Below are positions 1 to 64,000 of a DNA stretch of 64,000 nucleotides, in pieces. A program made the translations under genes and the position numbers. Each line of letters opens with the position of its first letter. The first letter of the stretch is position 1. The DNA lies in contig NZ_AZUI01000001.1 of assembly GCF_000526995.1 (NCBI RefSeq), forward strand, positions 2,976,001-3,040,000. The letters are read 5' to 3'. Below the pieces are notes generated by a model. The model had not been told where the DNA came from. It saw nothing but the letters and a program-made list of their open reading frames with translations, and made no database searches. This stretch comes from Lacrimispora indolis DSM 755. GTDB lineage: Bacteria > Bacillota > Clostridia > Lachnospirales > Lachnospiraceae.

Positions 1-922
1 GGATGGGGGCGGTACCGCCACTGCCGTAATGGTGACCGGACTTCACGGTGATCTGATAGGAAAATTCCGGTTAGGGCCTTTAAATATCAATGGACAGTCC
101 CGGGAAGCGGCAGAAGGCACTTTGAAAGAGTTAAAAAGAGAACTGGAAAAGTCAGGCCTGAATATGAGTGACTGCAAAGGGATCTGTATTGGCGCTGCCG
201 GAATCAGCAACCGGGATACAGCAAAGCTTCTGACCCGGAATTTAAAAGAACAGGGGCTAAAGGGCGTGATCCGGCTGGTGGGAGACCATGAAACTGCTTT
301 GGCAGGAGCCCTGGAGGAACCTGCCGGCATCATTCTCATTGCAGGGACCGGCTCCATCTGTTACGGGATCAATGAGTCGGGAGCCAGGTTTAGGGCCGGC
401 GGCTACGGCCACATCATCGACGACGCCGGAAGTGCTTATGCCATTGGAAGGGATATTTTAAAATCAGTGGTCAGAGCAGCGGATGGCAGACAGGGGGAGA
501 CCTTATTAAAGGAAAAAACATTTCAATTCCTTAAGATAGATTCTGTGGAGGATTTGATCACCTGGCTGTATCAGCCCGGGAGAAGCAAAAAAGAGATCGC
601 TGCCCTGGCTCCTTTGCTGGAAGAAGGAGTAAGGGAAAGGGATCAGGCTTCCATGGAAATTTTGGAGCAATGCGGGGAGGAACTGTCGGAGCTGGCCGGA
701 GCCGTACTGACTCATTTTAACTCTCCGGTCTCCCTGGTGGTGAGCGGAAGCGTATTGATGAAAAATAACGATATATACCGCCTGTTTTGTGAAAAGGCGA
801 AAAAACGATTTCCTTTTTTGGAAATCATGAAAATGAGAGGGGAAGCTGCCCAGGGGGCCATCAGGATCATATTACGGGAGACAGCAGAAAGGAACGGATA
901 TGAAACAGTACCTGGCAATTGA
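1..922 (+). CDS. BadF/BadG-family amino-sugar kinase, MurK-like (5' end outside window)
   Basis: The reading frame is open from base 2 and begins with DGGGTAT, the phosphate-1 loop of the ASKHA/BadF kinase family, so only the first few codons lie outside the window; the ATG at base 29 is internal. A second nucleotide-binding block, GTGSICYG, is visible about 115 residues in, followed by GGYGHIIDDAGSAYAIG. About 306 residues are present, normal for the family. Family knowledge: the N-acetylmuramic acid / N-acetylglucosamine kinase MurK of Clostridium acetobutylicum belongs here, and the nearby namZ and nagZ genes would supply exactly those sugars. I infer phosphorylation of GlcNAc and/or MurNAc in the cytoplasm. 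The 3' end overlaps the next kinase gene by 23 bases, so they are translationally coupled. The exact sugar is not provable from sequence. Confidence 0.82.
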   Translation, partial: DGGGTATAVMVTGLHGDLIGKFRLGPLNINGQSREAAEGTLKELKRELEKSGLNMSDCKGICIGAAGISNRDTAKLLTRNLKEQGLKGVIRLVGDHETALAGALEEPAGIILIAGTGSICYGINESGARFRAGGYGHIIDDAGSAYAIGRDILKSVVRAADGRQGETLLKEKTFQFLKIDSVEDLITWLYQPGRSKKEIAALAPLLEEGVRERDQASMEILEQCGEELSELAGAVLTHFNSPVSLVVSGSVLMKNNDIYRLFCEKAKKRFPFLEIMKMRGEAAQGAIRIILRETAERNGYETVPGN

Positions 923-1781
923 TATAGGAGGCACTTACATCAAGTACAGCCTTATGGATCCGGAATACCGGGTCCTTCATGAAGGAAGCACACCAACGGA
1001 AAAACAGCCGCCTGATTTTCTCCGGCAGTTTATGGGAATCGTGGATACTTATGTGGATCAGACAGACGGCGTTGCAATCTGCATGGGCGGCTTTATCCAT
1101 CCGGTGACGGGAGAAAATACAGATTTCAGCGTTGGAGCCAATTTCAGGGCCTATCATTTAAAAGAGGAGATAAACAAAAAATATCCCATTCCGGTGGTGC
1201 TTGAAAATGACAGCAATTGCGCTGCATTGGGAGAAATGGTGCGGGGAGCGGGACGGGGATATCAGGATATTTCCATGGTCACCTTTGGGACCGGGATCGG
1301 CGGTGCCATCATCATAAACCGGAAATTATACCGGGGCAGCCACTTTAAATCCGGGGAGGTCGGGTTTACCAGAGTCAGCCTCAGGGATGGGGACGGAAAG
1401 CCGGTTGCGGAAGGAGCCGGAGCAACCTCTCTTCTGGTCAGAAAGGTATCGGAAGCCCTGGGCAGAGAAGTGGACGGATCCTATATTTTCAGCCATTTGA
1501 ACCACCCGTATATTGACCGGGTATACCGGGAATGGCTTTACAAGGGGGCAATGGTGATCGGTAATTTTGCTGTCACCGTGGATCCTGAGGTCCTGCTGAT
1601 CGGCGGAGGAATCAGTGAAAATGAGATATTTATAAAAGATATGAAAGAGGCGGTATACGCCCTGTATCCTCACCTGGAGCCATATACGGCCATAGAGGCC
1701 TGCGAACAGGGAAACATGGCAGGGAGAATAGGAGCCCTGTATTTATTGCTGCAAAGCAAAGAAGGAGGCGTTCAGTCATGA
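900..1781 (+). CDS. ROK-family sugar kinase lacking the ROK zinc motif
   Basis: A 293-residue protein opening with AIDIGGTYIKYSL, the ATP-binding P-loop of ROK sugar kinases, followed by NDSNCAALGE (sugar-binding and catalytic-Asp region) and GTGIGGAII. ROK proteins usually carry ExGH followed by a CxCGxxGC zinc cluster; here the equivalent stretch reads SGEVGFTRV and no cysteine cluster follows, so the zinc-binding His and Cys residues are absent. There is no N-terminal helix-turn-helix, so it is an enzyme rather than a NagC-type repressor. SD AAAGGA precedes the ATG. It overlaps both neighbours (23 bases and ATGA) within the amino-sugar salvage operon. Likely a glucose, GlcNAc or ManNAc kinase; the substrate is unknown. 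Having two unrelated sugar kinases side by side suggests two different released sugars. Confidence 0.85.
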   Translation: MKQYLAIDIGGTYIKYSLMDPEYRVLHEGSTPTEKQPPDFLRQFMGIVDTYVDQTDGVAICMGGFIHPVTGENTDFSVGANFRAYHLKEEINKKYPIPVVLENDSNCAALGEMVRGAGRGYQDISMVTFGTGIGGAIIINRKLYRGSHFKSGEVGFTRVSLRDGDGKPVAEGAGATSLLVRKVSEALGREVDGSYIFSHLNHPYIDRVYREWLYKGAMVIGNFAVTVDPEVLLIGGGISENEIFIKDMKEAVYALYPHLEPYTAIEACEQGNMAGRIGALYLLLQSKEGGVQS

Positions 1782-3094
1782 AAAAAGGTGTGAAGATCGT
1801 GGCAATCGGAGGAGGTTCCAGTTACACACCGGAGCTGGTGGACGGATTTTTAAAAAGGTATGAGACATTGCCGGTAGAAGAGCTGTGGCTGGTGGATATC
1901 CTTCAGGGAGAGGAAAAATTACGGATTGTAGCCGAATTTGCAAAGCGCATGGTAAAAAAGGCGGGAGTTCCAATGGAGATCCACACAACCCTGGACAGGA
2001 GAAAGGCCCTTCCAGGAGCTGATTTTGTGGTCACCCAGCTGCGGGTGGGGCAGCTCCAGGCCAGAGTGAAAGACGAAAGGACCCCCTTAAAGCACGGGCT
2101 TCTTGGTCAGGAGACCAATGGCGCAGGCGGTTTGTTTAAGGGAATGAGAACCATACCGGTTATTTTGGATATCTGCAAGGATATGGAGGAATTATGTCCG
2201 GAAGCATGGCTGATCAACTTTACAAATCCGGTGGGAATGGTCATGGAAGGAGTAAGCCGATACAGCAGTTTTCAGAAGTTTATTGGGCTGTGCAATGTAC
2301 CTTACGGCATGCATAAAGCGGTGGCGGACCAGCTTGGCCGGCCCATGGAAGAGGTGAAAGTCACCATGGGCGGTTTAAATCATATGGTTTACGTGACCAG
2401 AGTGGAAGCGGACGGAAAAGACATTACGGAAAAGGTAGTCAGCCATTGGGGGGAAGGCGGCGTTGTAAAGAATATAAAGGCAGTCACTTGGGACAATGAT
2501 TTTGTAAAAGAGCTTGGAGTGCTGCCATGTTCCTATCACAGATATTACTATATGGCAAAAGAATATTTAGAAGAAGCCCTGGAAAAATATGAAAAACATG
2601 AGACAAGGGCGGAGCTTGTGGAACAGGTGGAAAAAAAGCTGTTTGAGCAGTATCAGGACCCGGAATTAAATGAAAAACCGGAACTGCTGTCACAGCGGGG
2701 CGGTGCCTATTACAGCGACTCAGCCTGTAACCTGATCAATTCCATGTACAATGACAAAGGAGATATTCAGGTGGTAAACACGGTAAACAGAGGTGCCATA
2801 AAAAATTTTAAGGATCATGAGATCGTGGAAGTCAGCTGCAGGATCACCAAAGATGGGCCGGTTCCGGTAGACGGGGTGGAACTGCCATGGACAGTTAACG
2901 GCCTTTTGCAGCAGATCAAATCCTTTGAAACAGCAGGCTGCCAGGCGGCGGTGTCAGGAAGTCAGGAGAAGGCTCTGCTGGCACTTATGATCAATCCCCT
3001 GGTTGGCTCCCAGAAAGAAGCAAAGGCCGTGCTTTCTGAGCTGCTGGAAGCCCATAAAGAATATCTGCCTCAGTTTTTCGGCCATAAGGAGTGA
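1778..3094 (+). CDS. GH4 family 6-phospho-beta-glucosidase-like enzyme
   Basis: A 438-residue protein starting with an NAD-binding Rossmann segment (IVAIGGGSSYTPELVDG), the hallmark of glycoside hydrolase family 4. INFTNPVGMV, GLCNVPYGMH (the GH4 metal-ligand Cys) and GGLNHMVYV (metal-ligand His) are all present. The GLCN / GLNH signature is that of the 6-phospho-beta-glucosidase branch. GH4 enzymes use NAD+ and a divalent metal and cleave 6-phosphorylated glycosides through oxidation at C3. SD AAGGAGG precedes the ATG, which overlaps the ROK kinase stop by 4 bases. In this operon, with kinases plus NamZ/NagZ, the substrate may be a phosphorylated amino-sugar disaccharide rather than cellobiose-6-P; that is inference. 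Confidence 0.88.
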   Translation: MKKGVKIVAIGGGSSYTPELVDGFLKRYETLPVEELWLVDILQGEEKLRIVAEFAKRMVKKAGVPMEIHTTLDRRKALPGADFVVTQLRVGQLQARVKDERTPLKHGLLGQETNGAGGLFKGMRTIPVILDICKDMEELCPEAWLINFTNPVGMVMEGVSRYSSFQKFIGLCNVPYGMHKAVADQLGRPMEEVKVTMGGLNHMVYVTRVEADGKDITEKVVSHWGEGGVVKNIKAVTWDNDFVKELGVLPCSYHRYYYMAKEYLEEALEKYEKHETRAELVEQVEKKLFEQYQDPELNEKPELLSQRGGAYYSDSACNLINSMYNDKGDIQVVNTVNRGAIKNFKDHEIVEVSCRITKDGPVPVDGVELPWTVNGLLQQIKSFETAGCQAAVSGSQEKALLALMINPLVGSQKEAKAVLSELLEAHKEYLPQFFGHKE

Positions 3095-3099
3095 GTGAT

Positions 3100-4080
3100 A
3101 TGAATTTTTTGGATTTGAACGAGGAGAATGCAGGAACCGCCTTTGAATTATTTGAAGATGCGGTCAGAATAAAAGAAGTATTGTTCCGGCCATTTGAAAA
3201 CCAAAGCGCCTTTCGCCGCTTTTTTATGGAAAACCAGTCAGAGGAAATACATAAAATCACCATACTGGAGGAACAAGGCCGGGGATTTGCATCCGGATGC
3301 TTTCAAAGAGGTGAGGACAGAGCCTATCTTTCCATGATTCTTGTAAAAAAGGAAAAACAGAGGCAGGGGATCGGAAGAGCGATGCTTGCTTATTTAGAAG
3401 ACAGACTTCGGAAGGAAAGCGGAGTTTCAAAGATAGAAATTGTTTTTTTTAACCCTATGACTTTTTCCTGGTATATTCCCGGGAAAAAGACGGCAGATCA
3501 TCCCAATGCTCCGGGCGTGGATGTAGGGAGCAATGCCTATCTTTTCTTTAAAAATTGCAGGTACCGGGATTATGCCATGCAGAACAGCTATTACCTGGAC
3601 TTAGATGCTTATGCTGTGCCGGATTTTGCGGCAACCATCACAGAGGGGCTGGAGAAAGAGAATATTACCATTGAAATATATGATGCTGACAGGCATTACG
3701 GAATGGAAGAAATGATACATAAGTTCAGGAATCCACTGTGGGAGAGAGAGATTCTGGGGGAAACGGCAAAGGGAGAAAAGAGCCGTCCCATTCTGATTGC
3801 AGCCCACAATGGCAAAGTGATCGGCTTTACAGGACCACTGGATGTGGAAAAGAGCGGGAGAGGATATTTTTGCGGAATCGGTGTGGATCCGGATTACCGG
3901 GGTAAAAAAATATCAACGGTCCTGTTTTGCAGGCTTTGCATAAGCTTGAAGGAAATAGGAGCAGGTTTTATGAGCCTTTTTACCGGGGAAAATAATCCCG
4001 CAAGAAATATTTATGAGGCGGCAGGCTTTCGGATCGTAAGGACCTGGGCTGATATGAGAAAGGAATGGAAGGACGGATGA
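3100..4080 (+). CDS. Tandem two-domain GNAT N-acetyltransferase
   Basis: A 326-residue protein with two GNAT folds. The N-terminal copy shows acetyl-CoA motif A as LVKKEKQRQGIGRAMLAYLE. The C-terminal copy shows GVDPDYRGKKISTVLFCRL followed by the typical NPARNIYEAAGFRIVRTW ending. I chose the ATG at 3100 because AAGGAG lies 8 bases upstream; the GTG at 3091 overlaps that SD and has none of its own. The gene starts 5 bases after the GH4 stop, inside the salvage operon. Double-GNAT proteins often have one catalytic and one degenerate domain; here both retain a recognisable pyrophosphate-binding loop. Possible substrates are amino sugars or a glycosylamine, in keeping with the PIG-L-like gene that follows with an ATGA overlap. 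Substrate not determined. Confidence 0.8.
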   Translation: MNFLDLNEENAGTAFELFEDAVRIKEVLFRPFENQSAFRRFFMENQSEEIHKITILEEQGRGFASGCFQRGEDRAYLSMILVKKEKQRQGIGRAMLAYLEDRLRKESGVSKIEIVFFNPMTFSWYIPGKKTADHPNAPGVDVGSNAYLFFKNCRYRDYAMQNSYYLDLDAYAVPDFAATITEGLEKENITIEIYDADRHYGMEEMIHKFRNPLWEREILGETAKGEKSRPILIAAHNGKVIGFTGPLDVEKSGRGYFCGIGVDPDYRGKKISTVLFCRLCISLKEIGAGFMSLFTGENNPARNIYEAAGFRIVRTWADMRKEWKDG

Positions 4081-4781
4081 GCGGGGAAAGAAAGTGCATC
4101 ATGGCAATAGGCGGCCATGTAGGAGATGCGGAGCTGACAAGCGGCGGATTTCTGGCGACCATGGCATTAAAAGGCTATCATATCGTTACCGTAGCATTGA
4201 CCGGCGGGGAAAGAGGGAACCCGCCTGGCATGCCGGTAAAAGAATACAGAATACAAAAAGAAAGGGAAGCCAATTCCTTTGCCCAAATGCTGGGAGGGGA
4301 GGCGGTGATATTTCCTTACACAGACGGAGAATTGCCGGATAATGAGGAGGTAAGGCTTCAGCTTTGCGATACCATACGGCAATACCGGCCGGCTGCATTG
4401 CTGACCCATTGGAAGAACAGCATGCACAAAGATCATGAAACAACCCACAGGATCGTAAAGGATGCTCAGTTTTTTGCAGGACTTCCCGGACTTGAAAGAA
4501 AAAACAGCGCTTTTTTTGCAAAAGGACCCTATTATGCGGAAAATTGGGAAGACTCGGCAGGATTTGAAAAATATATTTATCTGGAAGTATCAAAAGAAGG
4601 ATTTGAACTGTGGAAAAAGGCCATTGACACCCATTGGTTTGCAATACACAGTCCTTCTTTCCCTTATAAAGAGTATTATGAGCATCTCATGAGGGTAAAC
4701 GGCTGTCTGGCAAGAACCGGATATGCGGAGGCCTTTGATGTGGATCAGGAACAAAAAAAGGTGATATTACCGGAATTATAA
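4077..4781 (+). CDS. PIG-L/LmbE-like deacetylase with altered AHPDD motif
   Basis: A 234-residue protein of the PIG-L (LmbE) family: zinc-dependent deacetylases acting on N-acetylglucosaminyl compounds. The family signature AHPDDxE appears as GGHVGDAEL: the zinc-ligand His and the second Asp remain, but the first Asp, the general base in MshB/BshB, is Gly. VALTGGERGNP and the downstream zinc-ligand region HKDHETTHRIV are conserved. The start is taken at 4077, where ATGA overlaps the stop of the GNAT gene; an ATG at 4065 has a poorly placed SD. Chemically, GNAT plus PIG-L suggests acetyl-group editing of an amino sugar. Either this is a subfamily using a different base or the protein is non-hydrolytic. 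Confidence 0.75.
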   Translation: MSGERKCIMAIGGHVGDAELTSGGFLATMALKGYHIVTVALTGGERGNPPGMPVKEYRIQKEREANSFAQMLGGEAVIFPYTDGELPDNEEVRLQLCDTIRQYRPAALLTHWKNSMHKDHETTHRIVKDAQFFAGLPGLERKNSAFFAKGPYYAENWEDSAGFEKYIYLEVSKEGFELWKKAIDTHWFAIHSPSFPYKEYYEHLMRVNGCLARTGYAEAFDVDQEQKKVILPEL

Positions 4782-4792
4782 AGAGGGACAAT

Positions 4793-5935
4793 ATGGTAAA
4801 AAACGGGATCGATTGTGTGGACCGCTGGCATAAGGTCTTAGGCGGAAAACGCCTGGGCCTGATCACTTCTGTTTCAGGCGTTGACAGTGATTTGAATTCT
4901 GCTGTGGACATTTTACATAAAAAATATCGGCTGACGGCCTTATTTGGGCCGGAGCACGGAGTCAGGGGAAATATAGGAGCAGGCGGCGATGTAGAGGATT
5001 ACATGGATCCGGATACCGGATTGCCGGTATACAGCCTGTACCGGAGAAATTCAAAAAGGCTGACCAGGGAAATGTTAGATCAGGTGGATGCCGTTGTATA
5101 TGACATTCAGGATTTAGGGGTCAGATATTATACCTATATATCAACCATGATCTATGCACTGGAAGATTGCGCAAGGTTTGACAAGGAGCTTATTATCCTG
5201 GACCGCTGCAATCCTCTGGGGGATTTGGTGGAGGGCAACTGCTTAAAGCCCGGATTTGAAAGCTTTATAGGAGCATATCCTCTTTGCATGCGCTATGGCC
5301 TTACGGTAGGAGAACTGGCCCTTATGGTAAATGGAGAGAAAAACCTTGGCTGCCGGCTCACGGTAATTCCCTGTGAGGGCTGGAACCGGCATGCCATGCA
5401 TCCGGAAACCGGTCATGTGTGGGTGATGCCCAGTCCGGCAATGCCAAGATATGAGACTGCCCTTGTGTATGCAGGTGCCTGCCTTTTTGAAGGAACAAAT
5501 ATTTCAGAGGGAAGGGGAACTGCGGCGCCTTTTGAAATCATCGGCGCGCCATTTATAGAAGCAGGAAAGCTTGTGAAATATATGACAAAGAAAAAGCTTC
5601 CCGGCGTATTGTTTTCTCCGGCCTATTTCACTCCGTATTTTTCAAAGTTTAAGGGAGAAGCCTGTGAGGGAATCCATATTCACGTTACGGACAGCCGGGC
5701 TTTCCGTTCCGCGCTTTGCGGATTGGAGCTTCTTGATGCCATCCGGACCATTTATGAAGACAGCTTTGCATTTCTTGATCCTCATGAGGGAAGCACCAGG
5801 CCAATGGAAGATCTTTTGTTAGGATCGGATCAGCTGACAGGGAAAACAGCTTCAAAAGAGGAACTGCTGGCTGAATTTGAAAGGGATGCGGCAGCATTTT
5901 CTGAACGCAAAAAAGCATTTCATCTATATAAATGA
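4793..5935 (+). CDS. namZ: Exo-beta-N-acetylmuramidase NamZ (DUF1343, GH171)
   Basis: A 380-residue DUF1343 protein. The block LFGPEHGVRGNIGAGG and the segment VYDIQDLGVRYYTYISTM are diagnostic of the family, as is SEGRGTAAPFEIIGAPF in the C-terminal half. Bacillus subtilis NamZ (YbbC) removes MurNAc from the non-reducing end of peptidoglycan fragments and works with NagZ and AmiE. The nagZ-type gene follows immediately, reproducing that partnership. No signal peptide is visible at the N-terminus, so on sequence the enzyme appears cytoplasmic, whereas the Bacillus enzyme is secreted; substrates would then have to be imported as sugar or muropeptide fragments. SD GAGGGA lies before the ATG. 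Confidence 0.88.
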   Translation: MVKNGIDCVDRWHKVLGGKRLGLITSVSGVDSDLNSAVDILHKKYRLTALFGPEHGVRGNIGAGGDVEDYMDPDTGLPVYSLYRRNSKRLTREMLDQVDAVVYDIQDLGVRYYTYISTMIYALEDCARFDKELIILDRCNPLGDLVEGNCLKPGFESFIGAYPLCMRYGLTVGELALMVNGEKNLGCRLTVIPCEGWNRHAMHPETGHVWVMPSPAMPRYETALVYAGACLFEGTNISEGRGTAAPFEIIGAPFIEAGKLVKYMTKKKLPGVLFSPAYFTPYFSKFKGEACEGIHIHVTDSRAFRSALCGLELLDAIRTIYEDSFAFLDPHEGSTRPMEDLLLGSDQLTGKTASKEELLAEFERDAAAFSERKKAFHLYK

Positions 5936-5951
5936 AAGGGGGGAAAGGAGC

Positions 5952-7481
5952 ATGAGGGAAAAGACATTAAAACAAAAGATCGGACAGATGATCGTAGCCG
6001 GTTTTCCTGCCGGGGAATTAAGTAAAGATATGATACGCCTGGTAAGAGAGCATCAAGTGGGAAACGTTATCTTATTTTCCCATAACATTGAAAGCAGAGA
6101 CCAGCTGAAGGGACTTTGTGACTCCATTCAAAGGCTGATAAAGGAAGAAACAGGAGAGTATGCCTTTATTACCATTGACCAGGAGGGGGGAGTAGTAAGA
6201 AGACTTCCGGAAGGATCGGTCAATATACCGGGAGCAATGGCTCTTGCACAGACCGGGGATAAGGAACATGCATACGAGGCGGCACTCCTTACCGGACAGG
6301 AATTAAGAGAGCTGGGGATCAATTTCAATCTTGCTCCGGTTCTGGACATCAATAACAATCCCCACAATCCGGTGATCGGTGTGCGAAGCTTTGGACCGGA
6401 CAGTGCCGTGGTGACTGAATACGGCTGTGAGATGGTGAAAGGGTATCTGGATTCCGGGATCATGTGCTCTGTAAAGCATTTTCCGGGACACGGGGATACG
6501 GCAGTGGATTCCCATCTTTCCCTGCCCTGCATCCAAAAATCCTATGAGGAGCTGGAACAGGAAGAACTGATTCCGTTTAAAGAGGCATTCCGGCATGGAG
6601 CTGCGGCTGTGACCCTTGCCCACATTCTGTTTCCAAGAATTGAAAAAGAAAATTTACCGGTAACCATGTCGGAAACCATGATCCAGGGAATTTTAAGAAA
6701 CAGGCTGGGCTTTCAGGGACTGGTGATTTCAGACTGCCTGGAAATGAATGCCATCAAAGAATATTTTGGTACTGCGTTGGGGGCTAAAAAGGCCATTATG
6801 GCAGGAGTTGATCTCCTATTCATTTCCCATACGGCGGATCTTGCGGCAGAAGCGGCAAGGGAAATAGAAAAGGCGGTGGAATCCGGTGAGATCCCCATGT
6901 CCCGGATTGACGATGCCGTGGAACGGATCCTGGCATATAAAAGAAGATATGGGTCAACCAATACAGATATTGGAAAGAAATCCCAGAAGGATCCGGGTAA
7001 GTTTGTAAAGTCACTGTATCGTGACAGCATACGGTTTACCAACCGGGGAAAAGGTTATTGCCATCTGCTGGGAGAAAATCCTGTATTTTTAAGCTGTTAT
7101 GCTTATCGTTCCACACTGGCCTCCAGCCGTGTAATGGAGGATCTGCTGTTTGCCTCATTTATGCAGGAAAGGTTTGGAGGAGATTCCTATTCATTTTCCA
7201 TAGATCCGGATACCGGGGAGATAAACGGAATACTGGAAAAAGTAAAAAGTAAAGGATATACGGACCTTGTGCTGGGCACCTACAACGGGCATTTAAACCG
7301 TGGACAGAGTGTCCTTGCAAAAGAACTGGAAAAATTAGAGATCCCCATGGTTATGGCAGCGTTCCGGAATCCCTATGATCTGGATGAAGTCGGTGATGAA
7401 GTCGATAAAATAGCTGCATATGAATACAGCAGGCAATCCTTTGAGGCGGTGGTTCCGCTGCTGAAAACAGTGCGGCTGTAA
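5952..7481 (+). CDS. nagZ: NagZ-type beta-N-acetylglucosaminidase (GH3)
   Basis: A 509-residue GH3 enzyme. The N-terminal barrel has ITIDQEGGVVRRLPEG and NLAPVLDIN. The KHFPGHGDT...DSH loop supplies the NagZ-specific Asp-His catalytic dyad, and VISDCLEMNAI contains the Asp nucleophile. A C-terminal alpha/beta domain (about residues 355-509) is present, as in B. subtilis NagZ. It hydrolyses GlcNAc-MurNAc linkages from the non-reducing end. I place the start at 5952 behind a purine-rich GAAAGGAG stretch rather than the 5877 ATG, which would overlap namZ and prepend 25 atypical residues. No signal peptide is seen, so action on internalised fragments is likely. The upstream NamZ and kinases complete a salvage route to amino-sugar phosphates. 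Confidence 0.9.
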   Translation: MREKTLKQKIGQMIVAGFPAGELSKDMIRLVREHQVGNVILFSHNIESRDQLKGLCDSIQRLIKEETGEYAFITIDQEGGVVRRLPEGSVNIPGAMALAQTGDKEHAYEAALLTGQELRELGINFNLAPVLDINNNPHNPVIGVRSFGPDSAVVTEYGCEMVKGYLDSGIMCSVKHFPGHGDTAVDSHLSLPCIQKSYEELEQEELIPFKEAFRHGAAAVTLAHILFPRIEKENLPVTMSETMIQGILRNRLGFQGLVISDCLEMNAIKEYFGTALGAKKAIMAGVDLLFISHTADLAAEAAREIEKAVESGEIPMSRIDDAVERILAYKRRYGSTNTDIGKKSQKDPGKFVKSLYRDSIRFTNRGKGYCHLLGENPVFLSCYAYRSTLASSRVMEDLLFASFMQERFGGDSYSFSIDPDTGEINGILEKVKSKGYTDLVLGTYNGHLNRGQSVLAKELEKLEIPMVMAAFRNPYDLDEVGDEVDKIAAYEYSRQSFEAVVPLLKTVRL

Positions 7482-7515
7482 AAAGGATAATTCTATGAGG
7501 CTGCATAGGGCGCGT

Positions 7516-7731
7516 TTAAAATAATTCTTTCTCATTTCTGCACCTCTGCCAGAGGAATGAGGCGGAGGTGATCAGGGATGAGATGCAAAAAAGAATGAAA
7601 ATCACATCTGTAATATCATTATTCAGAAAATTCATTCTGGGATTCAGCTGGTCTAAGACCCAAAGCGTGCCCATAAACAGGGCAAGTATAAGGGTCAAAT
7701 GAGGCCATAGGAATGTATGCCATCTTTTCAT
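7516..7731 (-). CDS. Small two-helix membrane protein
   Basis: A 71-residue protein with two hydrophobic segments: roughly residues 8-28 (WPHLTLILALFMGTLWVL) and 40-60 (ITDVIFILFCISSLITSASF), followed by a basic/acidic tail. Its ATG overlaps the stop of the NAGPA-domain gene upstream on the same strand (ATGA), which argues for a real, translationally coupled gene. I do not recognise the family. By context it could be a membrane partner of the phosphodiester glycosidase. Confidence 0.55.
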   Translation of the reverse strand: MKRWHTFLWPHLTLILALFMGTLWVLDQLNPRMNFLNNDITDVIFILFCISSLITSASFLWQRCRNEKELF

Positions 7732-8750
7732 TGTATGGAAGCTTCCTTTCTAATGTAGATGATATCGCTGATGGAACGTCCTCCGTCTGCCGGTTGATTT
7801 ATGTAATTACCCTGATATACCATGGCAGAGGATTTGCCTCCGTCCAGATTATAGGCAAGAGTACAATTCTCATAGGCCATAATCTGCGCCAGCTCACTCA
7901 TGGTAGCGCCCTTGGAATATCCGGGATTGCGGCCATCCACAAGTACGAATTTATAATGTCCCGGTGAAACATAACCAATGGCGCACCGGGGATTCCTGTT
8001 GTTTAAATAAGAGGTGGTCTGGAAGGAATCCCTGACATTGCCTTGATTCAATAAGGAAGGCCCAAAGTTCCAGGCCTGCCATACATCCGATTCCATAATC
8101 TGTTCCTGATCAAATTCCTCCGGTGTATAAATTTTCATGGTTCCATCCAGGAATAAGATACATATTTCTGCGTCATTGGTATCTGAACGGTATAGGATCC
8201 CGTTTCTTATTACAATTCCTGTCTCATTATTTCCGTAAGAATCACCTGATATGGCCAGCATTGCGTTGTTGTCCTCTGCCATTTGAAGTGTGGATTCCCT
8301 TAAGTTTTTGCCAAAAACTCCTTGGGCAAAAGCTGTTTTCAGCTGCCCGGTGGAAGAAAGATAAATATCTGCGGTGTAATATGTGATCTTATCATTCCCT
8401 TCTCCCAGTTCACTTTTTACGATATTTAGCTGCAGGCCATTATTTTTGTATTCTGCCAGAACCGTATCTGCTTTATCGGTAAACACTAAGCTGCTGTTTT
8501 CTGAGGCAATGGATTTTGTGTCGGTATTGCCGCTTTCCCGGCGGGACCTTCCTTTTTTAGGAGAGGTTTGATCCTGGGATTCAGGCAGTTCAAAAGTCTG
8601 TTTTTCTGCCGATTCCTCGCTGACCATGTTCCTGCCGGTGTTGTCTTCTTTGCGCGGAAGAATGTAAAAGTACAGGAGAAAGATAAAAATCAAAAGAAGA
8701 GCCGAAAGGAAATCGATCAATATATATTTTATAAATCTTTTTTTATTCAT
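7728..8750 (-). CDS. Membrane-anchored phosphodiester glycosidase (NAGPA/DUF2233 domain)
   Basis: A 340-residue protein with one N-terminal transmembrane helix (about residues 11-30) and a low-complexity Ser/Glu/Lys linker to about residue 85. The remainder is a NAGPA domain. Recognisable blocks are MLAISGDSYG, GIVIRNGILYR, FGPSLLNQG, RCAIGYVSPGHYKFVLVDGR and the C-terminal YNLDGGKSSAMVYQG, the family's NLDGG signature. The fold is named for human N-acetylglucosamine-1-phosphodiester glycosidase; bacterial members act on extracellular polysaccharide or teichoic-type phosphodiesters. The domain would face outside. SD AGAGGA lies upstream of the ATG. A small membrane protein is coupled downstream. 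The true substrate is unknown. Confidence 0.83.
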   Translation of the reverse strand: MNKKRFIKYILIDFLSALLLIFIFLLYFYILPRKEDNTGRNMVSEESAEKQTFELPESQDQTSPKKGRSRRESGNTDTKSIASENSSLVFTDKADTVLAEYKNNGLQLNIVKSELGEGNDKITYYTADIYLSSTGQLKTAFAQGVFGKNLRESTLQMAEDNNAMLAISGDSYGNNETGIVIRNGILYRSDTNDAEICILFLDGTMKIYTPEEFDQEQIMESDVWQAWNFGPSLLNQGNVRDSFQTTSYLNNRNPRCAIGYVSPGHYKFVLVDGRNPGYSKGATMSELAQIMAYENCTLAYNLDGGKSSAMVYQGNYINQPADGGRSISDIIYIRKEASIQ

Positions 8751-8876
8751 GAGAAATATCCTCTAAGTAAACATCTCGTGCCAATGTCAGGTTTAGATCT
8801 GCAGGACCCGGCGAAACAGGAATGTACGAAGTCATTCAGTCAGCCGGTTATTTTCAAAAGATTTGGTCAGGAAGGA

Positions 8877-8901
8877 CCGCCTGCAGAATGCATGCAGGCG
8901 G
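8877..8901 (-). terminator. Hairpin after the lipoprotein gene
   Basis: A perfect 9-bp stem (CCGCCTGCA / TGCAGGCGG) with a 7-base loop lies just past the lipoprotein stop on the minus strand. The following minus-strand sequence is only moderately T-rich, so this is a probable but not textbook terminator. Confidence 0.5.
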
Positions 8902-8908
8902 AATACGG

Positions 8909-9505
8909 TTAATTCATGATGCTGATACCGGAAACAGTATCTCCATCCAATGTAATGCGAACCACAGTGTCTACGGTCAGATCAGAAACAGATGCACTTT
9001 CTTGTTCCATGCCTTTCGTAATGACAGCAGAATCAGGAATGGTGTAGGTTTTGGCTTCCCCGTCAAAGTTCATTTCCAGTTTCCTTTTTTCCCTTTCTGC
9101 GGAACCTGCCTGCCCGCTGTTATCTGCCGGCTTTTCAGGAAGGGAGGCATTTTCCTCTGGTTTTTCAGGAAGGGTCATTCCATCTGCAGGTTTTTCAGGG
9201 GGAGTTATTCCATCTGCAGATTTTTCCGGCGGAGCCGTGCCGTTATTCCTGCTATCCTGATCCGGGGCACCGTCTGGTTTTTCCCCTTTGTCTGCAAGAA
9301 TTACCGTTATGGTCCGGTTATCAACGGAAGTGATTTTAGCCAGGATGCCGGTGTCTTTTGGAGGCTGCTCCTGTTGCTTTTCAGTCTGGGCTGCCGCCGC
9401 GGTGGTAGCATAGCTGTTCATGCTGCAGCCGGTGAGAGCCAGGATGCAGATGCCAGCACATAACAAGTTTTTTCCATTCTTTCTCAAGCTTTTCACACCT
9501 TTCAA
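8909..9505 (-). CDS. Lipoprotein with Pro-Glu-Lys repeats
   Basis: About 198 residues. A hydrophobic signal ends in the lipobox LTGC, so the mature protein should be lipidated on the outer face of the membrane. Residues about 75-130 contain four imperfect copies of a PPEKxADG-type unit, a Pro/Glu/Lys linker typical of wall-spanning proteins. The C-terminal 60 residues look like a small beta domain. The start is uncertain: TTG at 9505 has no SD, while AAAGGTG at about 9500 could serve a TTG at 9487. No enzyme family recognised. The divergent gene at 9666 encodes a membrane glycosyltransferase. Confidence 0.7.
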   Translation of the reverse strand: MKGVKSLRKNGKNLLCAGICILALTGCSMNSYATTAAAAQTEKQQEQPPKDTGILAKITSVDNRTITVILADKGEKPDGAPDQDSRNNGTAPPEKSADGITPPEKPADGMTLPEKPEENASLPEKPADNSGQAGSAEREKRKLEMNFDGEAKTYTIPDSAVITKGMEQESASVSDLTVDTVVRITLDGDTVSGISIMN

Positions 9506-9665
9506 GATTTTGATTTCAGATAGGATATATCTGATGGGGTTGATTATAGCGCACGTTACTTAAAAAGAACTGAAATATTTATATGAATTTATCCTTGGAT
9601 TTTTCAGGAACATTTCAGTGACGGCAGGTATACTGCGGTTAAAAGTAAAATAAAAGAGGAAGATC

Positions 9666-10724
9666 ATGAAAGAAGAGAAGGGCAAGATTATTATACCTGC
9701 ATATGAACCGGATGAACGGCTGATACAGCTGATAAAAGAACTGTGTAAGAAGTCTGATGCAAAGCTGTTTGTGGTAAATGATGGAAGCAGCAGGGAGTCA
9801 GAAGGTTTTTTTCTGGAGTGTGAGTCCTATGCCACCGTGTTGAGCCATGACCGGAATTACGGCAAAGGAAAGGCAGTAAAAACGGCGCTGGAATACATAA
9901 TGGAGCAGGATCAGAAAGGTGAAATTGTCATTGCAGATGCAGACGGTCAGCACAAAGTCCATGACATTCTTTATTTATTAAAGAAAGGCACTGAGAATAA
10001 AGACTCTCTTTTGCTTGGAAGCCGCAGCTTTCACGGGAACATCCCCTTGAAAAGCAGATTGGGAAATAAGATCACAAGGGAAGTGTTCCGGATTTTGTCA
10101 GGGAAATGGCTAAAGGATACCCAGACAGGTCTGCGGGCTTTTGACAGCGGCATGATTCCCAGGCTTTTAGCAGTTCCTGGTGAACGGTACGAATACGAAA
10201 CCAATGTATTGCTGATGTGTGTAAAGGAGAAAATTGATGTTATGGAAGTTCCTGTTGAAACCGTTTATTTAGATGGAAACAAGTCTTCTCATTTCCGGGT
10301 ATTAAACGATTCGGTGAGAATTTATGTGGACCTGCTGAAATTTGCAGCTTCTTCATTTATAAGCTTTTGTGCAGACTTTCTGATTTACAGTCTTATGCTT
10401 TATGCAGCCGCAGCACTTCATCTGTCTTTTGCGGAAGCGGTCTGCAATGTTTTGGCACGTATGGGAAGTGCAGTTCTAAATTATCATCTGAACAGACGGT
10501 ATGTGTTTGAAGCGCAGGGAGTCTCCAGCCGCTTTGCGGTAAAATACGCGGTGCTGGCATCAGCGGTTTTGCTGGTGAATACCGTCCTGCTTGTATGGTT
10601 GGTGAAAAGCAAAGGAATCAATGGCTGGGCGGCCAAAGCCGCAGTGGAGGCCGGTATGTTTATTGGAAACTTTCTGGTACAGAAGCTTTTGATTTTCAGT
10701 AAAAAAGAGAAGGTGAATCAATAG
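9666..10724 (+). CDS. GT2 glycosyltransferase fused to a GtrA-like membrane domain
   Basis: A 352-residue fusion. Residues 1-215 form a GT-A type glycosyltransferase with IIIPAYEPDERL, VVNDGSS and the nucleotide-binding ADADGQH motif, followed by GSRSF and DTQTGLRAF as in dolichol/undecaprenyl-phosphate sugar synthases. Residues about 220-345 contain four hydrophobic helices with LNYHLNRRYVF, the GtrA signature. Such fusions make polyprenyl-phosphate-linked sugars and move them across the membrane for wall or teichoic-acid decoration. SD GAGGAAG lies 5 bases before the ATG. The gene is monocistronic, divergent from the lipoprotein gene. The sugar is not predictable. Confidence 0.87.
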   Translation: MKEEKGKIIIPAYEPDERLIQLIKELCKKSDAKLFVVNDGSSRESEGFFLECESYATVLSHDRNYGKGKAVKTALEYIMEQDQKGEIVIADADGQHKVHDILYLLKKGTENKDSLLLGSRSFHGNIPLKSRLGNKITREVFRILSGKWLKDTQTGLRAFDSGMIPRLLAVPGERYEYETNVLLMCVKEKIDVMEVPVETVYLDGNKSSHFRVLNDSVRIYVDLLKFAASSFISFCADFLIYSLMLYAAAALHLSFAEAVCNVLARMGSAVLNYHLNRRYVFEAQGVSSRFAVKYAVLASAVLLVNTVLLVWLVKSKGINGWAAKAAVEAGMFIGNFLVQKLLIFSKKEKVNQ

Positions 10725-10885
10725 AATATTATTCCGGCCTTTTCTGACTCATAATAAATCCGTCCGTATCTGCAAAGAATCTTAACGCGTATCGTCACAT
10801 TCTGGATATTTTCCCGTACTATATAAACATTCTTTATGTTGATCCTAAATGAGGTAACAAGGGGCGGAAGTATGTTATGAAATAA

Positions 10886-10914
10886 TTGTTACTTTCTGCG
10901 TAGTATGATAAAAT
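10886..10914 (+). promoter_or_regulatory. Putative sigma-A promoter for the adenosine deaminase gene
   Basis: TTGTTA (10886-10891), a 17-base spacer and TAAAAT (10909-10914) lie 29 bases before the chosen start codon. This is pattern match only. Confidence 0.5.
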
Positions 10915-10942
10915 GTTTTCATCAACAGAAGGAGGGATCGTT

Positions 10943-11935
10943 ATGAAACGATTGGAAACAGACCTTCATCTCCATTTGGACGGCTCTTTATCCATTGATA
11001 CGGTAAAGCTGCTTGCGGCCCAGATCGGATATGATTTTGAAGGACAGGGCGGAAGGGAAAGCCTGGTTGCAGGAGAAAACTGTGAGAGCCTGGTGGATTA
11101 TTTAAAATGCTTTGATTTACCGGGGATGCTGCTTCAGACAGAAGAAGCCCTGGAACTGGCTTCCTGTGATTTAACGGAGCGTTTGGCTTCCCAGGGGCTA
11201 ATCTTAAGTGAGATCCGCTTTGCTCCCCAGCTTCATATGGGAAAGGGTCTGACAAAGGAAAAGGCGGTGGAAGCGGTCATAAGAGGCGTAAAGAGAGGCG
11301 CAGGCAAGTCCCGGATAAAAGCAGGGATCCTTCTATGCTCTATGGTCAACGGGTCTGACCGGGAAAATGAGGAGACCTTTGAACTGGCCCGGGCTTATCT
11401 TGGAAAGGGCGTTGTGGGTCTGGATCTTGCAGGTCCGGAAGGGCTGATCCCCATGGAACATTTTGAGCCTCTTTTTAAGGCGGCCGGGCGGAAGGGAATT
11501 CCATTTACCATCCACGCGGGAGAGTGCGGTGATTATGAAAATATCATAAAGGCGGTCCATTACGGGGCAAAAAGGATTGGGCACGGATGTGCAGCAATCC
11601 GGTCGGAGGCATGTATGGACCTTTTAAAAAAGGAAAAGATTACCTTAGAGATGTGTGTTGTCAGCAACCTTCAGACAAAGGCAGTTCCCTCCATAGAGGA
11701 GCATCCGTTAAAGGCCTTTTATGACAGGGGAATCCGGGTTACCTATAACACGGATAATATGACTGTTTCAGATACAACACTGGAAAAGGAAGCAGAACTC
11801 ATTAAGAAATACATGGGCTTTACTGAGGCAGATCTAAGACAGATGAACCGGTACGCCCTGGAAAGCGCCTTCTTGGAAGAAGGAGAAAAAGAAAAAATAA
11901 TTGCATTTTTCGACAATAATAATTATAATGAATGA
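10943..11935 (+). CDS. add: Adenosine deaminase family protein
   Basis: A 330-residue amidohydrolase. The N-terminal HLHLDGS motif supplies zinc-binding histidines, TIHAGECGDYENI contains the third ligand His and catalytic Glu, RIGHGCAA contains the catalytic His, and YNTDN replaces the usual NTDDP Asp pair, keeping the first Asp. It should deaminate adenosine (or a close analogue) to inosine in purine salvage. I chose ATG 10943, 7 bases after GAAGGAGGG, over an upstream in-frame start at 10913 that lies inside the promoter/SD region. The substitution of the second Asp in NTDD leaves room for a related nucleoside or adenine substrate. Confidence 0.85.
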   Translation: MKRLETDLHLHLDGSLSIDTVKLLAAQIGYDFEGQGGRESLVAGENCESLVDYLKCFDLPGMLLQTEEALELASCDLTERLASQGLILSEIRFAPQLHMGKGLTKEKAVEAVIRGVKRGAGKSRIKAGILLCSMVNGSDRENEETFELARAYLGKGVVGLDLAGPEGLIPMEHFEPLFKAAGRKGIPFTIHAGECGDYENIIKAVHYGAKRIGHGCAAIRSEACMDLLKKEKITLEMCVVSNLQTKAVPSIEEHPLKAFYDRGIRVTYNTDNMTVSDTTLEKEAELIKKYMGFTEADLRQMNRYALESAFLEEGEKEKIIAFFDNNNYNE

Positions 11936-11992
11936 TAACTACGTTTAAAAGCAGGTGAAAACCAGGAATGCTACAAAAAAAGGTGACGGCAA

Positions 11993-14317
11993 ATGGCAGA
12001 TAATCCTAAAATGGAAAAGAATAATATAGAAGCTTTGGAAAAAGAGCGCCCGGAGAAGCGGAAGGTGGATATTGACCTGGAAGCTCCGGCTGATTTTACC
12101 AGCCCGGACGCGCTTTATGAAGAGCTGGTCCACAGTATAAGGAGATATCACCCTTCCGATGATATTTCCATGATAGAAAAAGCATATCATATTGCGGATG
12201 AAGCGCATAAGGACCAAAGGCGCAAATCGGGTGAACCTTATATCATTCACCCTCTTTGTGTTGCCATTATTCTTGCTGATTTAGAAATGGATAAGGAGAC
12301 CATTGCCGCCGGGATCCTTCATGATGTGGTAGAGGACACCATTATGTCCCTGGATGAGCTGAAAGGGGAATTCGGGGAAGAGGTGGCCCTTTTAGTTGAT
12401 GGCGTCACAAAACTGACCCAGATATCCTGGTCCATGGATAAGATGGAGATACAGGCCGAGAACTTACGGAAAATGTTCTTAGCCATGGCAAAGGATATCC
12501 GCGTGATTATCATCAAGCTGGCGGACCGGCTCCACAACATGCGGACGCTTCAGTACATGAAACCGGAAAAACAGAAGGAAAAGGCAAAGGAGACCATGGA
12601 AATCTATGCTCCAATTGCCCACCGCCTTGGTATTTCCAAGATCAAGATCGAGCTTGATGATCTGTCTTTAAGATATCTGCAGCCGGAGATCTATTACGAG
12701 CTGGCGGAAAAAATATCACTGAAAAAGGATGCAAGGGAAACATTTGTAAAGAGTATTGTGGATGAGGTACAGGACCACTTAAAAACCGGCGGGATTGAAG
12801 CCAGGGTGGATGGCCGTGTAAAGCACTTTTTCAGCATTTATAAGAAAATGGTGAACCAGAACAAGACCCTGGACCAGATTTACGACCTATTTGCGGTGCG
12901 TATCATCGTGGACAGTGTAAAGGACTGTTACGCTGCCCTTGGGGTGATCCATGAGATGTATAAGCCCATTCCGGGCCGTTTCAAGGATTATATCGCAATG
13001 CCAAAGCCCAATATGTACCAGTCCCTTCATACCACACTCATTGGAAACAACGGGCAGCCCTTTGAGATACAGATCCGTACTTATGAAATGCACCGTACCG
13101 CAGAATACGGTATCGCAGCTCACTGGAAGTATAAGGAAAGCGGAAGCGGACAGGTGGCGGCTGGCAAGGAAGAAGAGAAGTTGAGCTGGCTGCGTCAGAT
13201 TCTGGAATGGCAGAAGGACATGTCCGATAACAAAGAATTCCTGAATATGGTAAAGGGTGATTTGGATCTGTTCTCTGACAGTGTTTACTGCTTTACTCCC
13301 TCTGGAGATGTGAAAAATCTTCCCGTCGGTTCCACACCCATTGATTTTGCATACTCCATCCACAGTGCAGTCGGCAACAAGATGGTGGGAGCCAGGGTCA
13401 ACGGAAAATTAGTGAATATTGAATACGTGATCGAGAACGGTGACCAGGTGGAGGTCATCACCTCCCAGAACAGCAGGGGCCCCAGCCGGGACTGGCTGAA
13501 TATGGTGAAGAGCACCCAGGCCAAGAATAAGATCAATCAGTGGTTTAAAACCGAGCTGAAAGAAGATAACATCCTTCGCGGCAAGGAAATGGTGGACCGC
13601 TACTGCAAGACAAAGGGGATCAATTATCCTGAAATCAACAAGCCGGAGTACCAGGAAAAGGTCATGAAACGCTATGCCTTCCGCGACTGGGAATCCGTCC
13701 TTGCATCCATCGGACACGGGGGCCTAAAAGAGGGTCAGGTCATCAATAAGATGGTGGATGAACGGAATAAGAAGCTTAAGAAGGACGTTACGGACAACAG
13801 CATTTTAAATGATATTGAGGACATGAGCAGCAGGCTGCCTGTGAAGAGGCGTTCCGGCAGCGGAATCGTTGTAAAGGGAATCCATGATCTTGCGGTTCGT
13901 TTTTCCAAATGCTGCAGCCCGGTGCCAGGAGATGAAATCGTTGGCTTTGTGACCAGGGGACGGGGAATTTCTATCCACAGGACAGACTGCATCAACGTCT
14001 TAAATCTGCCGGAGGACGAACGGAACCGTCTCATTGACGCGGAATGGCAGCAGGCGGAGGGAGACGACACCAAGGAGCGGTATTCCACGGAAATCAAGAT
14101 ATTTGCAAATAACAGGATCGGCATGTTTGTTGACATATCCAAGGTTTTCACAGAGAGGCAGATCGACATAACCTCCATGAACTCCAGGACCAACAAGCAG
14201 GGCAAGGCGACCATTACCATGACCTTTGATACCCATGGCGTGGAAGAGCTGGGAAAGCTGGTCGATAAGCTGAGACAAATCGAAGGGGTCATAGACATTG
14301 AGAGGACTGCGGGATAA
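11993..14317 (+). CDS. relA: Bifunctional (p)ppGpp synthetase/hydrolase Rel
   Basis: 774 residues, the full length for Gram-positive Rel. Domain order: an N-terminal HD hydrolase (HPLCVAIILAD, GILHDVVEDT, KLADRLHNMRT), a synthetase domain (YDLFAVRIIV, GRFKDYIAMPKPNMYQSLHT), TGS (CFTPSGDVKNLPVGSTPIDFAY), a zinc-finger/helical region with CCSPVPGDEIVGFVTRGRGI, and a C-terminal ACT/RRM domain. Both HD catalytic residues (HDVVED) and the synthetase ExxY region are intact, so both activities are expected. It controls the stringent response. It heads the conserved clostridial block of MBL hydrolase, hemZ, hisS and aspS. Confidence 0.96.
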   Translation: MADNPKMEKNNIEALEKERPEKRKVDIDLEAPADFTSPDALYEELVHSIRRYHPSDDISMIEKAYHIADEAHKDQRRKSGEPYIIHPLCVAIILADLEMDKETIAAGILHDVVEDTIMSLDELKGEFGEEVALLVDGVTKLTQISWSMDKMEIQAENLRKMFLAMAKDIRVIIIKLADRLHNMRTLQYMKPEKQKEKAKETMEIYAPIAHRLGISKIKIELDDLSLRYLQPEIYYELAEKISLKKDARETFVKSIVDEVQDHLKTGGIEARVDGRVKHFFSIYKKMVNQNKTLDQIYDLFAVRIIVDSVKDCYAALGVIHEMYKPIPGRFKDYIAMPKPNMYQSLHTTLIGNNGQPFEIQIRTYEMHRTAEYGIAAHWKYKESGSGQVAAGKEEEKLSWLRQILEWQKDMSDNKEFLNMVKGDLDLFSDSVYCFTPSGDVKNLPVGSTPIDFAYSIHSAVGNKMVGARVNGKLVNIEYVIENGDQVEVITSQNSRGPSRDWLNMVKSTQAKNKINQWFKTELKEDNILRGKEMVDRYCKTKGINYPEINKPEYQEKVMKRYAFRDWESVLASIGHGGLKEGQVINKMVDERNKKLKKDVTDNSILNDIEDMSSRLPVKRRSGSGIVVKGIHDLAVRFSKCCSPVPGDEIVGFVTRGRGISIHRTDCINVLNLPEDERNRLIDAEWQQAEGDDTKERYSTEIKIFANNRIGMFVDISKVFTERQIDITSMNSRTNKQGKATITMTFDTHGVEELGKLVDKLRQIEGVIDIERTAG

Positions 14318-14372
14318 CGCAGTTTTCTCTTTGTCTGAACCGGATCCGGATAAATTCATTAGGAGGCAAGTT

Positions 14373-15017
14373 ATGAGTGATTTCAGAATAAAGGCTTACC
14401 AGGTAGGCCAGCTTGGGACCAACTGCTATGTGATGTACCGGGAGTCACTTAAAAAAGCGGTGATCGTGGACCCGGGCGGAGACGGGGCCTATATCCTGGA
14501 CATGTGCAGGGAGCTTTCCCTGGCACCGGAGGCTATTTTACTGACCCATGGTCACTTTGACCACATTCTGGCTGTGAAAGATATAAAAGAGGCATTTCCT
14601 GAGGTGAAGATTTATGCCGGACAGCAGGAAAAAGGGCTGCTGGAAGATCCTGCCGTTAATTTGTCCTCTTCTTTTGGCAGGGCCTGCACGGTCAGTGCAG
14701 ACGAATATGCAGAGGATGGAGCCAGCCTCTCCATTGGAGGAATCACCTTTCAGGTTTTGTTTACCCCCGGCCATACCTCAGGTTCGGTCTGTTATCTGGT
14801 CCAACCGGAAAGCGTTCTGATCAGCGGGGATACTCTCTTTTTAAGGTCCTTGGGAAGAACAGACTTTCCTACGGGAAATCAGTCCATGATCTTAAGCTCC
14901 ATCAGGGAACGGCTTTTTGCACTGCCGGAGGATACCATGGTTTATCCGGGTCATGGGGGTGTGACCACCATCGGTCATGAGAAGGTGCATAATCCGGCAG
15001 CATTATACAGAGGATAG
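14373..15017 (+). CDS. MBL-fold metallo-hydrolase (glyoxalase II-like)
   Basis: A 214-residue protein with the metallo-beta-lactamase signature THGHFDHI, then TPGHTSGSVCYLV, ISGDTLF and YPGHGGVTTIGHEK as the later metal ligands. This arrangement is that of the small glyoxalase II-like hydrolases found after rel in Lachnospiraceae. The start is the ATG at 14373 preceded by AGGAGG; an upstream in-frame start at 14298 overlaps the end of rel and lacks an SD. Likely a thioester hydrolase; the substrate is not known. Confidence 0.9.
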   Translation: MSDFRIKAYQVGQLGTNCYVMYRESLKKAVIVDPGGDGAYILDMCRELSLAPEAILLTHGHFDHILAVKDIKEAFPEVKIYAGQQEKGLLEDPAVNLSSSFGRACTVSADEYAEDGASLSIGGITFQVLFTPGHTSGSVCYLVQPESVLISGDTLFLRSLGRTDFPTGNQSMILSSIRERLFALPEDTMVYPGHGGVTTIGHEKVHNPAALYRG

Positions 15018-15042
15018 GAAGGAAGCATTAAGAGGAAAAGAC

Positions 15043-16497
15043 ATGATAGGATTAATATTAGACGACCAATCCTTTGAACAGGATATCAGGGAGCTTTTGA
15101 TGGCCTTTTATCCCGGAGAGAGCTTTGTCCATAAAGAAATCCAGGAGGAAGCCTGCCGCCTTCTTGTGCGGGGAGAGACAGGGGAAGCTGCCTTTCAGCT
15201 GACTATCCGGGATTTTGAGAGAGGGATCACAAGGTCAGCCTCCGCCCAGGTGGATTTTTCCGACCGCTTTGATACCAAGAACCGGATCAAGCGGATGCTT
15301 TACGGCATGGTCCGGGAGCTTACGGAGAACTCTCTGCCCTGGGGGACTTTAACAGGCATCCGGCCGACCAAAATAGCCATGACAAAACTTTCTGAAGGAT
15401 ATTCGGAAAATGAAGTCCGCAGATACATGAAGGATACTTATTTGACCAGTGATGAAAAAGTGGATTTGAGCCTGGAGATTGCCGTGCGGGAGATGAAACT
15501 CATTTCTGCCATTGATTACAGCTGCGGCTACAGCTTATATATAGGCATTCCCTTTTGCCCAACCACTTGCCTTTACTGCTCCTTTACTTCCTTTCCCATC
15601 GGACAATGGGAAAAGCGTATGGAACAGTATCTGGAAGCATTATTTAAGGAAATGGATTATACTGCAGGGAAAATGGCAGGAAGGACCCTGGATACGGTCT
15701 ACATCGGCGGAGGTACGCCTACTTCCCTTTCCCCTGCTCATTTAGATAAACTCATAAGCAGACTGAAAACCACCTTTGATTTTACCTGGGTCAAGGAGTT
15801 TACTGTGGAAGCAGGACGCCCGGACAGCATTACCATAGAAAAGCTTCAGGTTTTAAAAGCCCACGGCGTGACACGCATATCCATTAATCCTCAGACCATG
15901 AAGCAGGAAACCCTGGATCTCATCGGCCGCCGCCACACCGTGGATATGGTAAAGGACCGGTATTCCATGGCCAGGTCCTTAGGCTTTGACAATATCAACA
16001 TGGACTTGATCATCGGCCTGCCGGAAGAGGATATGGAGGATGTGACCCGCACCATGGAGGAAATTAAGGCCCTGGGGCCGGATGGGATCACCGTCCATTC
16101 TCTTGCCATTAAGCGTGCGGCCCGCTTAAACATGTTTAAGGAACAGTACGGGGATCTAAAGATCACCAATACTCAGGAAATGATCGATTTAACTGCAGCC
16201 TATGCCAGGGGCATGGGACAGGAGCCATATTATCTGTACCGCCAGAAGAACATGGCAGGCAATTTTGAAAACGTGGGCTATTCCCTTCCAGGCAAAGCCT
16301 GTATCTATAATATTTTGATCATGGAAGAAAAGCAGACCATTGCTGCCTGCGGGGCAGGAACCACCACCAAGGTGGTATTTCCCTCTGAAAACCGTCTGGA
16401 ACGGGTGGAAAATGTCAAAGATGTGGAACAGTATATTGCAAGAATCGACGAAATGCTGGAAAGAAAAGAAAAAATGCTTGCAAAATTGGAAATGTAA
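15043..16497 (+). CDS. hemZ: Radical SAM HemZ-type coproporphyrinogen dehydrogenase
   Basis: A 484-residue radical SAM enzyme. The cluster motif is FCPTTCLYCSF (CxxxCxxC). It is followed by YIGGGTPTSLSP, EFTVEAGRPDSI and RISINPQTM, all typical of the HemN/HemZ branch. The ~150-residue N-terminal extension before the radical SAM core is characteristic of HemZ rather than HemN. Assigned role: anaerobic oxidation of coproporphyrinogen III, although many clostridia with HemZ lack a full haem pathway and the true reaction may differ. Start at 15043 after AGAGGAAAAG; the in-frame codon at 14977 lies inside the MBL gene. Confidence 0.87.
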   Translation: MIGLILDDQSFEQDIRELLMAFYPGESFVHKEIQEEACRLLVRGETGEAAFQLTIRDFERGITRSASAQVDFSDRFDTKNRIKRMLYGMVRELTENSLPWGTLTGIRPTKIAMTKLSEGYSENEVRRYMKDTYLTSDEKVDLSLEIAVREMKLISAIDYSCGYSLYIGIPFCPTTCLYCSFTSFPIGQWEKRMEQYLEALFKEMDYTAGKMAGRTLDTVYIGGGTPTSLSPAHLDKLISRLKTTFDFTWVKEFTVEAGRPDSITIEKLQVLKAHGVTRISINPQTMKQETLDLIGRRHTVDMVKDRYSMARSLGFDNINMDLIIGLPEEDMEDVTRTMEEIKALGPDGITVHSLAIKRAARLNMFKEQYGDLKITNTQEMIDLTAAYARGMGQEPYYLYRQKNMAGNFENVGYSLPGKACIYNILIMEEKQTIAACGAGTTTKVVFPSENRLERVENVKDVEQYIARIDEMLERKEKMLAKLEM

Positions 16498-16576
16498 TTT
16501 ACAATAGAGGCATGATTTGTTTAAGGAAACCCGATGGACTTCCCTACAAAATTAAGAAAATAACGGAGTGAACGAA

Positions 16577-17836
16577 ATGGCATTAAAAAAGAAACCGGTT
16601 ACCGGAATGAAGGATATTCTTCCTGCCGAGATGCAGGTGCGGGAATATGTTATGAACCAGATACGTGAAACCTATGGCGGCTTCGGCTTTCATTCCATCG
16701 AGACTCCCTGCGTGGAGCACATCGAGAACCTGACCAGCAAACAGGGCGGGGACAATGAAAAGCTGATCTTCAAAATCATGAAGCGGGGAGAAAAGCTGAA
16801 TCTGGAGACAGCACAGGCGGAAAATGATCTGGTTGACAGCGGTCTCCGGTATGATTTGACCGTTCCCTTATCCAGATATTATTCCAACAATGCGGCGTCT
16901 CTTCCTGCGCCCTTTAAATCCCTTCAGATGGGAAGTGTATGGAGAGCGGACCGTCCCCAGAAGGGACGTTTCAGACAGTTTGTCCAGTGCGATATCGACA
17001 TCCTGGGAGATTCCACCAGGCTTGCGGAGATCGAACTCATCCTTGCCACCACCACTTTGCTTGGAAAGATCGGCTTTAAGGGATATACCGTAAGGATCAA
17101 CGACCGGAATATTTTAAAGGGAATGGCTGCTTTCTGCGGCTTCCCGGAAGAGGCTTATGACCAGGTGTTTATCATTCTGGATAAAATGGACAAGATCGGA
17201 AGCGAAGGCGTTGCAAAGGAGCTGGCGGAAGCAGGGTATGACGAGGAAAATATCAAAAAGTATTTATCCCTTTTTGAAGCGTCAACTCCGGATGCTGCCG
17301 GAGTCCGCGACCTGGGCGCGACCTTAAAGGATGTGATGGATCAGGAGCGGGCAGAGAACCTGGCGGCGATTATTGACAGCGTGGGCCAGATCTCCACCAG
17401 CCAGTTCCACATCGTCTTTGATCCTACTTTGGTGAGAGGGATGTCCTATTACACCGGAACCATTTTTGAGATCCAGGTAGACGGTTTCCCAGGCTCTGTA
17501 GGCGGCGGCGGCCGTTACGATAAGATGATCGGAAAGTTCACCGGCATGGATACACCTGCCTGCGGCTTTTCCATTGGATTTGAGCGTATCATCACCATCC
17601 TGATGGAGGAAGGCTTCACGGTTCCAGGAAAAGAAGACAAGGTGGCATTCCTGATTGAAAAGGGCGCGGGCGGTGATGTGATGAACGGAGCCATCAAAGA
17701 GGCTATGGAAGAACGGGCAAAAGGTGTGACCGTTCTTGTTTCCCAGATGAATAAAAATAAAAAATTTCAGAAAGAAAGCCTTCAGAAGGAAGGATATACA
17801 ATATTTAAGGAATTCTATAAAGACACGCTTAAGTAA
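16577..17836 (+). CDS. hisS: Histidyl-tRNA synthetase
   Basis: A 419-residue class II synthetase. It begins with KPVTGMKDILPAEM, followed by motif 2 in LQMGSVWRADRPQKGRFRQF. The histidine-specific LVRGMSYYTGTIFEI block and motif 3 CGFSIGFERI are intact. The C-terminal anticodon-binding domain starts near residue 330. ATG 16577 is used because GGAG lies 8 bases upstream; the GTG at 16568 abuts that SD. hisS-aspS is a conserved pair in Firmicutes. No T-box leader is visible in the 79-base upstream gap. Confidence 0.95.
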   Translation: MALKKKPVTGMKDILPAEMQVREYVMNQIRETYGGFGFHSIETPCVEHIENLTSKQGGDNEKLIFKIMKRGEKLNLETAQAENDLVDSGLRYDLTVPLSRYYSNNAASLPAPFKSLQMGSVWRADRPQKGRFRQFVQCDIDILGDSTRLAEIELILATTTLLGKIGFKGYTVRINDRNILKGMAAFCGFPEEAYDQVFIILDKMDKIGSEGVAKELAEAGYDEENIKKYLSLFEASTPDAAGVRDLGATLKDVMDQERAENLAAIIDSVGQISTSQFHIVFDPTLVRGMSYYTGTIFEIQVDGFPGSVGGGGRYDKMIGKFTGMDTPACGFSIGFERIITILMEEGFTVPGKEDKVAFLIEKGAGGDVMNGAIKEAMEERAKGVTVLVSQMNKNKKFQKESLQKEGYTIFKEFYKDTLK

Positions 17837-17882
17837 ACAGATAGGAGGAACGCCCAAAAGTATGGGCAGGAAAGAGGAAATT

Positions 17883-19673
17883 ATGGCAGAATCAATGTTA
17901 GGCTTAAAAAGATCCCATAGATGTACAGAGGTTACAAAAGCCAATGTGGGCAGTGAAGTCACGATTATGGGCTGGGTTCAGAAAAGCAGGAATAAGGGAG
18001 GGATCATTTTCGTTGATTTAAGAGACCGTTCCGGGATCCTGCAGATCATTTTTGAGGAAAGCGACTGCGGAGCGGAAAGCTTTGCAAAGGCTGAGAAATT
18101 AAGGAGTGAGTTTGTCATCGCGGTGACAGGTGAAGTGGAAACAAGAGCAGGCGGCGTTAACGAGAACCTGGCAACAGGTGAAATTGAAGTGCGGGCAAAG
18201 AGCTTGAGGATCCTTTCCGAATCTGAAACACCTCCCTTTCCCATTGAAGAGAACAGCAAGACAAAGGAAGAACTGCGGTTAAAATACCGTTATTTAGATC
18301 TTAGAAGACCGGATATCCAGAGAAACATCAGAGTGAGAAGTCAGGTCGCTACCTTAACTAGAGCATTTTTAGCGGAAGAGGGATTTTTGGAGATCGAAAC
18401 ACCGACCCTCATTAAGAGCACGCCGGAAGGCGCCAGGGATTATCTGGTTCCAAGCCGTGTCCACCCAGGCTCTTTTTATGCACTTCCCCAGTCTCCCCAG
18501 CTTTTTAAGCAGCTGCTCATGTGTTCCGGCTATGACCGGTATTTCCAGTTAGCCAGATGCTACCGTGATGAGGATTTACGTGCCGACAGGCAGCCGGAAT
18601 TTACCCAGATCGACATGGAGCTGTCCTTTGTGGATGTAGAGGATGTGCTGGAGGTCAATGAAAGGCTGATAAAGAAATTATTTAAAGATATCTGCAATTT
18701 TGATGTCCAGCTTCCTCTTACCAGAATGACCTGGAGAGAAGCCATGGACCGCTTTGGTTCCGACAAGCCGGATATGCGTTTCGGGATGGAGCTTAAAAAT
18801 GTTTCTGAGGTGGTAAAGGATACGGAATTTGCTGTATTCAAAGGAGCATTGGAAAACGGCGGTTCTGTCCGGGGCATCAATGCCGAAGGACAGGGAGCCA
18901 TGCCCCGTAAGAAAATCGATGGCCTGGTAGAATACGCAAAAGGCTTTGGAGCAAAGGGCCTGGCTTATCTGGCTGTAAATGAGGACGGAACCTATAAATG
19001 CTCCTTTGCAAAATTCATGACAGAGGAAGAGCTTCACGTTCTGGCGGAGGCAATGGGAGCAAAGCCGGGAGACTTGCTTTTATTCGCAGCAGACCGTGAC
19101 AAGGTGGTATTTGACGTATTAGGCAACTTAAGGCTGGAGCTGGCAAGACAGCTTGATCTTCTGAAAAAGGATAACTTTAAGTTCTTATGGGTAACGGAAT
19201 TCCCGCTGCTGGAGTATTCCGAGGAGCAGGAACGCTTTACCGCCATGCACCACCCATTTACCATGCCAATGGATGAAGACTGGGCGCTTATTGACAGCGA
19301 TCCGGGCGCTGTCCGTGCAAAGGCATATGATATCGTGTTAAACGGAACAGAGCTGGGCGGCGGTTCTGTCCGTATCCATCAGAGTGATATCCAGTCCAGG
19401 ATGTTTGAAGTGCTGGGCTTTACAAAGGAACAGGCTAAGGATCAGTTCGGTTTCCTCTTAGATGCGTTTAAATACGGCGTTCCGCCTCACGCAGGACTTG
19501 CTTACGGCCTGGACCGGGTGGTCATGCTGATGGTAGGCGCAGACAGCATCAGGGATGTAATTGCATTCCCAAAGGTAAAAGACGCTTCCTGCCTTATGAC
19601 AGAAGCTCCTGCAGATGTGGATCCAAAACAGCTTGTGGAGCTGGGAATAGAAATCAGTGAAGAAACGGAATAA
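17883..19673 (+). CDS. aspS: Aspartyl-tRNA synthetase
   Basis: A 596-residue bacterial-type AspRS. The OB-fold anticodon domain covers residues 1-110 (MGWVQKSRNKGGIIFVDLRDRSG split across the fold). Class II motif 2 is CYRDEDLRADRQPEFTQID. A bacterial GAD insertion covers about 290-420, and motif 3 is GLAYGLDRVVMLM. Start: ATG 17883 is preceded by AGAGGAAATT; an in-frame ATG at 17862 sits 13 bases after a better AGGAGG and would add seven residues, so either is possible. A strong terminator follows, closing the housekeeping block. Confidence 0.95.
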   Translation: MAESMLGLKRSHRCTEVTKANVGSEVTIMGWVQKSRNKGGIIFVDLRDRSGILQIIFEESDCGAESFAKAEKLRSEFVIAVTGEVETRAGGVNENLATGEIEVRAKSLRILSESETPPFPIEENSKTKEELRLKYRYLDLRRPDIQRNIRVRSQVATLTRAFLAEEGFLEIETPTLIKSTPEGARDYLVPSRVHPGSFYALPQSPQLFKQLLMCSGYDRYFQLARCYRDEDLRADRQPEFTQIDMELSFVDVEDVLEVNERLIKKLFKDICNFDVQLPLTRMTWREAMDRFGSDKPDMRFGMELKNVSEVVKDTEFAVFKGALENGGSVRGINAEGQGAMPRKKIDGLVEYAKGFGAKGLAYLAVNEDGTYKCSFAKFMTEEELHVLAEAMGAKPGDLLLFAADRDKVVFDVLGNLRLELARQLDLLKKDNFKFLWVTEFPLLEYSEEQERFTAMHHPFTMPMDEDWALIDSDPGAVRAKAYDIVLNGTELGGGSVRIHQSDIQSRMFEVLGFTKEQAKDQFGFLLDAFKYGVPPHAGLAYGLDRVVMLMVGADSIRDVIAFPKVKDASCLMTEAPADVDPKQLVELGIEISEETE

Positions 19674-19685
19674 ATGAGTCATGAG

Positions 19686-19738
19686 GGATGTCTCTCTGCC
19701 TAAAATGTCAGTTTAAGGCGGATGGACATCCTTTTTTT
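19686..19738 (+). terminator. Rho-independent terminator after aspS
   Basis: GGATGTC pairs with GACATCC around an inner GCC/GGC stem, and the hairpin is followed by seven T residues (19732-19738). Confidence 0.85.
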
Positions 19739-19832
19739 GTATTTATGTCGATTAAACCAATAAAAGAGCCTGATAAAGTGAAGAAACAACTAAAAAATAT
19801 CGAAAAAATTATATGCTGATTTTACATTTATC

Positions 19833-19841
19833 TGATATAAT
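19833..19841 (+). promoter_or_regulatory. Extended -10 promoter for the 5'-nucleotidase gene
   Basis: TGATATAAT is an extended -10 box (TGn plus TATAAT) 37 bases before the start codon. No good -35 box sits at 17 bases, which is normal for extended -10 promoters. Confidence 0.6.
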
Positions 19842-19877
19842 AGAGAAAAATGTATTTTCAAAAGGAGGGTATTAAAA

Positions 19878-21707
19878 ATGATAGGTAGTAAGAAAAGAAG
19901 GTTTCTGTCACTATGGCTGGCTCTGCTCATGGTCATATCCCTGACAACGGGCATATCCTTTTCGTCTCTGGCGGCAGACCAGGATATCGTGGTTCTCTAC
20001 ACCAATGATGTCCATTGCGGAGTCGACGGCAACATAGGATATGCGGGACTTGCTCTCTATAAAAAAGAGATGCAGGCCCAGACTCCTTATGTAACTCTGG
20101 TTGATAATGGAGATGCCATTCAGGGCGCGCCGATCGGAACTCTGTCAGACGGAGGATATCTGATTGATATTATGAACAAAGTCGGTTATGACTTTGCGGT
20201 GCCGGGCAACCATGAGTTTGACTATGGGATGCCCCGTTTTCTGGAACTGGCAGGAAAGTTAAGCTGCGGCTACTATTCCAGCAATTTCATGGATTTAAGG
20301 ACAGGCTCCGCAGTATTTGCACCTTATAAGATTTTTACATACGGAGATACGAAGGTCGCGTTTGTGGGAGCAACCACGCCGGAAAGCTTTACCAAATCCA
20401 CACCGGCTTATTTCCAGGATGGAAACGGAAATTACATTTACGGCTTTTGTGAAGATGAAAGCGGACAAAAACTCTATACACAGATCCAGTCATCGGTAGA
20501 CAGCGCCAAGGCAGAAGGGGCTGCTTATGTGATTTTGGTAGGCCATTTAGGCGAAAACGGCACAACAGACCGTTGGACCTCTGACAGCGTGATCAAGAAT
20601 ACCACCGGCATTGATGTGTTGATTGACGGCCATTCCCATGAAGCATATGGAAAGTACGTAAAAAATAAGGATGGCCAGGACGTGCTTCTCACCCAGACAG
20701 GAACAAAGTTAGAGAACATCGGAAAGCTGACACTCCGCACCGACGGAACCATTACCAGCGAACTGATTTCCCAGGTTCCGGCAGGAGCAGGCACCAGCGC
20801 ATATACAGTAAAAAGCGGTGATTCCTTAAGCAGGATCGCAAAGAGAGAATTAGGATCTTATAACCGCTGGAAGGAAATTTATGAAGCAAACAGGGACAAG
20901 ATCAAAGATCCAAATGTCCTTACTGTGGGAATCCAGCTGGTAATTCCGGGAAAGAGTGCTGTAACGGCTGACGGAAAGGCTGTTGACTATGATACAGATA
21001 TGTTTATAAAGGCAATTCAGGCCCAGTACAATGAGACCTTAAAGACTGTGATCGGACATACGGATGTAGAGCTTACGGTCAATGACCCGGCAACAGGGGA
21101 ACGTGCGGTCAGAAGTGCTGAGACAAACCTTGGGGACTTGTGCGCCGATGCATACCGTTATGTGCTTGGAGCAGATATCGGCCTTTCCAACGGCGGCGGT
21201 GTAAGAGCCAGCATAAAGGCCGGCAACATTACTTATAATGATACCCTTACCGTATTCCCATTCGGCAACATGGGCTGCGTTGTGGAAGCAACCGGCCAGC
21301 AGATCAAGGATGCCCTGGAAATGGCTTCCCGTAACTGCCCGAAGGAAAACGGCGGTTTCCTTCAGGTATCCGGAATTACCTATACCATTGATACCTCCAA
21401 GGCACCCAACGTGGAGGTAGATGAAAAGGGTAATTTTATAAAAGTGACCGGAGCATACCGGGTAACTGATATCATGGTGGGCGGCGCTCCTCTTGATGTG
21501 AACAAGACTTATACCGTAGCCTCTCATAATTACATGTTAAAGTCAGGCGGCGACGGAATGACCATGTTTAAGGGAAGCAAGGTAATCCTTGATGATGTTC
21601 TGGCTGATGTGGATCTGCTTTCCGCTTATATCCGCAGCAACTTAGGCGGCAATGTAGGCGCTGATTATGCAAATCCTGCAGGTCAGGGCAGAATCACCAT
21701 TAAATAA
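19878..21707 (+). CDS. Secreted 5'-nucleotidase/2',3'-cyclic phosphodiesterase with embedded LysM
   Basis: 609 residues. A signal peptide covers about residues 1-32 (KKRR then a hydrophobic core ending SLAA). The calcineurin-like metallophosphoesterase domain (about 35-300) has LYTNDVHCG, DNGDAIQG, GNHEFDYG, VGHLGENG and DGHSHEAYG. Residues about 312-360 are a LysM domain (YTVKSGDSLSRIAKRELG ... LTVGIQLVIP). The C-terminal nucleotidase domain (about 370-609) has ETNLGDLCADAYR and SNGGGVRASI. It should hydrolyse extracellular nucleotides for phosphate and nucleoside scavenging. LysM between the two catalytic halves would hold it on peptidoglycan. SD AAAGGAGGG precedes the ATG. Confidence 0.92.
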   Translation: MIGSKKRRFLSLWLALLMVISLTTGISFSSLAADQDIVVLYTNDVHCGVDGNIGYAGLALYKKEMQAQTPYVTLVDNGDAIQGAPIGTLSDGGYLIDIMNKVGYDFAVPGNHEFDYGMPRFLELAGKLSCGYYSSNFMDLRTGSAVFAPYKIFTYGDTKVAFVGATTPESFTKSTPAYFQDGNGNYIYGFCEDESGQKLYTQIQSSVDSAKAEGAAYVILVGHLGENGTTDRWTSDSVIKNTTGIDVLIDGHSHEAYGKYVKNKDGQDVLLTQTGTKLENIGKLTLRTDGTITSELISQVPAGAGTSAYTVKSGDSLSRIAKRELGSYNRWKEIYEANRDKIKDPNVLTVGIQLVIPGKSAVTADGKAVDYDTDMFIKAIQAQYNETLKTVIGHTDVELTVNDPATGERAVRSAETNLGDLCADAYRYVLGADIGLSNGGGVRASIKAGNITYNDTLTVFPFGNMGCVVEATGQQIKDALEMASRNCPKENGGFLQVSGITYTIDTSKAPNVEVDEKGNFIKVTGAYRVTDIMVGGAPLDVNKTYTVASHNYMLKSGGDGMTMFKGSKVILDDVLADVDLLSAYIRSNLGGNVGADYANPAGQGRITIK

Positions 21708-21725
21708 TGAGATAAAAGAAATGCA

Positions 21726-21753
21726 GCCTGCCCGGTAACGAGGGCAGGCTTTT
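21726..21753 (+). terminator. Terminator after the 5'-nucleotidase gene
   Basis: An 8-bp stem, GCCTGCCC / GGGCAGGC, with an 8-base loop and a short T run begins 19 bases after the stop codon. Confidence 0.8.
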
Positions 21754-21830
21754 CCATTGCTTCTTTTGAAGGAGGATGATACACTGATAGACAGAAACAA
21801 GTATAGATAAAGGATTAGGAGATTGATATT

Positions 21831-22358
21831 ATGTTGTTAAAGAACCCGCAGACCCGTTTTGAGGAAATATACCGAATTTACAAGGAATCATTTCCTGACA
21901 TTGAGCGCCGGACCAAAGACGATCAGAAAAGGGTTTTCGGTGATCCCTGTTATGGAGTCCGAGTTATAGAAGAGGAAGGAAAGATTCTGGCGTTTCTGGG
22001 ATACTGGGATCTTCCCTCCTGTGTCTTTTTGGAGCATCTGGCAACAACGGAAGCATGCAGGGGAAAAGGGTATGGAAAACAGCTGGTACAGGAGGTCATG
22101 AGAGAAGGGAAAAAACCTGTGTTTTTGGAAATAGAGCCAATCACAGAGAAGGACCCTATGACCAGAAGCAGAGCCGGATTTTACGGCAGGCTGGGATTTC
22201 ACACCAACACCTTTTACTATGAGCAGATGCCTTTAAAGCCTGGGGACAGACCCATCCCATTGTGGATCATGAGCTATGGAAAGCCTGTCACCGAGGAGGA
22301 GTTTAAGCCATATAAGAAGGAAATTTATGAAGTGGTATATGGCGTTGATGCGGAATAA
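21831..22358 (+). CDS. GNAT-family N-acetyltransferase
   Basis: A 175-residue GNAT protein. Acetyl-CoA binding is shown by EHLATTEACRGKGYGKQLVQE (motif A, split here into the ATTEACRGKGYGKQ loop). RAGFYGRLGFH is motif B. Length fits a single-domain acetyltransferase. SD TAGGAGA lies 7 bases before ATG. Monocistronic between a terminator and the next gene. Substrate unknown. Confidence 0.8.
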   Translation: MLLKNPQTRFEEIYRIYKESFPDIERRTKDDQKRVFGDPCYGVRVIEEEGKILAFLGYWDLPSCVFLEHLATTEACRGKGYGKQLVQEVMREGKKPVFLEIEPITEKDPMTRSRAGFYGRLGFHTNTFYYEQMPLKPGDRPIPLWIMSYGKPVTEEEFKPYKKEIYEVVYGVDAE

Positions 22359-22473
22359 AGGTTAAAGCGCAGCCAAAGACTGCCGCAGGAGCCGGTGTCA
22401 TGCCGGCTTCAGACGGCAGGGAGAAAAGGAATCTGTGAAGAGATTTGGTTTTATTAAAATGCTGGAGGTTCAA

Positions 22474-23004
22474 ATGAAGAACATTCCCAACTTAATCACC
22501 ATATCAAGAATATTAGGAACTGCGGTTTTGCTGGTCCTGACACCATTTTCAGGTCAATTTTTTATTGTATATTTTTTGTGCGGTCTCAGTGATGTTTTAG
22601 ACGGGATCATTGCCCGGAAAATGAATATGGTAAGCAAAAAGGGTCAGATTCTGGATAGCATTGCAGATGTTTTTATGGCTGCGGCTTTGTTGTTCTTATT
22701 TGTTCCCCGCTTTCAATTGCCTTTGTGGGGCATTTATTGGATCATTATTATTGCGGTCATCCGCCTGGCATCTTTGGTCATTGGTTTTATACGATACAGG
22801 CAGCCGGCCTTTTTGCATACGTATGCGAATAAAGCAACAGGGATCGCTTTGTTTTGTTTCCCGTTTTTATATATTGGATTAGGATTATACACAACAACTA
22901 TTTTCGTTTGTTTTATTGCAAGCGTTTCAGCAGTAGAAGAGTTGATCATCAATGCTGTTTCTAAAAAGTTATGGAGAGATATTAAATCCATATTTTCTTT
23001 ATGA
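22474..23004 (+). CDS. CDP-alcohol phosphatidyltransferase family membrane protein
   Basis: A 176-residue integral membrane protein with about five hydrophobic helices. The CDP-alcohol phosphotransferase signature DGxxARx8GxxxDxxxD is complete in DGIIARKMNMVSKKGQILD followed by SIAD. These enzymes swap CMP of CDP-diacylglycerol (or a similar CDP-alcohol) for an alcohol such as glycerol-3-phosphate. It resembles a short PgsA-like protein, but the chromosomal context is isolated and this may be a paralogue. The start at 22474 follows GGAGG by 5 bases; an in-frame GTG at 22435 has no SD. Confidence 0.82.
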   Translation: MKNIPNLITISRILGTAVLLVLTPFSGQFFIVYFLCGLSDVLDGIIARKMNMVSKKGQILDSIADVFMAAALLFLFVPRFQLPLWGIYWIIIIAVIRLASLVIGFIRYRQPAFLHTYANKATGIALFCFPFLYIGLGLYTTTIFVCFIASVSAVEELIINAVSKKLWRDIKSIFSL

Positions 23005-23155
23005 AAATATACAAGATTCCCTCACGTTTCATTTAAAGTCAATTTACGGGCAAAACCCTAAGTCAGGCGTATTAAGCAAAGTTTCCATGGTATTTCTCAT
23101 GAAATCATCATTAATAAAATATAAAATGCAAATTGATCTATGACAGGAGCCTTCA

Positions 23156-23614
23156 ATGAAGCTGATAAAAGCCTCGGTTAAGCATTTTCATACGGTAAAA
23201 TTTATAGTGAAAACTACAATTGAGACGGTATATCCTGATTATTATCCCAAAGGAGCCGTTGATTTTTTTCTTTGCCACCATTCTGATGAGGGGATTAAAA
23301 AAGCCATTATGGACGGAGGGGTGTACCTGATCCAGGATGATGACAGAATCATCGGTACCGGAAGCATCAATGGAAATGAAATAAGCAGACTGTTTGTATT
23401 ACCCCAATATCAGGGCAATGGATTCGGAACGGCCATAATGGATGAACTGGAAAGAATCATTTTCAACCATCATTCCCAGATCGTATTAGATGCCTCTCTG
23501 CCTGCTTATGGAATGTATGTTCACAGAGGGTATATCCCTGTGGAATATCATAGGCTTAAAACGGAAAACGGCCATTACCTGTGCTATCATGTAATGAAGA
23601 AGCTGAGAAATTAA
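23156..23614 (+). CDS. GNAT-family N-acetyltransferase
   Basis: A 152-residue GNAT protein: SRLFVLPQYQGNGFGTAIMD contains the acetyl-CoA loop QxxGxG, and MYVHRGYIPVEYHR is the C-terminal strand region. SD CAGGAG lies 7 bases upstream of ATG 23156. The region is AT-richer than the housekeeping block. Its 3' end overlaps a broken DinB-like reading frame. Substrate unknown. Confidence 0.78.
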   Translation: MKLIKASVKHFHTVKFIVKTTIETVYPDYYPKGAVDFFLCHHSDEGIKKAIMDGGVYLIQDDDRIIGTGSINGNEISRLFVLPQYQGNGFGTAIMDELERIIFNHHSQIVLDASLPAYGMYVHRGYIPVEYHRLKTENGHYLCYHVMKKLRN

Positions 23615-23925
23615 TATTGTTTGATCTAAACAACCTGGAAGTACGCCCAGGCAAACATCTTTCAAGGGAAGAAATAAATCATTATTTTGCCGGTATTGAT
23701 ATAAAAATAAAAACTTATCTTTCGCAGTTAACGGATAATCAGCTGTTGGGTACTCCGCCTGATTGTGAATACAATCGTTTCACTTTGATTTTGGCCCAGT
23801 TCAGGCATTTACATAGCCATATGGGAATGATCATGGGTTTTATTATTGACGGCACAGGCCTATGGCCGAGAGTGTTGGGATTAGAGAATCCTTTTCCGAT
23901 CGGAGAGTATAATAAATATTCGTAA
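23595..23925 (+). pseudogene. 3' remnant of a DinB-superfamily gene
   Basis: An open frame without its own start or SD runs from inside the GNAT gene to 23925. The last ~95 residues (VRPGKHLSREEINHYF, LTDNQLLGTPPD, LILAQFRHLHSHMGMIMGF) look like the C-terminal half of a DinB/YfiT four-helix protein. The N-terminal half with the first metal-ligand His is absent. I read this as a 5'-truncated relic joined to the GNAT gene by deletion. Family assignment is from pattern memory. Confidence 0.55.
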
Positions 23926-23937
23926 TTATTAAAACAA

Positions 23938-23958
23938 GAACAAAAAAACGTTTTGTTC
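23938..23958 (+). terminator. Small hairpin after the DinB relic
   Basis: An 8-bp A/T-rich stem, GAACAAAA / TTTTGTTC, with a 5-base loop. It may act as a weak terminator; no long T run follows. Confidence 0.35.
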
Positions 23959-24079
23959 GTAAGATTAAGTAAATTTAAGAAATTAGTGAGTCTTTTCGTT
24001 TTGATCGTTAAAAATCATGATCCATGGAAATATGAATTATTTATACCATGTAAAAACAGGGATTCAGGGGGAGCGGGAT

Positions 24080-24931
24080 ATGGCTGTTGCAGTTTTATCG
24101 GATATTCACAGCAACTACATTGCATTGGAAAGGTGCATTGAGCATGTATTATCAAAGGGTATAAAAACATTTATTTTTCTGGGCGATTATGTTGGTGAAT
24201 TGGCCTATCCGGATAAAACCATGAAGAAAATTTATGAGCTGTCTGCTGATTATGAATGTTATTTCATCAAGGGAAATAAAGAAGATTATTGGATAAATTA
24301 TCAAAATAACCGGTTTGTACCGTTGGACAACGATTCGACAACTGGTTGCTTGCTGTATGCGTATAAACATTTGTCCGAAAGAGACATGGATTTTTTTAAA
24401 GAGTTGCCAATATCCCAGAATATTACCATAGGAAATATGCCACAGATAACGATATGTCATGGCTCGCCTTACAAAACAAATCAAAAGCTGTTACCAGACG
24501 ATGAGAAAACATTTGAGATCATGGAAAGGATGGATTCATCTCTTATATTATGCGGTCATACACATATCCAGGGTAAAATTGAGAACAAAGGAAAAATTGT
24601 ATTGAATGCAGGATCTGTTGGGCTTCCCATGTATAGTGGGGGAAAATCGCAGTTTCTGCTTTTGCATGAAGTGGACAATCAGTGGAAAGAGGAATTTGTC
24701 AGCCTGGAATATGATCTGGAAAGTGCAATAAAAGAGATTCATACATCAGGGCTGGATAACCATGCGCCCTATTGGTGTATGGTTACTGAAAATTTATTGC
24801 GAAAGGGAAATGTATCACATAGTATGGTGCTGGAAAGGGCAATGTCATTATGCAATGATGAAACCGGAAATTGTATATGGCCCAATGTCCCGGAAAAGTA
24901 TTGGAAACAGGCAGTGGAAGAAATTATTTGA
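24080..24931 (+). CDS. Calcineurin-like metallophosphoesterase (YfcE/ApaH-like)
   Basis: A 283-residue metallophosphoesterase with VLSDIHSNYIALE (metal site 1), FLGDYVGELAYP, FIKGNKEDYW (GN[H/K]E motif with Lys in place of His), CHGSPY and CGHTHIQGK (GHTH). It should hydrolyse phosphomono- or diesters with two divalent metals in the cytoplasm. I place the start at 24080, preceded by GGGGAGCGGG; an upstream frame extension to 24017 adds residues not typical of the family. The gene stands alone in an AT-rich stretch. Confidence 0.78.
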   Translation: MAVAVLSDIHSNYIALERCIEHVLSKGIKTFIFLGDYVGELAYPDKTMKKIYELSADYECYFIKGNKEDYWINYQNNRFVPLDNDSTTGCLLYAYKHLSERDMDFFKELPISQNITIGNMPQITICHGSPYKTNQKLLPDDEKTFEIMERMDSSLILCGHTHIQGKIENKGKIVLNAGSVGLPMYSGGKSQFLLLHEVDNQWKEEFVSLEYDLESAIKEIHTSGLDNHAPYWCMVTENLLRKGNVSHSMVLERAMSLCNDETGNCIWPNVPEKYWKQAVEEII

Positions 24932-25129
24932 AAATACTTTGCTTCCGTTGTGAAGCTGGCAGAAAACCATTGGCCCCAAATAAGGATCCTTCCATGAAAT
25001 AAAGATTAAGGCTGCGCCGCTCCAATGGCTCCTGAAGGCCGTTTCTTCACAAGATAAGCTGCAGGATGCATATATTGAATCAGTAGAATAAAATAAGACG
25101 ATTAATTATGCTTAAAGGAGTCGGTGGAA

Positions 25130-26242
25130 GTGAACCAATATAAAATTTGCGTATATGCAATCAGTAAAAACGAAGAACAGTTTGTGGATCGCTGGATGGA
25201 TGCCGTATCTGAAGCCGATGCAGTCATTGTAACGGATACAGGCTCAACCGATCATACAGTTGAAAGGCTTCGGGAAAGAGGAGCCATCGTTTATGAAGAG
25301 ACCATATCGCCGTGGAGGTTTGACACTGCCCGCAATGTGGCATTAAGTCATGTCCCCGAGGATGCTGATATCTGTGTTTCCAATGACTTAGACGAGGTTT
25401 TTGAGCCTGGATGGCGGCAGAAGCTGGAAGACTTATGGAAACCGGAACAAACCCGCGCACGATATTTATTTACATTTGCCTGCAACCCTGACGGCACACC
25501 ACAAAAGCAGTATCCCATGGAAAAAATCCATAGCCGCCATGGCTACCGTTGGGTGCATCCGGTTCATGAGATCCTGGAATACAGCGGACCGGGCCTTGAA
25601 AAAATCACATGGATCAAGGGGCTTGTCTTAAATCATTATCCGGATTTGTCAAAACCAAGAAGCCAATATCTTCCCCTTTTGGAATTGTCGGTTCAGGAGA
25701 ATCCCCTTGATGACAGGGCAACGTTCTGGCTTGGAAGAGAGTATGTGTATTATAAAAATTATGACAAGGGAATTGAAACACTGAAGAAGCACCTTTCCAT
25801 TCCAACAGCTAAATGGAATGAGGAACGCAGTGCGTCTATGCGTTTTATTGCCAAATGTTATGAAGAAAAAGGAAATTTAAAAGAGGCCAGATTATGGCTC
25901 TTCCGGGCGCTGGCAGAATGCCCGGATGTAAGGGAACCATATCTTGCTCTGGTGAAATCAGGTTACAAGGAAAAAAACTGGCCCTTGGTTTATGCCATGG
26001 CGGAAAAGGGATTAGCTATCACGGAAAGCACAGGAAGCTATCTGGTTGATCCGGAGAGCTGGGGATATGCCTTATATGATTACAGCTCCATCAGCGCTTA
26101 TAATATGGGCATGTATGAGAAAGCCGGAGAGTATGCCCGGAAGGCCCTGAGCATGGCCCCTGATAACAAAAGGCTGCAGAATAATCTGTTGACGGTTGAA
26201 GATAAGATCAAAAAACAGGAAAAAGCGGAGGGACACTCATGA
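25130..26242 (+). CDS. GT2-family glycosyltransferase with TPR-like C-terminus (copy 1)
   Basis: 370 residues. The N-terminal ~230 residues form a GT-A fold: CVYAISKNEEQFVDRWMD, VTDTGSTDHTVERL and the DxD nucleotide/metal site in SNDLDEVFEPGW. The C-terminal ~140 residues have repeating helical pairs with TPR-like spacing. GTG 25130 is preferred over GTG 25124 because AAAGGAG lies 9 bases upstream. It is followed, with a 4-base ATGA overlap, by a close paralogue, so the pair arose by tandem duplication. Donor and acceptor are unknown; such GT2-TPR proteins often modify surface proteins or glycans. Confidence 0.82.
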   Translation: MNQYKICVYAISKNEEQFVDRWMDAVSEADAVIVTDTGSTDHTVERLRERGAIVYEETISPWRFDTARNVALSHVPEDADICVSNDLDEVFEPGWRQKLEDLWKPEQTRARYLFTFACNPDGTPQKQYPMEKIHSRHGYRWVHPVHEILEYSGPGLEKITWIKGLVLNHYPDLSKPRSQYLPLLELSVQENPLDDRATFWLGREYVYYKNYDKGIETLKKHLSIPTAKWNEERSASMRFIAKCYEEKGNLKEARLWLFRALAECPDVREPYLALVKSGYKEKNWPLVYAMAEKGLAITESTGSYLVDPESWGYALYDYSSISAYNMGMYEKAGEYARKALSMAPDNKRLQNNLLTVEDKIKKQEKAEGHS

Positions 26243-27354
26243 AACTAAAAATTTGTGTTTATGCAATTTGCAAAAATGAGGTACAATTTGTAGATAAGTG
26301 GATGGACTCCATGAGTGAGGCTGATTTGATTGTAGTCACGGATACCGGCTCCGAGGATGGGACCGTTGAGAAACTGAGAGAACGTGGGGCGGTTGTATAT
26401 GTGGATATAGTGAAGCCCTGGCGGTTTGATGTGGCACGGAATATTTCACTGGATCATGTTCCGGAAGATGCAGACATCTGCGTTTGTACGGACTTGGATG
26501 AGTTATTTGAGCCGGGCTGGCGGAACAAGCTGGAGGAGGCATGGCTTAATCATAAGCCGAAAAATCCCATGCCGGCCGCAAAATGGGGCAGATATCTTTA
26601 TAACTGGAGCCTTAAGGAAGACGGGACTCCTGATATACAATTTTATTATTTTAAAGTGCATAGCCGGATGGGCTTCCGCTGGAAATGCCCTGTTCATGAA
26701 TTTCTCCAATACACAGAAAAACTGCCCGTTGAAACCATATATATTGAGGGCATGGTTCTCAGTCATTACCCTGACCCAGATAAATCCCGCGGTTCTTATC
26801 TTCCCCTTTTGGAGCTTGCAGTAGAGGAGGCTCCGGAGGATGAGAGAATGCGGTATTATCTTGGCAGAGAATATATGTACAAGAGCCAATGGAAGAAATG
26901 CATTGAGACCCTTAAGGAATATCTTGCAATGCCTTCTGCCGTATGGAGCGATGAAAGATGTGCCGCAATGCGCTGGATTGCAAAATCCTGCTATAAAACA
27001 GGGTATTTGAAAGAGGCATACGCCTGGTATTATAAAGCCATTGCAGAAGTGCCTGATATACGCGACCACTATGTGGAGTTTTCTAAAATGTGCTATGAAT
27101 TAAAAGACTGGTCAATGACGTATTTCCTGACAAAAGAAGCTTTAAAAATAAAAGAGAAATCAAAAACTTTTGTCAATATGGGGTATTCCTGGGACTATAC
27201 CCCGGATGATTATTGCTCCATAGCTGCCTTTTGGCTGGGCATGACGAAGGAATCCCTGGAACATGCAAAGAGTGCCCTTCAATATGATCCCCATAATGAA
27301 CGGCTGAAAAACAATTATAATATCATTGCCGCCAAATGGAATCTGAACAATTAA
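26239..27354 (+). CDS. GT2-family glycosyltransferase with TPR-like C-terminus (copy 2)
   Basis: A 371-residue paralogue of the preceding gene with the same layout: CVYAICKNEVQFVDKWMD, VTDTGSEDGTVEKL, the DxD site in CTDLDELFEPGW and a helical repeat C-terminus. It differs by a ~12-residue insertion after the DxD region (NHKPKNPMPAAKWG). The two look alike along nearly their whole length, so the duplication is not recent at DNA level but is clear in protein. The ATG overlaps the copy 1 stop. A strong terminator ends the pair. Function unknown beyond glycosyl transfer. Confidence 0.82.
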   Translation: MKLKICVYAICKNEVQFVDKWMDSMSEADLIVVTDTGSEDGTVEKLRERGAVVYVDIVKPWRFDVARNISLDHVPEDADICVCTDLDELFEPGWRNKLEEAWLNHKPKNPMPAAKWGRYLYNWSLKEDGTPDIQFYYFKVHSRMGFRWKCPVHEFLQYTEKLPVETIYIEGMVLSHYPDPDKSRGSYLPLLELAVEEAPEDERMRYYLGREYMYKSQWKKCIETLKEYLAMPSAVWSDERCAAMRWIAKSCYKTGYLKEAYAWYYKAIAEVPDIRDHYVEFSKMCYELKDWSMTYFLTKEALKIKEKSKTFVNMGYSWDYTPDDYCSIAAFWLGMTKESLEHAKSALQYDPHNERLKNNYNIIAAKWNLNN

Positions 27355-27363
27355 GGGATTTTT

Positions 27364-27397
27364 TACCGCCAGCCAATGATCGGCTGGCGGTATTTTT
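27364..27397 (+). terminator. Terminator after the tandem glycosyltransferases
   Basis: An 11-bp stem TACCGCCAGCC / GGCTGGCGGTA with a 7-base loop is followed by five T residues. Confidence 0.88.
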
Positions 27398-27478
27398 CGT
27401 TTGCCTGTAAGGGCGGATTCTGATGAGGTAATATCCTGTGTTCCGCAAGCTTCAGTCAGATATTCCCCATTTCTATGG

Positions 27479-28114
27479 TTATTTTTTGGCATAGGCCTTT
27501 TTTATGGCTGTTAAAAAGTACTGTTCATCCTGCGCTCCGGACACCGCATATTCTCCGTCAATGATAAAGTACGGAATGCTATTAATTCCAAGCCGGCGGG
27601 CTGCGGCTTCATCCTCTTGCAACCCTTTTTTCAACGTGCCGCGTTCAAGTTCACGTTTTAGCGGAAGAACATTCAGCCCAACTTCCTCCGCAATTTGCAA
27701 AAGTGCCGTTTCATCGCCAATGTCCATGCCTTCTTCAAAATAGGCTTTAAAGTACCGCTTGATCAAGGTACCTTCCTTTTGGAATCTTTTGGCGTACTGC
27801 ATAATCTGGTGGGCTAATTCCGAGGTGTTAAGTTTTACACGGTCAAAATCGTAGTGAAGGCCTGCTTCGTTTCCTGCTTCGGCAATCCTGGCATTGTTTG
27901 CCTTGGCCTGAGCATAACTGATGTGGTATTTCTCCGCAACGACCTGATGAATATCCTTGTCTTTTGTATGTACGCCTGACTTATGCAGCTGAAAGCTTCG
28001 GAAAACCAGTTCCACATCCTCCTTGTGCTCAAATTCTGCCAAGGCCTTTTCAAACTTTATCTCACCCAAATAACAGAAGGGGCAGACAAAATCAATCCAT
28101 ATCTCTACTTTCAT
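27479..28114 (-). CDS. DsbA-family oxidoreductase (FrnE-like)
   Basis: A 211-residue thioredoxin-fold protein with the active site DFVCPFCYLG near the N-terminus (CPFC), a helical insertion, and the cis-Pro region GINSIPYFIIDGEYAVSGAQ. This is the FrnE/2-hydroxychromene isomerase-like branch of cytoplasmic DsbA proteins. There is no signal peptide. Probably a dithiol-disulphide oxidoreductase for intracellular redox stress. It belongs to a minus-strand redox group with the FMN reductase and the Rrf2 regulator. Confidence 0.88.
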   Translation of the reverse strand: MKVEIWIDFVCPFCYLGEIKFEKALAEFEHKEDVELVFRSFQLHKSGVHTKDKDIHQVVAEKYHISYAQAKANNARIAEAGNEAGLHYDFDRVKLNTSELAHQIMQYAKRFQKEGTLIKRYFKAYFEEGMDIGDETALLQIAEEVGLNVLPLKRELERGTLKKGLQEDEAAARRLGINSIPYFIIDGEYAVSGAQDEQYFLTAIKKAYAKK

Positions 28115-28197
28115 TAAAAACCCTCCTCTCTTTCCTCTTTCAAGGTGTCAGAACCGCCATGACCGGCAGTTTATTTTTAGGTCGATATAAGAAATAA

Positions 28198-28227
28198 GGG
28201 AAACAGCAGAAGCTTCTGCTGTTTCCC
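28198..28227 (-). terminator. Perfect 30-bp palindrome ending the FMN reductase gene
   Basis: Two perfect 15-base arms (GGGAAACAGCAGAAG and its complement) lie 9 bases past the stop codon of the minus-strand FMN reductase gene and are followed on that strand by a T-rich stretch. Probable terminator. Confidence 0.75.
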
Positions 28228-28236
28228 CGGTGTAAT

Positions 28237-28785
28237 TTAGGAAACCTTTTCAATCCAAGCTGCAAAAGCGGCTAAAAATCCATTAATAAAGTCCTTAGTG
28301 CCTTCGTTGCTTAGCGCACCGTTTTCATCAATTAATGTGTGGTAAGCACCGATGTATGCTTCCGGCTGGGCAAGGGTCAAAACATTGAGAAATGCCAGCA
28401 CCTGGCGCAGATGATGATTTGCTCCAAAGCCCCCGATCCCTCCGGGAGACTGGCTGATCACAGCGCCCGGCTTGCCGTTCCAAACATTTTCACCATAAGG
28501 ACGTGAGCCGATATCAAGTGCATTTTTCAATGCGGCTGGGATGGAGCGGTTGTGCTCTGGCGTGATGAACAGCACGGCATCCAAAGACTTGACATCCTCA
28601 CGAAACGTTGTATATTCGGAAATGTCCTGACCATCGTAATCCTGATTGTAAAGTGGAAGCCTGCTGATGTCGATGTTTTTCACTTCATAGCCTGCCGGTG
28701 CGTGTTCACTGATGTAGTCTGCAATACTTCCGGAGAAAGAATTTTTTCTCAAACTGCCTGTAATAATTCCAATGGTTTTACTCAT
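28237..28785 (-). CDS. NADPH-dependent FMN reductase family protein
   Basis: A 182-residue flavodoxin-like protein. GIITGSLRKNSFS is the FMN phosphate loop, LFITPEHNRSIPAALKNALD and GKPGAVISQSPGGIGG are the conserved blocks of the NADPH-dependent FMN/azo/quinone reductase family. It should be a cytoplasmic flavin or quinone reductase. The start is ATG 28785, 9 bases after GGAGG; the ATG at 28791 lies too close to that SD. Confidence 0.88.
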   Translation of the reverse strand: MSKTIGIITGSLRKNSFSGSIADYISEHAPAGYEVKNIDISRLPLYNQDYDGQDISEYTTFREDVKSLDAVLFITPEHNRSIPAALKNALDIGSRPYGENVWNGKPGAVISQSPGGIGGFGANHHLRQVLAFLNVLTLAQPEAYIGAYHTLIDENGALSNEGTKDFINGFLAAFAAWIEKVS

Positions 28786-28824
28786 AATCATGTACCTCCG
28801 TTTATTATATTATTTTTTTGTTAT

Positions 28825-29138
28825 TTACTGGTTGCAAACGGTAAATCTTGTTCGGATGAACTGGAGATCTTCTATCTCATTCACAATGGCGGCTGCCATG
28901 GCTCCGCTGGTTACAATAGACTGGCCGTTGGAAGACGTCAGCAAATGATCCTTCCCTACAATGGGAACCGTTGCTTCTCCGGCACCAAAATCTGCCGAAG
29001 GTGACACTCCCACCCAGTTTACATTTTCAATAACGCGTAAAAAGTTAAGGGTCTTGCAGGCTTCCGTGGGAATGGAAATACAGGAGCAGCATCCGGAACT
29101 GTCTTTAGGGTTTCCAGAAACAGCTTGCCCTCCTTGAT
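28825..29138 (-). pseudogene. 3' remnant of an NAD(P)H-binding (SDR-like) reductase gene
   Basis: The minus-strand frame ending at 28825 encodes VSPSADFGAGE, GKDHLLTSSNGQS and RTRFTVCNQ, the C-terminal part of atypical short-chain NAD(P)H-binding reductases. The frame continues upstream in register as NFLRVIENVNW before similarity fades, with another frame carrying EGKLFLETL, suggesting a frameshift. The Rossmann N-terminus is missing: the relic abuts the stop of the Rrf2 gene. Such reductases are common neighbours of Rrf2-type YwnA regulators, so this looks like a decayed target gene. Confidence 0.6.
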
Positions 29139-29549
29139 TTATGAATGAAATTCTTTTGTGATGTCTGCCAGTGTGATAGCAGACAATTTTTCTTCGGTTG
29201 CGGTTTGTATGGTGCCGTATAAATGCTTCAGCGTGTTTTCAATTTTTGCGCCCACAGGACAATCATGATTTGTGTTGCCATGAATGCTGAACAGATCCGT
29301 ATGATCTTCTACTGCAAGGAAAATATTAAGAAGCGTAATGTCTTCTGCATTTTTAGCAAGCCCTGTTGCGCCAAGCCTGGTACTCGTTTTAATTAGATTT
29401 GCCTTCTTTAAACGGCTCATCAATCGGCGGACAAGAGCAGGGTTGGTATTGATGCTGGTGGCAATGTACTCGGAGGTGGCAGGCTGCGTTCCCATCAGTG
29501 CGATCACACTTAAAATATGGATGCTTACCGATAATTTACTTGAATACAT
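29139..29549 (-). CDS. Rrf2-family transcriptional regulator (YwnA-like)
   Basis: A 136-residue Rrf2 protein: N-terminal winged helix (SVSIHILSVIALMG, TSEYIATSINTNPALVRRLM) and a dimerisation helix. Only one Cys (in HDCPVG) is present rather than the three-Cys Fe-S set of IscR/NsrR, so it is probably a redox- or ligand-sensing regulator without a cluster. A palindrome lies just upstream of the start and is a likely autoregulatory operator. Downstream on the same strand are an SDR relic, an FMN reductase and a DsbA protein, plausible targets. Confidence 0.88.
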   Translation of the reverse strand: MYSSKLSVSIHILSVIALMGTQPATSEYIATSINTNPALVRRLMSRLKKANLIKTSTRLGATGLAKNAEDITLLNIFLAVEDHTDLFSIHGNTNHDCPVGAKIENTLKHLYGTIQTATEEKLSAITLADITKEFHS

Positions 29550-29561
29550 AGATACCTCCTT

Positions 29562-29582
29562 TAGTAACTATTTTAGTTACTA
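29562..29582. promoter_or_regulatory. Palindromic operator next to the Rrf2 gene
   Basis: TAGTAACT-N5-AGTTACTA, two perfect 8-base arms, sits 13 bases before the Rrf2 start codon, overlapping the expected SD/promoter region. TAGTAACT-type palindromes are the kind of site used by this regulator class. Autoregulation is inferred. Confidence 0.65.
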
Positions 29583-29799
29583 ATATTGTTTTCGTCAAGA
29601 ACTTTTTGAAATAAATTTATTTCAGAATTCTTGAATGCTGAAACAGGAAAATTTACGGTACCTGCCACAGAAAAATACTTTGTAAAGGCAACTATTAATT
29701 ATTTCACATTAGCGGCAATCCCAGGTTCACTTCCCAAACTATTTCCATGAAAAAAAGTGAGATTTTAAATAGTTTCATACAATTCTGCGCAAAGTTTCA

Positions 29800-29827
29800 T
29801 TGACAAATTTCTCAGGCGCGGTATGAT
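29800..29827 (+). promoter_or_regulatory. Sigma-A promoter for the chemoreceptor gene
   Basis: TTGACA (29800-29805), a 16-base spacer and TATGAT (29822-29827). Transcription would start near 29834, which rules out the in-frame ATG at 29833 as the translation start. Confidence 0.75.
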
Positions 29828-29871
29828 ATTGCATGAAAGAAAAGTTTATGCAATCACGGAGGAAGCGCAGC

Positions 29872-31629
29872 ATGGATGAACAGAAAAGATACAGATTGCA
29901 GGTAAGAGGCAAACTTATTTTATTTGTAAGTGTTTTAGTTTTCAGTACAATTTTACTATTGACGGCAATTTTTTATGTAAGCTTGAACCGCGCGTATCAG
30001 AATTGGATTGACTCAAGCTATCAAAGCTTTGATACAAACATCAAAACAGCGGTGGAAAGCCTTGTGAGCGTATTGGAGACCAATAATAAACGATATGAAA
30101 ACGGTGAGATCACAGAGCAGGAAGCTCGTAAAAATGCGGAGGCCATTGTGCGGGATACCCGTTATGGCGGCGGAAACGGGTATTTCTGGGCGGATACATC
30201 CACAGGATTATGCGCCGTACATATGAACCCCGATTACGAGGGGAAAGAGCGTTATGATGAACAGGATCTGGCCGGAAATTATTATATCCGCAATTTGATC
30301 GAAAGCGGTTCAATGTCCGGCGGCGGATATACGGATTATTACTTTACCAAACCGGGACAGGATGGCATGTTCGCAAAGAGAGCTTATACCTTAAAATTTG
30401 AACCCTATGACTGGAATATCAGTACAGGAAATTACATCGACGATATTGACGGTGCGGTTGCAAATTATCAAAAGCAGAAGGTATTTGAAATATTGCTGCT
30501 TCTTGGAGTGTCCATTGGCATCTGCGTAATCGGCCTTTTGGTCCTTGCCGTTCTTCTGAACCGTATAACCGCGCCACTAAGCCCCATTGCAGGCAGGCTG
30601 AAGCTTTTGGCCGCAGGAGATGTGCATACACTTCCTGTACCCGTCTGCCAGACAAAGGACGAGATGGAGGTGCTGTCCCAGGCAACCGATGAGCTGATAA
30701 TCCAGATGCGTGATGTGGTAGATGACATTACCGTACATTTGGAACATATGGCACAAGGTGATATGACGCTTCCTGTGGAAAAAGAATATTCCGGCGATTT
30801 TGCGCCCATTCACGATTCTCTTCTTCTGATTTACCAGCAGCTCAACCAGACACTGCAGGTTATCCATCAGTCGGCTGACCAGGTGAGTGCCGGTTCTTCC
30901 CAGGTGGCTGACGCTGCCCAGGCATTGGCTGCAGGAGCGACCGAGCAGGCAGGAACCATTGAACAGCTTTCCGCATCAATTACAGAGGTTTCCATCCAGG
31001 TGGAGGAAAGCTCCGCCCATATAGAGGAAGCGACCGGATGCGTGGAGCAGACCGTTGACCGGGTAGAAGAAAGCAATGATAAAATGAAGCAAATGCTGAA
31101 TGCAATGGACGAAATAAAAAAGACCTCTGATGAAATCGGTAAAATTACAAAGTCTATCGATGGAATTGCTTCTCAGACAAATTTACTGGCGCTGAATGCT
31201 GCAGTGGAGGCAGCGCGGGCTGGGGAAGCGGGTAAGGGGTTTGCCGTTGTTGCTGATGAAGTCCGCAGCCTGGCGGCTCAGGCAGCCCAGGCCGCAAAAC
31301 GGACTGCCGTGCTGGTTGAAAACGCCTCCCATGCCGTAAAGGGAGGAATGACCACTGCCCAGGAAAATGCAGCCATTCTCATGGACGTGTCCAACCAGGC
31401 AAGGCATGTGCGTGAACTCATGGAAACCGTGGAAAAGGCATCCCGGGAGCAGACAGCTGCCATGAATCAGGTGACTTACGGAATTACCCAGATATCAGCT
31501 GTAGTACAGAGCAATGCGGCTACAGCAGAAGAAAGCTCCGCCTCCAGCGAAGAGCTTTCCGCGCAGGCTGATTTGCTGCGTAAAGAAGTGAGCAAATTTA
31601 AAATTGCAGTTCAGGAAAAAAATGGATAA
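29872..31629 (+). CDS. Methyl-accepting chemotaxis protein with Cache sensor
   Basis: 585 residues from ATG 29872, which has GGAGGA 9 bases upstream. A first TM helix (about residues 13-38) is followed by an extracellular single-Cache domain of ~150 residues with [24 protein letters not shown] and [13 protein letters not shown], typical sCache_2 blocks. A second TM (about 200-225), HAMP, and the cytoplasmic signalling domain follow; the hairpin tip reads [18 protein letters not shown]. No C-terminal CheR-docking pentapeptide is present. It should feed the CheA-CheY pathway controlling the motor genes at the far end of the window. Ligand unknown; sCache_2 often binds small organic acids. Confidence 0.93.
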
Positions 31630-31705
31630 TTCCTCCTGTATTCGCTTACTTTTCAAGTAAAAAACAAGAATTTATGTTCTTTTTAACAATATATCCAAGA
31701 AGATA

Positions 31706-31734
31706 TTGAATTAAAAATCTCATTATGATACGAT
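31706..31734 (+). promoter_or_regulatory. Putative promoter for kduI
   Basis: TTGAAT, 17-base spacer, TACGAT, 51 bases before the kduI start. TATGAT inside the spacer is an alternative -10. Pattern match only. Confidence 0.4.
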
Positions 31735-31784
31735 GAAGCTGGTCAGTTATTTCTAAATTAATTAAATAAGGAGGTTTTTAATAA

Positions 31785-32627
31785 ATGGATATCCGCTATT
31801 CAGCAAATCAGAAGGATTTCAAACGTTACACAACAGAAGAAACCAGAAATGAATTTTTAATTGAAAATTTATACATTGCCAATGAGGTAGTTGCCGTATA
31901 TTCTCACGTAGACCGCATGGTGACCTTAGGCTGTATGCCTACAACAGAAGCTGTTTCCATTGACAAGGGAATTGATATCTGGAAAAATTTCGGTACAAGC
32001 TATTTCCTTGAAAGACGGGAAGTCGGCATTTTCAACATTGGAGGCGCCGGAAAGATCGTTGCAGACGGGGAAGAATTTAAGATGGGATATAAGGATTGCT
32101 TATATATCACCAAGGGAACAAAAGAAGTGACCTTCACAAGCGAGGATGCATCAAACCCGGCTAAATTCTATATGGTAAGTGCACCGGCCCATAAGTCCTG
32201 CAAGACCACCTTCATCCCCATTGAAAAGGCAGCCAAGAAGCCTTTAGGCGCCATGGAGACATCCAACAAACGTGTGATCAACCAGTTCATTCATCCGGAC
32301 GTACTGGAGACCTGCCAGCTGTCCATGGGATTGACTGTTCTGGATCCGGGCAGCGTATGGAACACCATGCCATCTCATACTCATGAAAGACGTATGGAGA
32401 TCTACATGTACTTCGAGATCCCGGAGAACAACGTAGTATTTCATATGATGGGCGAGGGCAATGAGACAAGACATATTGTTATGCAGAATGAGCAGGCAGT
32501 GATCAGCCCATCCTGGAGCATCCATTCCGGTGCAGGTACCAGCAACTATACCTTCATCTGGGCAATGGGCGGAGAGAACCAGGCATTTGATGATATGGAT
32601 ACCATTCCTACAACTGAATTAAGATAA
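31785..32627 (+). CDS. kduI: 5-dehydro-4-deoxy-D-glucuronate isomerase
   Basis: A 280-residue cupin-type isomerase matching KduI along its length. FNIGGAGKIVADG lies in the N-terminal half. The metal site is in PSHTHERRMEIYMYFEI (two His and a Glu), with a distal His in SIHSGAGTSNYTFIW. It interconverts 5-dehydro-4-deoxy-D-glucuronate and 3-deoxy-D-glycero-2,5-hexodiulosonate in pectin or glycosaminoglycan breakdown. SD AGGAGG precedes ATG. It stands alone between its own promoter and terminator, with no kduD or lyase gene nearby. Confidence 0.96.
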   Translation: MDIRYSANQKDFKRYTTEETRNEFLIENLYIANEVVAVYSHVDRMVTLGCMPTTEAVSIDKGIDIWKNFGTSYFLERREVGIFNIGGAGKIVADGEEFKMGYKDCLYITKGTKEVTFTSEDASNPAKFYMVSAPAHKSCKTTFIPIEKAAKKPLGAMETSNKRVINQFIHPDVLETCQLSMGLTVLDPGSVWNTMPSHTHERRMEIYMYFEIPENNVVFHMMGEGNETRHIVMQNEQAVISPSWSIHSGAGTSNYTFIWAMGGENQAFDDMDTIPTTELR

Positions 32628-32644
32628 TTTTTATATATGATAAG

Positions 32645-32678
32645 GCAGATGCGCTCCTTCCGGCGCATCTGCTTTTTT
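32645..32678 (+). terminator. Terminator after kduI
   Basis: A 10-bp stem GCAGATGCGC / GCGCATCTGC with an 8-base loop, followed by six T residues. Confidence 0.9.
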
Positions 32679-32792
32679 GCTTCTTGGGAATCGGAATACC
32701 GTTTCAAGGCAAGGGGAATAATCTGGTGATCAGCTATTTCTAATCAAACCGTGTGAAATCTCTGTGAAAATGTAGAAATCTGCCTTTCAATT

Positions 32793-32801
32793 TGATACAA
32801 T
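32793..32801 (+). promoter_or_regulatory. Extended -10 promoter of the two-component operon
   Basis: TGATACAAT is an extended -10 box 52 bases before the response-regulator start. No convincing -35 is present. Confidence 0.45.
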
Positions 32802-32852
32802 ATGGCTGATAAATACTTTGTGATATAAAAGATCTGATTTCAGGAGGTTATT

Positions 32853-33524
32853 ATGGAACAGTTAAAGATATTGGTAGTGGATGATGAAGCCAGAATGAGA
32901 AAACTGGTAAAGGATTTTTTAAGTGTAAAAGGTTTTTCTGTGGTCGAGGCCTCCAATGGGGAAGAAGCTGTGGATATCTTTTTTGAACAAAAGGACATTG
33001 TACTGATTATTCTTGATGTGATGATGCCTAAAATGGATGGCTGGGAGACCTGCAAAACCATCCGGAAATATTCCCAGGTTCCCATCATTATGCTGACCGC
33101 AAGAAGCGAAGAGCGTGATGAGCTTCAGGGCTTTGACTTAGGGGTGGATGAGTATATTTCCAAACCGTTCAGCCCAAAGATCCTGGTGGCCCGTGTGGAT
33201 GCCATTTTAAGGCGCAGCAATGCCGTCACCGCAGATGCAGTGGAAATAGGAGGGATCTGCATTGACAAAGCAGCCCATCAGGTCACCATTGACGGTAAGG
33301 ACATTGATTTGAGTTATAAAGAATTTGAGCTTTTGGCTTATTTCCTGGAAAACCAGGGAATTGCCCTGTCCAGGGAGAAGATACTGAACAATGTCTGGAA
33401 TTACGATTACTTTGGAGATGCCCGGACCATTGATACTCATGTAAAAAAGCTGAGAAACAAGATGGGAGAGAAGGGTGATTATATAAAGACTATATGGGGA
33501 ATGGGATATAAATTTGAAGTGTAA
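32853..33524 (+). CDS. OmpR/PhoB-family response regulator
   Basis: A 223-residue two-domain regulator. The receiver has VVDDEARMRKLV, the phospho-acceptor Asp55 in LIILDVMMPKMDGW and the switch Lys in EYISKPFSPKIL. The C-terminal winged helix (about 128-223) contains SYKEFELLAYFLENQG and RTIDTHVKKLRNKMG, the DNA-recognition helix. SD CAGGAGG precedes ATG. It is co-transcribed with the sensor kinase that begins 28 bases downstream. Target genes unknown. Confidence 0.95.
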   Translation: MEQLKILVVDDEARMRKLVKDFLSVKGFSVVEASNGEEAVDIFFEQKDIVLIILDVMMPKMDGWETCKTIRKYSQVPIIMLTARSEERDELQGFDLGVDEYISKPFSPKILVARVDAILRRSNAVTADAVEIGGICIDKAAHQVTIDGKDIDLSYKEFELLAYFLENQGIALSREKILNNVWNYDYFGDARTIDTHVKKLRNKMGEKGDYIKTIWGMGYKFEV

Positions 33525-33551
33525 GGAAAGGATATCATTTAAGGTGAGTGA

Positions 33552-35126
33552 ATGAAACATTCCATCAAAGCGCGTTTTGCCATAATTTTTGTATGTCTGA
33601 TGGCCTTTGTCCTTATGTCCACATGGTGTGTGAACAACTGGTTTCTGGAGAGCTTTTACACCAGGGATAAGGTGCGCACCCTGGAGAGGGCCTATACGCA
33701 GATCGACAAGGTGGTGGCACAGGCCAATGACAGCGGGAAGGGGATCATTGATTATTACAAGGATACCTATGACCCGAATTTTAAAAATGAAGGCCCTGCT
33801 CAGAAGATGTTCCGGGTCATGGGAGAAAAATACAATCTGATGATGGTGCTGATCGACAGCACCACAGACGAGGCCCTTATGTCCACAAACGGAGATCAGC
33901 AGTTTTTAAGAAACAGGGTGGAGACCTATATATTCGGAAAGAACGTACCCGAAGCCAGTATTTTAAAAAGACATGACAATTATATCGTTCAGAAAACCTA
34001 TGACAGGCGTTCCGATTCTTATTATCTGGAAAGCTGGGGGTATTTTTCTGACAATAAAACGATTTTTCTCATCTCCGTCCCCCTTGCCAGCATCCGGGAA
34101 AGTGTGCTGCTGGCAAACCGGTTCCTGGCCTATGTGGGTGTGGCAGCTTTGTTTATAGGAAGTATATTTATATACTTTACGACAAAAAGAATGATCTCTC
34201 CCATCCTTCAGCTTGCCAATCTGTCAGAGAAAATGTCGGCGCTGGATTTTGACGCGAAGTACACCGGCACAGAGATAGATGAGATCGGAGTGTTGGGAAA
34301 CAGCATGAATCAATTGTCTGATACATTGAAGGATACCATTGGGCAGCTGCGGGCGGCCAATGAAAAGCTGCAGAAGGATATTGATGAAAAGATAAAAATC
34401 GATGAAATGCGCAAGGACTTTATCGCCAACGTTTCCCACGAACTAAAGACTCCCATCGCGCTTATTCAAGGATATGCGGAGGGACTTACGGAAGGAATGG
34501 CAGAGGATCCTGACAGCAGGGATTATTACTGCGGGGTCATCATGGATGAGGCAGGTAAAATGAATACCATGGTCCGTCAGCTTCTTAATCTCACTGCTCT
34601 TGAGTTCGGCAATGACAGCATTCAGCCGGAACGCTTCGATTTGACTGAGCTGATCCGGGGTGTCATCAATTCGGCCGGTATTTTGATCCAGCAGAAGGAG
34701 GCAGAGGTGAAGCTGGAGGATTGCGGTCCCATATTTGTGTTTGCAGACGAATTTAAAATAGAAGAAGTTATTACAAACTATTTAAATAATGCCCTTAATC
34801 ATTTGGAGGGAGAACGAAAAATCGTGGTCACGGCAGAAGAAAACGGAGAAGAAGCTCTTGTAACCGTGTTTAACACCGGCCAGAATATTCCGGAGGAAGA
34901 CTTACCAAATCTTTGGACTAAGTTTTTTAAAGTGGATAAAGCACATACCAGGGAGTATGGGGGAAGTGGTATTGGGCTTTCTATTGTTAAGGCTATTATG
35001 GATTCCCATGGGAAGTCTTGCGGTGTCCGGAATGTGATGGGTGGGGTGGAGTTTTGGTTTACTTTGGATTGTTGTAAAGAAGGTTTAGAAATGGGTGCGC
35101 TGCAGATTGATAGGGCTGTGAAATGA
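33552..35126 (+). CDS. Membrane sensor histidine kinase
   Basis: 524 residues. TM1 is about residues 8-28 and TM2 about 192-212, flanking a ~160-residue extracellular sensor domain without recognisable motif. HAMP follows (about 213-265), then the dimerisation domain with the phospho-acceptor His296 in FIANVSHELKTPIALIQGY. The HATPase shows N-box NYLNNALNHL, a G1-like VFNTGQNI and GGSGIGLSIVKAIM. Partner of the upstream regulator. SD AAGGTGAG lies before ATG 33552. The stimulus is unknown. Confidence 0.94.
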   Translation: MKHSIKARFAIIFVCLMAFVLMSTWCVNNWFLESFYTRDKVRTLERAYTQIDKVVAQANDSGKGIIDYYKDTYDPNFKNEGPAQKMFRVMGEKYNLMMVLIDSTTDEALMSTNGDQQFLRNRVETYIFGKNVPEASILKRHDNYIVQKTYDRRSDSYYLESWGYFSDNKTIFLISVPLASIRESVLLANRFLAYVGVAALFIGSIFIYFTTKRMISPILQLANLSEKMSALDFDAKYTGTEIDEIGVLGNSMNQLSDTLKDTIGQLRAANEKLQKDIDEKIKIDEMRKDFIANVSHELKTPIALIQGYAEGLTEGMAEDPDSRDYYCGVIMDEAGKMNTMVRQLLNLTALEFGNDSIQPERFDLTELIRGVINSAGILIQQKEAEVKLEDCGPIFVFADEFKIEEVITNYLNNALNHLEGERKIVVTAEENGEEALVTVFNTGQNIPEEDLPNLWTKFFKVDKAHTREYGGSGIGLSIVKAIMDSHGKSCGVRNVMGGVEFWFTLDCCKEGLEMGALQIDRAVK

Positions 35127-35269
35127 ATGCAGCCAAAAGTCTTTTGCGCCGGAAAAAAGGAATATCCAAGGCTGTTGATCTGTATCTGAAGAGATGTGCT
35201 TTATACGGCAGAACCAATGAGACACTATGTTGGAAAAATTACTGGCAATATATAGTGTTTTCTGAGTAA
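35123..35269 (+). CDS. Possible 48-residue small ORF coupled to the kinase gene
   Basis: An ATG overlapping the kinase stop (ATGA) opens a 48-codon frame with a basic N-terminus (MNAAKSLLRRKKGISKAVDL). It may be a small coupled protein or a chance frame; no family recognised. The remaining ~200 bases to the next gene are AT-rich with no clear feature. Confidence 0.2.
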   Translation: MNAAKSLLRRKKGISKAVDLYLKRCALYGRTNETLCWKNYWQYIVFSE

Positions 35270-35467
35270 ACTTAAAACCATTGATTTTACTGTCTTTTTT
35301 GACATTTTGTGATAATATTAGAGCAAGGCTTTGATAGGGATTGATTTATTGGTCTTTCAGTTTTAATGAACATTTATCATGAAAAGAGGCCGAAATCGTG
35401 AATAAAATATTCGTCACGAATCTTTTCAAGATGTAGACACTTAATAGATAAAGAGGAAGGGAAAAAG

Positions 35468-35896
35468 ATGATTATAGGTTATACAGCAGGCGTTTATGAT
35501 TTGTTCCATATTGGCCATTTGAATTTGCTGAAAAACGCAAAAGGAATGTGTGATAAATTAATTGTTGGTGTTACGACAGATGATTTAGTAATATATAAAG
35601 GGAAGCATGCATTGATTCCTTTTGAAGATCGCCTTGAGATTGTGAGAAGCGTAAAGTATGTTGATGCAGTTGTACCTCAATGCGACATGGATAAACTCAC
35701 TATGTGTAAAAAATTAGATGCTACAGTTTTATTTGTAGGAGATGACTGGTATGGATCGGAGAAATGGAAGGAATATGAAAAGGAATTTGCTAAGGCTGGA
35801 ATAAAGATTATCTATTTCCCATACACCAAAGGAGTGTCATCAACAATTATCTCAGAAACATTGATTGGAGCCAGGGATAAGAGGGAAGAAGGTTAA
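35468..35896 (+). CDS. TagD-like cytidylyltransferase
   Basis: A 142-residue nucleotidyltransferase. GYTAGVYDLFHIGHLNLLK contains the HxGH motif, VGDDWYGSEKW is the middle block, and YTKGVSSTIISE is the (R)xxxISTT-like phosphate loop. The family includes glycerol-3-phosphate cytidylyltransferase (TagD), choline- and ethanolamine-phosphate cytidylyltransferases. It would make a CDP-activated alcohol or amino-alcohol. SD GAGGAAGGG precedes ATG. It begins an AT-rich group of three genes (ATP-pyrophosphatase and DUF362 follow) upstream of flagellin, and could supply the CDP-linked donor for the CDP-glycerol-phosphotransferase-like protein at 43023; this link is inference. Confidence 0.85.
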   Translation: MIIGYTAGVYDLFHIGHLNLLKNAKGMCDKLIVGVTTDDLVIYKGKHALIPFEDRLEIVRSVKYVDAVVPQCDMDKLTMCKKLDATVLFVGDDWYGSEKWKEYEKEFAKAGIKIIYFPYTKGVSSTIISETLIGARDKREEG

Positions 35897-35969
35897 TATG
35901 GAATTTTGAAATTTTATGGCACATGGATTTTAAGTTTAAATAGATTTTTTAATGACGGAGGGTATAAAA

Positions 35970-37031
35970 ATGAACGTAGATAAAGAGTATTGTATGAGTT
36001 CATTTTTGATGTATAGAACGATTGCGGACAGAAATAAACAATTCTCGGAAAAAGTGATTCCTAATTTATATACAGATATTACTGAGAAAACGGTAATAAA
36101 AGATAGTAATGATTTGGAAAAAGCATTAGAAACCCGAATTGAGATGTGCACAAAGGATGGCAAAGCTGCTTTGGCCTTGTCAGGAGGTATTGATTCGGCT
36201 GTATTAGCGAAATTTATGCCGGAGGGTTCTACGGTATATACTTTTAAATGCATTGTTCCTGGTATAAAAGTTATAGATGAAACGGTTGCGGCTGCAAAGT
36301 ATGCAAAAGAATGTGGATTGATTCACAAGATTATTGAGATTTATTGGGAAGATTTTGAAAAGTTTGCACCTATTTTAATGTTACATAAAGGAGCGCCTAT
36401 ACACTCTATAGAAGTACAAATATATAAGGCATGTCTAAAGGCTAAAGCGGATGGATTTGAAAGAATTATCTTTGGTGAAAGTGCTGATTTAAATTATGGT
36501 GGGTTAAGTGGACTCATGTCTAAAGATTGGAAGGTTGGAGAGTTTATTGATAGATATTCTTATGTGAAACCTTATTATGTACTGAAAAACCCTGTGTCAG
36601 TATATGAACCAATAAAACAATATGAGAATGATGGATATATCAATGTTCATGAGTTTTGCCGTGGATTTTTTCTGGAAGAGGCTATGGGATCCTATTCAAA
36701 TGCGTGTCAGACGGCAGGAATAGGGCTGGAAACCCCATATGTCACTACACGGTTGGATGTACCTTTAGATTTACAAAGAATTAGAGAGGGTGAAAATAAA
36801 TATTTAATACGAGAGGTGTTTAAACGGCTGTATAGTGATTTTGAAGCTCCTGTAAAAACACCTATGCCTAGACCGACGAATGAATGGCTTATGGATTGGA
36901 GTGGTCCTTCTAGACCGGAATTTTATCCTCACTGTACAGATGATATGACCGGAGATCAAAAATGGTTAGTAATGGCCTTGGAGATGTTCCTTAATGTGTT
37001 GGAAAGAGGATATATAAATGAAAATAAATAA
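35970..37031 (+). CDS. Asparagine-synthase-like ATP-pyrophosphatase
   Basis: A 353-residue protein with the PP-loop ALALSGGIDSAVLAKF and the downstream FGESADLNYGG block of the asparagine synthase C-terminal domain. The N-terminal ~70 residues are not a glutamine-amidotransferase domain (no Cys2, too short), so ammonia or an amine would come from elsewhere. The protein would adenylate a carboxylate and form an amide or similar bond. Start ATG 35970 follows GGAGGG; the upstream ATG 35952 lacks an SD. It overlaps the DUF362 gene by 14 bases. Its place beside a cytidylyltransferase suggests amide formation on a small molecule destined for CDP activation or glycan attachment (inference). Confidence 0.78.
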   Translation: MNVDKEYCMSSFLMYRTIADRNKQFSEKVIPNLYTDITEKTVIKDSNDLEKALETRIEMCTKDGKAALALSGGIDSAVLAKFMPEGSTVYTFKCIVPGIKVIDETVAAAKYAKECGLIHKIIEIYWEDFEKFAPILMLHKGAPIHSIEVQIYKACLKAKADGFERIIFGESADLNYGGLSGLMSKDWKVGEFIDRYSYVKPYYVLKNPVSVYEPIKQYENDGYINVHEFCRGFFLEEAMGSYSNACQTAGIGLETPYVTTRLDVPLDLQRIREGENKYLIREVFKRLYSDFEAPVKTPMPRPTNEWLMDWSGPSRPEFYPHCTDDMTGDQKWLVMALEMFLNVLERGYINENK

Positions 37032-38250
37032 GGTGGCTATTGAAAAATGTTATGACTACTCTGATTTTGAAATTGAACATTCTTTAAATAAACTTATGTT
37101 AGATTTAGGCTTGAATGTAGATAATCCGTTTGAAGAATTCATAAAACCGGGGATGTCCGTTTTTATTAAGCCCAATTGGGTAGCTTCGAGATGGAGGGCT
37201 TCATGCGATCATGAAGGTACACTGTATTCTGTAATTACACATGAAAAAATAATAGAAGCTGTGGCTGATAGAGCTGCGAAGGCTCTTGGCGGTAAAGGCC
37301 AAATTATTATTGGAGATAATCCTTCAATAGATGCAGATTTTTCAGAATTAATGGAGTTTACTGGAATAAAAAGATTAGAAACAAAGTATTCAGTACCATT
37401 GAGAGTCATAGACATGCGTCCATTAGTTTGTGATGATTTAAAATATTATGGACAACGTGATAAGATGGTGACACAAACGGGCGATCCAAATGGAGAGGTG
37501 CAGGTTAATTTAGGTAAAGATTCAATGCTTTATAATGTTGATTCAACCCTATTTCGAGGAGTTTTTAATGAGCGTGAAGAGACCATAAAATCTCATACAG
37601 GAGAAAACCAATTATACACTTTTGGCCGTAGTCTTTATGATGCTGATGTATATATATCCATTCCTAAAATGAAAACACACCAAAAGGTAGGAGCCACACT
37701 GAATTTAAAAGGGTTAGTTGGCAGTGTAACTGATAAGAATCAGTTAGTACATTGGAAAGTTGGCTCCCCAGAGTTGGGTGGAGATGAATATCCGAATTTG
37801 CAGGCATTTGAAGCTGCTAAAAAGGCAAGAGTAACGCATAGGGGTTCTTGGCCAGGAAATGATACAATATGGAGGATGGTTGTTGATTTGTACAAATCAA
37901 TGCATAAAAAAAAGCGTAGTTATTTTACAATTATTGATGGTGTCATATCAGGTGAAGGGCAAGGACCCTTTTGCACTACAACAAAATATTCAAATATACT
38001 TGTGGCCGGCCAAGACCTACTTTCCACTGATATTGTAACTGTAAAGCTTATGGGCCTGAATCCCTCTAAAATAAGTTATCTAGATTATTTTTTGGAAAAC
38101 GGTAGTGTAAGTTATGATGAGATAGAGGTAAAATCTACAATAGATCTTTTTAATAAGCCAGGAGGGGAATTTCTCGAAGCACATGACCGATATCTTGATT
38201 TTAAGGTTGTTCCACAGTGGGAGTGTATAAAAACAGAGTTAAAGAGTTAG
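37018..38250 (+). CDS. DUF362 domain protein
   Basis: A 410-residue DUF362 protein. MSVFIKPNWVASRWR and VITHEKIIEAVADRAAKAL match the family's opening (IKPN ... THPE), followed by IIIGDNPSIDAD. SIPKMKTHQKVGATLNLKGLVG and FTIIDGVISGEGQGP are the other family hallmarks. No CxxCxxC ferredoxin segment is present, unlike many DUF362 proteins. The biochemical role of DUF362 is not established. The gene overlaps the ATP-pyrophosphatase gene, so they very likely act in one pathway. Codon use and base composition are AT-rich compared with the rest of the window, suggesting acquisition. Confidence 0.8.
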   Translation: MKINKVAIEKCYDYSDFEIEHSLNKLMLDLGLNVDNPFEEFIKPGMSVFIKPNWVASRWRASCDHEGTLYSVITHEKIIEAVADRAAKALGGKGQIIIGDNPSIDADFSELMEFTGIKRLETKYSVPLRVIDMRPLVCDDLKYYGQRDKMVTQTGDPNGEVQVNLGKDSMLYNVDSTLFRGVFNEREETIKSHTGENQLYTFGRSLYDADVYISIPKMKTHQKVGATLNLKGLVGSVTDKNQLVHWKVGSPELGGDEYPNLQAFEAAKKARVTHRGSWPGNDTIWRMVVDLYKSMHKKKRSYFTIIDGVISGEGQGPFCTTTKYSNILVAGQDLLSTDIVTVKLMGLNPSKISYLDYFLENGSVSYDEIEVKSTIDLFNKPGGEFLEAHDRYLDFKVVPQWECIKTELKS

Positions 38251-38523
38251 ATTATCTAATCTTAAAAAAAATCCCCAGGTTTTGTCTGAAAGTTACCTTT
38301 ATACGCAGATAGCAGATTTTCTTATACAGTTATATATATCATGGAATTCTTCGTAAGGTGAATAACAATAAAAAAGAAAGTGGATAAAGTGAAAAAATCA
38401 AAAACAACAATTTGGAATATGAGAATAAAAAAAATTATTCCTCACTATTAATTGTGCGGTAGCTGACTATATTTTACATTTCGGATATAGTATGATATGA
38501 CTATATAAAACGGTGGGTTTTGT
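38251..38523. other. AT-rich gap after the DUF362 gene
   Basis: About 270 AT-rich bases with no gene-sized frame. TTTACA at 38473-38478 with TATGAC at 38496-38501 (17-base spacing) is a possible promoter reading into the decayed gene and yjfB. Nothing else stands out. Confidence 0.35.
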
Positions 38524-38758
38524 ATGGAATTAATCAAAGAGGATTTATATGTCACAGCTGCATTGATGGAGAAGAAGCTAAAGCCCATTTATGATTAGCT
38601 TGAAATACTGTTAATTAAACAGGACATTACAACTCGTAAACTTAAAGATATTAATTTCAGGTTAACAAGTTTAGAAGTATACTAGCAAAAAAATAGGAAA
38701 AGTCAATGATAAAGTCGAAACATTGGTTGCCGTTTTGGAAGATAGGAATATTTTATAA
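38524..38758 (+). pseudogene. Decayed small coiled-coil gene
   Basis: ATG 38524 opens MELIKEDLYVTAALMEKKLK, then hits TAG. The same frame continues LEILLIKQDITTRKLKDINF and stops again. A second frame then gives KIGKVNDKVETLVAVLEDR to a stop at 38758. Together they read as one ~77-residue heptad-rich protein broken by a nonsense codon and a frameshift near 38685. The original function is unknown. Confidence 0.5.
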
Positions 38759-38809
38759 AAAAAAGGATTAATATTGTTTAAAAAAAGGGATTTATTTGGA
38801 GATGAAAGT

Positions 38810-39001
38810 ATGGATATTGGTGCGATCAGTATGGAAATGAGCCTTGCAAGAGTACAGCAGAGTGCAGGAATCAATGTTGCGAAAAAGGCCATTGATTCCC
38901 AGGAACTTGCCGCCGCCGGATTGCTTCAGATGGCTGATGCGGCGGTTTCCAGGCAACCCCCTACAGACGGGATTGGTCAGTTTGTGAATGTGAGAGCTTA
39001 A
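38810..39001 (+). CDS. YjfB-family putative motility protein
   Basis: 63 residues from ATG 38810: MDIGAISMEMSLARVQQ ... AGINVAKKAIDSQELAAAGLLQMADA. This matches the small YjfB family (putative motility protein), which in Firmicutes is typically found with flagellar or chemotaxis genes. TTGGAGATG lies upstream as SD. Upstream codons from 38774 are in frame but lack a good start. It sits directly before flagellin. Precise role unknown. Confidence 0.8.
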   Translation: MDIGAISMEMSLARVQQSAGINVAKKAIDSQELAAAGLLQMADAAVSRQPPTDGIGQFVNVRA

Positions 39002-39003
39002 GG

Positions 39004-39036
39004 AAAGGGGGATATGCAGATGTATATCCTCCTTTT
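39004..39036 (+). terminator. Terminator after yjfB
   Basis: A 12-bp stem (AAAGGGGGATAT / ATATCCTCCTTT, one G-U pair) with an 8-base loop, ending in TTTT. Confidence 0.8.
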
Positions 39037-39262
39037 CAACTAATGACATGGTCCTAACCTGTTCTCAGCTGCCATAAAATATTTTAAATATTTCAAAAAA
39101 AGACTTATTTTTTATTCCTATCGGTACGATAATGTAGATGAAAGGAAGTAGACTTCCCAAAGACACAAGTGTCAAATGTCTGGAATCATGAATGCGGATG
39201 GTACCCCGCAGGATTCCATCAAAAGCATTACTTATTTCCTGATTCAGGAAAAACATATCATG

Positions 39263-39302
39263 CAGGGAAAAGGAATTCCCTGTAACACATTCAAGGAGGA
39301 AA
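39263..39302 (+). promoter_or_regulatory. Candidate CsrA-binding leader of the flagellin mRNA
   Basis: A hairpin CAGGGAA-AAGGAA-TTCCCTG (39263-39282) places AGGA in its loop, the preferred CsrA site, and the SD AAGGAGGA (39293-39300) provides a second GGA. The Bacillus subtilis hag leader has the same two-site layout, where CsrA blocks translation until FliW relieves it. Binding here is inferred. The rest of the ~270-base gap contains only a CGATAATG element at 39127 resembling a sigma-28 -10. Confidence 0.5.
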
Positions 39303-39308
39303 TTATCT

Positions 39309-40562
39309 ATGAGAATTCAACACAACATCGCTGCAATCAACTCTTACAGACAGTTAGGCAGCAATAACACAGCAGTATCCAAGAACCTTGAGAAATTATC
39401 TTCTGGTTACAGAATCAACCGCGCAGGCGATGACGCTGCAGGTCTTGCTATCTCTGAAAAGATGAGAGCACAGATCACAGGTCTTGAGACTGCTCAGAAA
39501 AATGCCAACGATGGTATCTCTTTAATCCAGACCGCTGAAGGTGCATTAACAGAGGTTCACTCCATGTTAAACCGTATGGTTGAGCTGGCTGGACAGTCTG
39601 CAAATGGAACCTATCAGGATGCTGTTGACCGTGAAAACCTTCAGAAGGAAGTTAAATCTTTAACAGATGAAATTGATCGTATCTCTCAGGGTACAAACTT
39701 CAATGGTATCAATCTGTTAGATGGCAGCATGGGTAAGTCATCAACAAAGCTTAGCACCCAGCCTGCAGCAGGAACTGTAATTGGAAGTACAGTAGTTACA
39801 AAGTTTTCTGGAATGTCTCTGGCGTCAGGTGATACAGTTTCAGTTGCAGCTGGTACCGCAACTAATGGTGCTGGTGCTAAGACGAACGAAGTTGTTGTTA
39901 CGATTTTAAAGGAAGATGGATCTTCTAAGGATATCGTTATTGATCTTGAAAAAGCTGTTAAAAAGTCTGATGGAACCGCTCTTGGAACAGGTGCCCTTGG
40001 TACTGGAGATACTGGTGTAATTGACTTAACTGAAGCTGGTTTAGGTAAGATTGAATTTACAGCTAACGGTGCTGATACAGCTGAATCACTTGCAACTGGT
40101 CTTGTAGGTAAGTTTGCAGGACAGGCAACACCGGCGGCAGACTCTGGTGTCACAGGTGATGGTACTGGTTTGACATTGCAGATTGGAGATACAGCTGATG
40201 ACTTTAATAAGTTGACAGTTAGTGTCAAGAGTATGAGCTCCAAGTCCTTAGGAATCAATGGAGTTGACTTAAGTACTCAAAGTGGCGCTTCCAGTGCGAT
40301 TAAACTGATTAAGAATGCTATTAATACTGTATCCTCCACTCGCGGTGATTTGGGTGCTTTACAGAACCGTCTGGAGCACACCATCAACAACTTGGGTGTA
40401 ACTTCTGAGAACATGACAGCAGCTGAGAGCCGTATCCGTGATGTTGACATGGCTCAGGAAATGATGAACTATACAAAGAACAATATCCTTGTACAGTCTT
40501 CCCAGGCTATGCTTGCTCAGGCAAATCAGCTTCCTCAGGGAGTATTACAGTTATTACGGTAA
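39309..40562 (+). CDS. hag: Flagellin
   Basis: 417 residues. The conserved N-terminal D0/D1 region (about 1-140) starts MRIQHNIAAINSYRQL and includes LSSGYRINRAGDDAAGLAIS. The C-terminal D1/D0 region (about 325-417) includes SRIRDVDMAQEMMNYTK and ends in LLR. The central variable domain (about 140-325) is rich in Thr, Ser, Gly and Ala, a surface-exposed region suited to O-glycosylation. Codon use is highly biased, as expected for an abundant protein. SD AAGGAGGA; the leader has a CsrA-type hairpin. Glycosyltransferase and modification genes lie immediately downstream and upstream. Confidence 0.97.
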   Translation: MRIQHNIAAINSYRQLGSNNTAVSKNLEKLSSGYRINRAGDDAAGLAISEKMRAQITGLETAQKNANDGISLIQTAEGALTEVHSMLNRMVELAGQSANGTYQDAVDRENLQKEVKSLTDEIDRISQGTNFNGINLLDGSMGKSSTKLSTQPAAGTVIGSTVVTKFSGMSLASGDTVSVAAGTATNGAGAKTNEVVVTILKEDGSSKDIVIDLEKAVKKSDGTALGTGALGTGDTGVIDLTEAGLGKIEFTANGADTAESLATGLVGKFAGQATPAADSGVTGDGTGLTLQIGDTADDFNKLTVSVKSMSSKSLGINGVDLSTQSGASSAIKLIKNAINTVSSTRGDLGALQNRLEHTINNLGVTSENMTAAESRIRDVDMAQEMMNYTKNNILVQSSQAMLAQANQLPQGVLQLLR

Positions 40563-40577
40563 TTGTTTCTTTCATTT

Positions 40578-40610
40578 CCCCCGGAAGGATTTTCTTCCGG
40601 GGGTTATTTT
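40578..40610 (+). terminator. Terminator after flagellin
   Basis: A 10-bp stem CCCCCGGAAG / CTTCCGGGGG with a 6-base loop, followed by TTATTTTAT. It separates flagellin from the modification genes. Confidence 0.88.
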
Positions 40611-40635
40611 ATCGTAAATCAGGAGGAGATTTTCT

Positions 40636-42948
40636 ATGAAGCCTACAGTTCGGCTTTCCCAGTGTATGATTGTTAAGAATGAGGAGAAGAATATCCGGCA
40701 TGCTTTGAGCTGGGGAAAGGGAATTGTCTGTGAACAAATTGTTGTGGATACCGGTTCATCTGATAATACTGTCCGGATTGCAGAGGAAATGGGGGCAAAA
40801 GTGTTCTATTTCCCTTGGAACGATGATTTTTCCGCTGCAAAAAATTTTGCCCTGGAGCAAGCGCAGGGAGATTGGATTGCGTTTTTGGATGCAGACGAAT
40901 ATTTTTCGGAAGAAGATGCCAGGAAGATCTTGCCTTTGCTTAGCAGGGTTGAAAAGCAGTTTTCCCTCAAGAAAAGACCTAGAATTATAAGGAGCATGTT
41001 AGCCAACTTAAATGATTCGGGAGAGGTGTTTTCTACTGCTATGCAGAGCCGTATATTTAAGAATACACCCTTACTCCGTTATGAAAACCGGATTCATGAA
41101 CAGCTTTCCTTTAGGGGAGGTGATAAGGTTGTAACTCTTGATGCAACAGATATGCTTACCATCTATCACACAGGATATAGTGATGCTGCCTATAAAGAGA
41201 CTGGAAAAATAGGACGTAATCTTTCTCTGCTGGAGCAGGAGGTGGAAAGGGAACCAGAAAATTATAATGCCTGGTCCTATCTGGGTGATACACTTTTGGC
41301 TGAGGGGAAACTTAAAGAGGCTGAGTCCGCTTACATCCGTGTGATGGAACATATGGGAGAGTCTGTCATGATAGATAGGAAGGATGCGACTTATTGCAAC
41401 TTACTCAAAATTAAGTATATGACCCGTTGGGAAGGAGAGAAAGAAGTCCTTTCTATATATCAGAAAGCCAAAGACAATGATTGCATTTCCCCAGATGTGG
41501 AATATTGGCTGGGATTTTGGTATTATCAACAGGGAATGGAAGAGAAGGGACGTTTTTATCTGGAACTTGCACTTTCGCAACTGGATAAGCACCGGATGCT
41601 CAGCAATCTGGCTATAGCAGGGAATCTCTCCAGTGTATACAGGAAGATTTTTATGTCATACAAAAAGCTGGGGCAACCGTCTGACATGATCCGATACGGA
41701 GTTTTAGCTTTAAGAGCAAACCCTTATCAGGAAGCTGTGGTAAAAGAAATTCTTCTACTTTTGAAAAAGGAATCCGGGGAAGAAGAGACGGCTCAGGCTA
41801 CTTTTGGATTTTTGTCGAAACTTTATGATCTTTCTTCTGCAAAGGATCGGCTTTTTCTGTTGAAGTCTTCTAAGCTGGCTTATTTTTCTGCCTTAGAGGA
41901 GCGGATTTACGGTTTGTTGTCTTTGGAAGAAAGAAAGCTATTAGAACAAAATCAGGCATTGCTGTATTCTGCTTCAGAGGAAGAGGTCAGGGAAGAATTT
42001 CCAGGCTTTGACTGCCGTAATGAACTGGATTGGGAATATCTTGCTTTTATGAAGGGTGTTCATTCCAAGGAGATCCCTGAGCTGATGGATTCGTTTAAAA
42101 ATAAATTGTTTGAGTTGAACAAGGCTTATGGCGGAGTAATAGATACTTATGCAGAAAACTTTTCCCGTTTTCACCTTTGGGGCGAGATAAGACCGGCGGA
42201 AGATAATTACAGAGCATTGGAAAGAAGAATTGCCTGTGTAAAAAATAGCTGGGAAGACTTTTTGTGGCTTTATCAAAAGTTGTCTGATTATCAGTCAAAA
42301 AAGATACTTACAGCGATTTTGAAGAACTGGATATCTTTGGATACAGACAGACTTTCTCGAATAAAGAAAGGGCAGGAGGATTACTATGATTTGGACCTTA
42401 TCCCAGAGGGAAGGGGAAAGGTTTTTGTGGATGCTGGTGCTTATTTTGGAAATACCAGTCTTAATTATATAAAAACTTATGGAAGAGACTATAGGGAGAT
42501 TATTTGTTATGAACCCAATGACTCCTCAGCCAGGAAGCTGGAGGAAAATCTGAAAGGATTTGAAAACATCCAGATACGGCCCATGGGGCTTGACTCCTTC
42601 CAAGGGGAAAAACCTTTTGATGCCAGTGGAGATGATCCAATTATGTCTCATATTACTTCTGATAAGGAAGCCATTCCGGTCAGAACCGTTTCTCTTGATT
42701 TGGATGTGGCCGAAGCAATCGATATTTTGAACATTGATGTCGATGGATATGAGAGCCAGGTTTTGATGGGGGCAAAAGGTCATATAAATAAGAATCATCC
42801 AAATCTTATTATTGCACTGTACTATGACTTCGAGGATATAATAAAGATTCCGCGCATGATAGAAGCGATGAATCCTGATTATAAATTTTATTTACGTTAT
42901 TATGGAGGGGACCTGATTCCCACGAATTTTATGCTGTATGCAGTGTGA
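40636..42948 (+). CDS. GT2 glycosyltransferase-TPR-FkbM methyltransferase fusion
   Basis: 770 residues in three parts. Residues 1-~200 are a GT-A glycosyltransferase (MIVKNEEKNIRHALSW, VVDTGSSDNTVRIAEE, DxD in AFLDADEYF). About 205-400 are TPR-like helical repeats (YNAWSYLGDTLLAEGKLKEAE). From about 590 to the end is an FkbM-type SAM methyltransferase: VFVDAGAYFGNTSLNYI (SAM loop), ICYEPNDSSARKLEENL and ILNIDVDGYESQVLMGAK. The enzyme could both transfer a sugar and O-methylate the product. Its position right after flagellin and the TPR scaffold argue for modification of flagellin; that is inference. SD AGGAGGAG. It reads into the CDP-glycerol-transferase-like gene. Confidence 0.86.
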   Translation: MKPTVRLSQCMIVKNEEKNIRHALSWGKGIVCEQIVVDTGSSDNTVRIAEEMGAKVFYFPWNDDFSAAKNFALEQAQGDWIAFLDADEYFSEEDARKILPLLSRVEKQFSLKKRPRIIRSMLANLNDSGEVFSTAMQSRIFKNTPLLRYENRIHEQLSFRGGDKVVTLDATDMLTIYHTGYSDAAYKETGKIGRNLSLLEQEVEREPENYNAWSYLGDTLLAEGKLKEAESAYIRVMEHMGESVMIDRKDATYCNLLKIKYMTRWEGEKEVLSIYQKAKDNDCISPDVEYWLGFWYYQQGMEEKGRFYLELALSQLDKHRMLSNLAIAGNLSSVYRKIFMSYKKLGQPSDMIRYGVLALRANPYQEAVVKEILLLLKKESGEEETAQATFGFLSKLYDLSSAKDRLFLLKSSKLAYFSALEERIYGLLSLEERKLLEQNQALLYSASEEEVREEFPGFDCRNELDWEYLAFMKGVHSKEIPELMDSFKNKLFELNKAYGGVIDTYAENFSRFHLWGEIRPAEDNYRALERRIACVKNSWEDFLWLYQKLSDYQSKKILTAILKNWISLDTDRLSRIKKGQEDYYDLDLIPEGRGKVFVDAGAYFGNTSLNYIKTYGRDYREIICYEPNDSSARKLEENLKGFENIQIRPMGLDSFQGEKPFDASGDDPIMSHITSDKEAIPVRTVSLDLDVAEAIDILNIDVDGYESQVLMGAKGHINKNHPNLIIALYYDFEDIIKIPRMIEAMNPDYKFYLRYYGGDLIPTNFMLYAV

Positions 42949-43022
42949 TTTATCGGGGTGTTGAAGGTACGACATTTTTAAACTCTCATTTTTGCAAGGA
43001 AAATACAGGAAGGAAGTCGAAC

Positions 43023-44486
43023 ATGAGAAAGCGACATCAGCGGCAACTATTGGAATTGCTCGAAACAATCAGGGAAGCGCAGTCGGAGCATTTATATGAA
43101 AGTTGTCAAAGTGGTGCTCTTCATATTGGTGAATTTATTGAGAAAATAGAAGGCAAAGGTACAAATGCGGTTGAACTGCTGGAAGAATATTGTGATCTAT
43201 TATATAGGGCATATAACGGAGAAATAGGCGAAAAGCCGTTGCGGCGGCAACTGAATAAGATTGAAAATAGTATAAAGTTTGAATTAAAACCCGATAAGTA
43301 CAAGGCTCTTTTTCTTCCATACTATGATAATACATGGGAAACTATGAAAAGCGTATACGATGTGTTTTCTAGCGATCCTATGTTTGAAACTGAAGTGGTA
43401 ATCATTCCTATTATGCGTAATACAAACGTAGGCACAAAGTTCATTTGGGAGGATTATCTTACCCCTGCAGGGATTCCAAACACGCACTATGACGCATACA
43501 GTTTTGAGGAAGATTTGCCGGATGTTGTGTTTTATAATCAGCCTTATGACGGAGTTAATATCCCGAAGTTTCAGTCTCAAAACATTAGAAAGAATACGGA
43601 CTGCATGGTTTATATACCTTATGGCATAGCCGCTTCCAGTGCATTGGGAAAGTCGTATGAAAACAATCTTACCGGATTGGATTCTATACAGCGTTGTGAT
43701 ATATATATTGCTCAGAGTAAGGCGTTTTGTAAACAATATACGAAAGGTACTCTGTTGGAGAGAAAAGCGTTGGAATTTGGGCATCCAAAATGTGACTGCC
43801 TATATGATGCCAAGATACACGGAAATTTTACCCGATATCCGGAATGGGAGTCGGCAATTGGGAAACGCCGCGTAATTTTTCTGAATACCCACTATACTTA
43901 TATGGCAGAAGGAGTTGTGACTCATCCTGGTGTGCGCCGGCTCATTGATTCGGTCGCGCAAAACGAAAATTTATTCCTTATATGGCGGCCACACCCACAG
44001 GCATTCCTGATGAAGATGTCCATCGAAATGCAGGTCATGCTTGATTTTGCACATGCGCACGAGAGAATGATTTTAGATCGTACGCCAAGCATTACACCTG
44101 CTTATATGTATTCCAATGCTGTTGTTTCACTGTTTCCAAGCTCTATCGTGATGGATTCGTTGTTTCTGGATCTTCCGGTATTTCTTTTGGGGAGAGAAGA
44201 TTCCAAAAGTGCACTGGCGGCGCGTTTGAGAAGCCCTTTTTACAGTGCAATTGCTCACGAGAATTTCGATGAGCCACTGCCGGATGATGGCTCAGATGTA
44301 GAAAGTATGCGGTTATATACGGAACAGAGCGTGTTCGCCCCATTGGATGCATTTCTGCGAGAGATTGAAAATGGCGAGGACTCAAAACGTGAAGCGCGTG
44401 CCGAATTCCGCATACGGGAATTCCCGAATTCGGACGGTACCATAGCAAAGAAGATTCTTGAGAGTGTTAAGGCTAGATTGGGTTAA
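43023..44486 (+). CDS. CDP-glycerol:glycerophosphotransferase-like protein
   Basis: 487 residues. The N-terminal ~90 residues are helical. The rest resembles the TagB/TagF GT-B fold: KALFLPYYDNTWETMKSVY, YIPYGIAASS, ALEFGHPKCDCLYD and FLIWRPHPQAFL, then PAYMYSNAVVSLFPSSIVMDSLF, matching the family's phosphate-binding HP...S block. Family members transfer an alcohol-phosphate from a CDP donor. In C. difficile a protein of this family (CD0243) builds the phosphodiester of the type A flagellin glycan. ATG 43023 follows AAGGAAG; the in-frame GTG at 42945 overlaps the preceding stop and lacks an SD. No membrane segment is seen, consistent with cytosolic protein modification. Confidence 0.78.
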   Translation: MRKRHQRQLLELLETIREAQSEHLYESCQSGALHIGEFIEKIEGKGTNAVELLEEYCDLLYRAYNGEIGEKPLRRQLNKIENSIKFELKPDKYKALFLPYYDNTWETMKSVYDVFSSDPMFETEVVIIPIMRNTNVGTKFIWEDYLTPAGIPNTHYDAYSFEEDLPDVVFYNQPYDGVNIPKFQSQNIRKNTDCMVYIPYGIAASSALGKSYENNLTGLDSIQRCDIYIAQSKAFCKQYTKGTLLERKALEFGHPKCDCLYDAKIHGNFTRYPEWESAIGKRRVIFLNTHYTYMAEGVVTHPGVRRLIDSVAQNENLFLIWRPHPQAFLMKMSIEMQVMLDFAHAHERMILDRTPSITPAYMYSNAVVSLFPSSIVMDSLFLDLPVFLLGREDSKSALAARLRSPFYSAIAHENFDEPLPDDGSDVESMRLYTEQSVFAPLDAFLREIENGEDSKREARAEFRIREFPNSDGTIAKKILESVKARLG

Positions 44487-44536
44487 AGTAATATATATTA
44501 GCTGTATTCGTTATGGAACAGAACAGGGGTAGGCAT

Positions 44537-46582
44537 ATGAATAATGAACAGATTAAACTTGTCATTTGGGATTTGGATGAAACATTTTGGCATGGCACGC
44601 TTGCTGAGGAGGGTTACATTACTATACCTCAAAACAATATTAATATTGTGAAAGAGTTGACAAATCGGGGGATTGTCAACTCGATTTGTTCTAAAAATGA
44701 CTTTGATAAGGCCAAGGCTGTATTATGCGAGGCACAGATTTGGGACTACTTTGTGTTTCCGCATATCGAATTCACGCCAAAAGGTGGGGCGGTGAAGAGG
44801 ATTATAGCTGATATGCAGCTTCGTGCGCCCAATGTTTTGTTTGTAGATGATAATAACACAAATCTTGAGGAAGTGAGTTTTTACAATCCTGGAATACAAA
44901 TTCTTGCTGCACAAGACCTTAACCGTTTGTGTGATCTTCCTGGTGCTACAGGGAAGCCGGATCCGCAGCATAAACGCCTGGAACAGTACAAATTATTGCA
45001 GGAGCGTTTTAGTGCCCGCCAATATTCCAACGATAATGAGGATTTTCTGCGTAAGAGTGATATTCATATTTGCGTGTCACCTACAGCGCCTGAAGATGCT
45101 GAGCGCGTTCATGATATGATTATGCGTACCAATCAGTTGAACTTCACAAAAAAGCGCATTTCGTTTGACGAGGTAAATGACTTGTTGCGAAACCCCGCTT
45201 TCGAGAGTGCTACAATTCGTGTGTATGATCGTTTTGGAGACCATGGTATTATTGGCTGGTATTGTCTTAAAGGAGACGAACTGGAACATTTCTTGTTTTC
45301 GTGCAGAATTATAAACCTTGGCATTGAGCAATATGTGTATGCAATGTTGGGTTTCCCGCATTTGATGATTTCAGGTGAAACAGCATCGCTCGTATCACCC
45401 AATATTTCCGTTCCTGATTACATAACTTTGGATGATGAAACCAGGGTACGACCTGTATCGGCTCAATCCTGCTCGGATGTTTCCAAGTTCGATAAATTGC
45501 AAATCTACGCACTTGGTGCATGTGACTTGTATTACATGGTCGGACATATGGCGTTGCCGTTCACAAACGTGCATTTCGAATGTAATACGTTTAATGGTGA
45601 TGCTCGCGGTGTGAATGTTGCGACTGAATACATACGCAGTTGCTTTGAAATGAATGAACAGGAAAAGATCTACTGTCGCACTCATTTCCATAACTATACC
45701 GGACGAACCGCATTTGCCACGAAGATTTTTGAGAAGGAATATGATTATGTATGTATGTCGTTCCACGATGATTTCGCTTTAGATATTTATCAGAGTAAAG
45801 AATTTCCTCAAATGCGCGTTGTATTATCAAACAGTAAAAGCGGTTCCTATACCCCTATCCTAAACGTTGAGGATGGGGAAAGGAAAGAGTGGCTTTCCCG
45901 AAATTTTATATCTTTGGGACTGATATCTCCTCAACGGTTTCGTGAAAACTTGGAATGGCTTGCAGAGCGTCTACCAGACAAAACACGACTTGTTCTAATG
46001 ACCGGGCCGGAGTATGATTATTTTCGTGATAGTGAACCACACAATGCTGAATTCCACATGCAAATCATGAGTTTAAATAAGGTTATTCGAGATTTTTGTG
46101 CCAATAATCCACGAGCTGCCTTTGTAGAGATGAATGATGTAATTTATGAACGAGGTCATTTTACTGATTTTATCATGCATTTAAAGCCAGAACGAAGTTA
46201 TACGCTTGCAATGAAAATGTTAGAGGCCATGGCAGGAATGCCTTCTACCAAAGATGCAAAAAAAGATTTACCAATCGGCTTGCGCCGCTTGGTTTTATGG
46301 AGCGACGAAATTTCTCTTTTGCCGAATTATCTTGCACTTTGTGCTATGGGTGCAAAACCTGATGATATTATTACCATACCGTCATTGGAAGCTTCAAAGC
46401 TGGAAGTAATGTCAATAGCTCCTCATATGTTGTATGGACAAAGCGGCAAATATTTTGTTTTGCTTACACCGGGTGGAGAACTTGAATATCGGCGAACTGC
46501 ACTTGAGTTCTATGGTTTTGGAGTGGGTGTGGACTATTATGAACTTGAACAAATGCCGTTCGCTTTGGAATGGAGAGAATAA
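44537..46582 (+). CDS. FkbH-like HAD/GNAT protein with C-terminal SGNH-like domain
   Basis: 681 residues. Residues 1-~150 are a HAD-IIIC (FkbH) domain: VIWDLDETFWHGTL carries the DxDxT catalytic site (Asp12, Asp14), and LFVDDNNTNLEEV is the distal acidic motif. About 170-280 look like the GNAT-like half usual in FkbH proteins (MIMRTNQLNFTKKRIS, YDRFGDHGIIGWY). About 310-580 resemble an SGNH/GDSL-type domain (YALGACDLYYM at the start, FIMHLKPE at the end). A further ~80 residues follow. FkbH proteins load phosphoglycerate-derived units in polyketide and glycan pathways. Start ATG 44537 after AGGGGTAGG. Last gene of the downstream flagellin-modification group. Confidence 0.75.
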   Translation: MNNEQIKLVIWDLDETFWHGTLAEEGYITIPQNNINIVKELTNRGIVNSICSKNDFDKAKAVLCEAQIWDYFVFPHIEFTPKGGAVKRIIADMQLRAPNVLFVDDNNTNLEEVSFYNPGIQILAAQDLNRLCDLPGATGKPDPQHKRLEQYKLLQERFSARQYSNDNEDFLRKSDIHICVSPTAPEDAERVHDMIMRTNQLNFTKKRISFDEVNDLLRNPAFESATIRVYDRFGDHGIIGWYCLKGDELEHFLFSCRIINLGIEQYVYAMLGFPHLMISGETASLVSPNISVPDYITLDDETRVRPVSAQSCSDVSKFDKLQIYALGACDLYYMVGHMALPFTNVHFECNTFNGDARGVNVATEYIRSCFEMNEQEKIYCRTHFHNYTGRTAFATKIFEKEYDYVCMSFHDDFALDIYQSKEFPQMRVVLSNSKSGSYTPILNVEDGERKEWLSRNFISLGLISPQRFRENLEWLAERLPDKTRLVLMTGPEYDYFRDSEPHNAEFHMQIMSLNKVIRDFCANNPRAAFVEMNDVIYERGHFTDFIMHLKPERSYTLAMKMLEAMAGMPSTKDAKKDLPIGLRRLVLWSDEISLLPNYLALCAMGAKPDDIITIPSLEASKLEVMSIAPHMLYGQSGKYFVLLTPGGELEYRRTALEFYGFGVGVDYYELEQMPFALEWRE

Positions 46583-46666
46583 AATTGGGTTGAAAATAAT
46601 GTTAGCGATAAGAATACTATGATGGTATTACTATGCGAGAATGGAATGGAGGAGGAGTAATCTACA

Positions 46667-46686
46667 GGGGCTTTAGCCCCTTTTTT
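46667..46686 (+). terminator. Terminator ending the flagellin-modification genes
   Basis: GGGGC-TTTA-GCCCC followed by six T residues. Confidence 0.88.
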
Positions 46687-46805
46687 GTACATAAAACAGA
46701 GAAACGGACCCTAAAGAGTCTGTAATCAGTGATATCGTTAATTACTTTAATAACCAATTACACTACTAAATATTATACCGAACTCAGCCAGAACTACTAA
46801 CCGGT

Positions 46806-47166
46806 TTTTCTGTTGAGTTTGAAAGTTCTGGTTTCTGATAATGCCTCTGTCTCACTGGCAAAGCGTGAATTGGAGAGTTTTGATTGCACAAAGTGCATCA
46901 AGATTTTCTTCCAAAGGCAAAATATTCAGCAGTAGAACTAAAGATATGTTTGAGATTTTGATCTATGCTTATCCTAAAAATATCTATTCGTCAAAGAAAA
47001 TTGAAACTGTTTGCGGAAGAAACATTATTTTCATGGAACTATTGACAAGCCCAAAACCACGAATCGTAGTACTATTGCAAGTCTATATACCAGTATTTTT
47101 CCAACGTCTGTAAAAACTGTTCTATTCGATGATCTGTTATTCGGCAGAAATAAAAGAATTTTTTAG
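46806..47166 (+). mobile_element. Decayed IS1182-family transposase (N-terminal part)
   Basis: Three consecutive frames together spell the opening of an IS1182/DUF772 transposase: VSDNASVSLAKRELESFDCT, then DMFEILIYAYPKNIYSSKKI with ETVCGRNIIFMELL, then NRSTIASLYTSIFP. At least two frameshifts and the loss of the catalytic DDE part make it a relic. No terminal repeats were identified. Confidence 0.7.
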
Positions 47167-47337
47167 ATAAAACAGTATTTCTAGGCATGAGAAAATTGGA
47201 AGTCTATGTGATATATATTTCATAATATATTAAGTGCGGTAAATTAATTTTGTTTCTAGATTATATTTGATAATACGAAAAGTAAATTTCCAAACAACCA
47301 CTCGGTAAATCACATTCTCCCACCCCATCCTATTTTC

Positions 47338-47366
47338 TTTACAAACCCCCTTCTTAATTGTATAAT
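47338..47366 (+). promoter_or_regulatory. Strong sigma-A promoter upstream of the fla operon (distal)
   Basis: TTTACA (47338-47343), 17-base spacer, TATAAT (47361-47366). It would transcribe a 46-codon frame lacking a start codon and then continue towards flgB. Confidence 0.65.
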
Positions 47367-47440
47367 GGAAAAAAACACCAATCTACAAAATTCGTCATTT
47401 TTTGCATCGAGTTTCAATAACAACAATAAATAAATAAAAA

Positions 47441-47596
47441 AAGGAGGAAATATAACCGGATAAATTAAAAATCAGCGACCAAAATCAGCTCGGAGACTTG
47501 AAAAAGCTTCAGATAAAGCCTAAAAAGGGCCGAATATCCCCCAAAGTTTATCCCTTGGCTGGAAATAATTTACACCTATTTCCTGAAGAAATGTAG
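47441..47596 (+). pseudogene. Start-less 46-codon frame behind a perfect SD
   Basis: AAGGAGG (47441-47447) is followed 5 bases later by an in-frame TAA and then 46 open codons to TAG at 47594. The predicted peptide is Lys-rich (LKISDQNQLGDLKKLQIKPK then GRISPKVYPL). No ATG, GTG or well-placed TTG exists. It looks like a small gene that lost its start codon, or a chance frame. Family not recognised. Confidence 0.35.
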
Positions 47597-47667
47597 ATAA
47601 ATCAAGAGTTATTGCATCTTACGGCAGAAAATAGTCTAAGATTCCGGACTATAATGGCAGAACTTTC

Positions 47668-47696
47668 TTGACATTATTTGTAATAAAATGTAAAAT
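47668..47696 (+). promoter_or_regulatory. Sigma-A promoter of the fla/che operon (proximal)
   Basis: A consensus TTGACA (47668-47673), 17-base spacer, TAAAAT (47691-47696), about 135 bases before flgB. The 5' UTR is too short and lacks the conserved blocks for a GEMM-type c-di-GMP riboswitch. Confidence 0.75.
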
Positions 47697-47830
47697 AAAG
47701 TAGAAAAAATTACAAAAAAAAATCGATTTTGGGAAAAGGCTGTCGATATTTAACTGTTATGCAGTTTTTATTCAGCTAAATACACTTCTCAGGCGCTTTG
47801 CCGGAAGTGATAAAAGTGAGGAACAAAATT

Positions 47831-48211
47831 ATGAATTCAATATTTGGAAACAACATTTCCATGGCGGAGAAAACATTAGATTATCTCTGGTCAAAGCAGC
47901 AGATAACCATGAACAATATTGCCAATGGAGACACTCCTGGATATAAAGCCCAATATGTAACCTTTGAAGATGAGTTTCGCAAACGCCTGATGGCAGGAAG
48001 AGAGGGTACTTCTAAGGATATCGGCAATATCATAAATGGTTCCAGATACTTTGTACGAAATACACATGATGAGTCCGCCCGAATGGATGGAAACAACGTC
48101 AATACGGATGTGGAAAGTGTGGAATTGGCAAGGACCACTCTTCAGTACCAATATGAGATCAATGCATTAAACAGTGAGATAACCAGGCTTCGTACAATAA
48201 TTAAAGGTTAA
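47831..48211 (+). CDS. flgB: Flagellar basal-body rod protein FlgB
   Basis: A 126-residue proximal rod protein. The N-terminus MNSIFGNNISMAEKTLDYLW and MNNIANGDTPGYKA match the rod/hook family signature (NNIAN...PG). The C-terminal helix ends in EINALNSEITRLRTIIK. It assembles the rod with FlgC, FliE and FlgG-type proteins. The start is ATG 47831 after GTGAGGA; an upstream frame to 47798 has no SD. First gene of the operon. Unusually it is followed directly by fliE, not flgC. Confidence 0.94.
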   Translation: MNSIFGNNISMAEKTLDYLWSKQQITMNNIANGDTPGYKAQYVTFEDEFRKRLMAGREGTSKDIGNIINGSRYFVRNTHDESARMDGNNVNTDVESVELARTTLQYQYEINALNSEITRLRTIIKG

Positions 48212-48228
48212 AACAGGAGGTACATACA

Positions 48229-48540
48229 ATGCAGCAGATGTTTATAACGCCAATGGTCCCCATAAGTTCCATTGCGGACATAGGAAGTGAAAAAAAGGTG
48301 ACTTCCGGACAAACCGGAAGCACCATGTTTCAGGATATATTTAAAGAAGCGATTCAGAACGTCAGAAGTACGGATGAAAATCTGACAATGCAGGAGTACC
48401 TGCTGTCCACAGGGCAGATCGATGATGCCCACACAGTACCGGCGGCAGCGGCAAAGGCCCAGTTATCGGCAGAGCTTTTAACAGCCCTTAGGAATAAAGC
48501 GCTGGAAGCTTATAATGAGATGATAAGAATTAATATATAA
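48229..48540 (+). CDS. fliE: Flagellar hook-basal body protein FliE
   Basis: A 103-residue FliE. MFQDIFKEAIQNVRSTDEN is the typical N-terminal half, and LSAELLTALRNKALEAYNEM followed by IRINI the conserved C-terminus (normally ...EIMRMQV). FliE joins the MS ring to the rod. SD CAGGAGG lies 8 bases before ATG. It occupies the place next to flgB where flgC would normally stand. Confidence 0.94.
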   Translation: MQQMFITPMVPISSIADIGSEKKVTSGQTGSTMFQDIFKEAIQNVRSTDENLTMQEYLLSTGQIDDAHTVPAAAAKAQLSAELLTALRNKALEAYNEMIRINI

Positions 48541-48565
48541 GTAGATAACGGGGCGGACAGGCACG

Positions 48566-50167
48566 ATGGAAAAAATTAAGGGATTTTTAGGTAAGTTAAG
48601 TGACAAAGCAAAGAAGATTATAATTGCTTCTGTTGTAGGCGTGGCTGTTGTGGCCGGCGCGATAATTATGGCACTGTCCATGCGGGAAAAGCCGTATGAT
48701 GTCATGTTTACAGGCGTTGGCAGTGAAGAAGCGAAACAAATAATAGGTAAGCTGCAGGAAGACAAGGTTGACTATCAATATCATGATGGGGATATTCTGG
48801 TGCCGACAGCCCAGATGGATATGACCAAGGCAAAGCTGGTATCTGAGGGATATCCCAAAAGCGGCTTTACATATGATGTATTCAAAAACAATGTAAACCT
48901 TATGACAACTGACTCAGACCGTCAGACCTTTAAGCTTTATGATTTGGAAACAAGAATTGGGTCTACGATCCAGCTGTTCGATGGGGTTCAGGAAGCATAC
49001 GTAACCATAGCCCTGGGAGAAACTTCCAAGTACGCATTATCGGAAGACAATGCGCAGGAAGCGAGTGCCCAGGCTGTTGTCGTGATGAAAGACGGCGGTT
49101 CCCCTACAGAAGAACAGGCCAAATCCATTCAGCTTCTTATTTCAAGAAGTATTCCTGGTATGGTCATTGGAAATGTTGCAGTGTTTGACGGCAACGGAAA
49201 AGAGGTCTCTACTGATTCCGGGGAAGAGGATATAAATTCTGGAAAGACAGGAGAAGAGATCGCAAAGCTTATAGAAGACCAGATTGCAGCAAAGGTTATG
49301 AATGTCCTGGGACCTGTGTACGGAAATGGAAATGTACGCGTATCCGTAAAAGGCACTGTAAATATGGAAAAGCTGATCCGGGAGAGTACTGTATACAATG
49401 TACCGGAGAAGATCGACGAGAATGATAAGACGGGACTTACTTCTGAGGAATCCATATACCGGGAGTATTCAGGAGATGGGCAGACCGCTTCCGGAGTGGC
49501 CGGATCAGAGGCCAATGCGGATATTCCTCAGTATAATGCAGGAGGAGCTGCAGGGGATAATAATGCTTATGGTTCCAGCAGCCTGACCAGAAAGTATCTT
49601 TTAAACCAGATCAAGGAACAGGGACAGGTTAATCCCGGCAGTCTGGAGAATTTAACGGTTTCTGTAATCGTGAATGGAAACGGTTTCGGAACCTTGACGG
49701 CTGATGATATCCGGAATTTGGCCGGTAATGCGGCAGGAATTGCTCAGGCAGACCGGGCGGAGAAAATCACTGCTGTTGCAGCGCCCTTCTACACCGTGGA
49801 TGTTCCGAAACAGCCGGAAACTCCTGTCGAGGTAGGAACAGATGGTATTCTTGTAAATCAGTGGATTTTAATCGGTGCACTGGCAGGAGTGTTCCTGCTC
49901 TTGCTGATCATAATTCTTGCAGTGAGACGCAGAAGAAAGAAAAAAGCTCTTATGGCGGATATGGGAGACAGTCAGGAGGATGTTCCCATTCTTCCGGAAC
50001 TTTCGGAAGAACAGGAAGACGAAAGAGAAAGAGAGATCCTGGTTCCCGAAGAGGACAGGGGTGCAGAGCTGCGTGAAAGTGTCCGTGACTTTGCAGAACA
50101 AAATCCTGAGATATCAGCCCAGCTGTTGAAAACATGGTTGAACGGAGGAAACAATAATGACAACTAA
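48566..50167 (+). CDS. fliF: Flagellar MS-ring protein FliF
   Basis: 533 residues. TM1 lies at about 19-38, followed by the YscJ-like ring-building motif region (VMFTGVGSEEAKQIIGKL, PKSGFTYDVF, ETRIGSTIQLFDGVQEAYV). TM2 lies at about 433-453 before a charged cytoplasmic tail that ends in QNPEISAQLLKTWLNG, the FliG-binding C-terminus. It forms the membrane ring on which the rotor is built. It overlaps fliG by 11 bases. Confidence 0.96.
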   Translation: MEKIKGFLGKLSDKAKKIIIASVVGVAVVAGAIIMALSMREKPYDVMFTGVGSEEAKQIIGKLQEDKVDYQYHDGDILVPTAQMDMTKAKLVSEGYPKSGFTYDVFKNNVNLMTTDSDRQTFKLYDLETRIGSTIQLFDGVQEAYVTIALGETSKYALSEDNAQEASAQAVVVMKDGGSPTEEQAKSIQLLISRSIPGMVIGNVAVFDGNGKEVSTDSGEEDINSGKTGEEIAKLIEDQIAAKVMNVLGPVYGNGNVRVSVKGTVNMEKLIRESTVYNVPEKIDENDKTGLTSEESIYREYSGDGQTASGVAGSEANADIPQYNAGGAAGDNNAYGSSSLTRKYLLNQIKEQGQVNPGSLENLTVSVIVNGNGFGTLTADDIRNLAGNAAGIAQADRAEKITAVAAPFYTVDVPKQPETPVEVGTDGILVNQWILIGALAGVFLLLLIIILAVRRRRKKKALMADMGDSQEDVPILPELSEEQEDEREREILVPEEDRGAELRESVRDFAEQNPEISAQLLKTWLNGGNNNDN

Positions 50168-51161
50168 CTTAACGCCTGAGCAAAAAGCGGCAATAGTTAT
50201 TGTTTCACTCGGTGTGGATAAGGCTTCCAAAATATATAAGTACCTGAGTGAGGAAGACATTGAAAAATTAACCGTTGAAGTGGCAAAACTGGGGCATGTG
50301 GAAGCTGATGCAACGGAAGCCGTACTGGATGATTTTTATAAGACCTGCCTGACACAGAAAGTGGTCACTGACGGAGGCCTGGAATATGCAAGAACGGTTT
50401 TGGAAAAGGCATTTGGGGAAAGCACGGCAAACAGCCTGCTTCAGAAGGTTACTCAGTCCTTAAAATCCAGGTCATTTGGGTTCATCAGAAAGAGCGATTC
50501 AAAGAATTTGATTTCAGTGCTGCAGCATGAGAGGGCACAGACGATTGCCCTGGTTCTTTCCTACACAAATGAAGAAATGGCAGCACAGCTCATTTCCGAG
50601 CTTCCGCCTGAAAAACGTTTCCGGGTGGTGGAGTCCATCGCCAGGATGGAGAGTGCCTCTCCTGAGGCAATAAGGCTTGTGGAAAGTGAGATAAAGAAGA
50701 AGTTCTCCGGCATTCTTACCACCGATTACACAACGGTTGGCGGTATCGATTATATTGCAAACGTTATGAACCATATGGACAGGGGAAACGAAAAGCTTAT
50801 CTTCGACGAGTTGGGCAGAAAAGATGCGGAACTGGCAGATACCATTCGCAAAAAGATGTTCGTATTCGAGGATATCATCACCATGGACAACCGCTCCATC
50901 CAGCGTTTTATCCGCGAATGCGATATGAAAGATATGGTTTATGCGCTTAAGAATGCAAATAAGCAGATTGCAGATGTTATTTTCAGTAATATGTCAACCC
51001 GTATGAAGGATAGCATTCAGTCCGATATGGAAGTTACAGTCAATGTCCGCTTAAGAGATGTAGAAGAGGCTCAGCAGAGAATTGTTGGTATCATCAGGCG
51101 TCTGGAGGAAGAAGGCGAGCTGATTATCAGCAAGGGCGGAAAGGATGATATCATTGTCTAA
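50157..51161 (+). CDS. fliG: Flagellar motor switch protein FliG
   Basis: 334 residues, standard length. N-terminal KAAIVIVSLGVDKASKIYKY, the middle EHPQ-type region reads QHERAQTIALVLSYTNEEMA, and the C-terminal torque helix includes GRKDAELADTIRKKMFVFED with the charged residues that face MotA. SD CGGAGGAAAC. It couples MotA/MotB torque to the rotor. It overlaps fliF upstream and fliH downstream. Confidence 0.97.
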   Translation: MTTNLTPEQKAAIVIVSLGVDKASKIYKYLSEEDIEKLTVEVAKLGHVEADATEAVLDDFYKTCLTQKVVTDGGLEYARTVLEKAFGESTANSLLQKVTQSLKSRSFGFIRKSDSKNLISVLQHERAQTIALVLSYTNEEMAAQLISELPPEKRFRVVESIARMESASPEAIRLVESEIKKKFSGILTTDYTTVGGIDYIANVMNHMDRGNEKLIFDELGRKDAELADTIRKKMFVFEDIITMDNRSIQRFIRECDMKDMVYALKNANKQIADVIFSNMSTRMKDSIQSDMEVTVNVRLRDVEEAQQRIVGIIRRLEEEGELIISKGGKDDIIV

Positions 51162-51927
51162 TATTATTAAGGGCGCACAGCTTTCAAGTCATGTTTTAGA
51201 GTATGGATTTGACCTGGCGTTTGAAGATATCATAGTAAAGGCAAAAACGGAAGAAGAGGAAGAGCAAAAGATTGAGCAGTTCCGGGACGATGCTGATGAG
51301 GAATATCTTCAGGCTGCCGAAGTATATTATGAAAATGCTTTAAAAATGGCCGGGGAGATTACGGATCAAGCCAAAGAAGAGGCAGAAAAGATCCGTGCTG
51401 AGGCGAAGGCGGCAGGGTATGAAGAAGGCTATGAGGCAGGGTTTTCGGAAGGTTGCAAGAAAGCCTATGAGGATCATAAAGCGGAATTGGATCTCAAGAT
51501 AGAAGAATTCCAGGCGGCCATGAAGACCACCATTGAATGTGTTACGGAAGAGAAAGAAAGAATTCTGGAAAGATATATGGATGATTTGAAGAAAATTACT
51601 TTGACCATAGCAGAAAAGATCATTCAGACCAGTTTAAAATCCAGCGGAGAGATCATCAAGCGGATGATCGCTGCCGCTGCCGGTAAGCTGAAAAAGACCC
51701 AGTGGGTGAAAATCTATGTTTCGCAAAAGGATGCAGGGATGATGATACAGGGAGATGTGGGCTTGCTAAATGAATTGTCCCATATTTCTGGAAACATCAA
51801 AATTATTGCCATGGATCATGCGGAGGATGGCACCTGTATCATTGAATTGCCGGAAGAGATTATTGATGTCAGCGTGAATACCCAGATCGAAAATATAAAG
51901 GGAATTCTCAATAACGCAAGACTGTAG
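51154..51927 (+). CDS. fliH: Flagellar export ATPase regulator FliH
   Basis: About 257 residues. An N-terminal SNIIKGAQ segment is followed by a long charged coiled coil (about 30-130: EEEEEQKIEQF, EEAEKIRAEAKAAGYEEGYE) and a C-terminal V-ATPase E-like domain (LTIAEKIIQTSLKSS ... IDVSVNTQIENIKGIL). It regulates and docks FliI. The start is either TTG 51154, 8 bases after AAAGGA, or ATG 51145, which is too close to that SD; TTG gives the family-like M-S-N start. Confidence 0.88.
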   Translation: MSNIIKGAQLSSHVLEYGFDLAFEDIIVKAKTEEEEEQKIEQFRDDADEEYLQAAEVYYENALKMAGEITDQAKEEAEKIRAEAKAAGYEEGYEAGFSEGCKKAYEDHKAELDLKIEEFQAAMKTTIECVTEEKERILERYMDDLKKITLTIAEKIIQTSLKSSGEIIKRMIAAAAGKLKKTQWVKIYVSQKDAGMMIQGDVGLLNELSHISGNIKIIAMDHAEDGTCIIELPEEIIDVSVNTQIENIKGILNNARL

Positions 51928-51941
51928 CAGGAGGTGTCCTC

Positions 51942-53243
51942 ATGTTTAAAGAACTGTCTGATCTCATAATGAAGACTGAGACCGTTGATCACATCGGAAA
52001 GATCGAAAATATTGTGGGGATGTCTATGGAAGCCTCCGGCGGAAAGGCCAGTATCGGGGACATTGCCTATATTTATAACGAAGACAGGAAAGAGCAGATT
52101 CCCGTAGAAGTAGTGGGCTTTAAGGATGATAAAATCCAGCTTATGGCCTACGAAAATATGAATGGAATTGCCGCGGGCAGCTTTGTGCGCAATACGAAAC
52201 GCCGTTTAAAGATCCCGGTAGGAGATTTTTTAAGAGGACGGATCATTGATGCAAAGGGAGAACCAATGGATGGAAAAGGCCCCTTTGATTCTTCAAGATA
52301 CTATTATGTGGAAAACCCCTATATCAATCCCTTGACCCGTCCTCCCATTACGGACAAGCTGGAATTCGGAGTCAAAGCCATTGATGGAATGAATACCATT
52401 GGAAAAGGGCAGCGTATCGGAATTTTTGCAGGGAGCGGAGTTGGTAAGAGTACTCTCTTGGGAATGATCGCCAGAAACGTTAAGGCTGATATCAATGTGG
52501 TGGCCCTTGTAGGCGAGCGAGGCCGAGAGGTAAGGGAATTTATAGAAAAGGATTTAGGGCCGGAAGGGATGGAGCGATCTGTCCTGGTGGTGGCTACATC
52601 GGATCAGCCGGCCATGCTTCGCATGAAGTGCCCTCTGGTGGCAACCACCATAGCGGAATATTTTAAAAACCAGGGCAAGGATGTGCTGCTGATGATGGAC
52701 TCTCTGACACGGTTTGCCATGGCTCAGAGAGAAATAGGCCTTGCCATCGGGGAACCGCCGGTGGCCAGAGGATATACTCCTTCCATATACGCGGAATTTC
52801 CCAAGCTTCTGGAACGAAGCGGTAATTTTGGGGAAGGTTCCATTACCGGAATTTATACGGTTCTGGTGGAAGGTGATGATACCAATGAACCCATCGCAGA
52901 TACCGTAAGAGGTATTGTGGATGGACACATCGTTTTAAGCAGAAAACTGGCAAATGCAAATCATTTCCCAGCCATTGATGTAAGCGCCAGTATTTCCCGT
53001 CTGATGACCAATATCGTGTCCGAGGAACACCGGAAACTTGCTTCGGAAATCAGGGATATCTTAAGCATTTATGAGAAAAATGAAGATTTGATTTCAATTG
53101 GCGCATATAAAAGCGGAACCAATCCCAAGCTGGATTTGGCTATTGCCAGGATTGACAAGGTCAACCAGTTCCTGTGCCAGGGGATTCAGGAAAATGACAC
53201 CTATGAAAATATACTGATTAAGATGAAATCGATCTTAGCGTAG
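51942..53243 (+). CDS. fliI: Flagellum-specific export ATPase FliI
   Basis: 433 residues. Walker A is GIFAGSGVGKSTLLGMIARN, Walker B DVLLMMDSLTRFAMAQREI, with GERGREVREF and TVLVEGDDTNEPIADTVRGI, all diagnostic of the F1-like FliI/SctN group. It energises type III export of flagellar subunits. SD CAGGAGG precedes ATG. Neighbours FliH and FliJ complete the ATPase complex. Confidence 0.97.
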   Translation: MFKELSDLIMKTETVDHIGKIENIVGMSMEASGGKASIGDIAYIYNEDRKEQIPVEVVGFKDDKIQLMAYENMNGIAAGSFVRNTKRRLKIPVGDFLRGRIIDAKGEPMDGKGPFDSSRYYYVENPYINPLTRPPITDKLEFGVKAIDGMNTIGKGQRIGIFAGSGVGKSTLLGMIARNVKADINVVALVGERGREVREFIEKDLGPEGMERSVLVVATSDQPAMLRMKCPLVATTIAEYFKNQGKDVLLMMDSLTRFAMAQREIGLAIGEPPVARGYTPSIYAEFPKLLERSGNFGEGSITGIYTVLVEGDDTNEPIADTVRGIVDGHIVLSRKLANANHFPAIDVSASISRLMTNIVSEEHRKLASEIRDILSIYEKNEDLISIGAYKSGTNPKLDLAIARIDKVNQFLCQGIQENDTYENILIKMKSILA

Positions 53244-53264
53244 GCTTTGGAAAGGAGGATGAAG

Positions 53265-53714
53265 ATGAAAAAATTTAACTTCCCTCTTGATACGGTTTTA
53301 AATTACAAGGATCAGGCTTTAGACAATTTGAAAAGCGAACATGCTCAGATACTGGCCAAGGTTGCGCAGCAGGAGAATAAGATCAATATGCTGGCCGACC
53401 AGAGGAATGCTGCCTGTGTAAGATTTAAAGAAGAAGCGCAGACAGGGATTTCCATCAATGCCATGCGTGAATATGAAACATATATCACCCATATGGAGAA
53501 GAAGATCCTGGCAGAACAGGGAGTATTGCTGACGCTTAAAAGAAAAGAGGAGCAGAAGCGCTTCCAGGTGGTAGAAGCCAGAAAAGAGAAAGCTTCCATT
53601 GAGAAATTAAAAGAAAAAAAGCTGACTTTGTATAACAAAGAAGTACAGCGCAGTGAAGAACTGTTCATTGAGGAATTTGTTTCCAACACCATGTCAGTTC
53701 GCAGCAACAGGTGA
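53265..53714 (+). CDS. fliJ: Flagellar export chaperone FliJ
   Basis: 149 residues, almost entirely predicted coiled coil (KFNFPLDTVLNYKDQALDNL, ILAKVAQQENKINML). It is FliJ by position after fliI, length and helical-hairpin pattern. FliJ acts as the central stalk of the export ATPase. ATG 53265 lies 6 bases after AAAGGAGG; ATG 53259 abuts the SD. Confidence 0.88.
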   Translation: MKKFNFPLDTVLNYKDQALDNLKSEHAQILAKVAQQENKINMLADQRNAACVRFKEEAQTGISINAMREYETYITHMEKKILAEQGVLLTLKRKEEQKRFQVVEARKEKASIEKLKEKKLTLYNKEVQRSEELFIEEFVSNTMSVRSNR

Positions 53715-53791
53715 TTCTGCCGGAGAAACAAGCTTTGGCAGTTTACCATAGAAATCATATGCCGTACGGCTAAAAGGAAAGGAGGGAAAAG

Positions 53792-55072
53792 ATGGCGGAA
53801 GTAAAAAACAGCAGCATAGACTTATTGACAAGGCAGATGACGGGGACACGGAAGAAGGAAGAAAAGGCAGTAGATGGATTTTCCGGTTTCAAGACAATGC
53901 TGAAAAGCAAGAGCCAGAAGAAAGACGGCGGAAATGAAGAAACTAAGGATTCCGGAAACATGACAGAAAACGCGGCGGTTGAAACTGCAGCGGTTCTGGT
54001 GGCTGCCGGAGCGGTGGAAACGCAGAATCCGGGAGAAATGCTTCGATTGATGGGGCAGGGGCTGGGCCAGAAACCGGCGGAGGACACTGGGACCGATAAC
54101 GTTCAGGGAGTGATGCTTAAGGAAGGCGAAAAGACGCAGGCCTTGGATCAGTTCCAGGCGTTGAACCAGCTCCGGTTTCAGAATTTAACCGAGAAACCCG
54201 GACAAGAGCTTGTATTTGAGGAAGATGCTGCGGCAGCCGTTTTACCGGAAGCAGGGGGAAAGATGCCTGATATAAGTCTGGCAGATGAAATTGGAATGCC
54301 GGCAATGGCAGAGCCAAAGCGATCCGCAGGCCAAAAGGAATCTTTGAGCCTGGAAGGTTTGGGACAGGCCAATGAAGCAGGTTCTGACCAGGAAGGCGAA
54401 AATGGCATTCTGGGAGCAATGCAGCTCAATGGGACATTTGATACGGTCCCGGTGAGAAAAGAGGAAGAGGCAGTTATGCCTGTACAAAAAGGGAAGTCAG
54501 AGGAGAAAACGGCTTTTGTTGAGAAAGACGAAAAGAAGCTGGAAGAAAATCCGGGAATTTCACGGGAAACCTCTCATGAACCCAATCGTGTCCTGCATAT
54601 TCAGCCCCAAAAGGATGAGATCGCTTATACGACGGTAAATGCTGAGAGTCTGGAAGGATTAGAGTCAAAACTGTCCCAGCAGATTTTAAAACAGATCCAA
54701 GCAGGCAGAGGAGAGCTGGATGTACAGCTGGAGCCTCATAATCTGGGCAAGATCCGAATCAAGGTTTCTTATGAGGACAGCCAGGTCAGCGTATCTGTTC
54801 TGTGTTCAGAGAGCAGAACCTTAAAACTGTTATCCCAGTCAGCCGGAGAATTAGGGTCGATTCTGGAAAACAATCTGGAACGTCCGGTTCAGATTCTGGT
54901 GGACAAGCAGGGCGCAGATTATCTGAACAATCAGAATGAACAGGGCAGCGGACAGGAACAGCACCAGCCGCAGCACGAAAACAGGAAGGAAGAAAGCCGT
55001 GAGGATTTCATCCAAAAGCTGAGACTTGGAATCTTTGAAACAGGCAATACGGAAGACAGCGAAACACGATAG
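53792..55072 (+). CDS. fliK: Flagellar hook-length control protein FliK
   Basis: 426 residues. The N-terminal ~290 residues are low-complexity and variable (ruler region). The C-terminal domain (about 295-385) contains ELDVQLEPHNLGKIRIKVSY, the FliK core LxPxxLGxxxV motif, then VSVLCSESRTLKLLSQS. It measures hook length and switches export specificity. The tail is Gln/Glu-rich (GSGQEQHQPQHEN). SD AAAGGAGGG. It faces an unusually built hook protein encoded downstream. Confidence 0.92.
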   Translation: MAEVKNSSIDLLTRQMTGTRKKEEKAVDGFSGFKTMLKSKSQKKDGGNEETKDSGNMTENAAVETAAVLVAAGAVETQNPGEMLRLMGQGLGQKPAEDTGTDNVQGVMLKEGEKTQALDQFQALNQLRFQNLTEKPGQELVFEEDAAAAVLPEAGGKMPDISLADEIGMPAMAEPKRSAGQKESLSLEGLGQANEAGSDQEGENGILGAMQLNGTFDTVPVRKEEEAVMPVQKGKSEEKTAFVEKDEKKLEENPGISRETSHEPNRVLHIQPQKDEIAYTTVNAESLEGLESKLSQQILKQIQAGRGELDVQLEPHNLGKIRIKVSYEDSQVSVSVLCSESRTLKLLSQSAGELGSILENNLERPVQILVDKQGADYLNNQNEQGSGQEQHQPQHENRKEESREDFIQKLRLGIFETGNTEDSETR

Positions 55073-55087
55073 ATAAGGAGAGAAAAG

Positions 55088-55648
55088 ATGGCAGATGTAA
55101 GTTCAGTGAACAACTACAGTTCTCTTATAAACGCACTTACAAGCAGCTCCACAACTTCAAGCAGCGGCGAGCTGACAACGGATGGTTTTTTTAAGCTTCT
55201 GGCTGCACAGCTTCAAAATCAGGACATGTCAAATCCCATGGACAACTCGGAGATGATGACTCAAATGACCCAGATCGCCATGATGCAGGCAATGAACAAT
55301 TTCTCCACCGCTATGGAAGATTTTTCCCAGATCAATACCATTAACTATGGAACTTCCATGATGGGAAAAGAGGTAATGCTTGCCACCACAGATAAAACCG
55401 GTCAGCTAAAAAAGATCACTGGAACAGTAACAAGAGTGGATATTTTCAGCGGTATTCCCACACTTTACATCAATGATGATGATGATACCGGATATTCCAT
55501 TGCCAATGTTATGTCTGTTTATGAAAAGGGACATGCTCCTTCTGAGGATGTTGAAGAGACGGACCCTGACACGGATACTGACACCGACACTGATACGGAT
55601 ACTGATACAACTGTTGATCCAAATGCCGACACAGATACGAATCAGTAG
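55088..55648 (+). CDS. flgD: Hook-capping protein FlgD with Asp-Thr repeat tail
   Basis: 186 residues. The N-terminal FlgD signature DGFFKLLAAQLQNQDMSNPM is followed by TQMTQIAMMQAMNNF. The middle (about 95-150) is a small beta domain. The last ~30 residues are acidic with seven Asp-Thr dipeptides encoded by a hexanucleotide GAYACN repeat at 55568-55609. FlgD caps the growing hook. SD AAGGAGAG. A repeat-length change would stay in frame. Confidence 0.93.
   Translation: MADVSSVNNYSSLINALTSSSTTSSSGELTTDGFFKLLAAQLQNQDMSNPMDNSEMMTQMTQIAMMQAMNNFSTAMEDFSQINTINYGTSMMGKEVMLATTDKTGQLKKITGTVTRVDIFSGIPTLYINDDDDTGYSIANVMSVYEKGHAPSEDVEETDPDTDTDTDTDTDTDTTVDPNADTDTNQ
55568..55609 (+). repeat. Hexanucleotide (GAYACN)x7 repeat in flgD
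   Basis: Seven tandem GAY-ACN units encode (Asp-Thr)7 in the FlgD tail. Third-base variation (ACG, ACT, ACC, ACA) shows the array is not freshly expanded. Confidence 0.85.
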
Positions 55649-55680
55649 AGTTTTGCTGAGGGAGACGGAGGTGAGGAACT

Positions 55681-56055
55681 ATGATAAACAAAGTAAACCA
55701 ATATGAGGATGTCAGGCAGCTGAAACTGCGGAGTGCGGCAGCAGCGTCCCAGTGCGGCAGCAGCTTTGGCGATGTACTGAAGAGCCGTATTGGAAGCAAG
55801 GACGAGCTTCAATTTTCCAGGCATGCTGCAGAGCGGGTCAACCAGCGCGGAATTGAGATGTCGGAGCCATTTTTAAATGACCTGCAGTCCGCAGTGGAAA
55901 AAGCCCGGTCAAAAGGTGCAAAAGATGTGGTTATTATCAGCGAAAAGGGAGCGTTTATTGTGAATGTTCCCAACAACACAGTTGTAACCACCATGTCAGG
56001 AAGCGAAATGAAGGAAAACATTTTTACAAATATTGACAGCGCCATCTTATTATAG
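55681..56055 (+). CDS. TIGR02530-family flagellar operon protein
   Basis: A 124-residue protein conserved between flgD and flgE in clostridia and bacilli. The core LQFSRHAAERVNQRGIEMSE, then AVEKARSKGAKDVVIIS and AFIVNVPNNTVVTTM, match the 'flagellar operon protein' family TIGR02530. Its molecular role is not established. SD GGAGG precedes ATG. A small stem (TTCCCC / GGGGAA, 56077-56103) lies between it and flgE. Confidence 0.88.
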   Translation: MINKVNQYEDVRQLKLRSAAAASQCGSSFGDVLKSRIGSKDELQFSRHAAERVNQRGIEMSEPFLNDLQSAVEKARSKGAKDVVIISEKGAFIVNVPNNTVVTTMSGSEMKENIFTNIDSAILL

Positions 56056-56139
56056 CTGGACCATTTATGGAGGCTTTTCCCCCATGTCCGATTGACTGGG
56101 GAAGGATGGTAATTACACAAAAGAAAGGAAACATATTGT

Positions 56140-57741
56140 ATGGTCAAATCAATGTTCGCTGGTGTGGCAGGTCTTAGGGCTCACCAGTCAAAAATGGATA
56201 TCATCGGAAACAATATAGCTAACGTTAATACATGGGGATACAAAGCGGCGAGTATGTCTTTTAAGGACACCATGTACCAGACCACATCTTCCAGCTCGGG
56301 AGGCAGCACCGAGACAGGAGGCTACGGCGGAACCAATGCAGGACAGGTAGGATATGGAGTTACCACAGGTTCCATTTCATATGACTTTGGTAAAGGAGGC
56401 ATGGCTCCCTCTGCCAGTGGCTTGGATTGTATGATTGACGGTACCGGGTTCTTTATCGTAGGTCCCATGATTAACGGTGGATCTCTCCCCCTTGGTGAAG
56501 AAGATGCGCTTAAATCAAGCGGTCTGTATCTTTCCAGAGTTGGTAAGTTCCAGGTGGATGGAAACGGTTATCTGACCGATGATTCAGGTAATTATGTGTA
56601 CGGCTTTACAAGAACCGGAGACTTAACCGATGGCTCCAGCTTTGATACAACGGCCCTGACTCCCCTAAAAATCCCGACAAAGTCTGATATGGCAAGTGTA
56701 AGCGATAAGAAAGCCGCGGATAAAATTGCAGAAGCAAAAAAGAATCTGGAAGAGGCAAGAGCATTATTTAATGCAATGGATGCAGAGTTGGGAAATGCAA
56801 GGGATGCTTACATTACTGCCAACGATAATTATAACACGAAATATGCTGCCGCCGGCGTAGATGCAGCAAAAGCCGATATGGATGCAAAAAAGACTGCCAT
56901 GGATGATGCATACCGGTTGTGGCTGGAGGACAAGGACAACACAGCTGCAAAGACAGATTATCTTGACAAAAAGACAGAATATGACGAGGCAAACAGTGCA
57001 TTTATTGTAGCCCAGGCCAACGTTAGGAAAGCAACTGCCTTAGATCCGACTAAAGTAACGGAATTAAATGAAGCTGTGACGGATTACACAGCGGCATACT
57101 CGGCTTATATTATGTCGGATTCCTCTACAGATCCTGATTACGAGACAAAGAAAACCGCTTATACCACAACAAAGGCTGCACTGGATAAAATTCAGACAGA
57201 ACTGTCAAAGATTGAGGACAAATCTCCGGAAGGCCTGCGGGATTCTGCAAAGCAGGCAGTTGATGCGGCATCAGCAAAGCTGACTGCGGCTAAAACGGCA
57301 GTGGAAAATGCAGAGAAAACATTGACAACCGCTCAGAATTCAGCTACTTCCACAGCAGTTGGCAATGCTTCGGCAGATGACACCCTGGCCTCCTTAACCA
57401 ATTATAAGATTCAGACAGATGGTACGGTGGTTGGTAATTCTGAGGATGGTGTTACCATTGTAATCGGTAAGATCGCCCTGGCAGGCGTACAGAATACAGG
57501 CGGTCTTGAAAAAGACAGCGGCTACTATTATACTCTTGGCGCCAATACCGGAAATGTAAGCGTTTATGAGGGCGGAGGAACGGAAGGACGTATCCTTGGC
57601 AATTATTTAGAGCAGGCAAAGGTTGATCTGGCTACGGAAATGACCGAGATGATCACCACTCAGAGAGGGTTCCAGGCGAACTCAAAGATCATTACGGTAA
57701 CAGACCAAATGCTTGACGAACTGGTTAATATGAAGCGTTAA
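56140..57741 (+). CDS. flgE: Flagellar hook protein FlgE with large helical insertion
   Basis: 533 residues. The N-terminus has LRAHQSKMDIIGNNIANVNT, then DGTGFFIV and the FlgE loop GNYVYGFTR. The C-terminus is TEMITTQRGFQANSKIITV. Between residues about 186 and 405, where hook proteins have beta-rich D1/D2 domains, there is instead an Ala/Lys/Asp-rich, heptad-patterned segment (KIAEAKKNLEEARALFNAMD, AKTAVENAEKTLTTAQN) predicted to be a long coiled coil. SD AAAGGAAAC. This predicts a hook with helical surface spokes. The termini needed for polymerisation are intact. Confidence 0.93.
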   Translation: MVKSMFAGVAGLRAHQSKMDIIGNNIANVNTWGYKAASMSFKDTMYQTTSSSSGGSTETGGYGGTNAGQVGYGVTTGSISYDFGKGGMAPSASGLDCMIDGTGFFIVGPMINGGSLPLGEEDALKSSGLYLSRVGKFQVDGNGYLTDDSGNYVYGFTRTGDLTDGSSFDTTALTPLKIPTKSDMASVSDKKAADKIAEAKKNLEEARALFNAMDAELGNARDAYITANDNYNTKYAAAGVDAAKADMDAKKTAMDDAYRLWLEDKDNTAAKTDYLDKKTEYDEANSAFIVAQANVRKATALDPTKVTELNEAVTDYTAAYSAYIMSDSSTDPDYETKKTAYTTTKAALDKIQTELSKIEDKSPEGLRDSAKQAVDAASAKLTAAKTAVENAEKTLTTAQNSATSTAVGNASADDTLASLTNYKIQTDGTVVGNSEDGVTIVIGKIALAGVQNTGGLEKDSGYYYTLGANTGNVSVYEGGGTEGRILGNYLEQAKVDLATEMTEMITTQRGFQANSKIITVTDQMLDELVNMKR

Positions 57742-57762
57742 TAATATGCTTTTACAGTGATT

Positions 57763-57787
57763 CGGGGAGGCGGAGGCCGCCTCCCCG
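57763..57787 (+). terminator. Strong intra-operon hairpin after flgE
   Basis: An 11-bp perfect GC-rich stem (CGGGGAGGCGG / CCGCCTCCCCG) with a 3-base loop, but no T run. Likely an attenuator or mRNA 3'-end stabiliser rather than a complete terminator. A second small stem (CCAGGC / GCCTGG, 58013-58027) follows flbD. Confidence 0.55.
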
Positions 57788-57807
57788 GACTAAAGGGAGA
57801 GAAAGCT

Positions 57808-58011
57808 ATGATTCGTCTGACAAGGCTCAATGACGAGGAATTTGTAATTAACTGCGGACAGATTGAAAGGGTTGAATCCATACCGGAATCAAATGTAATA
57901 TTGGTCAGCGGAAAGCACTATGTGGTAAAAGAAAGTGTAGATGAGATCATAAACCGAGTGATTGAGTATAATGCCCGAATATATGCATGCGCGCAGAGAA
58001 TGAAAGTTTAA
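57808..58011 (+). CDS. flbD: FlbD-family flagellar protein
   Basis: 67 residues from ATG 57808 (SD AAGGGAGAG). MIRLTRLNDEEFVINCGQIE, RVESIPESNVILVSGKHYVV and VDEIINRVIEY match the short FlbD family, usually placed between flgE and motA. The role is unknown. Its separation by hairpins from flgE and motA suggests differential mRNA levels. Confidence 0.9.
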   Translation: MIRLTRLNDEEFVINCGQIERVESIPESNVILVSGKHYVVKESVDEIINRVIEYNARIYACAQRMKV

Positions 58012-58044
58012 TCCAGGCATTGCCTGGGCTATGGGAGGTTATTC

Positions 58045-58863
58045 ATGGATATATCGTTGATTGTTGGCTGGGTATTGGGAATTGTTTTGATTATTTATGG
58101 AATCGGGATGGAGAAAATCGGAAATTTCATTGATATGCCCAGTGTTATCATTGTTGTTGGAGGTACAATCGCAGCTTTGATCGCCAGCTACCCATTCAAA
58201 GTTCTTGCACAGATTCCGAAGCATATCGGAATCATGCTCAGTCCCCAAAGGTACAATGCGGAAAAGGTCATTGACACCCTGGTGGAGATGGCTAAGACAG
58301 CCAGAAAAAAAGGACTTTTAGTCTTAGAGGAACAGGCGAACGGAATTAAGGACCCCTTTCTTAAGCAAAGCGTTATGCTGATCGTGGATGCAATGGATGC
58401 AGAAAAGATCAGGGAAATGCTGGAAAGTGAGGTGGCAGCCATGTCAGAGCGCCATGATCAGGATGTCAGCATGTACGAAAAGGGAACCTCAGTGGCTCCG
58501 GCTTTTGGTATGATCGGCACTTTGGTGGGACTTGTTAATATGCTGAAGAGTATGAATATGGAAAGCGGAAGCTCAAACAGTCTGGGAGCTGATATGTCGG
58601 TTGCCTTGATTACCACTTTTTATGGCTGTGTTCTGGCCCATCTGCTGTTTGGACCGATGGCAAAAAAACTTCGTATCCGAAATGATGAGGAAATGTTATA
58701 TAAACAAATCATTATTGAAGGCGTATTGTCCATCCAGGCAGGAGATAATCCCAAGTATCTGGAAGAAAAGCTGCTGTCTTATCTGTCCCAGGGACAACAG
58801 AATAAAATTATGAAGAAAAAAACCGGCAATACCGGAAAAGAAGATGCTTCGGCAGCATCATAG
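58045..58863 (+). CDS. motA: Flagellar motor stator protein MotA
   Basis: 272 residues with four TM segments (about 4-22, 35-52, 148-168, 185-205). GTSVAPAFGMIGTLVGLVNM carries the proton-path Pro, GADMSVALITTFYGCVLAHL the second conserved block. The cytoplasmic loop with charged residues contacting FliG lies between TM2 and TM3. Proton- versus sodium-driving cannot be settled here. Next gene is motB. Confidence 0.95.
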   Translation: MDISLIVGWVLGIVLIIYGIGMEKIGNFIDMPSVIIVVGGTIAALIASYPFKVLAQIPKHIGIMLSPQRYNAEKVIDTLVEMAKTARKKGLLVLEEQANGIKDPFLKQSVMLIVDAMDAEKIREMLESEVAAMSERHDQDVSMYEKGTSVAPAFGMIGTLVGLVNMLKSMNMESGSSNSLGADMSVALITTFYGCVLAHLLFGPMAKKLRIRNDEEMLYKQIIIEGVLSIQAGDNPKYLEEKLLSYLSQGQQNKIMKKKTGNTGKEDASAAS

Positions 58864-58913
58864 GCCCTTTTGGATCATGGGCGGTTACTTAAAACAGGGA
58901 AACAGGTGGTTGT

Positions 58914-59702
58914 ATGATAAAGAAAGATAAGAAGCCGGAAGAGCTTGGAAGCTGGATGGATACATATGGAGACATGGTTACATTATTGCTGTGCTTCTTC
59001 GTCCTTCTGTATTCTATGTCCTCCGTTGACCAGTCCAAATGGAAGCTGTTGGTGCAAAGCTTTAATCCCAGCGCCTTGGAAGAATCGGACCAGGTTGTAC
59101 TGGATGCCAAGGTAACGGAAGGCGAGGGGGACTTGACAGGCGGCATTCCCGACGAGAGCGGCGGGGCTACAGATTTCGATGAGTTGTATCTGGTCTTGAA
59201 ACAGATCGTTGAGGAGCGAAATATGCAGGATAGTGTGGAAATTAGTCGAGGGGACGGCTTCACATTTATTTCATTTCGTGATAAAGTATTTTTTGACGGA
59301 GACAGTTCGGTTCTCAGGCAGGAAGGAAAAGACGTTCTCGATCAATTTGCTGCTGCTATGTTACAGGCAAATAATTCTATAAAAGAAGTTCAGGTGTTGG
59401 GGCATACATCCCAAGGGAACCCGGCAAGGCCGAATAATATCCGTAATGACAGAATGCTGTCTGCCCAGCGTTCCGCGGAAGTTATTATCTATCTCCAAAG
59501 CAAAAATGCCGTTTCACCGGAAAAGCTGGTGGGTTTAAGCTTTGGACAGTTCCGTCCGATTGCGCAGTTTGATACGGAAGACGGACGGGCCAAAAACCGT
59601 CGTGTGGAAATCTTGATAACCAAGAATGATACGGTAGAAAAGTCCCTGGAGGAATACTATAACCAGGTATATCATAACAGTCAGGAAGAAACAGGCAATT
59701 AA
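58914..59702 (+). CDS. motB: Flagellar motor stator protein MotB
   Basis: 262 residues. A short cytoplasmic N-terminus and one TM (about 24-43) with the ion-binding Asp in SWMDTYGDMVTLLLCFFVLL. The C-terminal OmpA-like peptidoglycan-binding domain (about 120-250) has VFFDGDSSVLR and NIRNDRMLSAQRSAEVIIYL. It anchors the stator to the wall. fliL, which usually follows, is absent: fliM begins 22 bases downstream. Confidence 0.95.
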   Translation: MIKKDKKPEELGSWMDTYGDMVTLLLCFFVLLYSMSSVDQSKWKLLVQSFNPSALEESDQVVLDAKVTEGEGDLTGGIPDESGGATDFDELYLVLKQIVEERNMQDSVEISRGDGFTFISFRDKVFFDGDSSVLRQEGKDVLDQFAAAMLQANNSIKEVQVLGHTSQGNPARPNNIRNDRMLSAQRSAEVIIYLQSKNAVSPEKLVGLSFGQFRPIAQFDTEDGRAKNRRVEILITKNDTVEKSLEEYYNQVYHNSQEETGN

Positions 59703-59724
59703 ATAATTAGCGGGAGTGAAACAG

Positions 59725-60744
59725 ATGGCTGAAATATTATCCCAAAGTCAGATTGACGCGCTGCTCAATTCCCTGCAGGGAACAGATGAGCCTATCGAGG
59801 AGATTGAAAAGAAAGAAAATGAAATAAAATACAGGAAGTATGATTTTTACAGTCCTAAAAAGTTTACAAAGGATAAATTAAAAATTTTAAAAAGTATCTT
59901 TGACAATTATTCCAGAATTGCCGGTTCCCAGATCAACAGTTTATTCCGTACATCCAGTGAATTGTCGGTAGTTACTGTAGAGGAACAAAGGTATTATGAG
60001 TTTGGCAATGCGCTTGGTGATAATGATGTTCTTACGATTGTCAATGTATCGCTGCCGGATAATTCCAAGAACCCTCCGCTTTTGATCAATGTCAGCATGA
60101 CACTGATGTTAAGCCTTATTGACCGCATGCTGGGAGGAGTGGGAGATGATACGGCTGTTGACGCATCTTATACCTATACGGAAATTGAGGTGGTTTTATA
60201 CCGAAGAGTGATCCAATATATAATAGGTGCGTTAAAGGATTCGTGGTCAAGCTATATTAATCTGAATTTTGAACTGGACAGGCTGGAGGAAAATCCAAGC
60301 ATGTTCCAGGAAATTGGTGTGGATGAAACCATTGCTATCGTTGTCATTGATGTAGATATGAAGGAGTGCTCAGGAAGACTTAATGTCTGCATTCCGGGAA
60401 ATCTGCTCATGAACATTTTTGATACCATGGATAAACGGAAGCACAGTGCTATGGGGGATGAGGCTAACAGTCAGGATAATAAACAGGAAATCATGAACAG
60501 CATTAAGGCTTCCGATTTACTGGTTCATGCCCAGGTAGGAGAAGCGGTGATTACCCTTGATGATGTATACAATCTTCATGTGGGAGATGTCATTAATTTA
60601 GGCACCCCGAAGGATTCAAACGTACAGCTGTATGTGGAAAACCAGCCATGGTTCAGAGGCCAGCTTGGCGTCCATAAACGGAATGTGGCGGTTCGGATCG
60701 AAGACCTTGTTGAAGAAGGAAATTACCAGACCGGTGAAAGCTGA
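59725..60744 (+). CDS. fliM: Flagellar motor switch protein FliM
   Basis: 339 residues. The N-terminal CheY-P-binding peptide ILSQSQIDALLNSL is present, followed by the linker and the CheC-like middle domain (about 40-235, FRTSSELSVVTVEEQRYYEF, GGVGDDTAVDASYTYTEIE). The C-terminal SpoA/FliN-like domain has VGDVINLGTPKDSNVQLYVE. ATG 59725 is preferred (GGGAG upstream) over GTG 59716. It sets rotation direction with FliY. Confidence 0.96.
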   Translation: MAEILSQSQIDALLNSLQGTDEPIEEIEKKENEIKYRKYDFYSPKKFTKDKLKILKSIFDNYSRIAGSQINSLFRTSSELSVVTVEEQRYYEFGNALGDNDVLTIVNVSLPDNSKNPPLLINVSMTLMLSLIDRMLGGVGDDTAVDASYTYTEIEVVLYRRVIQYIIGALKDSWSSYINLNFELDRLEENPSMFQEIGVDETIAIVVIDVDMKECSGRLNVCIPGNLLMNIFDTMDKRKHSAMGDEANSQDNKQEIMNSIKASDLLVHAQVGEAVITLDDVYNLHVGDVINLGTPKDSNVQLYVENQPWFRGQLGVHKRNVAVRIEDLVEEGNYQTGES

Positions 60745-60793
60745 GTCAGGGATTACATAAAGAATTAAGGATGATAAAAGGAGATGCAAAGAA

Positions 60794-61153
60794 ATGGCGA
60801 AAATATTATTAGTAGATGATGCGGCTTTTATGAGAATGATGATTAAGGATACTTTGACAAAGAACGGATATACCGATTTGTATGAAGCTTCCGATGGAGC
60901 GCAGGCAGTACAGATGTTTTCAGAAATTAATCCGGACCTGGTAATCATGGATATTACCATGCCCAATATGGATGGGCTGGAGGCACTAAAGCTTATCAAG
61001 GCCAAAGCGCCCAATGCGGCTGTTGTTATGTGCTCCGCTATGGGACAGGAGAGTATGGTAATCGAAGCGATCAAATCCGGCGCAAAGGACTTTATAGTGA
61101 AACCTTTCAAACCAGACCGTATACTGAAAACAGTCACAGGTATCATCGGCTAG
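60794..61153 (+). CDS. cheY: Chemotaxis response regulator CheY
   Basis: A 119-residue single receiver domain. LLVDDAAFMRMMIKDTL, phospho-acceptor Asp53 in LVIMDITMPNMDGLEAL, the Ser in VVMCSAMGQESMV and Lys in DFIVKPFKPDRIL are all in place. Phosphorylated CheY binds the FliM/FliY docking peptides. SD AAAGGAG. In related operons cheY follows fliY; here it precedes flgC and fliY. Confidence 0.94.
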   Translation: MAKILLVDDAAFMRMMIKDTLTKNGYTDLYEASDGAQAVQMFSEINPDLVIMDITMPNMDGLEALKLIKAKAPNAAVVMCSAMGQESMVIEAIKSGAKDFIVKPFKPDRILKTVTGIIG

Positions 61154-61177
61154 GTCTTATACTGGAGGAGGGTACAT

Positions 61178-61624
61178 ATGTCGTTCTTAAGTTCTATGAA
61201 CATCAGTGCGTCGGCAATGACGGCACAACGTCTTCGGCTGGATATTGCATCGGAGAATATTGCAAATATTGATACTACAAGGACAGAAGCCGGTGGCCCT
61301 TACCGGAGAAAGATGGTAGTTCTTGAGGCCAGGAGTGAAAACAATTTCCGGAGGGTCCTGATGAATGCGGCTGGTTTAGGCCGGCAGCAGAGCACCGGAG
61401 GAGTTCGGGTTTCACAGATCGTGGAAGATACCAGTCCCTTCAAGTCCGTCTACAGCCCGGAACATCCAGATGCGGATGAAAATGGCTATGTGCAGATGCC
61501 TAATGTGGACCTGATTAAGGAAACTGTGGACAGTATGTCTGCAACCAGGTCTTATGAAGCCAACATAACTGCATTTAATGCAGTGAAGACAATGGCTTCC
61601 AAGGCGTTGGAAATCGGGAAGTAA
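61178..61624 (+). CDS. flgC: Flagellar basal-body rod protein FlgC
   Basis: 148 residues. SSMNISASAMTAQRLRLDIA then SENIANIDTT and GPYRRKMVVLE match FlgC; the C-terminus DLIKETVDSMSATRSYEANI then TAFNAVKTMASKALEIGK is the family ending. Its usual position is between flgB and fliE; here it lies 13 kb away between cheY and fliY. SD GGAGGAGGG. Function in the rod should be unaffected, but its expression level relative to FlgB may differ. Confidence 0.95.
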   Translation: MSFLSSMNISASAMTAQRLRLDIASENIANIDTTRTEAGGPYRRKMVVLEARSENNFRRVLMNAAGLGRQQSTGGVRVSQIVEDTSPFKSVYSPEHPDADENGYVQMPNVDLIKETVDSMSATRSYEANITAFNAVKTMASKALEIGK

Positions 61625-61673
61625 TGCGTATATGGCATAGAGGGCTAAATGAGTATAGAGGGAGAAGAGTTGT

Positions 61674-62417
61674 ATGGATTCGAAGAATTTTAGCGCATTT
61701 GAGATTGATGCCATAGGTGAAATACTGAATATAAGCCTGGGTGCCTCAGCCACAGCAGTATCTACCATGCTCAATGCCAGAGTTGATATCACCACACCAG
61801 TGGTCAAGGTATTGTCAAAGGATGAATTTGAAATTTCAAACCTGGAACCGGCGATAGGGGTGGAGATTACTTACATAGCAGGACTTAGCGGAAGTAATCT
61901 CATGCTTTTAAAGAGACATGATGTAAAAGTAATTGTAGATATGCTGATGGGGATGGAAACCCCTGAGGAAGAGTTTGAGCTGAATGAACTGAATATCAGT
62001 GCTATTTGTGAGGTCATGAATCAGATGATGGGTTCATCTGCAACGGCTCTGTCTGAATTCCTAAGTAAGACCGTTAATATTTCAACCCCAACTTCCTTTG
62101 AAATTGCAGATATCAATGATTTCAAGGAAAAATATTATCATAATGAAGACCTTATGGTAGTCGTGGGATTCACATTAAAGATTGCAGACCAGCTGGAAAG
62201 TGAGTTTATTAATGTAATGCCTCCAAGCCTTGCAAAGGAATTGGTTGGAGGACTTTTTTCCTCAGGAGAACGAGGCACAGGATCCGGAACCAGCTCCGGC
62301 ACCGGTACCGGCCCCAACACCAACACAGGCTCCAGAGCCGGCCCCTTCCATGTCAGGCGGAGGAATTCTCTCTCAGGAAGAGATCGAAAGGCTTTTAGCG
62401 GGCAGCGTACAGCCTGA
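61674..62417 (+). CDS. fliY: FliY N-terminal (CheC-like) portion, frameshifted
   Basis: A 247-codon frame. Residues 1-~195 form a CheC-like phosphatase domain with both active-site helices: AIGEILNISLGASATAVSTM and AICEVMNQMMGSSATALSEF, each with ExxN and a later Pro. After CTT-TTT at a T6 tract (62254-62259) the frame runs into a Gly/Ser/Thr stretch typical of out-of-frame reading. Removing one T joins it to the downstream frame and yields a normal FliY of about 450 residues. FliY dephosphorylates CheY-P at the switch. SD GAGGGAG before ATG. Confidence 0.85.
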   Translation: MDSKNFSAFEIDAIGEILNISLGASATAVSTMLNARVDITTPVVKVLSKDEFEISNLEPAIGVEITYIAGLSGSNLMLLKRHDVKVIVDMLMGMETPEEEFELNELNISAICEVMNQMMGSSATALSEFLSKTVNISTPTSFEIADINDFKEKYYHNEDLMVVVGFTLKIADQLESEFINVMPPSLAKELVGGLFSSGERGTGSGTSSGTGTGPNTNTGSRAGPFHVRRRNSLSGRDRKAFSGQRTA

Positions 62418-63033
62418 ACCGGCCCCAGAACCTCAAAAGGCACCGGAGCCAGTTCATTCAAGTGGCGGCATTTTATCACAGGAAGAGATCGAGAAGCTTT
62501 TGGCGGGCAGCATGGCTCCGGAACCACCTAAAACAGAGCAGCAGCCGGCTCCGTCTATGGCTCCCGCAAGTCAGATGTCCGAAACGGACCGGATGGCGGT
62601 TCAGCAGATGATGCAGCAGATGCAGATGCAGCAGCAGATGATACAGCAAATGCAGCAGATGATCCTGCAGCTGCAAAGCGGGCAGCAAAGCACTCCAAAG
62701 AAGGAAGTTCAGGAACCTAAGACCATAAACGTCAAGCCGATTCCCCAGAACAGTTTACGGGAAGGCGAGGCGACTTATGAGGAGCAGGAGGAAAACCGGG
62801 AACTGATCATGGGCGTGCCTCTGGAGGTCTCTGTTGAGATCGGCAGAACCAGAAAGCTGGTAAAGGAAATTCTTGAATTTACCAAGGGTTCTTTGGTCAT
62901 ACTGGACAAGCTGGCTGGTGATCAGGTGGATTTATATGTAAACGGCCGGTGTATCGCCAAAGGTGATGTGGTCGTGGTTGACGATAATTTCGGCATTCGT
63001 ATCACGGAAATCACGAAGAAGAACGTAGATTAG
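62230..63033 (+). CDS. fliN: FliY/FliN C-terminal portion with two CheY-docking motifs and SpoA domain
   Basis: The continuing frame encodes a Pro/Ala/Glu linker, then two near-identical motifs GGGILSQEEIERLLAGS (62353-62406) and SGGILSQEEIEKLLAGS (62458-62511). These resemble FliM's CheY-binding peptide. A Gln/Met-rich helix (MMQQMQMQQQMIQQMQQMIL) follows and then the SpoA/FliN domain (GVPLEVSVEIGRTRKLVKEI, DQVDLYVNGRCIAKGDVVVV). No SD-supported start lies in this frame; the true coding start is in the upstream frame, or translation begins internally (ATG 62350 without SD). It is the C-ring component FliN. Confidence 0.85.
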   Translation: MQRNWLEDFFPQENEAQDPEPAPAPVPAPTPTQAPEPAPSMSGGGILSQEEIERLLAGSVQPEPAPEPQKAPEPVHSSGGILSQEEIEKLLAGSMAPEPPKTEQQPAPSMAPASQMSETDRMAVQQMMQQMQMQQQMIQQMQQMILQLQSGQQSTPKKEVQEPKTINVKPIPQNSLREGEATYEEQEENRELIMGVPLEVSVEIGRTRKLVKEILEFTKGSLVILDKLAGDQVDLYVNGRCIAKGDVVVVDDNFGIRITEITKKNVD

Positions 63034-63049
63034 AGAGGAAGTGGCTTTA

Positions 63050-63406
63050 TTGAGCAGTATAATTAGTCTGGCATCGGTACTGATTCTTACCATTTTGGTT
63101 CTATACTTAAGTCATCTGTTTACAAAGAGCCTTGGAAATGGAATCGGTATGAAGCGGGGCGGAACCTGTATGCAGATGCTGGACAGGCTTCCCCTTGGAC
63201 AGGATAAAGCAGTAGCGGTTATCCGCGCTGGGAGCCGTTATTATCTGATTGGTATTGCTTCTTCTCAAATAACTCTGCTTGCGGAGCTTTCTGAAGAGGA
63301 AGTTCCCAAAGAGACAGGTGCTCCTCCTTCTTTTGGGGCAGATGGGTACGAAAATTTTAAAAACATATTAAAGAAATACACAGACAGACACAAGAAAGAT
63401 TTGTGA
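63050..63406 (+). CDS. fliO: Flagellar biosynthesis protein FliO
   Basis: About 118 residues. An N-terminal TM (about 5-25, SLASVLILTILVLYLSHLF) is followed by a small FliO/FliZ-type beta domain: CMQMLDRLPLGQDKAVAVIR and SRYYLIGIASSQITLLAEL. FliO assists FliP assembly in the export gate. Start is TTG 63050, suitably spaced after AGAGGA, or GTG 63041, too close to it. Precedes fliP. Confidence 0.85.
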   Translation: MSSIISLASVLILTILVLYLSHLFTKSLGNGIGMKRGGTCMQMLDRLPLGQDKAVAVIRAGSRYYLIGIASSQITLLAELSEEEVPKETGAPPSFGADGYENFKNILKKYTDRHKKDL

Positions 63407-63417
63407 GGAGGAATGGA

Positions 63418-64000
63418 ATGAATACAGATGCCTTGGTTAATATAAACGGCGGAAGGGTGCCGACCCTGGAGCTTTTTCTCATTCTGACCATCATTTCATT
63501 GCTGCCCTCTATATTAGTGATGATGACATCCTTTACCAGGATTGTCATTATCTTATCTTTTACCAGAAATGCCTTGGGAATCCAGCAGACTCCTCCCAAT
63601 ATGGTGCTTGTAGGGATTGCGCTGTTTTTGACTTTGTTTATTATGGATCCCGTAATAAAGGATGTGAATACCAACGCTTACCAGCCGTATATAAAGGAGG
63701 AAATCAGCCAGGGAGAGGCCCTGAACCGGGCTCAGGCTCCTATGAAGAAGTTTATGCTGAAGCAGACAGAGAAAACGACCCTGAATCTTTTTGTTGATTT
63801 GTCAAATACGGATATGCCGGAAAACATAGAGGATCTTCCAATGACAGTGGTAATTCCGTCATTTATGACCTCTGAGTTAAAAAGGGCATTTACGGCCGGT
63901 TTTATGATCTTCCTGCCATTTATGCTGGTGGACATTGTTGTATCAAGTACCCTTATGTCCATGGGTATGGTCATGCTTCCTCCGGCTATGATTTCCCTTC
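63418..64000 (+). CDS. fliP: Flagellar export gate protein FliP (3' end outside window)
   Basis: ATG 63418 after GAGGAGG opens a frame that runs off the window with 194 codons. Conserved FliP blocks are MMTSFTRIVIILSFTRNALG, QQTPPNMVLVGIALFLTLF, VVIPSFMTSELKRAFTAGFM and PFMLVDIVVSSTLMSMGMVM. FliP forms the FliPQR export gate. No cleavable signal peptide is obvious in this short N-terminus, as in other Firmicutes. Confidence 0.96.
   Translation, partial: MNTDALVNINGGRVPTLELFLILTIISLLPSILVMMTSFTRIVIILSFTRNALGIQQTPPNMVLVGIALFLTLFIMDPVIKDVNTNAYQPYIKEEISQGEALNRAQAPMKKFMLKQTEKTTLNLFVDLSNTDMPENIEDLPMTVVIPSFMTSELKRAFTAGFMIFLPFMLVDIVVSSTLMSMGMVMLPPAMISL

What the first reader, a model, noticed from the sequence alone, without database searches (positions are those of the whole stretch)
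35468..46582. Candidate undescribed flagellin-modification system around the flagellin gene
Seen: a cytidylyltransferase, a PP-loop ATP-pyrophosphatase, a DUF362 protein, flagellin, a GT2-TPR-FkbM fusion, a CDP-glycerol-phosphotransferase-like protein and an FkbH-like fusion lie in one AT-rich block with yjfB. Known: C. difficile type A flagellin glycan uses a glycosyltransferase plus CDP-type phosphotransferase and methyltransferase to attach a phosphodiester-linked methylated amino acid. Inference: here a CDP-activated, amide-containing moiety is made by the upstream trio and attached by phosphodiester to a flagellin glycan. No described pathway with this gene set is known to me.
Basis: partly seen in the sequence, partly recalled or inferred. 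Interest (0 to 1): 0.85.

Follow-up and report, generated by a model that had tools for sequence, protein, structure and literature searches.

The report
CDP-donor gene trio beside flagellin
Next to the flagellin gene of a gut/soil Clostridium relative sits an imported three-gene cassette of a kind that many gut bacteria keep beside their surface-sugar genes; it probably makes an activated small acid (glyceric-acid-type) that is hung by a phosphate onto surface sugars, and here perhaps onto the flagellum, but that last step is unproven.

Summary
The genes are real and where stated. The block is two units. (1) hag–GT2/TPR/FkbM–TagF-like (CDPT)–FkbH-fusion: a C. difficile type-A-like flagellin-glycan island, variable in the genus. 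(2) An AT-rich cassette, cytidylyltransferase–PP-loop–DUF362 (CCT–PPL–D362), inserted between a histidine kinase and yjfB; its PPL is in 1 of 25 genus genomes. The cassette is not flagellin-specific: in 80 related loci CCT lies within 600 bp of PPL in 66, a LicD or TagF-like CDP-donor transferase within 2.5 kb in 56; one genome fuses PPL and CCT. Flagellin is near in 3 of 80. D362 is optional (27 of 80). CDPT, of the same family as TagF-like neighbours elsewhere, is the window's only such transferase. "CDP-activated" is well supported, "amide" plausible. A precedent is in print: the Paenibacillus alvei S-layer cluster (tagD, asparagine-synthase homologue wsfA, TagF-domain wsfC), whose glycan carries glyceric acid 2-phosphate. 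I propose a CDP-glycerate/glyceramide donor. Against flagellin dedication: genome G012 keeps hag–GT2–CDPT–FkbH without PPL or any TagD-sized gene. Partly supported; a new variant of a known kind.

The parts
32853..35126 (+). response regulator and histidine kinase genes that flank the insertion (recurrent upstream border of the genus hag locus)
   Evidence: syntenic in genus loci; HK->YjfB is 48-86 bp in the 6 genus loci where both were detected
35468..35896 (+). CCT: TagD-like cytidylyltransferase, the only TagD-type PF01467 gene of the genome by size and score
   Evidence: PF01467; best PDB sequence match glycerol-3-phosphate cytidylyltransferase; 5 PF01467 matches in the genome, the other four in frames of 168, 211, 358 and 442 aa
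35970..37031 (+). PPL: asparagine-synthase-like PP-loop enzyme without a glutaminase domain
   Evidence: PF00733 only; 70% mean column identity over 19 sequences
37018..38250 (+). D362: DUF362 protein, overlaps PPL by 14 bp
   Evidence: PF04015; relative within 600 bp of PPL in 27 of 80 loci
38810..39001 (+). YjfB-like small protein, next to HK in relatives
39309..40562 (+). flagellin (hag)
   Evidence: PF00669/PF00700; residues 141-330 hold 47 S/T of 190
40578..40603 (+). 11-bp-stem terminator-like hairpin between hag and the modification genes
   Evidence: pattern match only; 8 found, 8.3 expected in shuffles
40636..42948 (+). GTM: GT2 + TPR + FkbM methyltransferase fusion; a GT2 relative is the usual neighbour of hag in the genus
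   Evidence: PF00535, PF05050; GT2 beside hag in 11 of 14 genus loci that show both HK and hag
43023..44486 (+). CDPT: TagF/CD0244-like phosphotransferase; only LicD/TagF-like protein found in the window
   Evidence: relatives hit PF04464; matches model of TagF-like neighbours of CCT-PPL, 8.9e-27; 74% relative beside hag in G012
44513..46582 (+). FkbH-domain fusion (DxDxT-type HAD motif kept, motif recalled) with a C-terminal part; GDSL is a weak hit in 4 of 24 members scanned
   Evidence: TIGR01686 143.9 bits, just under cut-off
46666..46681 (+). terminator-like hairpin after the FkbH gene
   Evidence: pattern match only

Best explanation
A horizontally acquired CDP-donor cassette has landed in a type-A-like flagellin-glycosylation island. 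Proposed steps: (1) PPL, an AsnB-like ligase, uses ATP to amidate the carboxylate of a common phospho-acid, most simply 2- or 3-phosphoglycerate; (2) CCT couples the phosphate to CMP, giving CDP-glycerate or CDP-glyceramide (the order of 1 and 2 is unknown); (3) D362 is an optional tailoring step; (4) the TagF-like CDPT moves the phospho-moiety from CDP onto the sugar that the GT2 of GTM has put on flagellin Ser/Thr, with O-methylation by FkbM and perhaps acylation by the FkbH fusion. Shown by sequence: gene families, CCT-PPL coupling, adjacency to LicD/TagF-like transferases, presence in one genome of the genus sample. Inferred: the glycerate-type substrate (a P. alvei cluster with the same gene kinds makes glyceric acid 2-phosphate), the amide, and transfer to flagellin rather than to another surface glycan.
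For: CCT within 600 bp of PPL in 66 of 80 loci, anywhere in 77 of 80; LicD within 2.5 kb in 34, TagF-like in 22, either in 56 of 80. PPL-CCT fused in one 516-residue frame without a stop. CDPT is the only LicD/TagF-like protein found in the 64-kb window and matches the model of TagF-like neighbours of other CCT-PPL pairs at 8.9e-27; the model was built without it. Both of the two L. plantarum plasmid records viewed (of six matched) show glycosyltransferases-'CDP-glycerol glycerophosphotransferase'-CCT-PPL-flippase. P. alvei slg cluster: tagD, wsfA asparagine-synthase homologue, wsfC; glycan adaptor has GroA-2-phosphate (PMC2943079, section 15 and passages). D-glyceramide 2-phosphate occurs in the Providencia alcalifaciens O22 O-polysaccharide (passage and cited title in PMC6222762). 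L020: flagellin-MptE-like (Maf, recalled name)-flagellin-Polysacc_synt_2-CCT-LicD-PPL. In the 25 genus genomes PPL is in G000 alone, and G000's only TagD-sized CCT is the window's.
Against: G012 has hag-GT2-CDPT(74%)-FkbH fusion without PPL and without a TagD-sized PF01467 gene (judged from frame lengths), so CDPT does not need this trio there. 24 of 80 PPL loci show neither LicD nor TagF-like within 2.5 kb; only 9 of these 24 have a flank shorter than 2.5 kb. None of the longest contigs of the 10 best PPL homologues matches one of the 31 best CDPT homologues by length. The trio has its own GC content and a 560-bp gap before yjfB, so it may be a separate unit serving another glycan. WsfA-PPL orthology was not tested. 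PPL lacks a glutaminase domain, so an amide is not certain.
Confidence: 0.45

Rival explanations
1. The trio makes a CDP-donor for a cell-wall or capsule polymer elsewhere in this genome, and its place next to hag is an accident of insertion; CDPT and FkbH run on another donor.
For: 77 of 80 PPL loci show no flagellin in their flanks (up to 10 kb a side; 35 of 80 have at least 9.9 kb on both); plasmid capsule clusters carry the pair; G012 keeps the CDPT-FkbH island without PPL; different GC of the two units.
Against: CDPT, 4.8 kb downstream, is the only LicD/TagF-like protein found in the window; L020 and L051/L053 show the same module near flagellin. LicD genes elsewhere in G000 were not searched.
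Confidence: 0.35
2. The trio feeds CDPT, but the moiety is an amino-acid or other phospho-acid derivative (as in the CDP-threonine model for C. difficile), not glycerate; PPL joins an amino acid or amine rather than ammonia.
For: C. difficile type A ends in N-methylthreonine via CDP-threonine by hypothesis (PMC10714395, sections 6 and 7; PMC11833859, passages); PPL has no glutaminase domain.
Against: In Saccharibacteria such as L002 the pair stands with LicD and no D362 (not every neighbour was annotated), which favours a universal phosphometabolite; the P. alvei product with the same gene kinds is a glyceric acid phosphate.
Confidence: 0.2

Closest known systems
Paenibacillus alvei CCM 2051 S-layer glycan (slg) cluster: tagD, wsfA (asparagine synthase homologue), wsfC (TagF-domain protein); GroA-2-phosphate on the glycan adaptor (PMC2943079)
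   Same: same three enzyme kinds; a protein-linked surface glycan; a phosphodiester-linked small acid
   Different: S-layer protein and tyrosine linkage rather than flagellin; no DUF362, FkbM or FkbH in the passages seen; sequence orthology not tested here
Clostridioides difficile type A flagellin glycan (CD0240-CD0244) and P. aeruginosa PA1088-1091
   Same: glycosyltransferase beside flagellin, TagF-like transferase with partial resemblance to UDP-GlcNAc 2-epimerase (2 of 25 CDPT members hit PF02350; CD0244 likewise), methyltransferase
   Different: donor genes are TagD-like CCT + AsnB-like PPL + DUF362 in place of CD0241/CD0242; FkbH fusion extra; methyltransferase is a fused FkbM domain
C. 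difficile type B flagellin: sulfonated peptidylamido-glycan (PMC5207245, abstract)
   Different: cap is taurine, alanine and glycine, with no phosphodiester named in the abstract
CCT-PPL-LicD/TagF cassettes of surface-polysaccharide clusters, e.g. Lactiplantibacillus plantarum plasmids
   Same: related CCT and PPL (about 65% identity for PPL)
   Different: no flagellin; no D362 in the two records viewed; LicD or shorter TagF-like transferase
Geobacillus flagellin glycosylation islands (PMC5109656, passages)
   Same: variable island beside flagellin; one strain has tagD, some have fkbM
   Different: the term search of that paper found no asparagine-synthase gene; different sugars

Membership tests
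C. difficile type A flagellin glycan pathway | GT2-type glycosyltransferase directly beside flagellin | tested here: met
   40636-42948, PF00535; homology to CD0240 itself not tested
C. difficile type A flagellin glycan pathway | TagF-like phosphotransferase (CD0244 kind) | tested here: met
   9 of 25 family members hit PF04464; match to a TagF-like model 8.9e-27; the window protein alone has no Pfam hit
C. difficile type A flagellin glycan pathway | CD0241 (PSP-like) and CD0242 (nucleotidyltransferase modelled on GDP-mannose pyrophosphorylase) | tested here: not met
   none of the 7 proteins of the block shows such a family hit; TagD-like CCT and PPL stand instead; the rest of the genome was not searched for them
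P. alvei-type glyceric acid phosphate decoration (tagD-wsfA-wsfC) | TagD-like CCT + asparagine-synthase homologue + TagF-like transferase in one glycan cluster | tested here: met
   same families in the window and TagF-like within 2.5 kb in 22 of 80 loci; sequence match to wsfA not tested
P. alvei-type glyceric acid phosphate decoration (tagD-wsfA-wsfC) | glycan carries glyceric acid 2-phosphate | not testable with these tools
   needs MS/NMR of L. indolis flagellin
LarA / nickel-pincer 2-hydroxy acid racemases (for D362) | fold/clan relationship | tested here: inconclusive
   DUF362 and DUF2088 share Pfam clan CL0471 (PMC11770544, passages); hhalign against 4 LarA-like proteins gives probability 0.2%, though H221 and K231 align with the His and Lys of EPH...GRK and H245 lies one column from the ANH His (catalytic role of these residues recalled); structure prediction unavailable
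LarA / nickel-pincer 2-hydroxy acid racemases (for D362) | NPN cofactor genes present in hosts | tested here: inconclusive
   LarC family in 13 of 16 genomes: 8 of 8 family genomes with PPL, four with and four without D362 in the stretch read; absent from 3 of 8 other D362-bearing genomes
Maf-type flagellin glycosylation | MptE-like (PF01973) protein beside flagellin | tested here: not met
   none among the 7 block proteins; present in L020

The most novel reading that the evidence does not exclude
The CCT-PPL(-DUF362) cassette makes a nucleotide donor that I have not seen described, CDP-glyceramide (or a close amide), used across several bacterial phyla and some archaea of the gut; in L. indolis it decorates flagellin by phosphodiester, and the optional DUF362 protein is a LarA-clan enzyme that changes the stereochemistry or oxidation of that acid, which would be a first glycan-assembly role for DUF362 (none appears in the titles and abstract starts of the 9 papers listed for DUF362).
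Probability: 0.15. Interest if true: 0.75.

Novelty: new variant of a known kind. Interest (0 to 1): 0.5.

Why it matters
If right, one small cassette explains a CDP-activated surface decoration found from Bacteroidota and Saccharibacteria to Lachnospiraceae and L. plantarum plasmids, gives a substrate hypothesis for an uncharacterised AsnB-like family and for DUF362, and suggests that flagellin-glycan islands can swap CDP-donor cassettes while keeping a TagF-like transferase. In the genus the hag island also appears with quite different donor genes (CCT-Gfo/Idh fusion with two TIM-barrel proteins, a GDPD and a Glyphos_transf, G005), so it is a natural system for testing donor-transferase pairing.

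Tried and rejected
Phosphonate donor in relatives: I first read the ~444-aa CCT fusion of genus islands as PEP-mutase-CCT; Pfam shows CCT-GFO_IDH_MocA, so dropped. NPN-dependence of D362: LarC distribution does not discriminate and the profile comparison is not significant; kept only as a bold reading. A glyceric acid 2-phosphate product would also leave no free C2-OH for a LarA-type reaction. D362 with TagF rather than LicD: 11/9 against 11/25, Fisher p 0.09, not claimed. Flagellar sigma-factor promoter scan: five sites at 10 of 12 in 28000-50000, none upstream of CCT or hag (consensus recalled). E. coli genomes (one Bacteroidota CCT-PPL stretch, DNA, distant) and phages (tblastn with PPL): no match. 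CDPT against plasmids: one Paenibacillus record, 31% over 67%. Literature: flagellin+DUF362 gave one unrelated listing; DUF362+asparagine synthase+cytidylyltransferase and asparagine synthase+LicD+cytidylyltransferase+polysaccharide gave none; FkbH+flagellin+glycosyl gave one hit, seen in the listing only; asparagine synthase+CDP-glycerol+capsular polysaccharide+gene cluster gave two, one of which led to P. alvei. The other (PMC4155827, passages) only shows that AsnB-like enzymes amidate peptidoglycan precursors. The ORF-pruned neighbour count (49 of 76 CCT adjacent, 48 of 76 with a transferase) undercounts because shadow ORFs masked CCT; one search replaces it. In the PPL tree 74 rows were used (one per locus, 320-400 aa), so some loci are missing; L003_9 has a very long branch and an unsure place.
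Full report
What is there. All genes of the finding are present. Homologues put the PP-loop start at or near 35970 and the TagF-like start at 43023. PPL and D362 overlap by 14 bp. Trio GC is 35.7-36.0%, the three genes after hag 41-42%, HK 45%.

Two units. In the genus sample (25 genomes; flagellin in 24) I read hag stretches of most genomes. A usual order is RR-HK-yjfB-hag-GT2-variable genes-flgB. Fourteen genus loci show both HK and hag; GT2 stands beside hag in 11 of them, and HK to YjfB is 48-86 bp in the 6 where both were detected. In the window that distance is 3.7 kb because the trio sits there. PPL is found in 1 of 25 genus genomes (two other matches of about 20 bits are not counted as relatives), 8 of 397 family genomes and 5 of 391 class genomes; G000 is in all three and G231 in both larger samples. 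The variable part differs between members: CCT-Gfo/Idh fusion, two TIM-barrel proteins, GDPD and Glyphos_transf in G005; GT2, radical-SAM/SPASM and pyruvyltransferase in G003.

What the trio does. The single scan of genome contigs returned 80 loci (80 of 96 relatives kept), by record title from Bacillota, Bacteroidota, Actinomycetota, Saccharibacteria, Synergistota, a spirochaete and archaea, among others. With six-frame HMM searches: CCT within 600 bp of PPL 66 of 80, anywhere 77 of 80; D362 within 600 bp 27 of 80; LicD within 2.5 kb 34, TagF-like 22, either 56 of 80; a nearest LicD or TagF-like hit was within 2.5 kb in 56 instances and farther in 9. 24 of 80 have neither within 2.5 kb; 9 of those have a flank under 2.5 kb. 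The models were built from families in the same loci, and no background count of LicD/TagF in other polysaccharide clusters was made. In genome G1034 one 516-residue frame holds PPL followed by CCT. LicD and TagF-like enzymes use CDP-linked donors (established knowledge), so CCT-PPL most likely makes a CDP-linked moiety. D362 changes state about 7 times on the PPL tree, at least 4 by well-supported branches: an optional step.

Flagellin link. Flagellin lies in 3 of 80 loci: L020 at 3.4 kb, with flagellin-MptE-like-flagellin-Polysacc_synt_2-CCT-LicD-PPL, and the near-identical L051 and L053 at 7.4 kb. L051/L053 sit in a well-supported 8-row clade without the window; L020 and the window are drawn apart but on weak branches. 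No chance expectation was computed; 3 of 80 is not a strong statistical association.

The island genes. CDPT is the only LicD/TagF-like protein that the models find in the 64-kb window. It matches the model of TagF-like neighbours of other CCT-PPL pairs at 8.9e-27 (that model was built without it). 9 of 25 scanned family members hit Glyphos_transf and 2 hit UDP-GlcNAc 2-epimerase, the same double resemblance that Claushuis et al. report for CD0244 (PMC10714395, sections 6 and 7). Matches at E<=1e-50 are in 62 of 397 family genomes, about half of the places in frames over 700 aa, and 8 of 398 phylum genomes, own genome included. CDPT and the FkbH fusion travel together: 5 of the 20 best FkbH hits share a contig length with one of the 31 best CDPT hits (longest contigs only), and both stand beside hag in G012. 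G012 lacks PPL and a TagD-sized PF01467 protein (judged from frame lengths), so the pair can occur without the trio. In G000 the window's CCT is the only one of that size. IspD-family matches are alike in the two genomes.

What the moiety may be. The described parallel is the P. alvei slg cluster: tagD, wsfA (asparagine synthase homologue) and wsfC, whose TagF-like domain is held likely to add GroA-2-phosphate to the glycan adaptor (PMC2943079, section 15 and passages). D-glyceramide 2-phosphate is known from the Providencia alcalifaciens O22 O-polysaccharide (PMC6222762, passages); a review names glyceric acid among the phosphodiester-linked parts of some O-antigens (PMC9912281, passages). 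Among solved structures CCT is closest by sequence to glycerol-3-phosphate cytidylyltransferases, and glycerate is glycerol with one end oxidised. I therefore favour CDP-glycerate/glyceramide. The amide, the phosphate position, and the identity of wsfA with PPL are inference.

D362. DUF362 shares Pfam clan CL0471 with the lactate-racemase family (PMC11770544, passages). Profile alignment against four LarA-like proteins (from G000, G012 and G135) puts invariant H221 and K231 of D362 on the His and Lys of the LarA EPH...GRK stretch, with H245 one column from the next His, but the probability is 0.2%. LarC is present in 8 of 8 PPL-bearing family genomes and in 5 of 8 other D362-bearing genomes. 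This is a lead only, and a 2-phosphate product would not suit a C2 racemase.

Verdict. Observation confirmed; interpretation partly supported.

Noticed in passing
window 25124-27354: Two tandem proteins (372 and 371 aa) that look by eye like GT2-TPR glycosyltransferases, of the same general kind as the hag-linked one, about 12 kb upstream of hag; no family search was run on them.
   Followed up: no
L124:9195-15046 (G005); similar sizes and order in L127, L131: Hag island with two AP_endonuc_2 TIM-barrel proteins, a CCT-Gfo/Idh fusion, a GDPD and a Glyphos_transf (Pfam checked in L124): looks like another, different CDP-donor system for flagellin, perhaps an inositol- or alditol-like donor.
   Followed up: partly
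L107:9147-14357 (G003): Hag island with GT2, radical SAM/SPASM, polysaccharide pyruvyltransferase and GT2 genes after the hag-linked GT2.
   Followed up: partly
L107:4041-5855, L108:12215-14104, L113:4649-6541 and others: A protein of about 605-632 aa on the opposite strand upstream of hag in several genus members (GT2 by Pfam in L107, the only one checked), absent in the window.
   Followed up: partly
L111:5910-8866 (G018): Two proteins with Laminin_G_3 (one also Big_2) domains in the hag island between the GT2 and flgB.
   Followed up: no
window 46583-47824: 1.2-kb AT-rich (33% GC) stretch without a convincing gene between the FkbH fusion and flgB.
   Followed up: no
L051, L053, L064: PPL next to a PGA_cap (CapA-like) protein in three loci; possibly an alternative partner of the module (Pfam checked in L051 only, the others by clustering).
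   Followed up: partly
G000:C1:2141000-2159000 (L121): A second, longer flagellin-like gene (about 704 aa) elsewhere in the genome, with none of the window's modification genes detected in the 18-kb stretch.
   Followed up: partly
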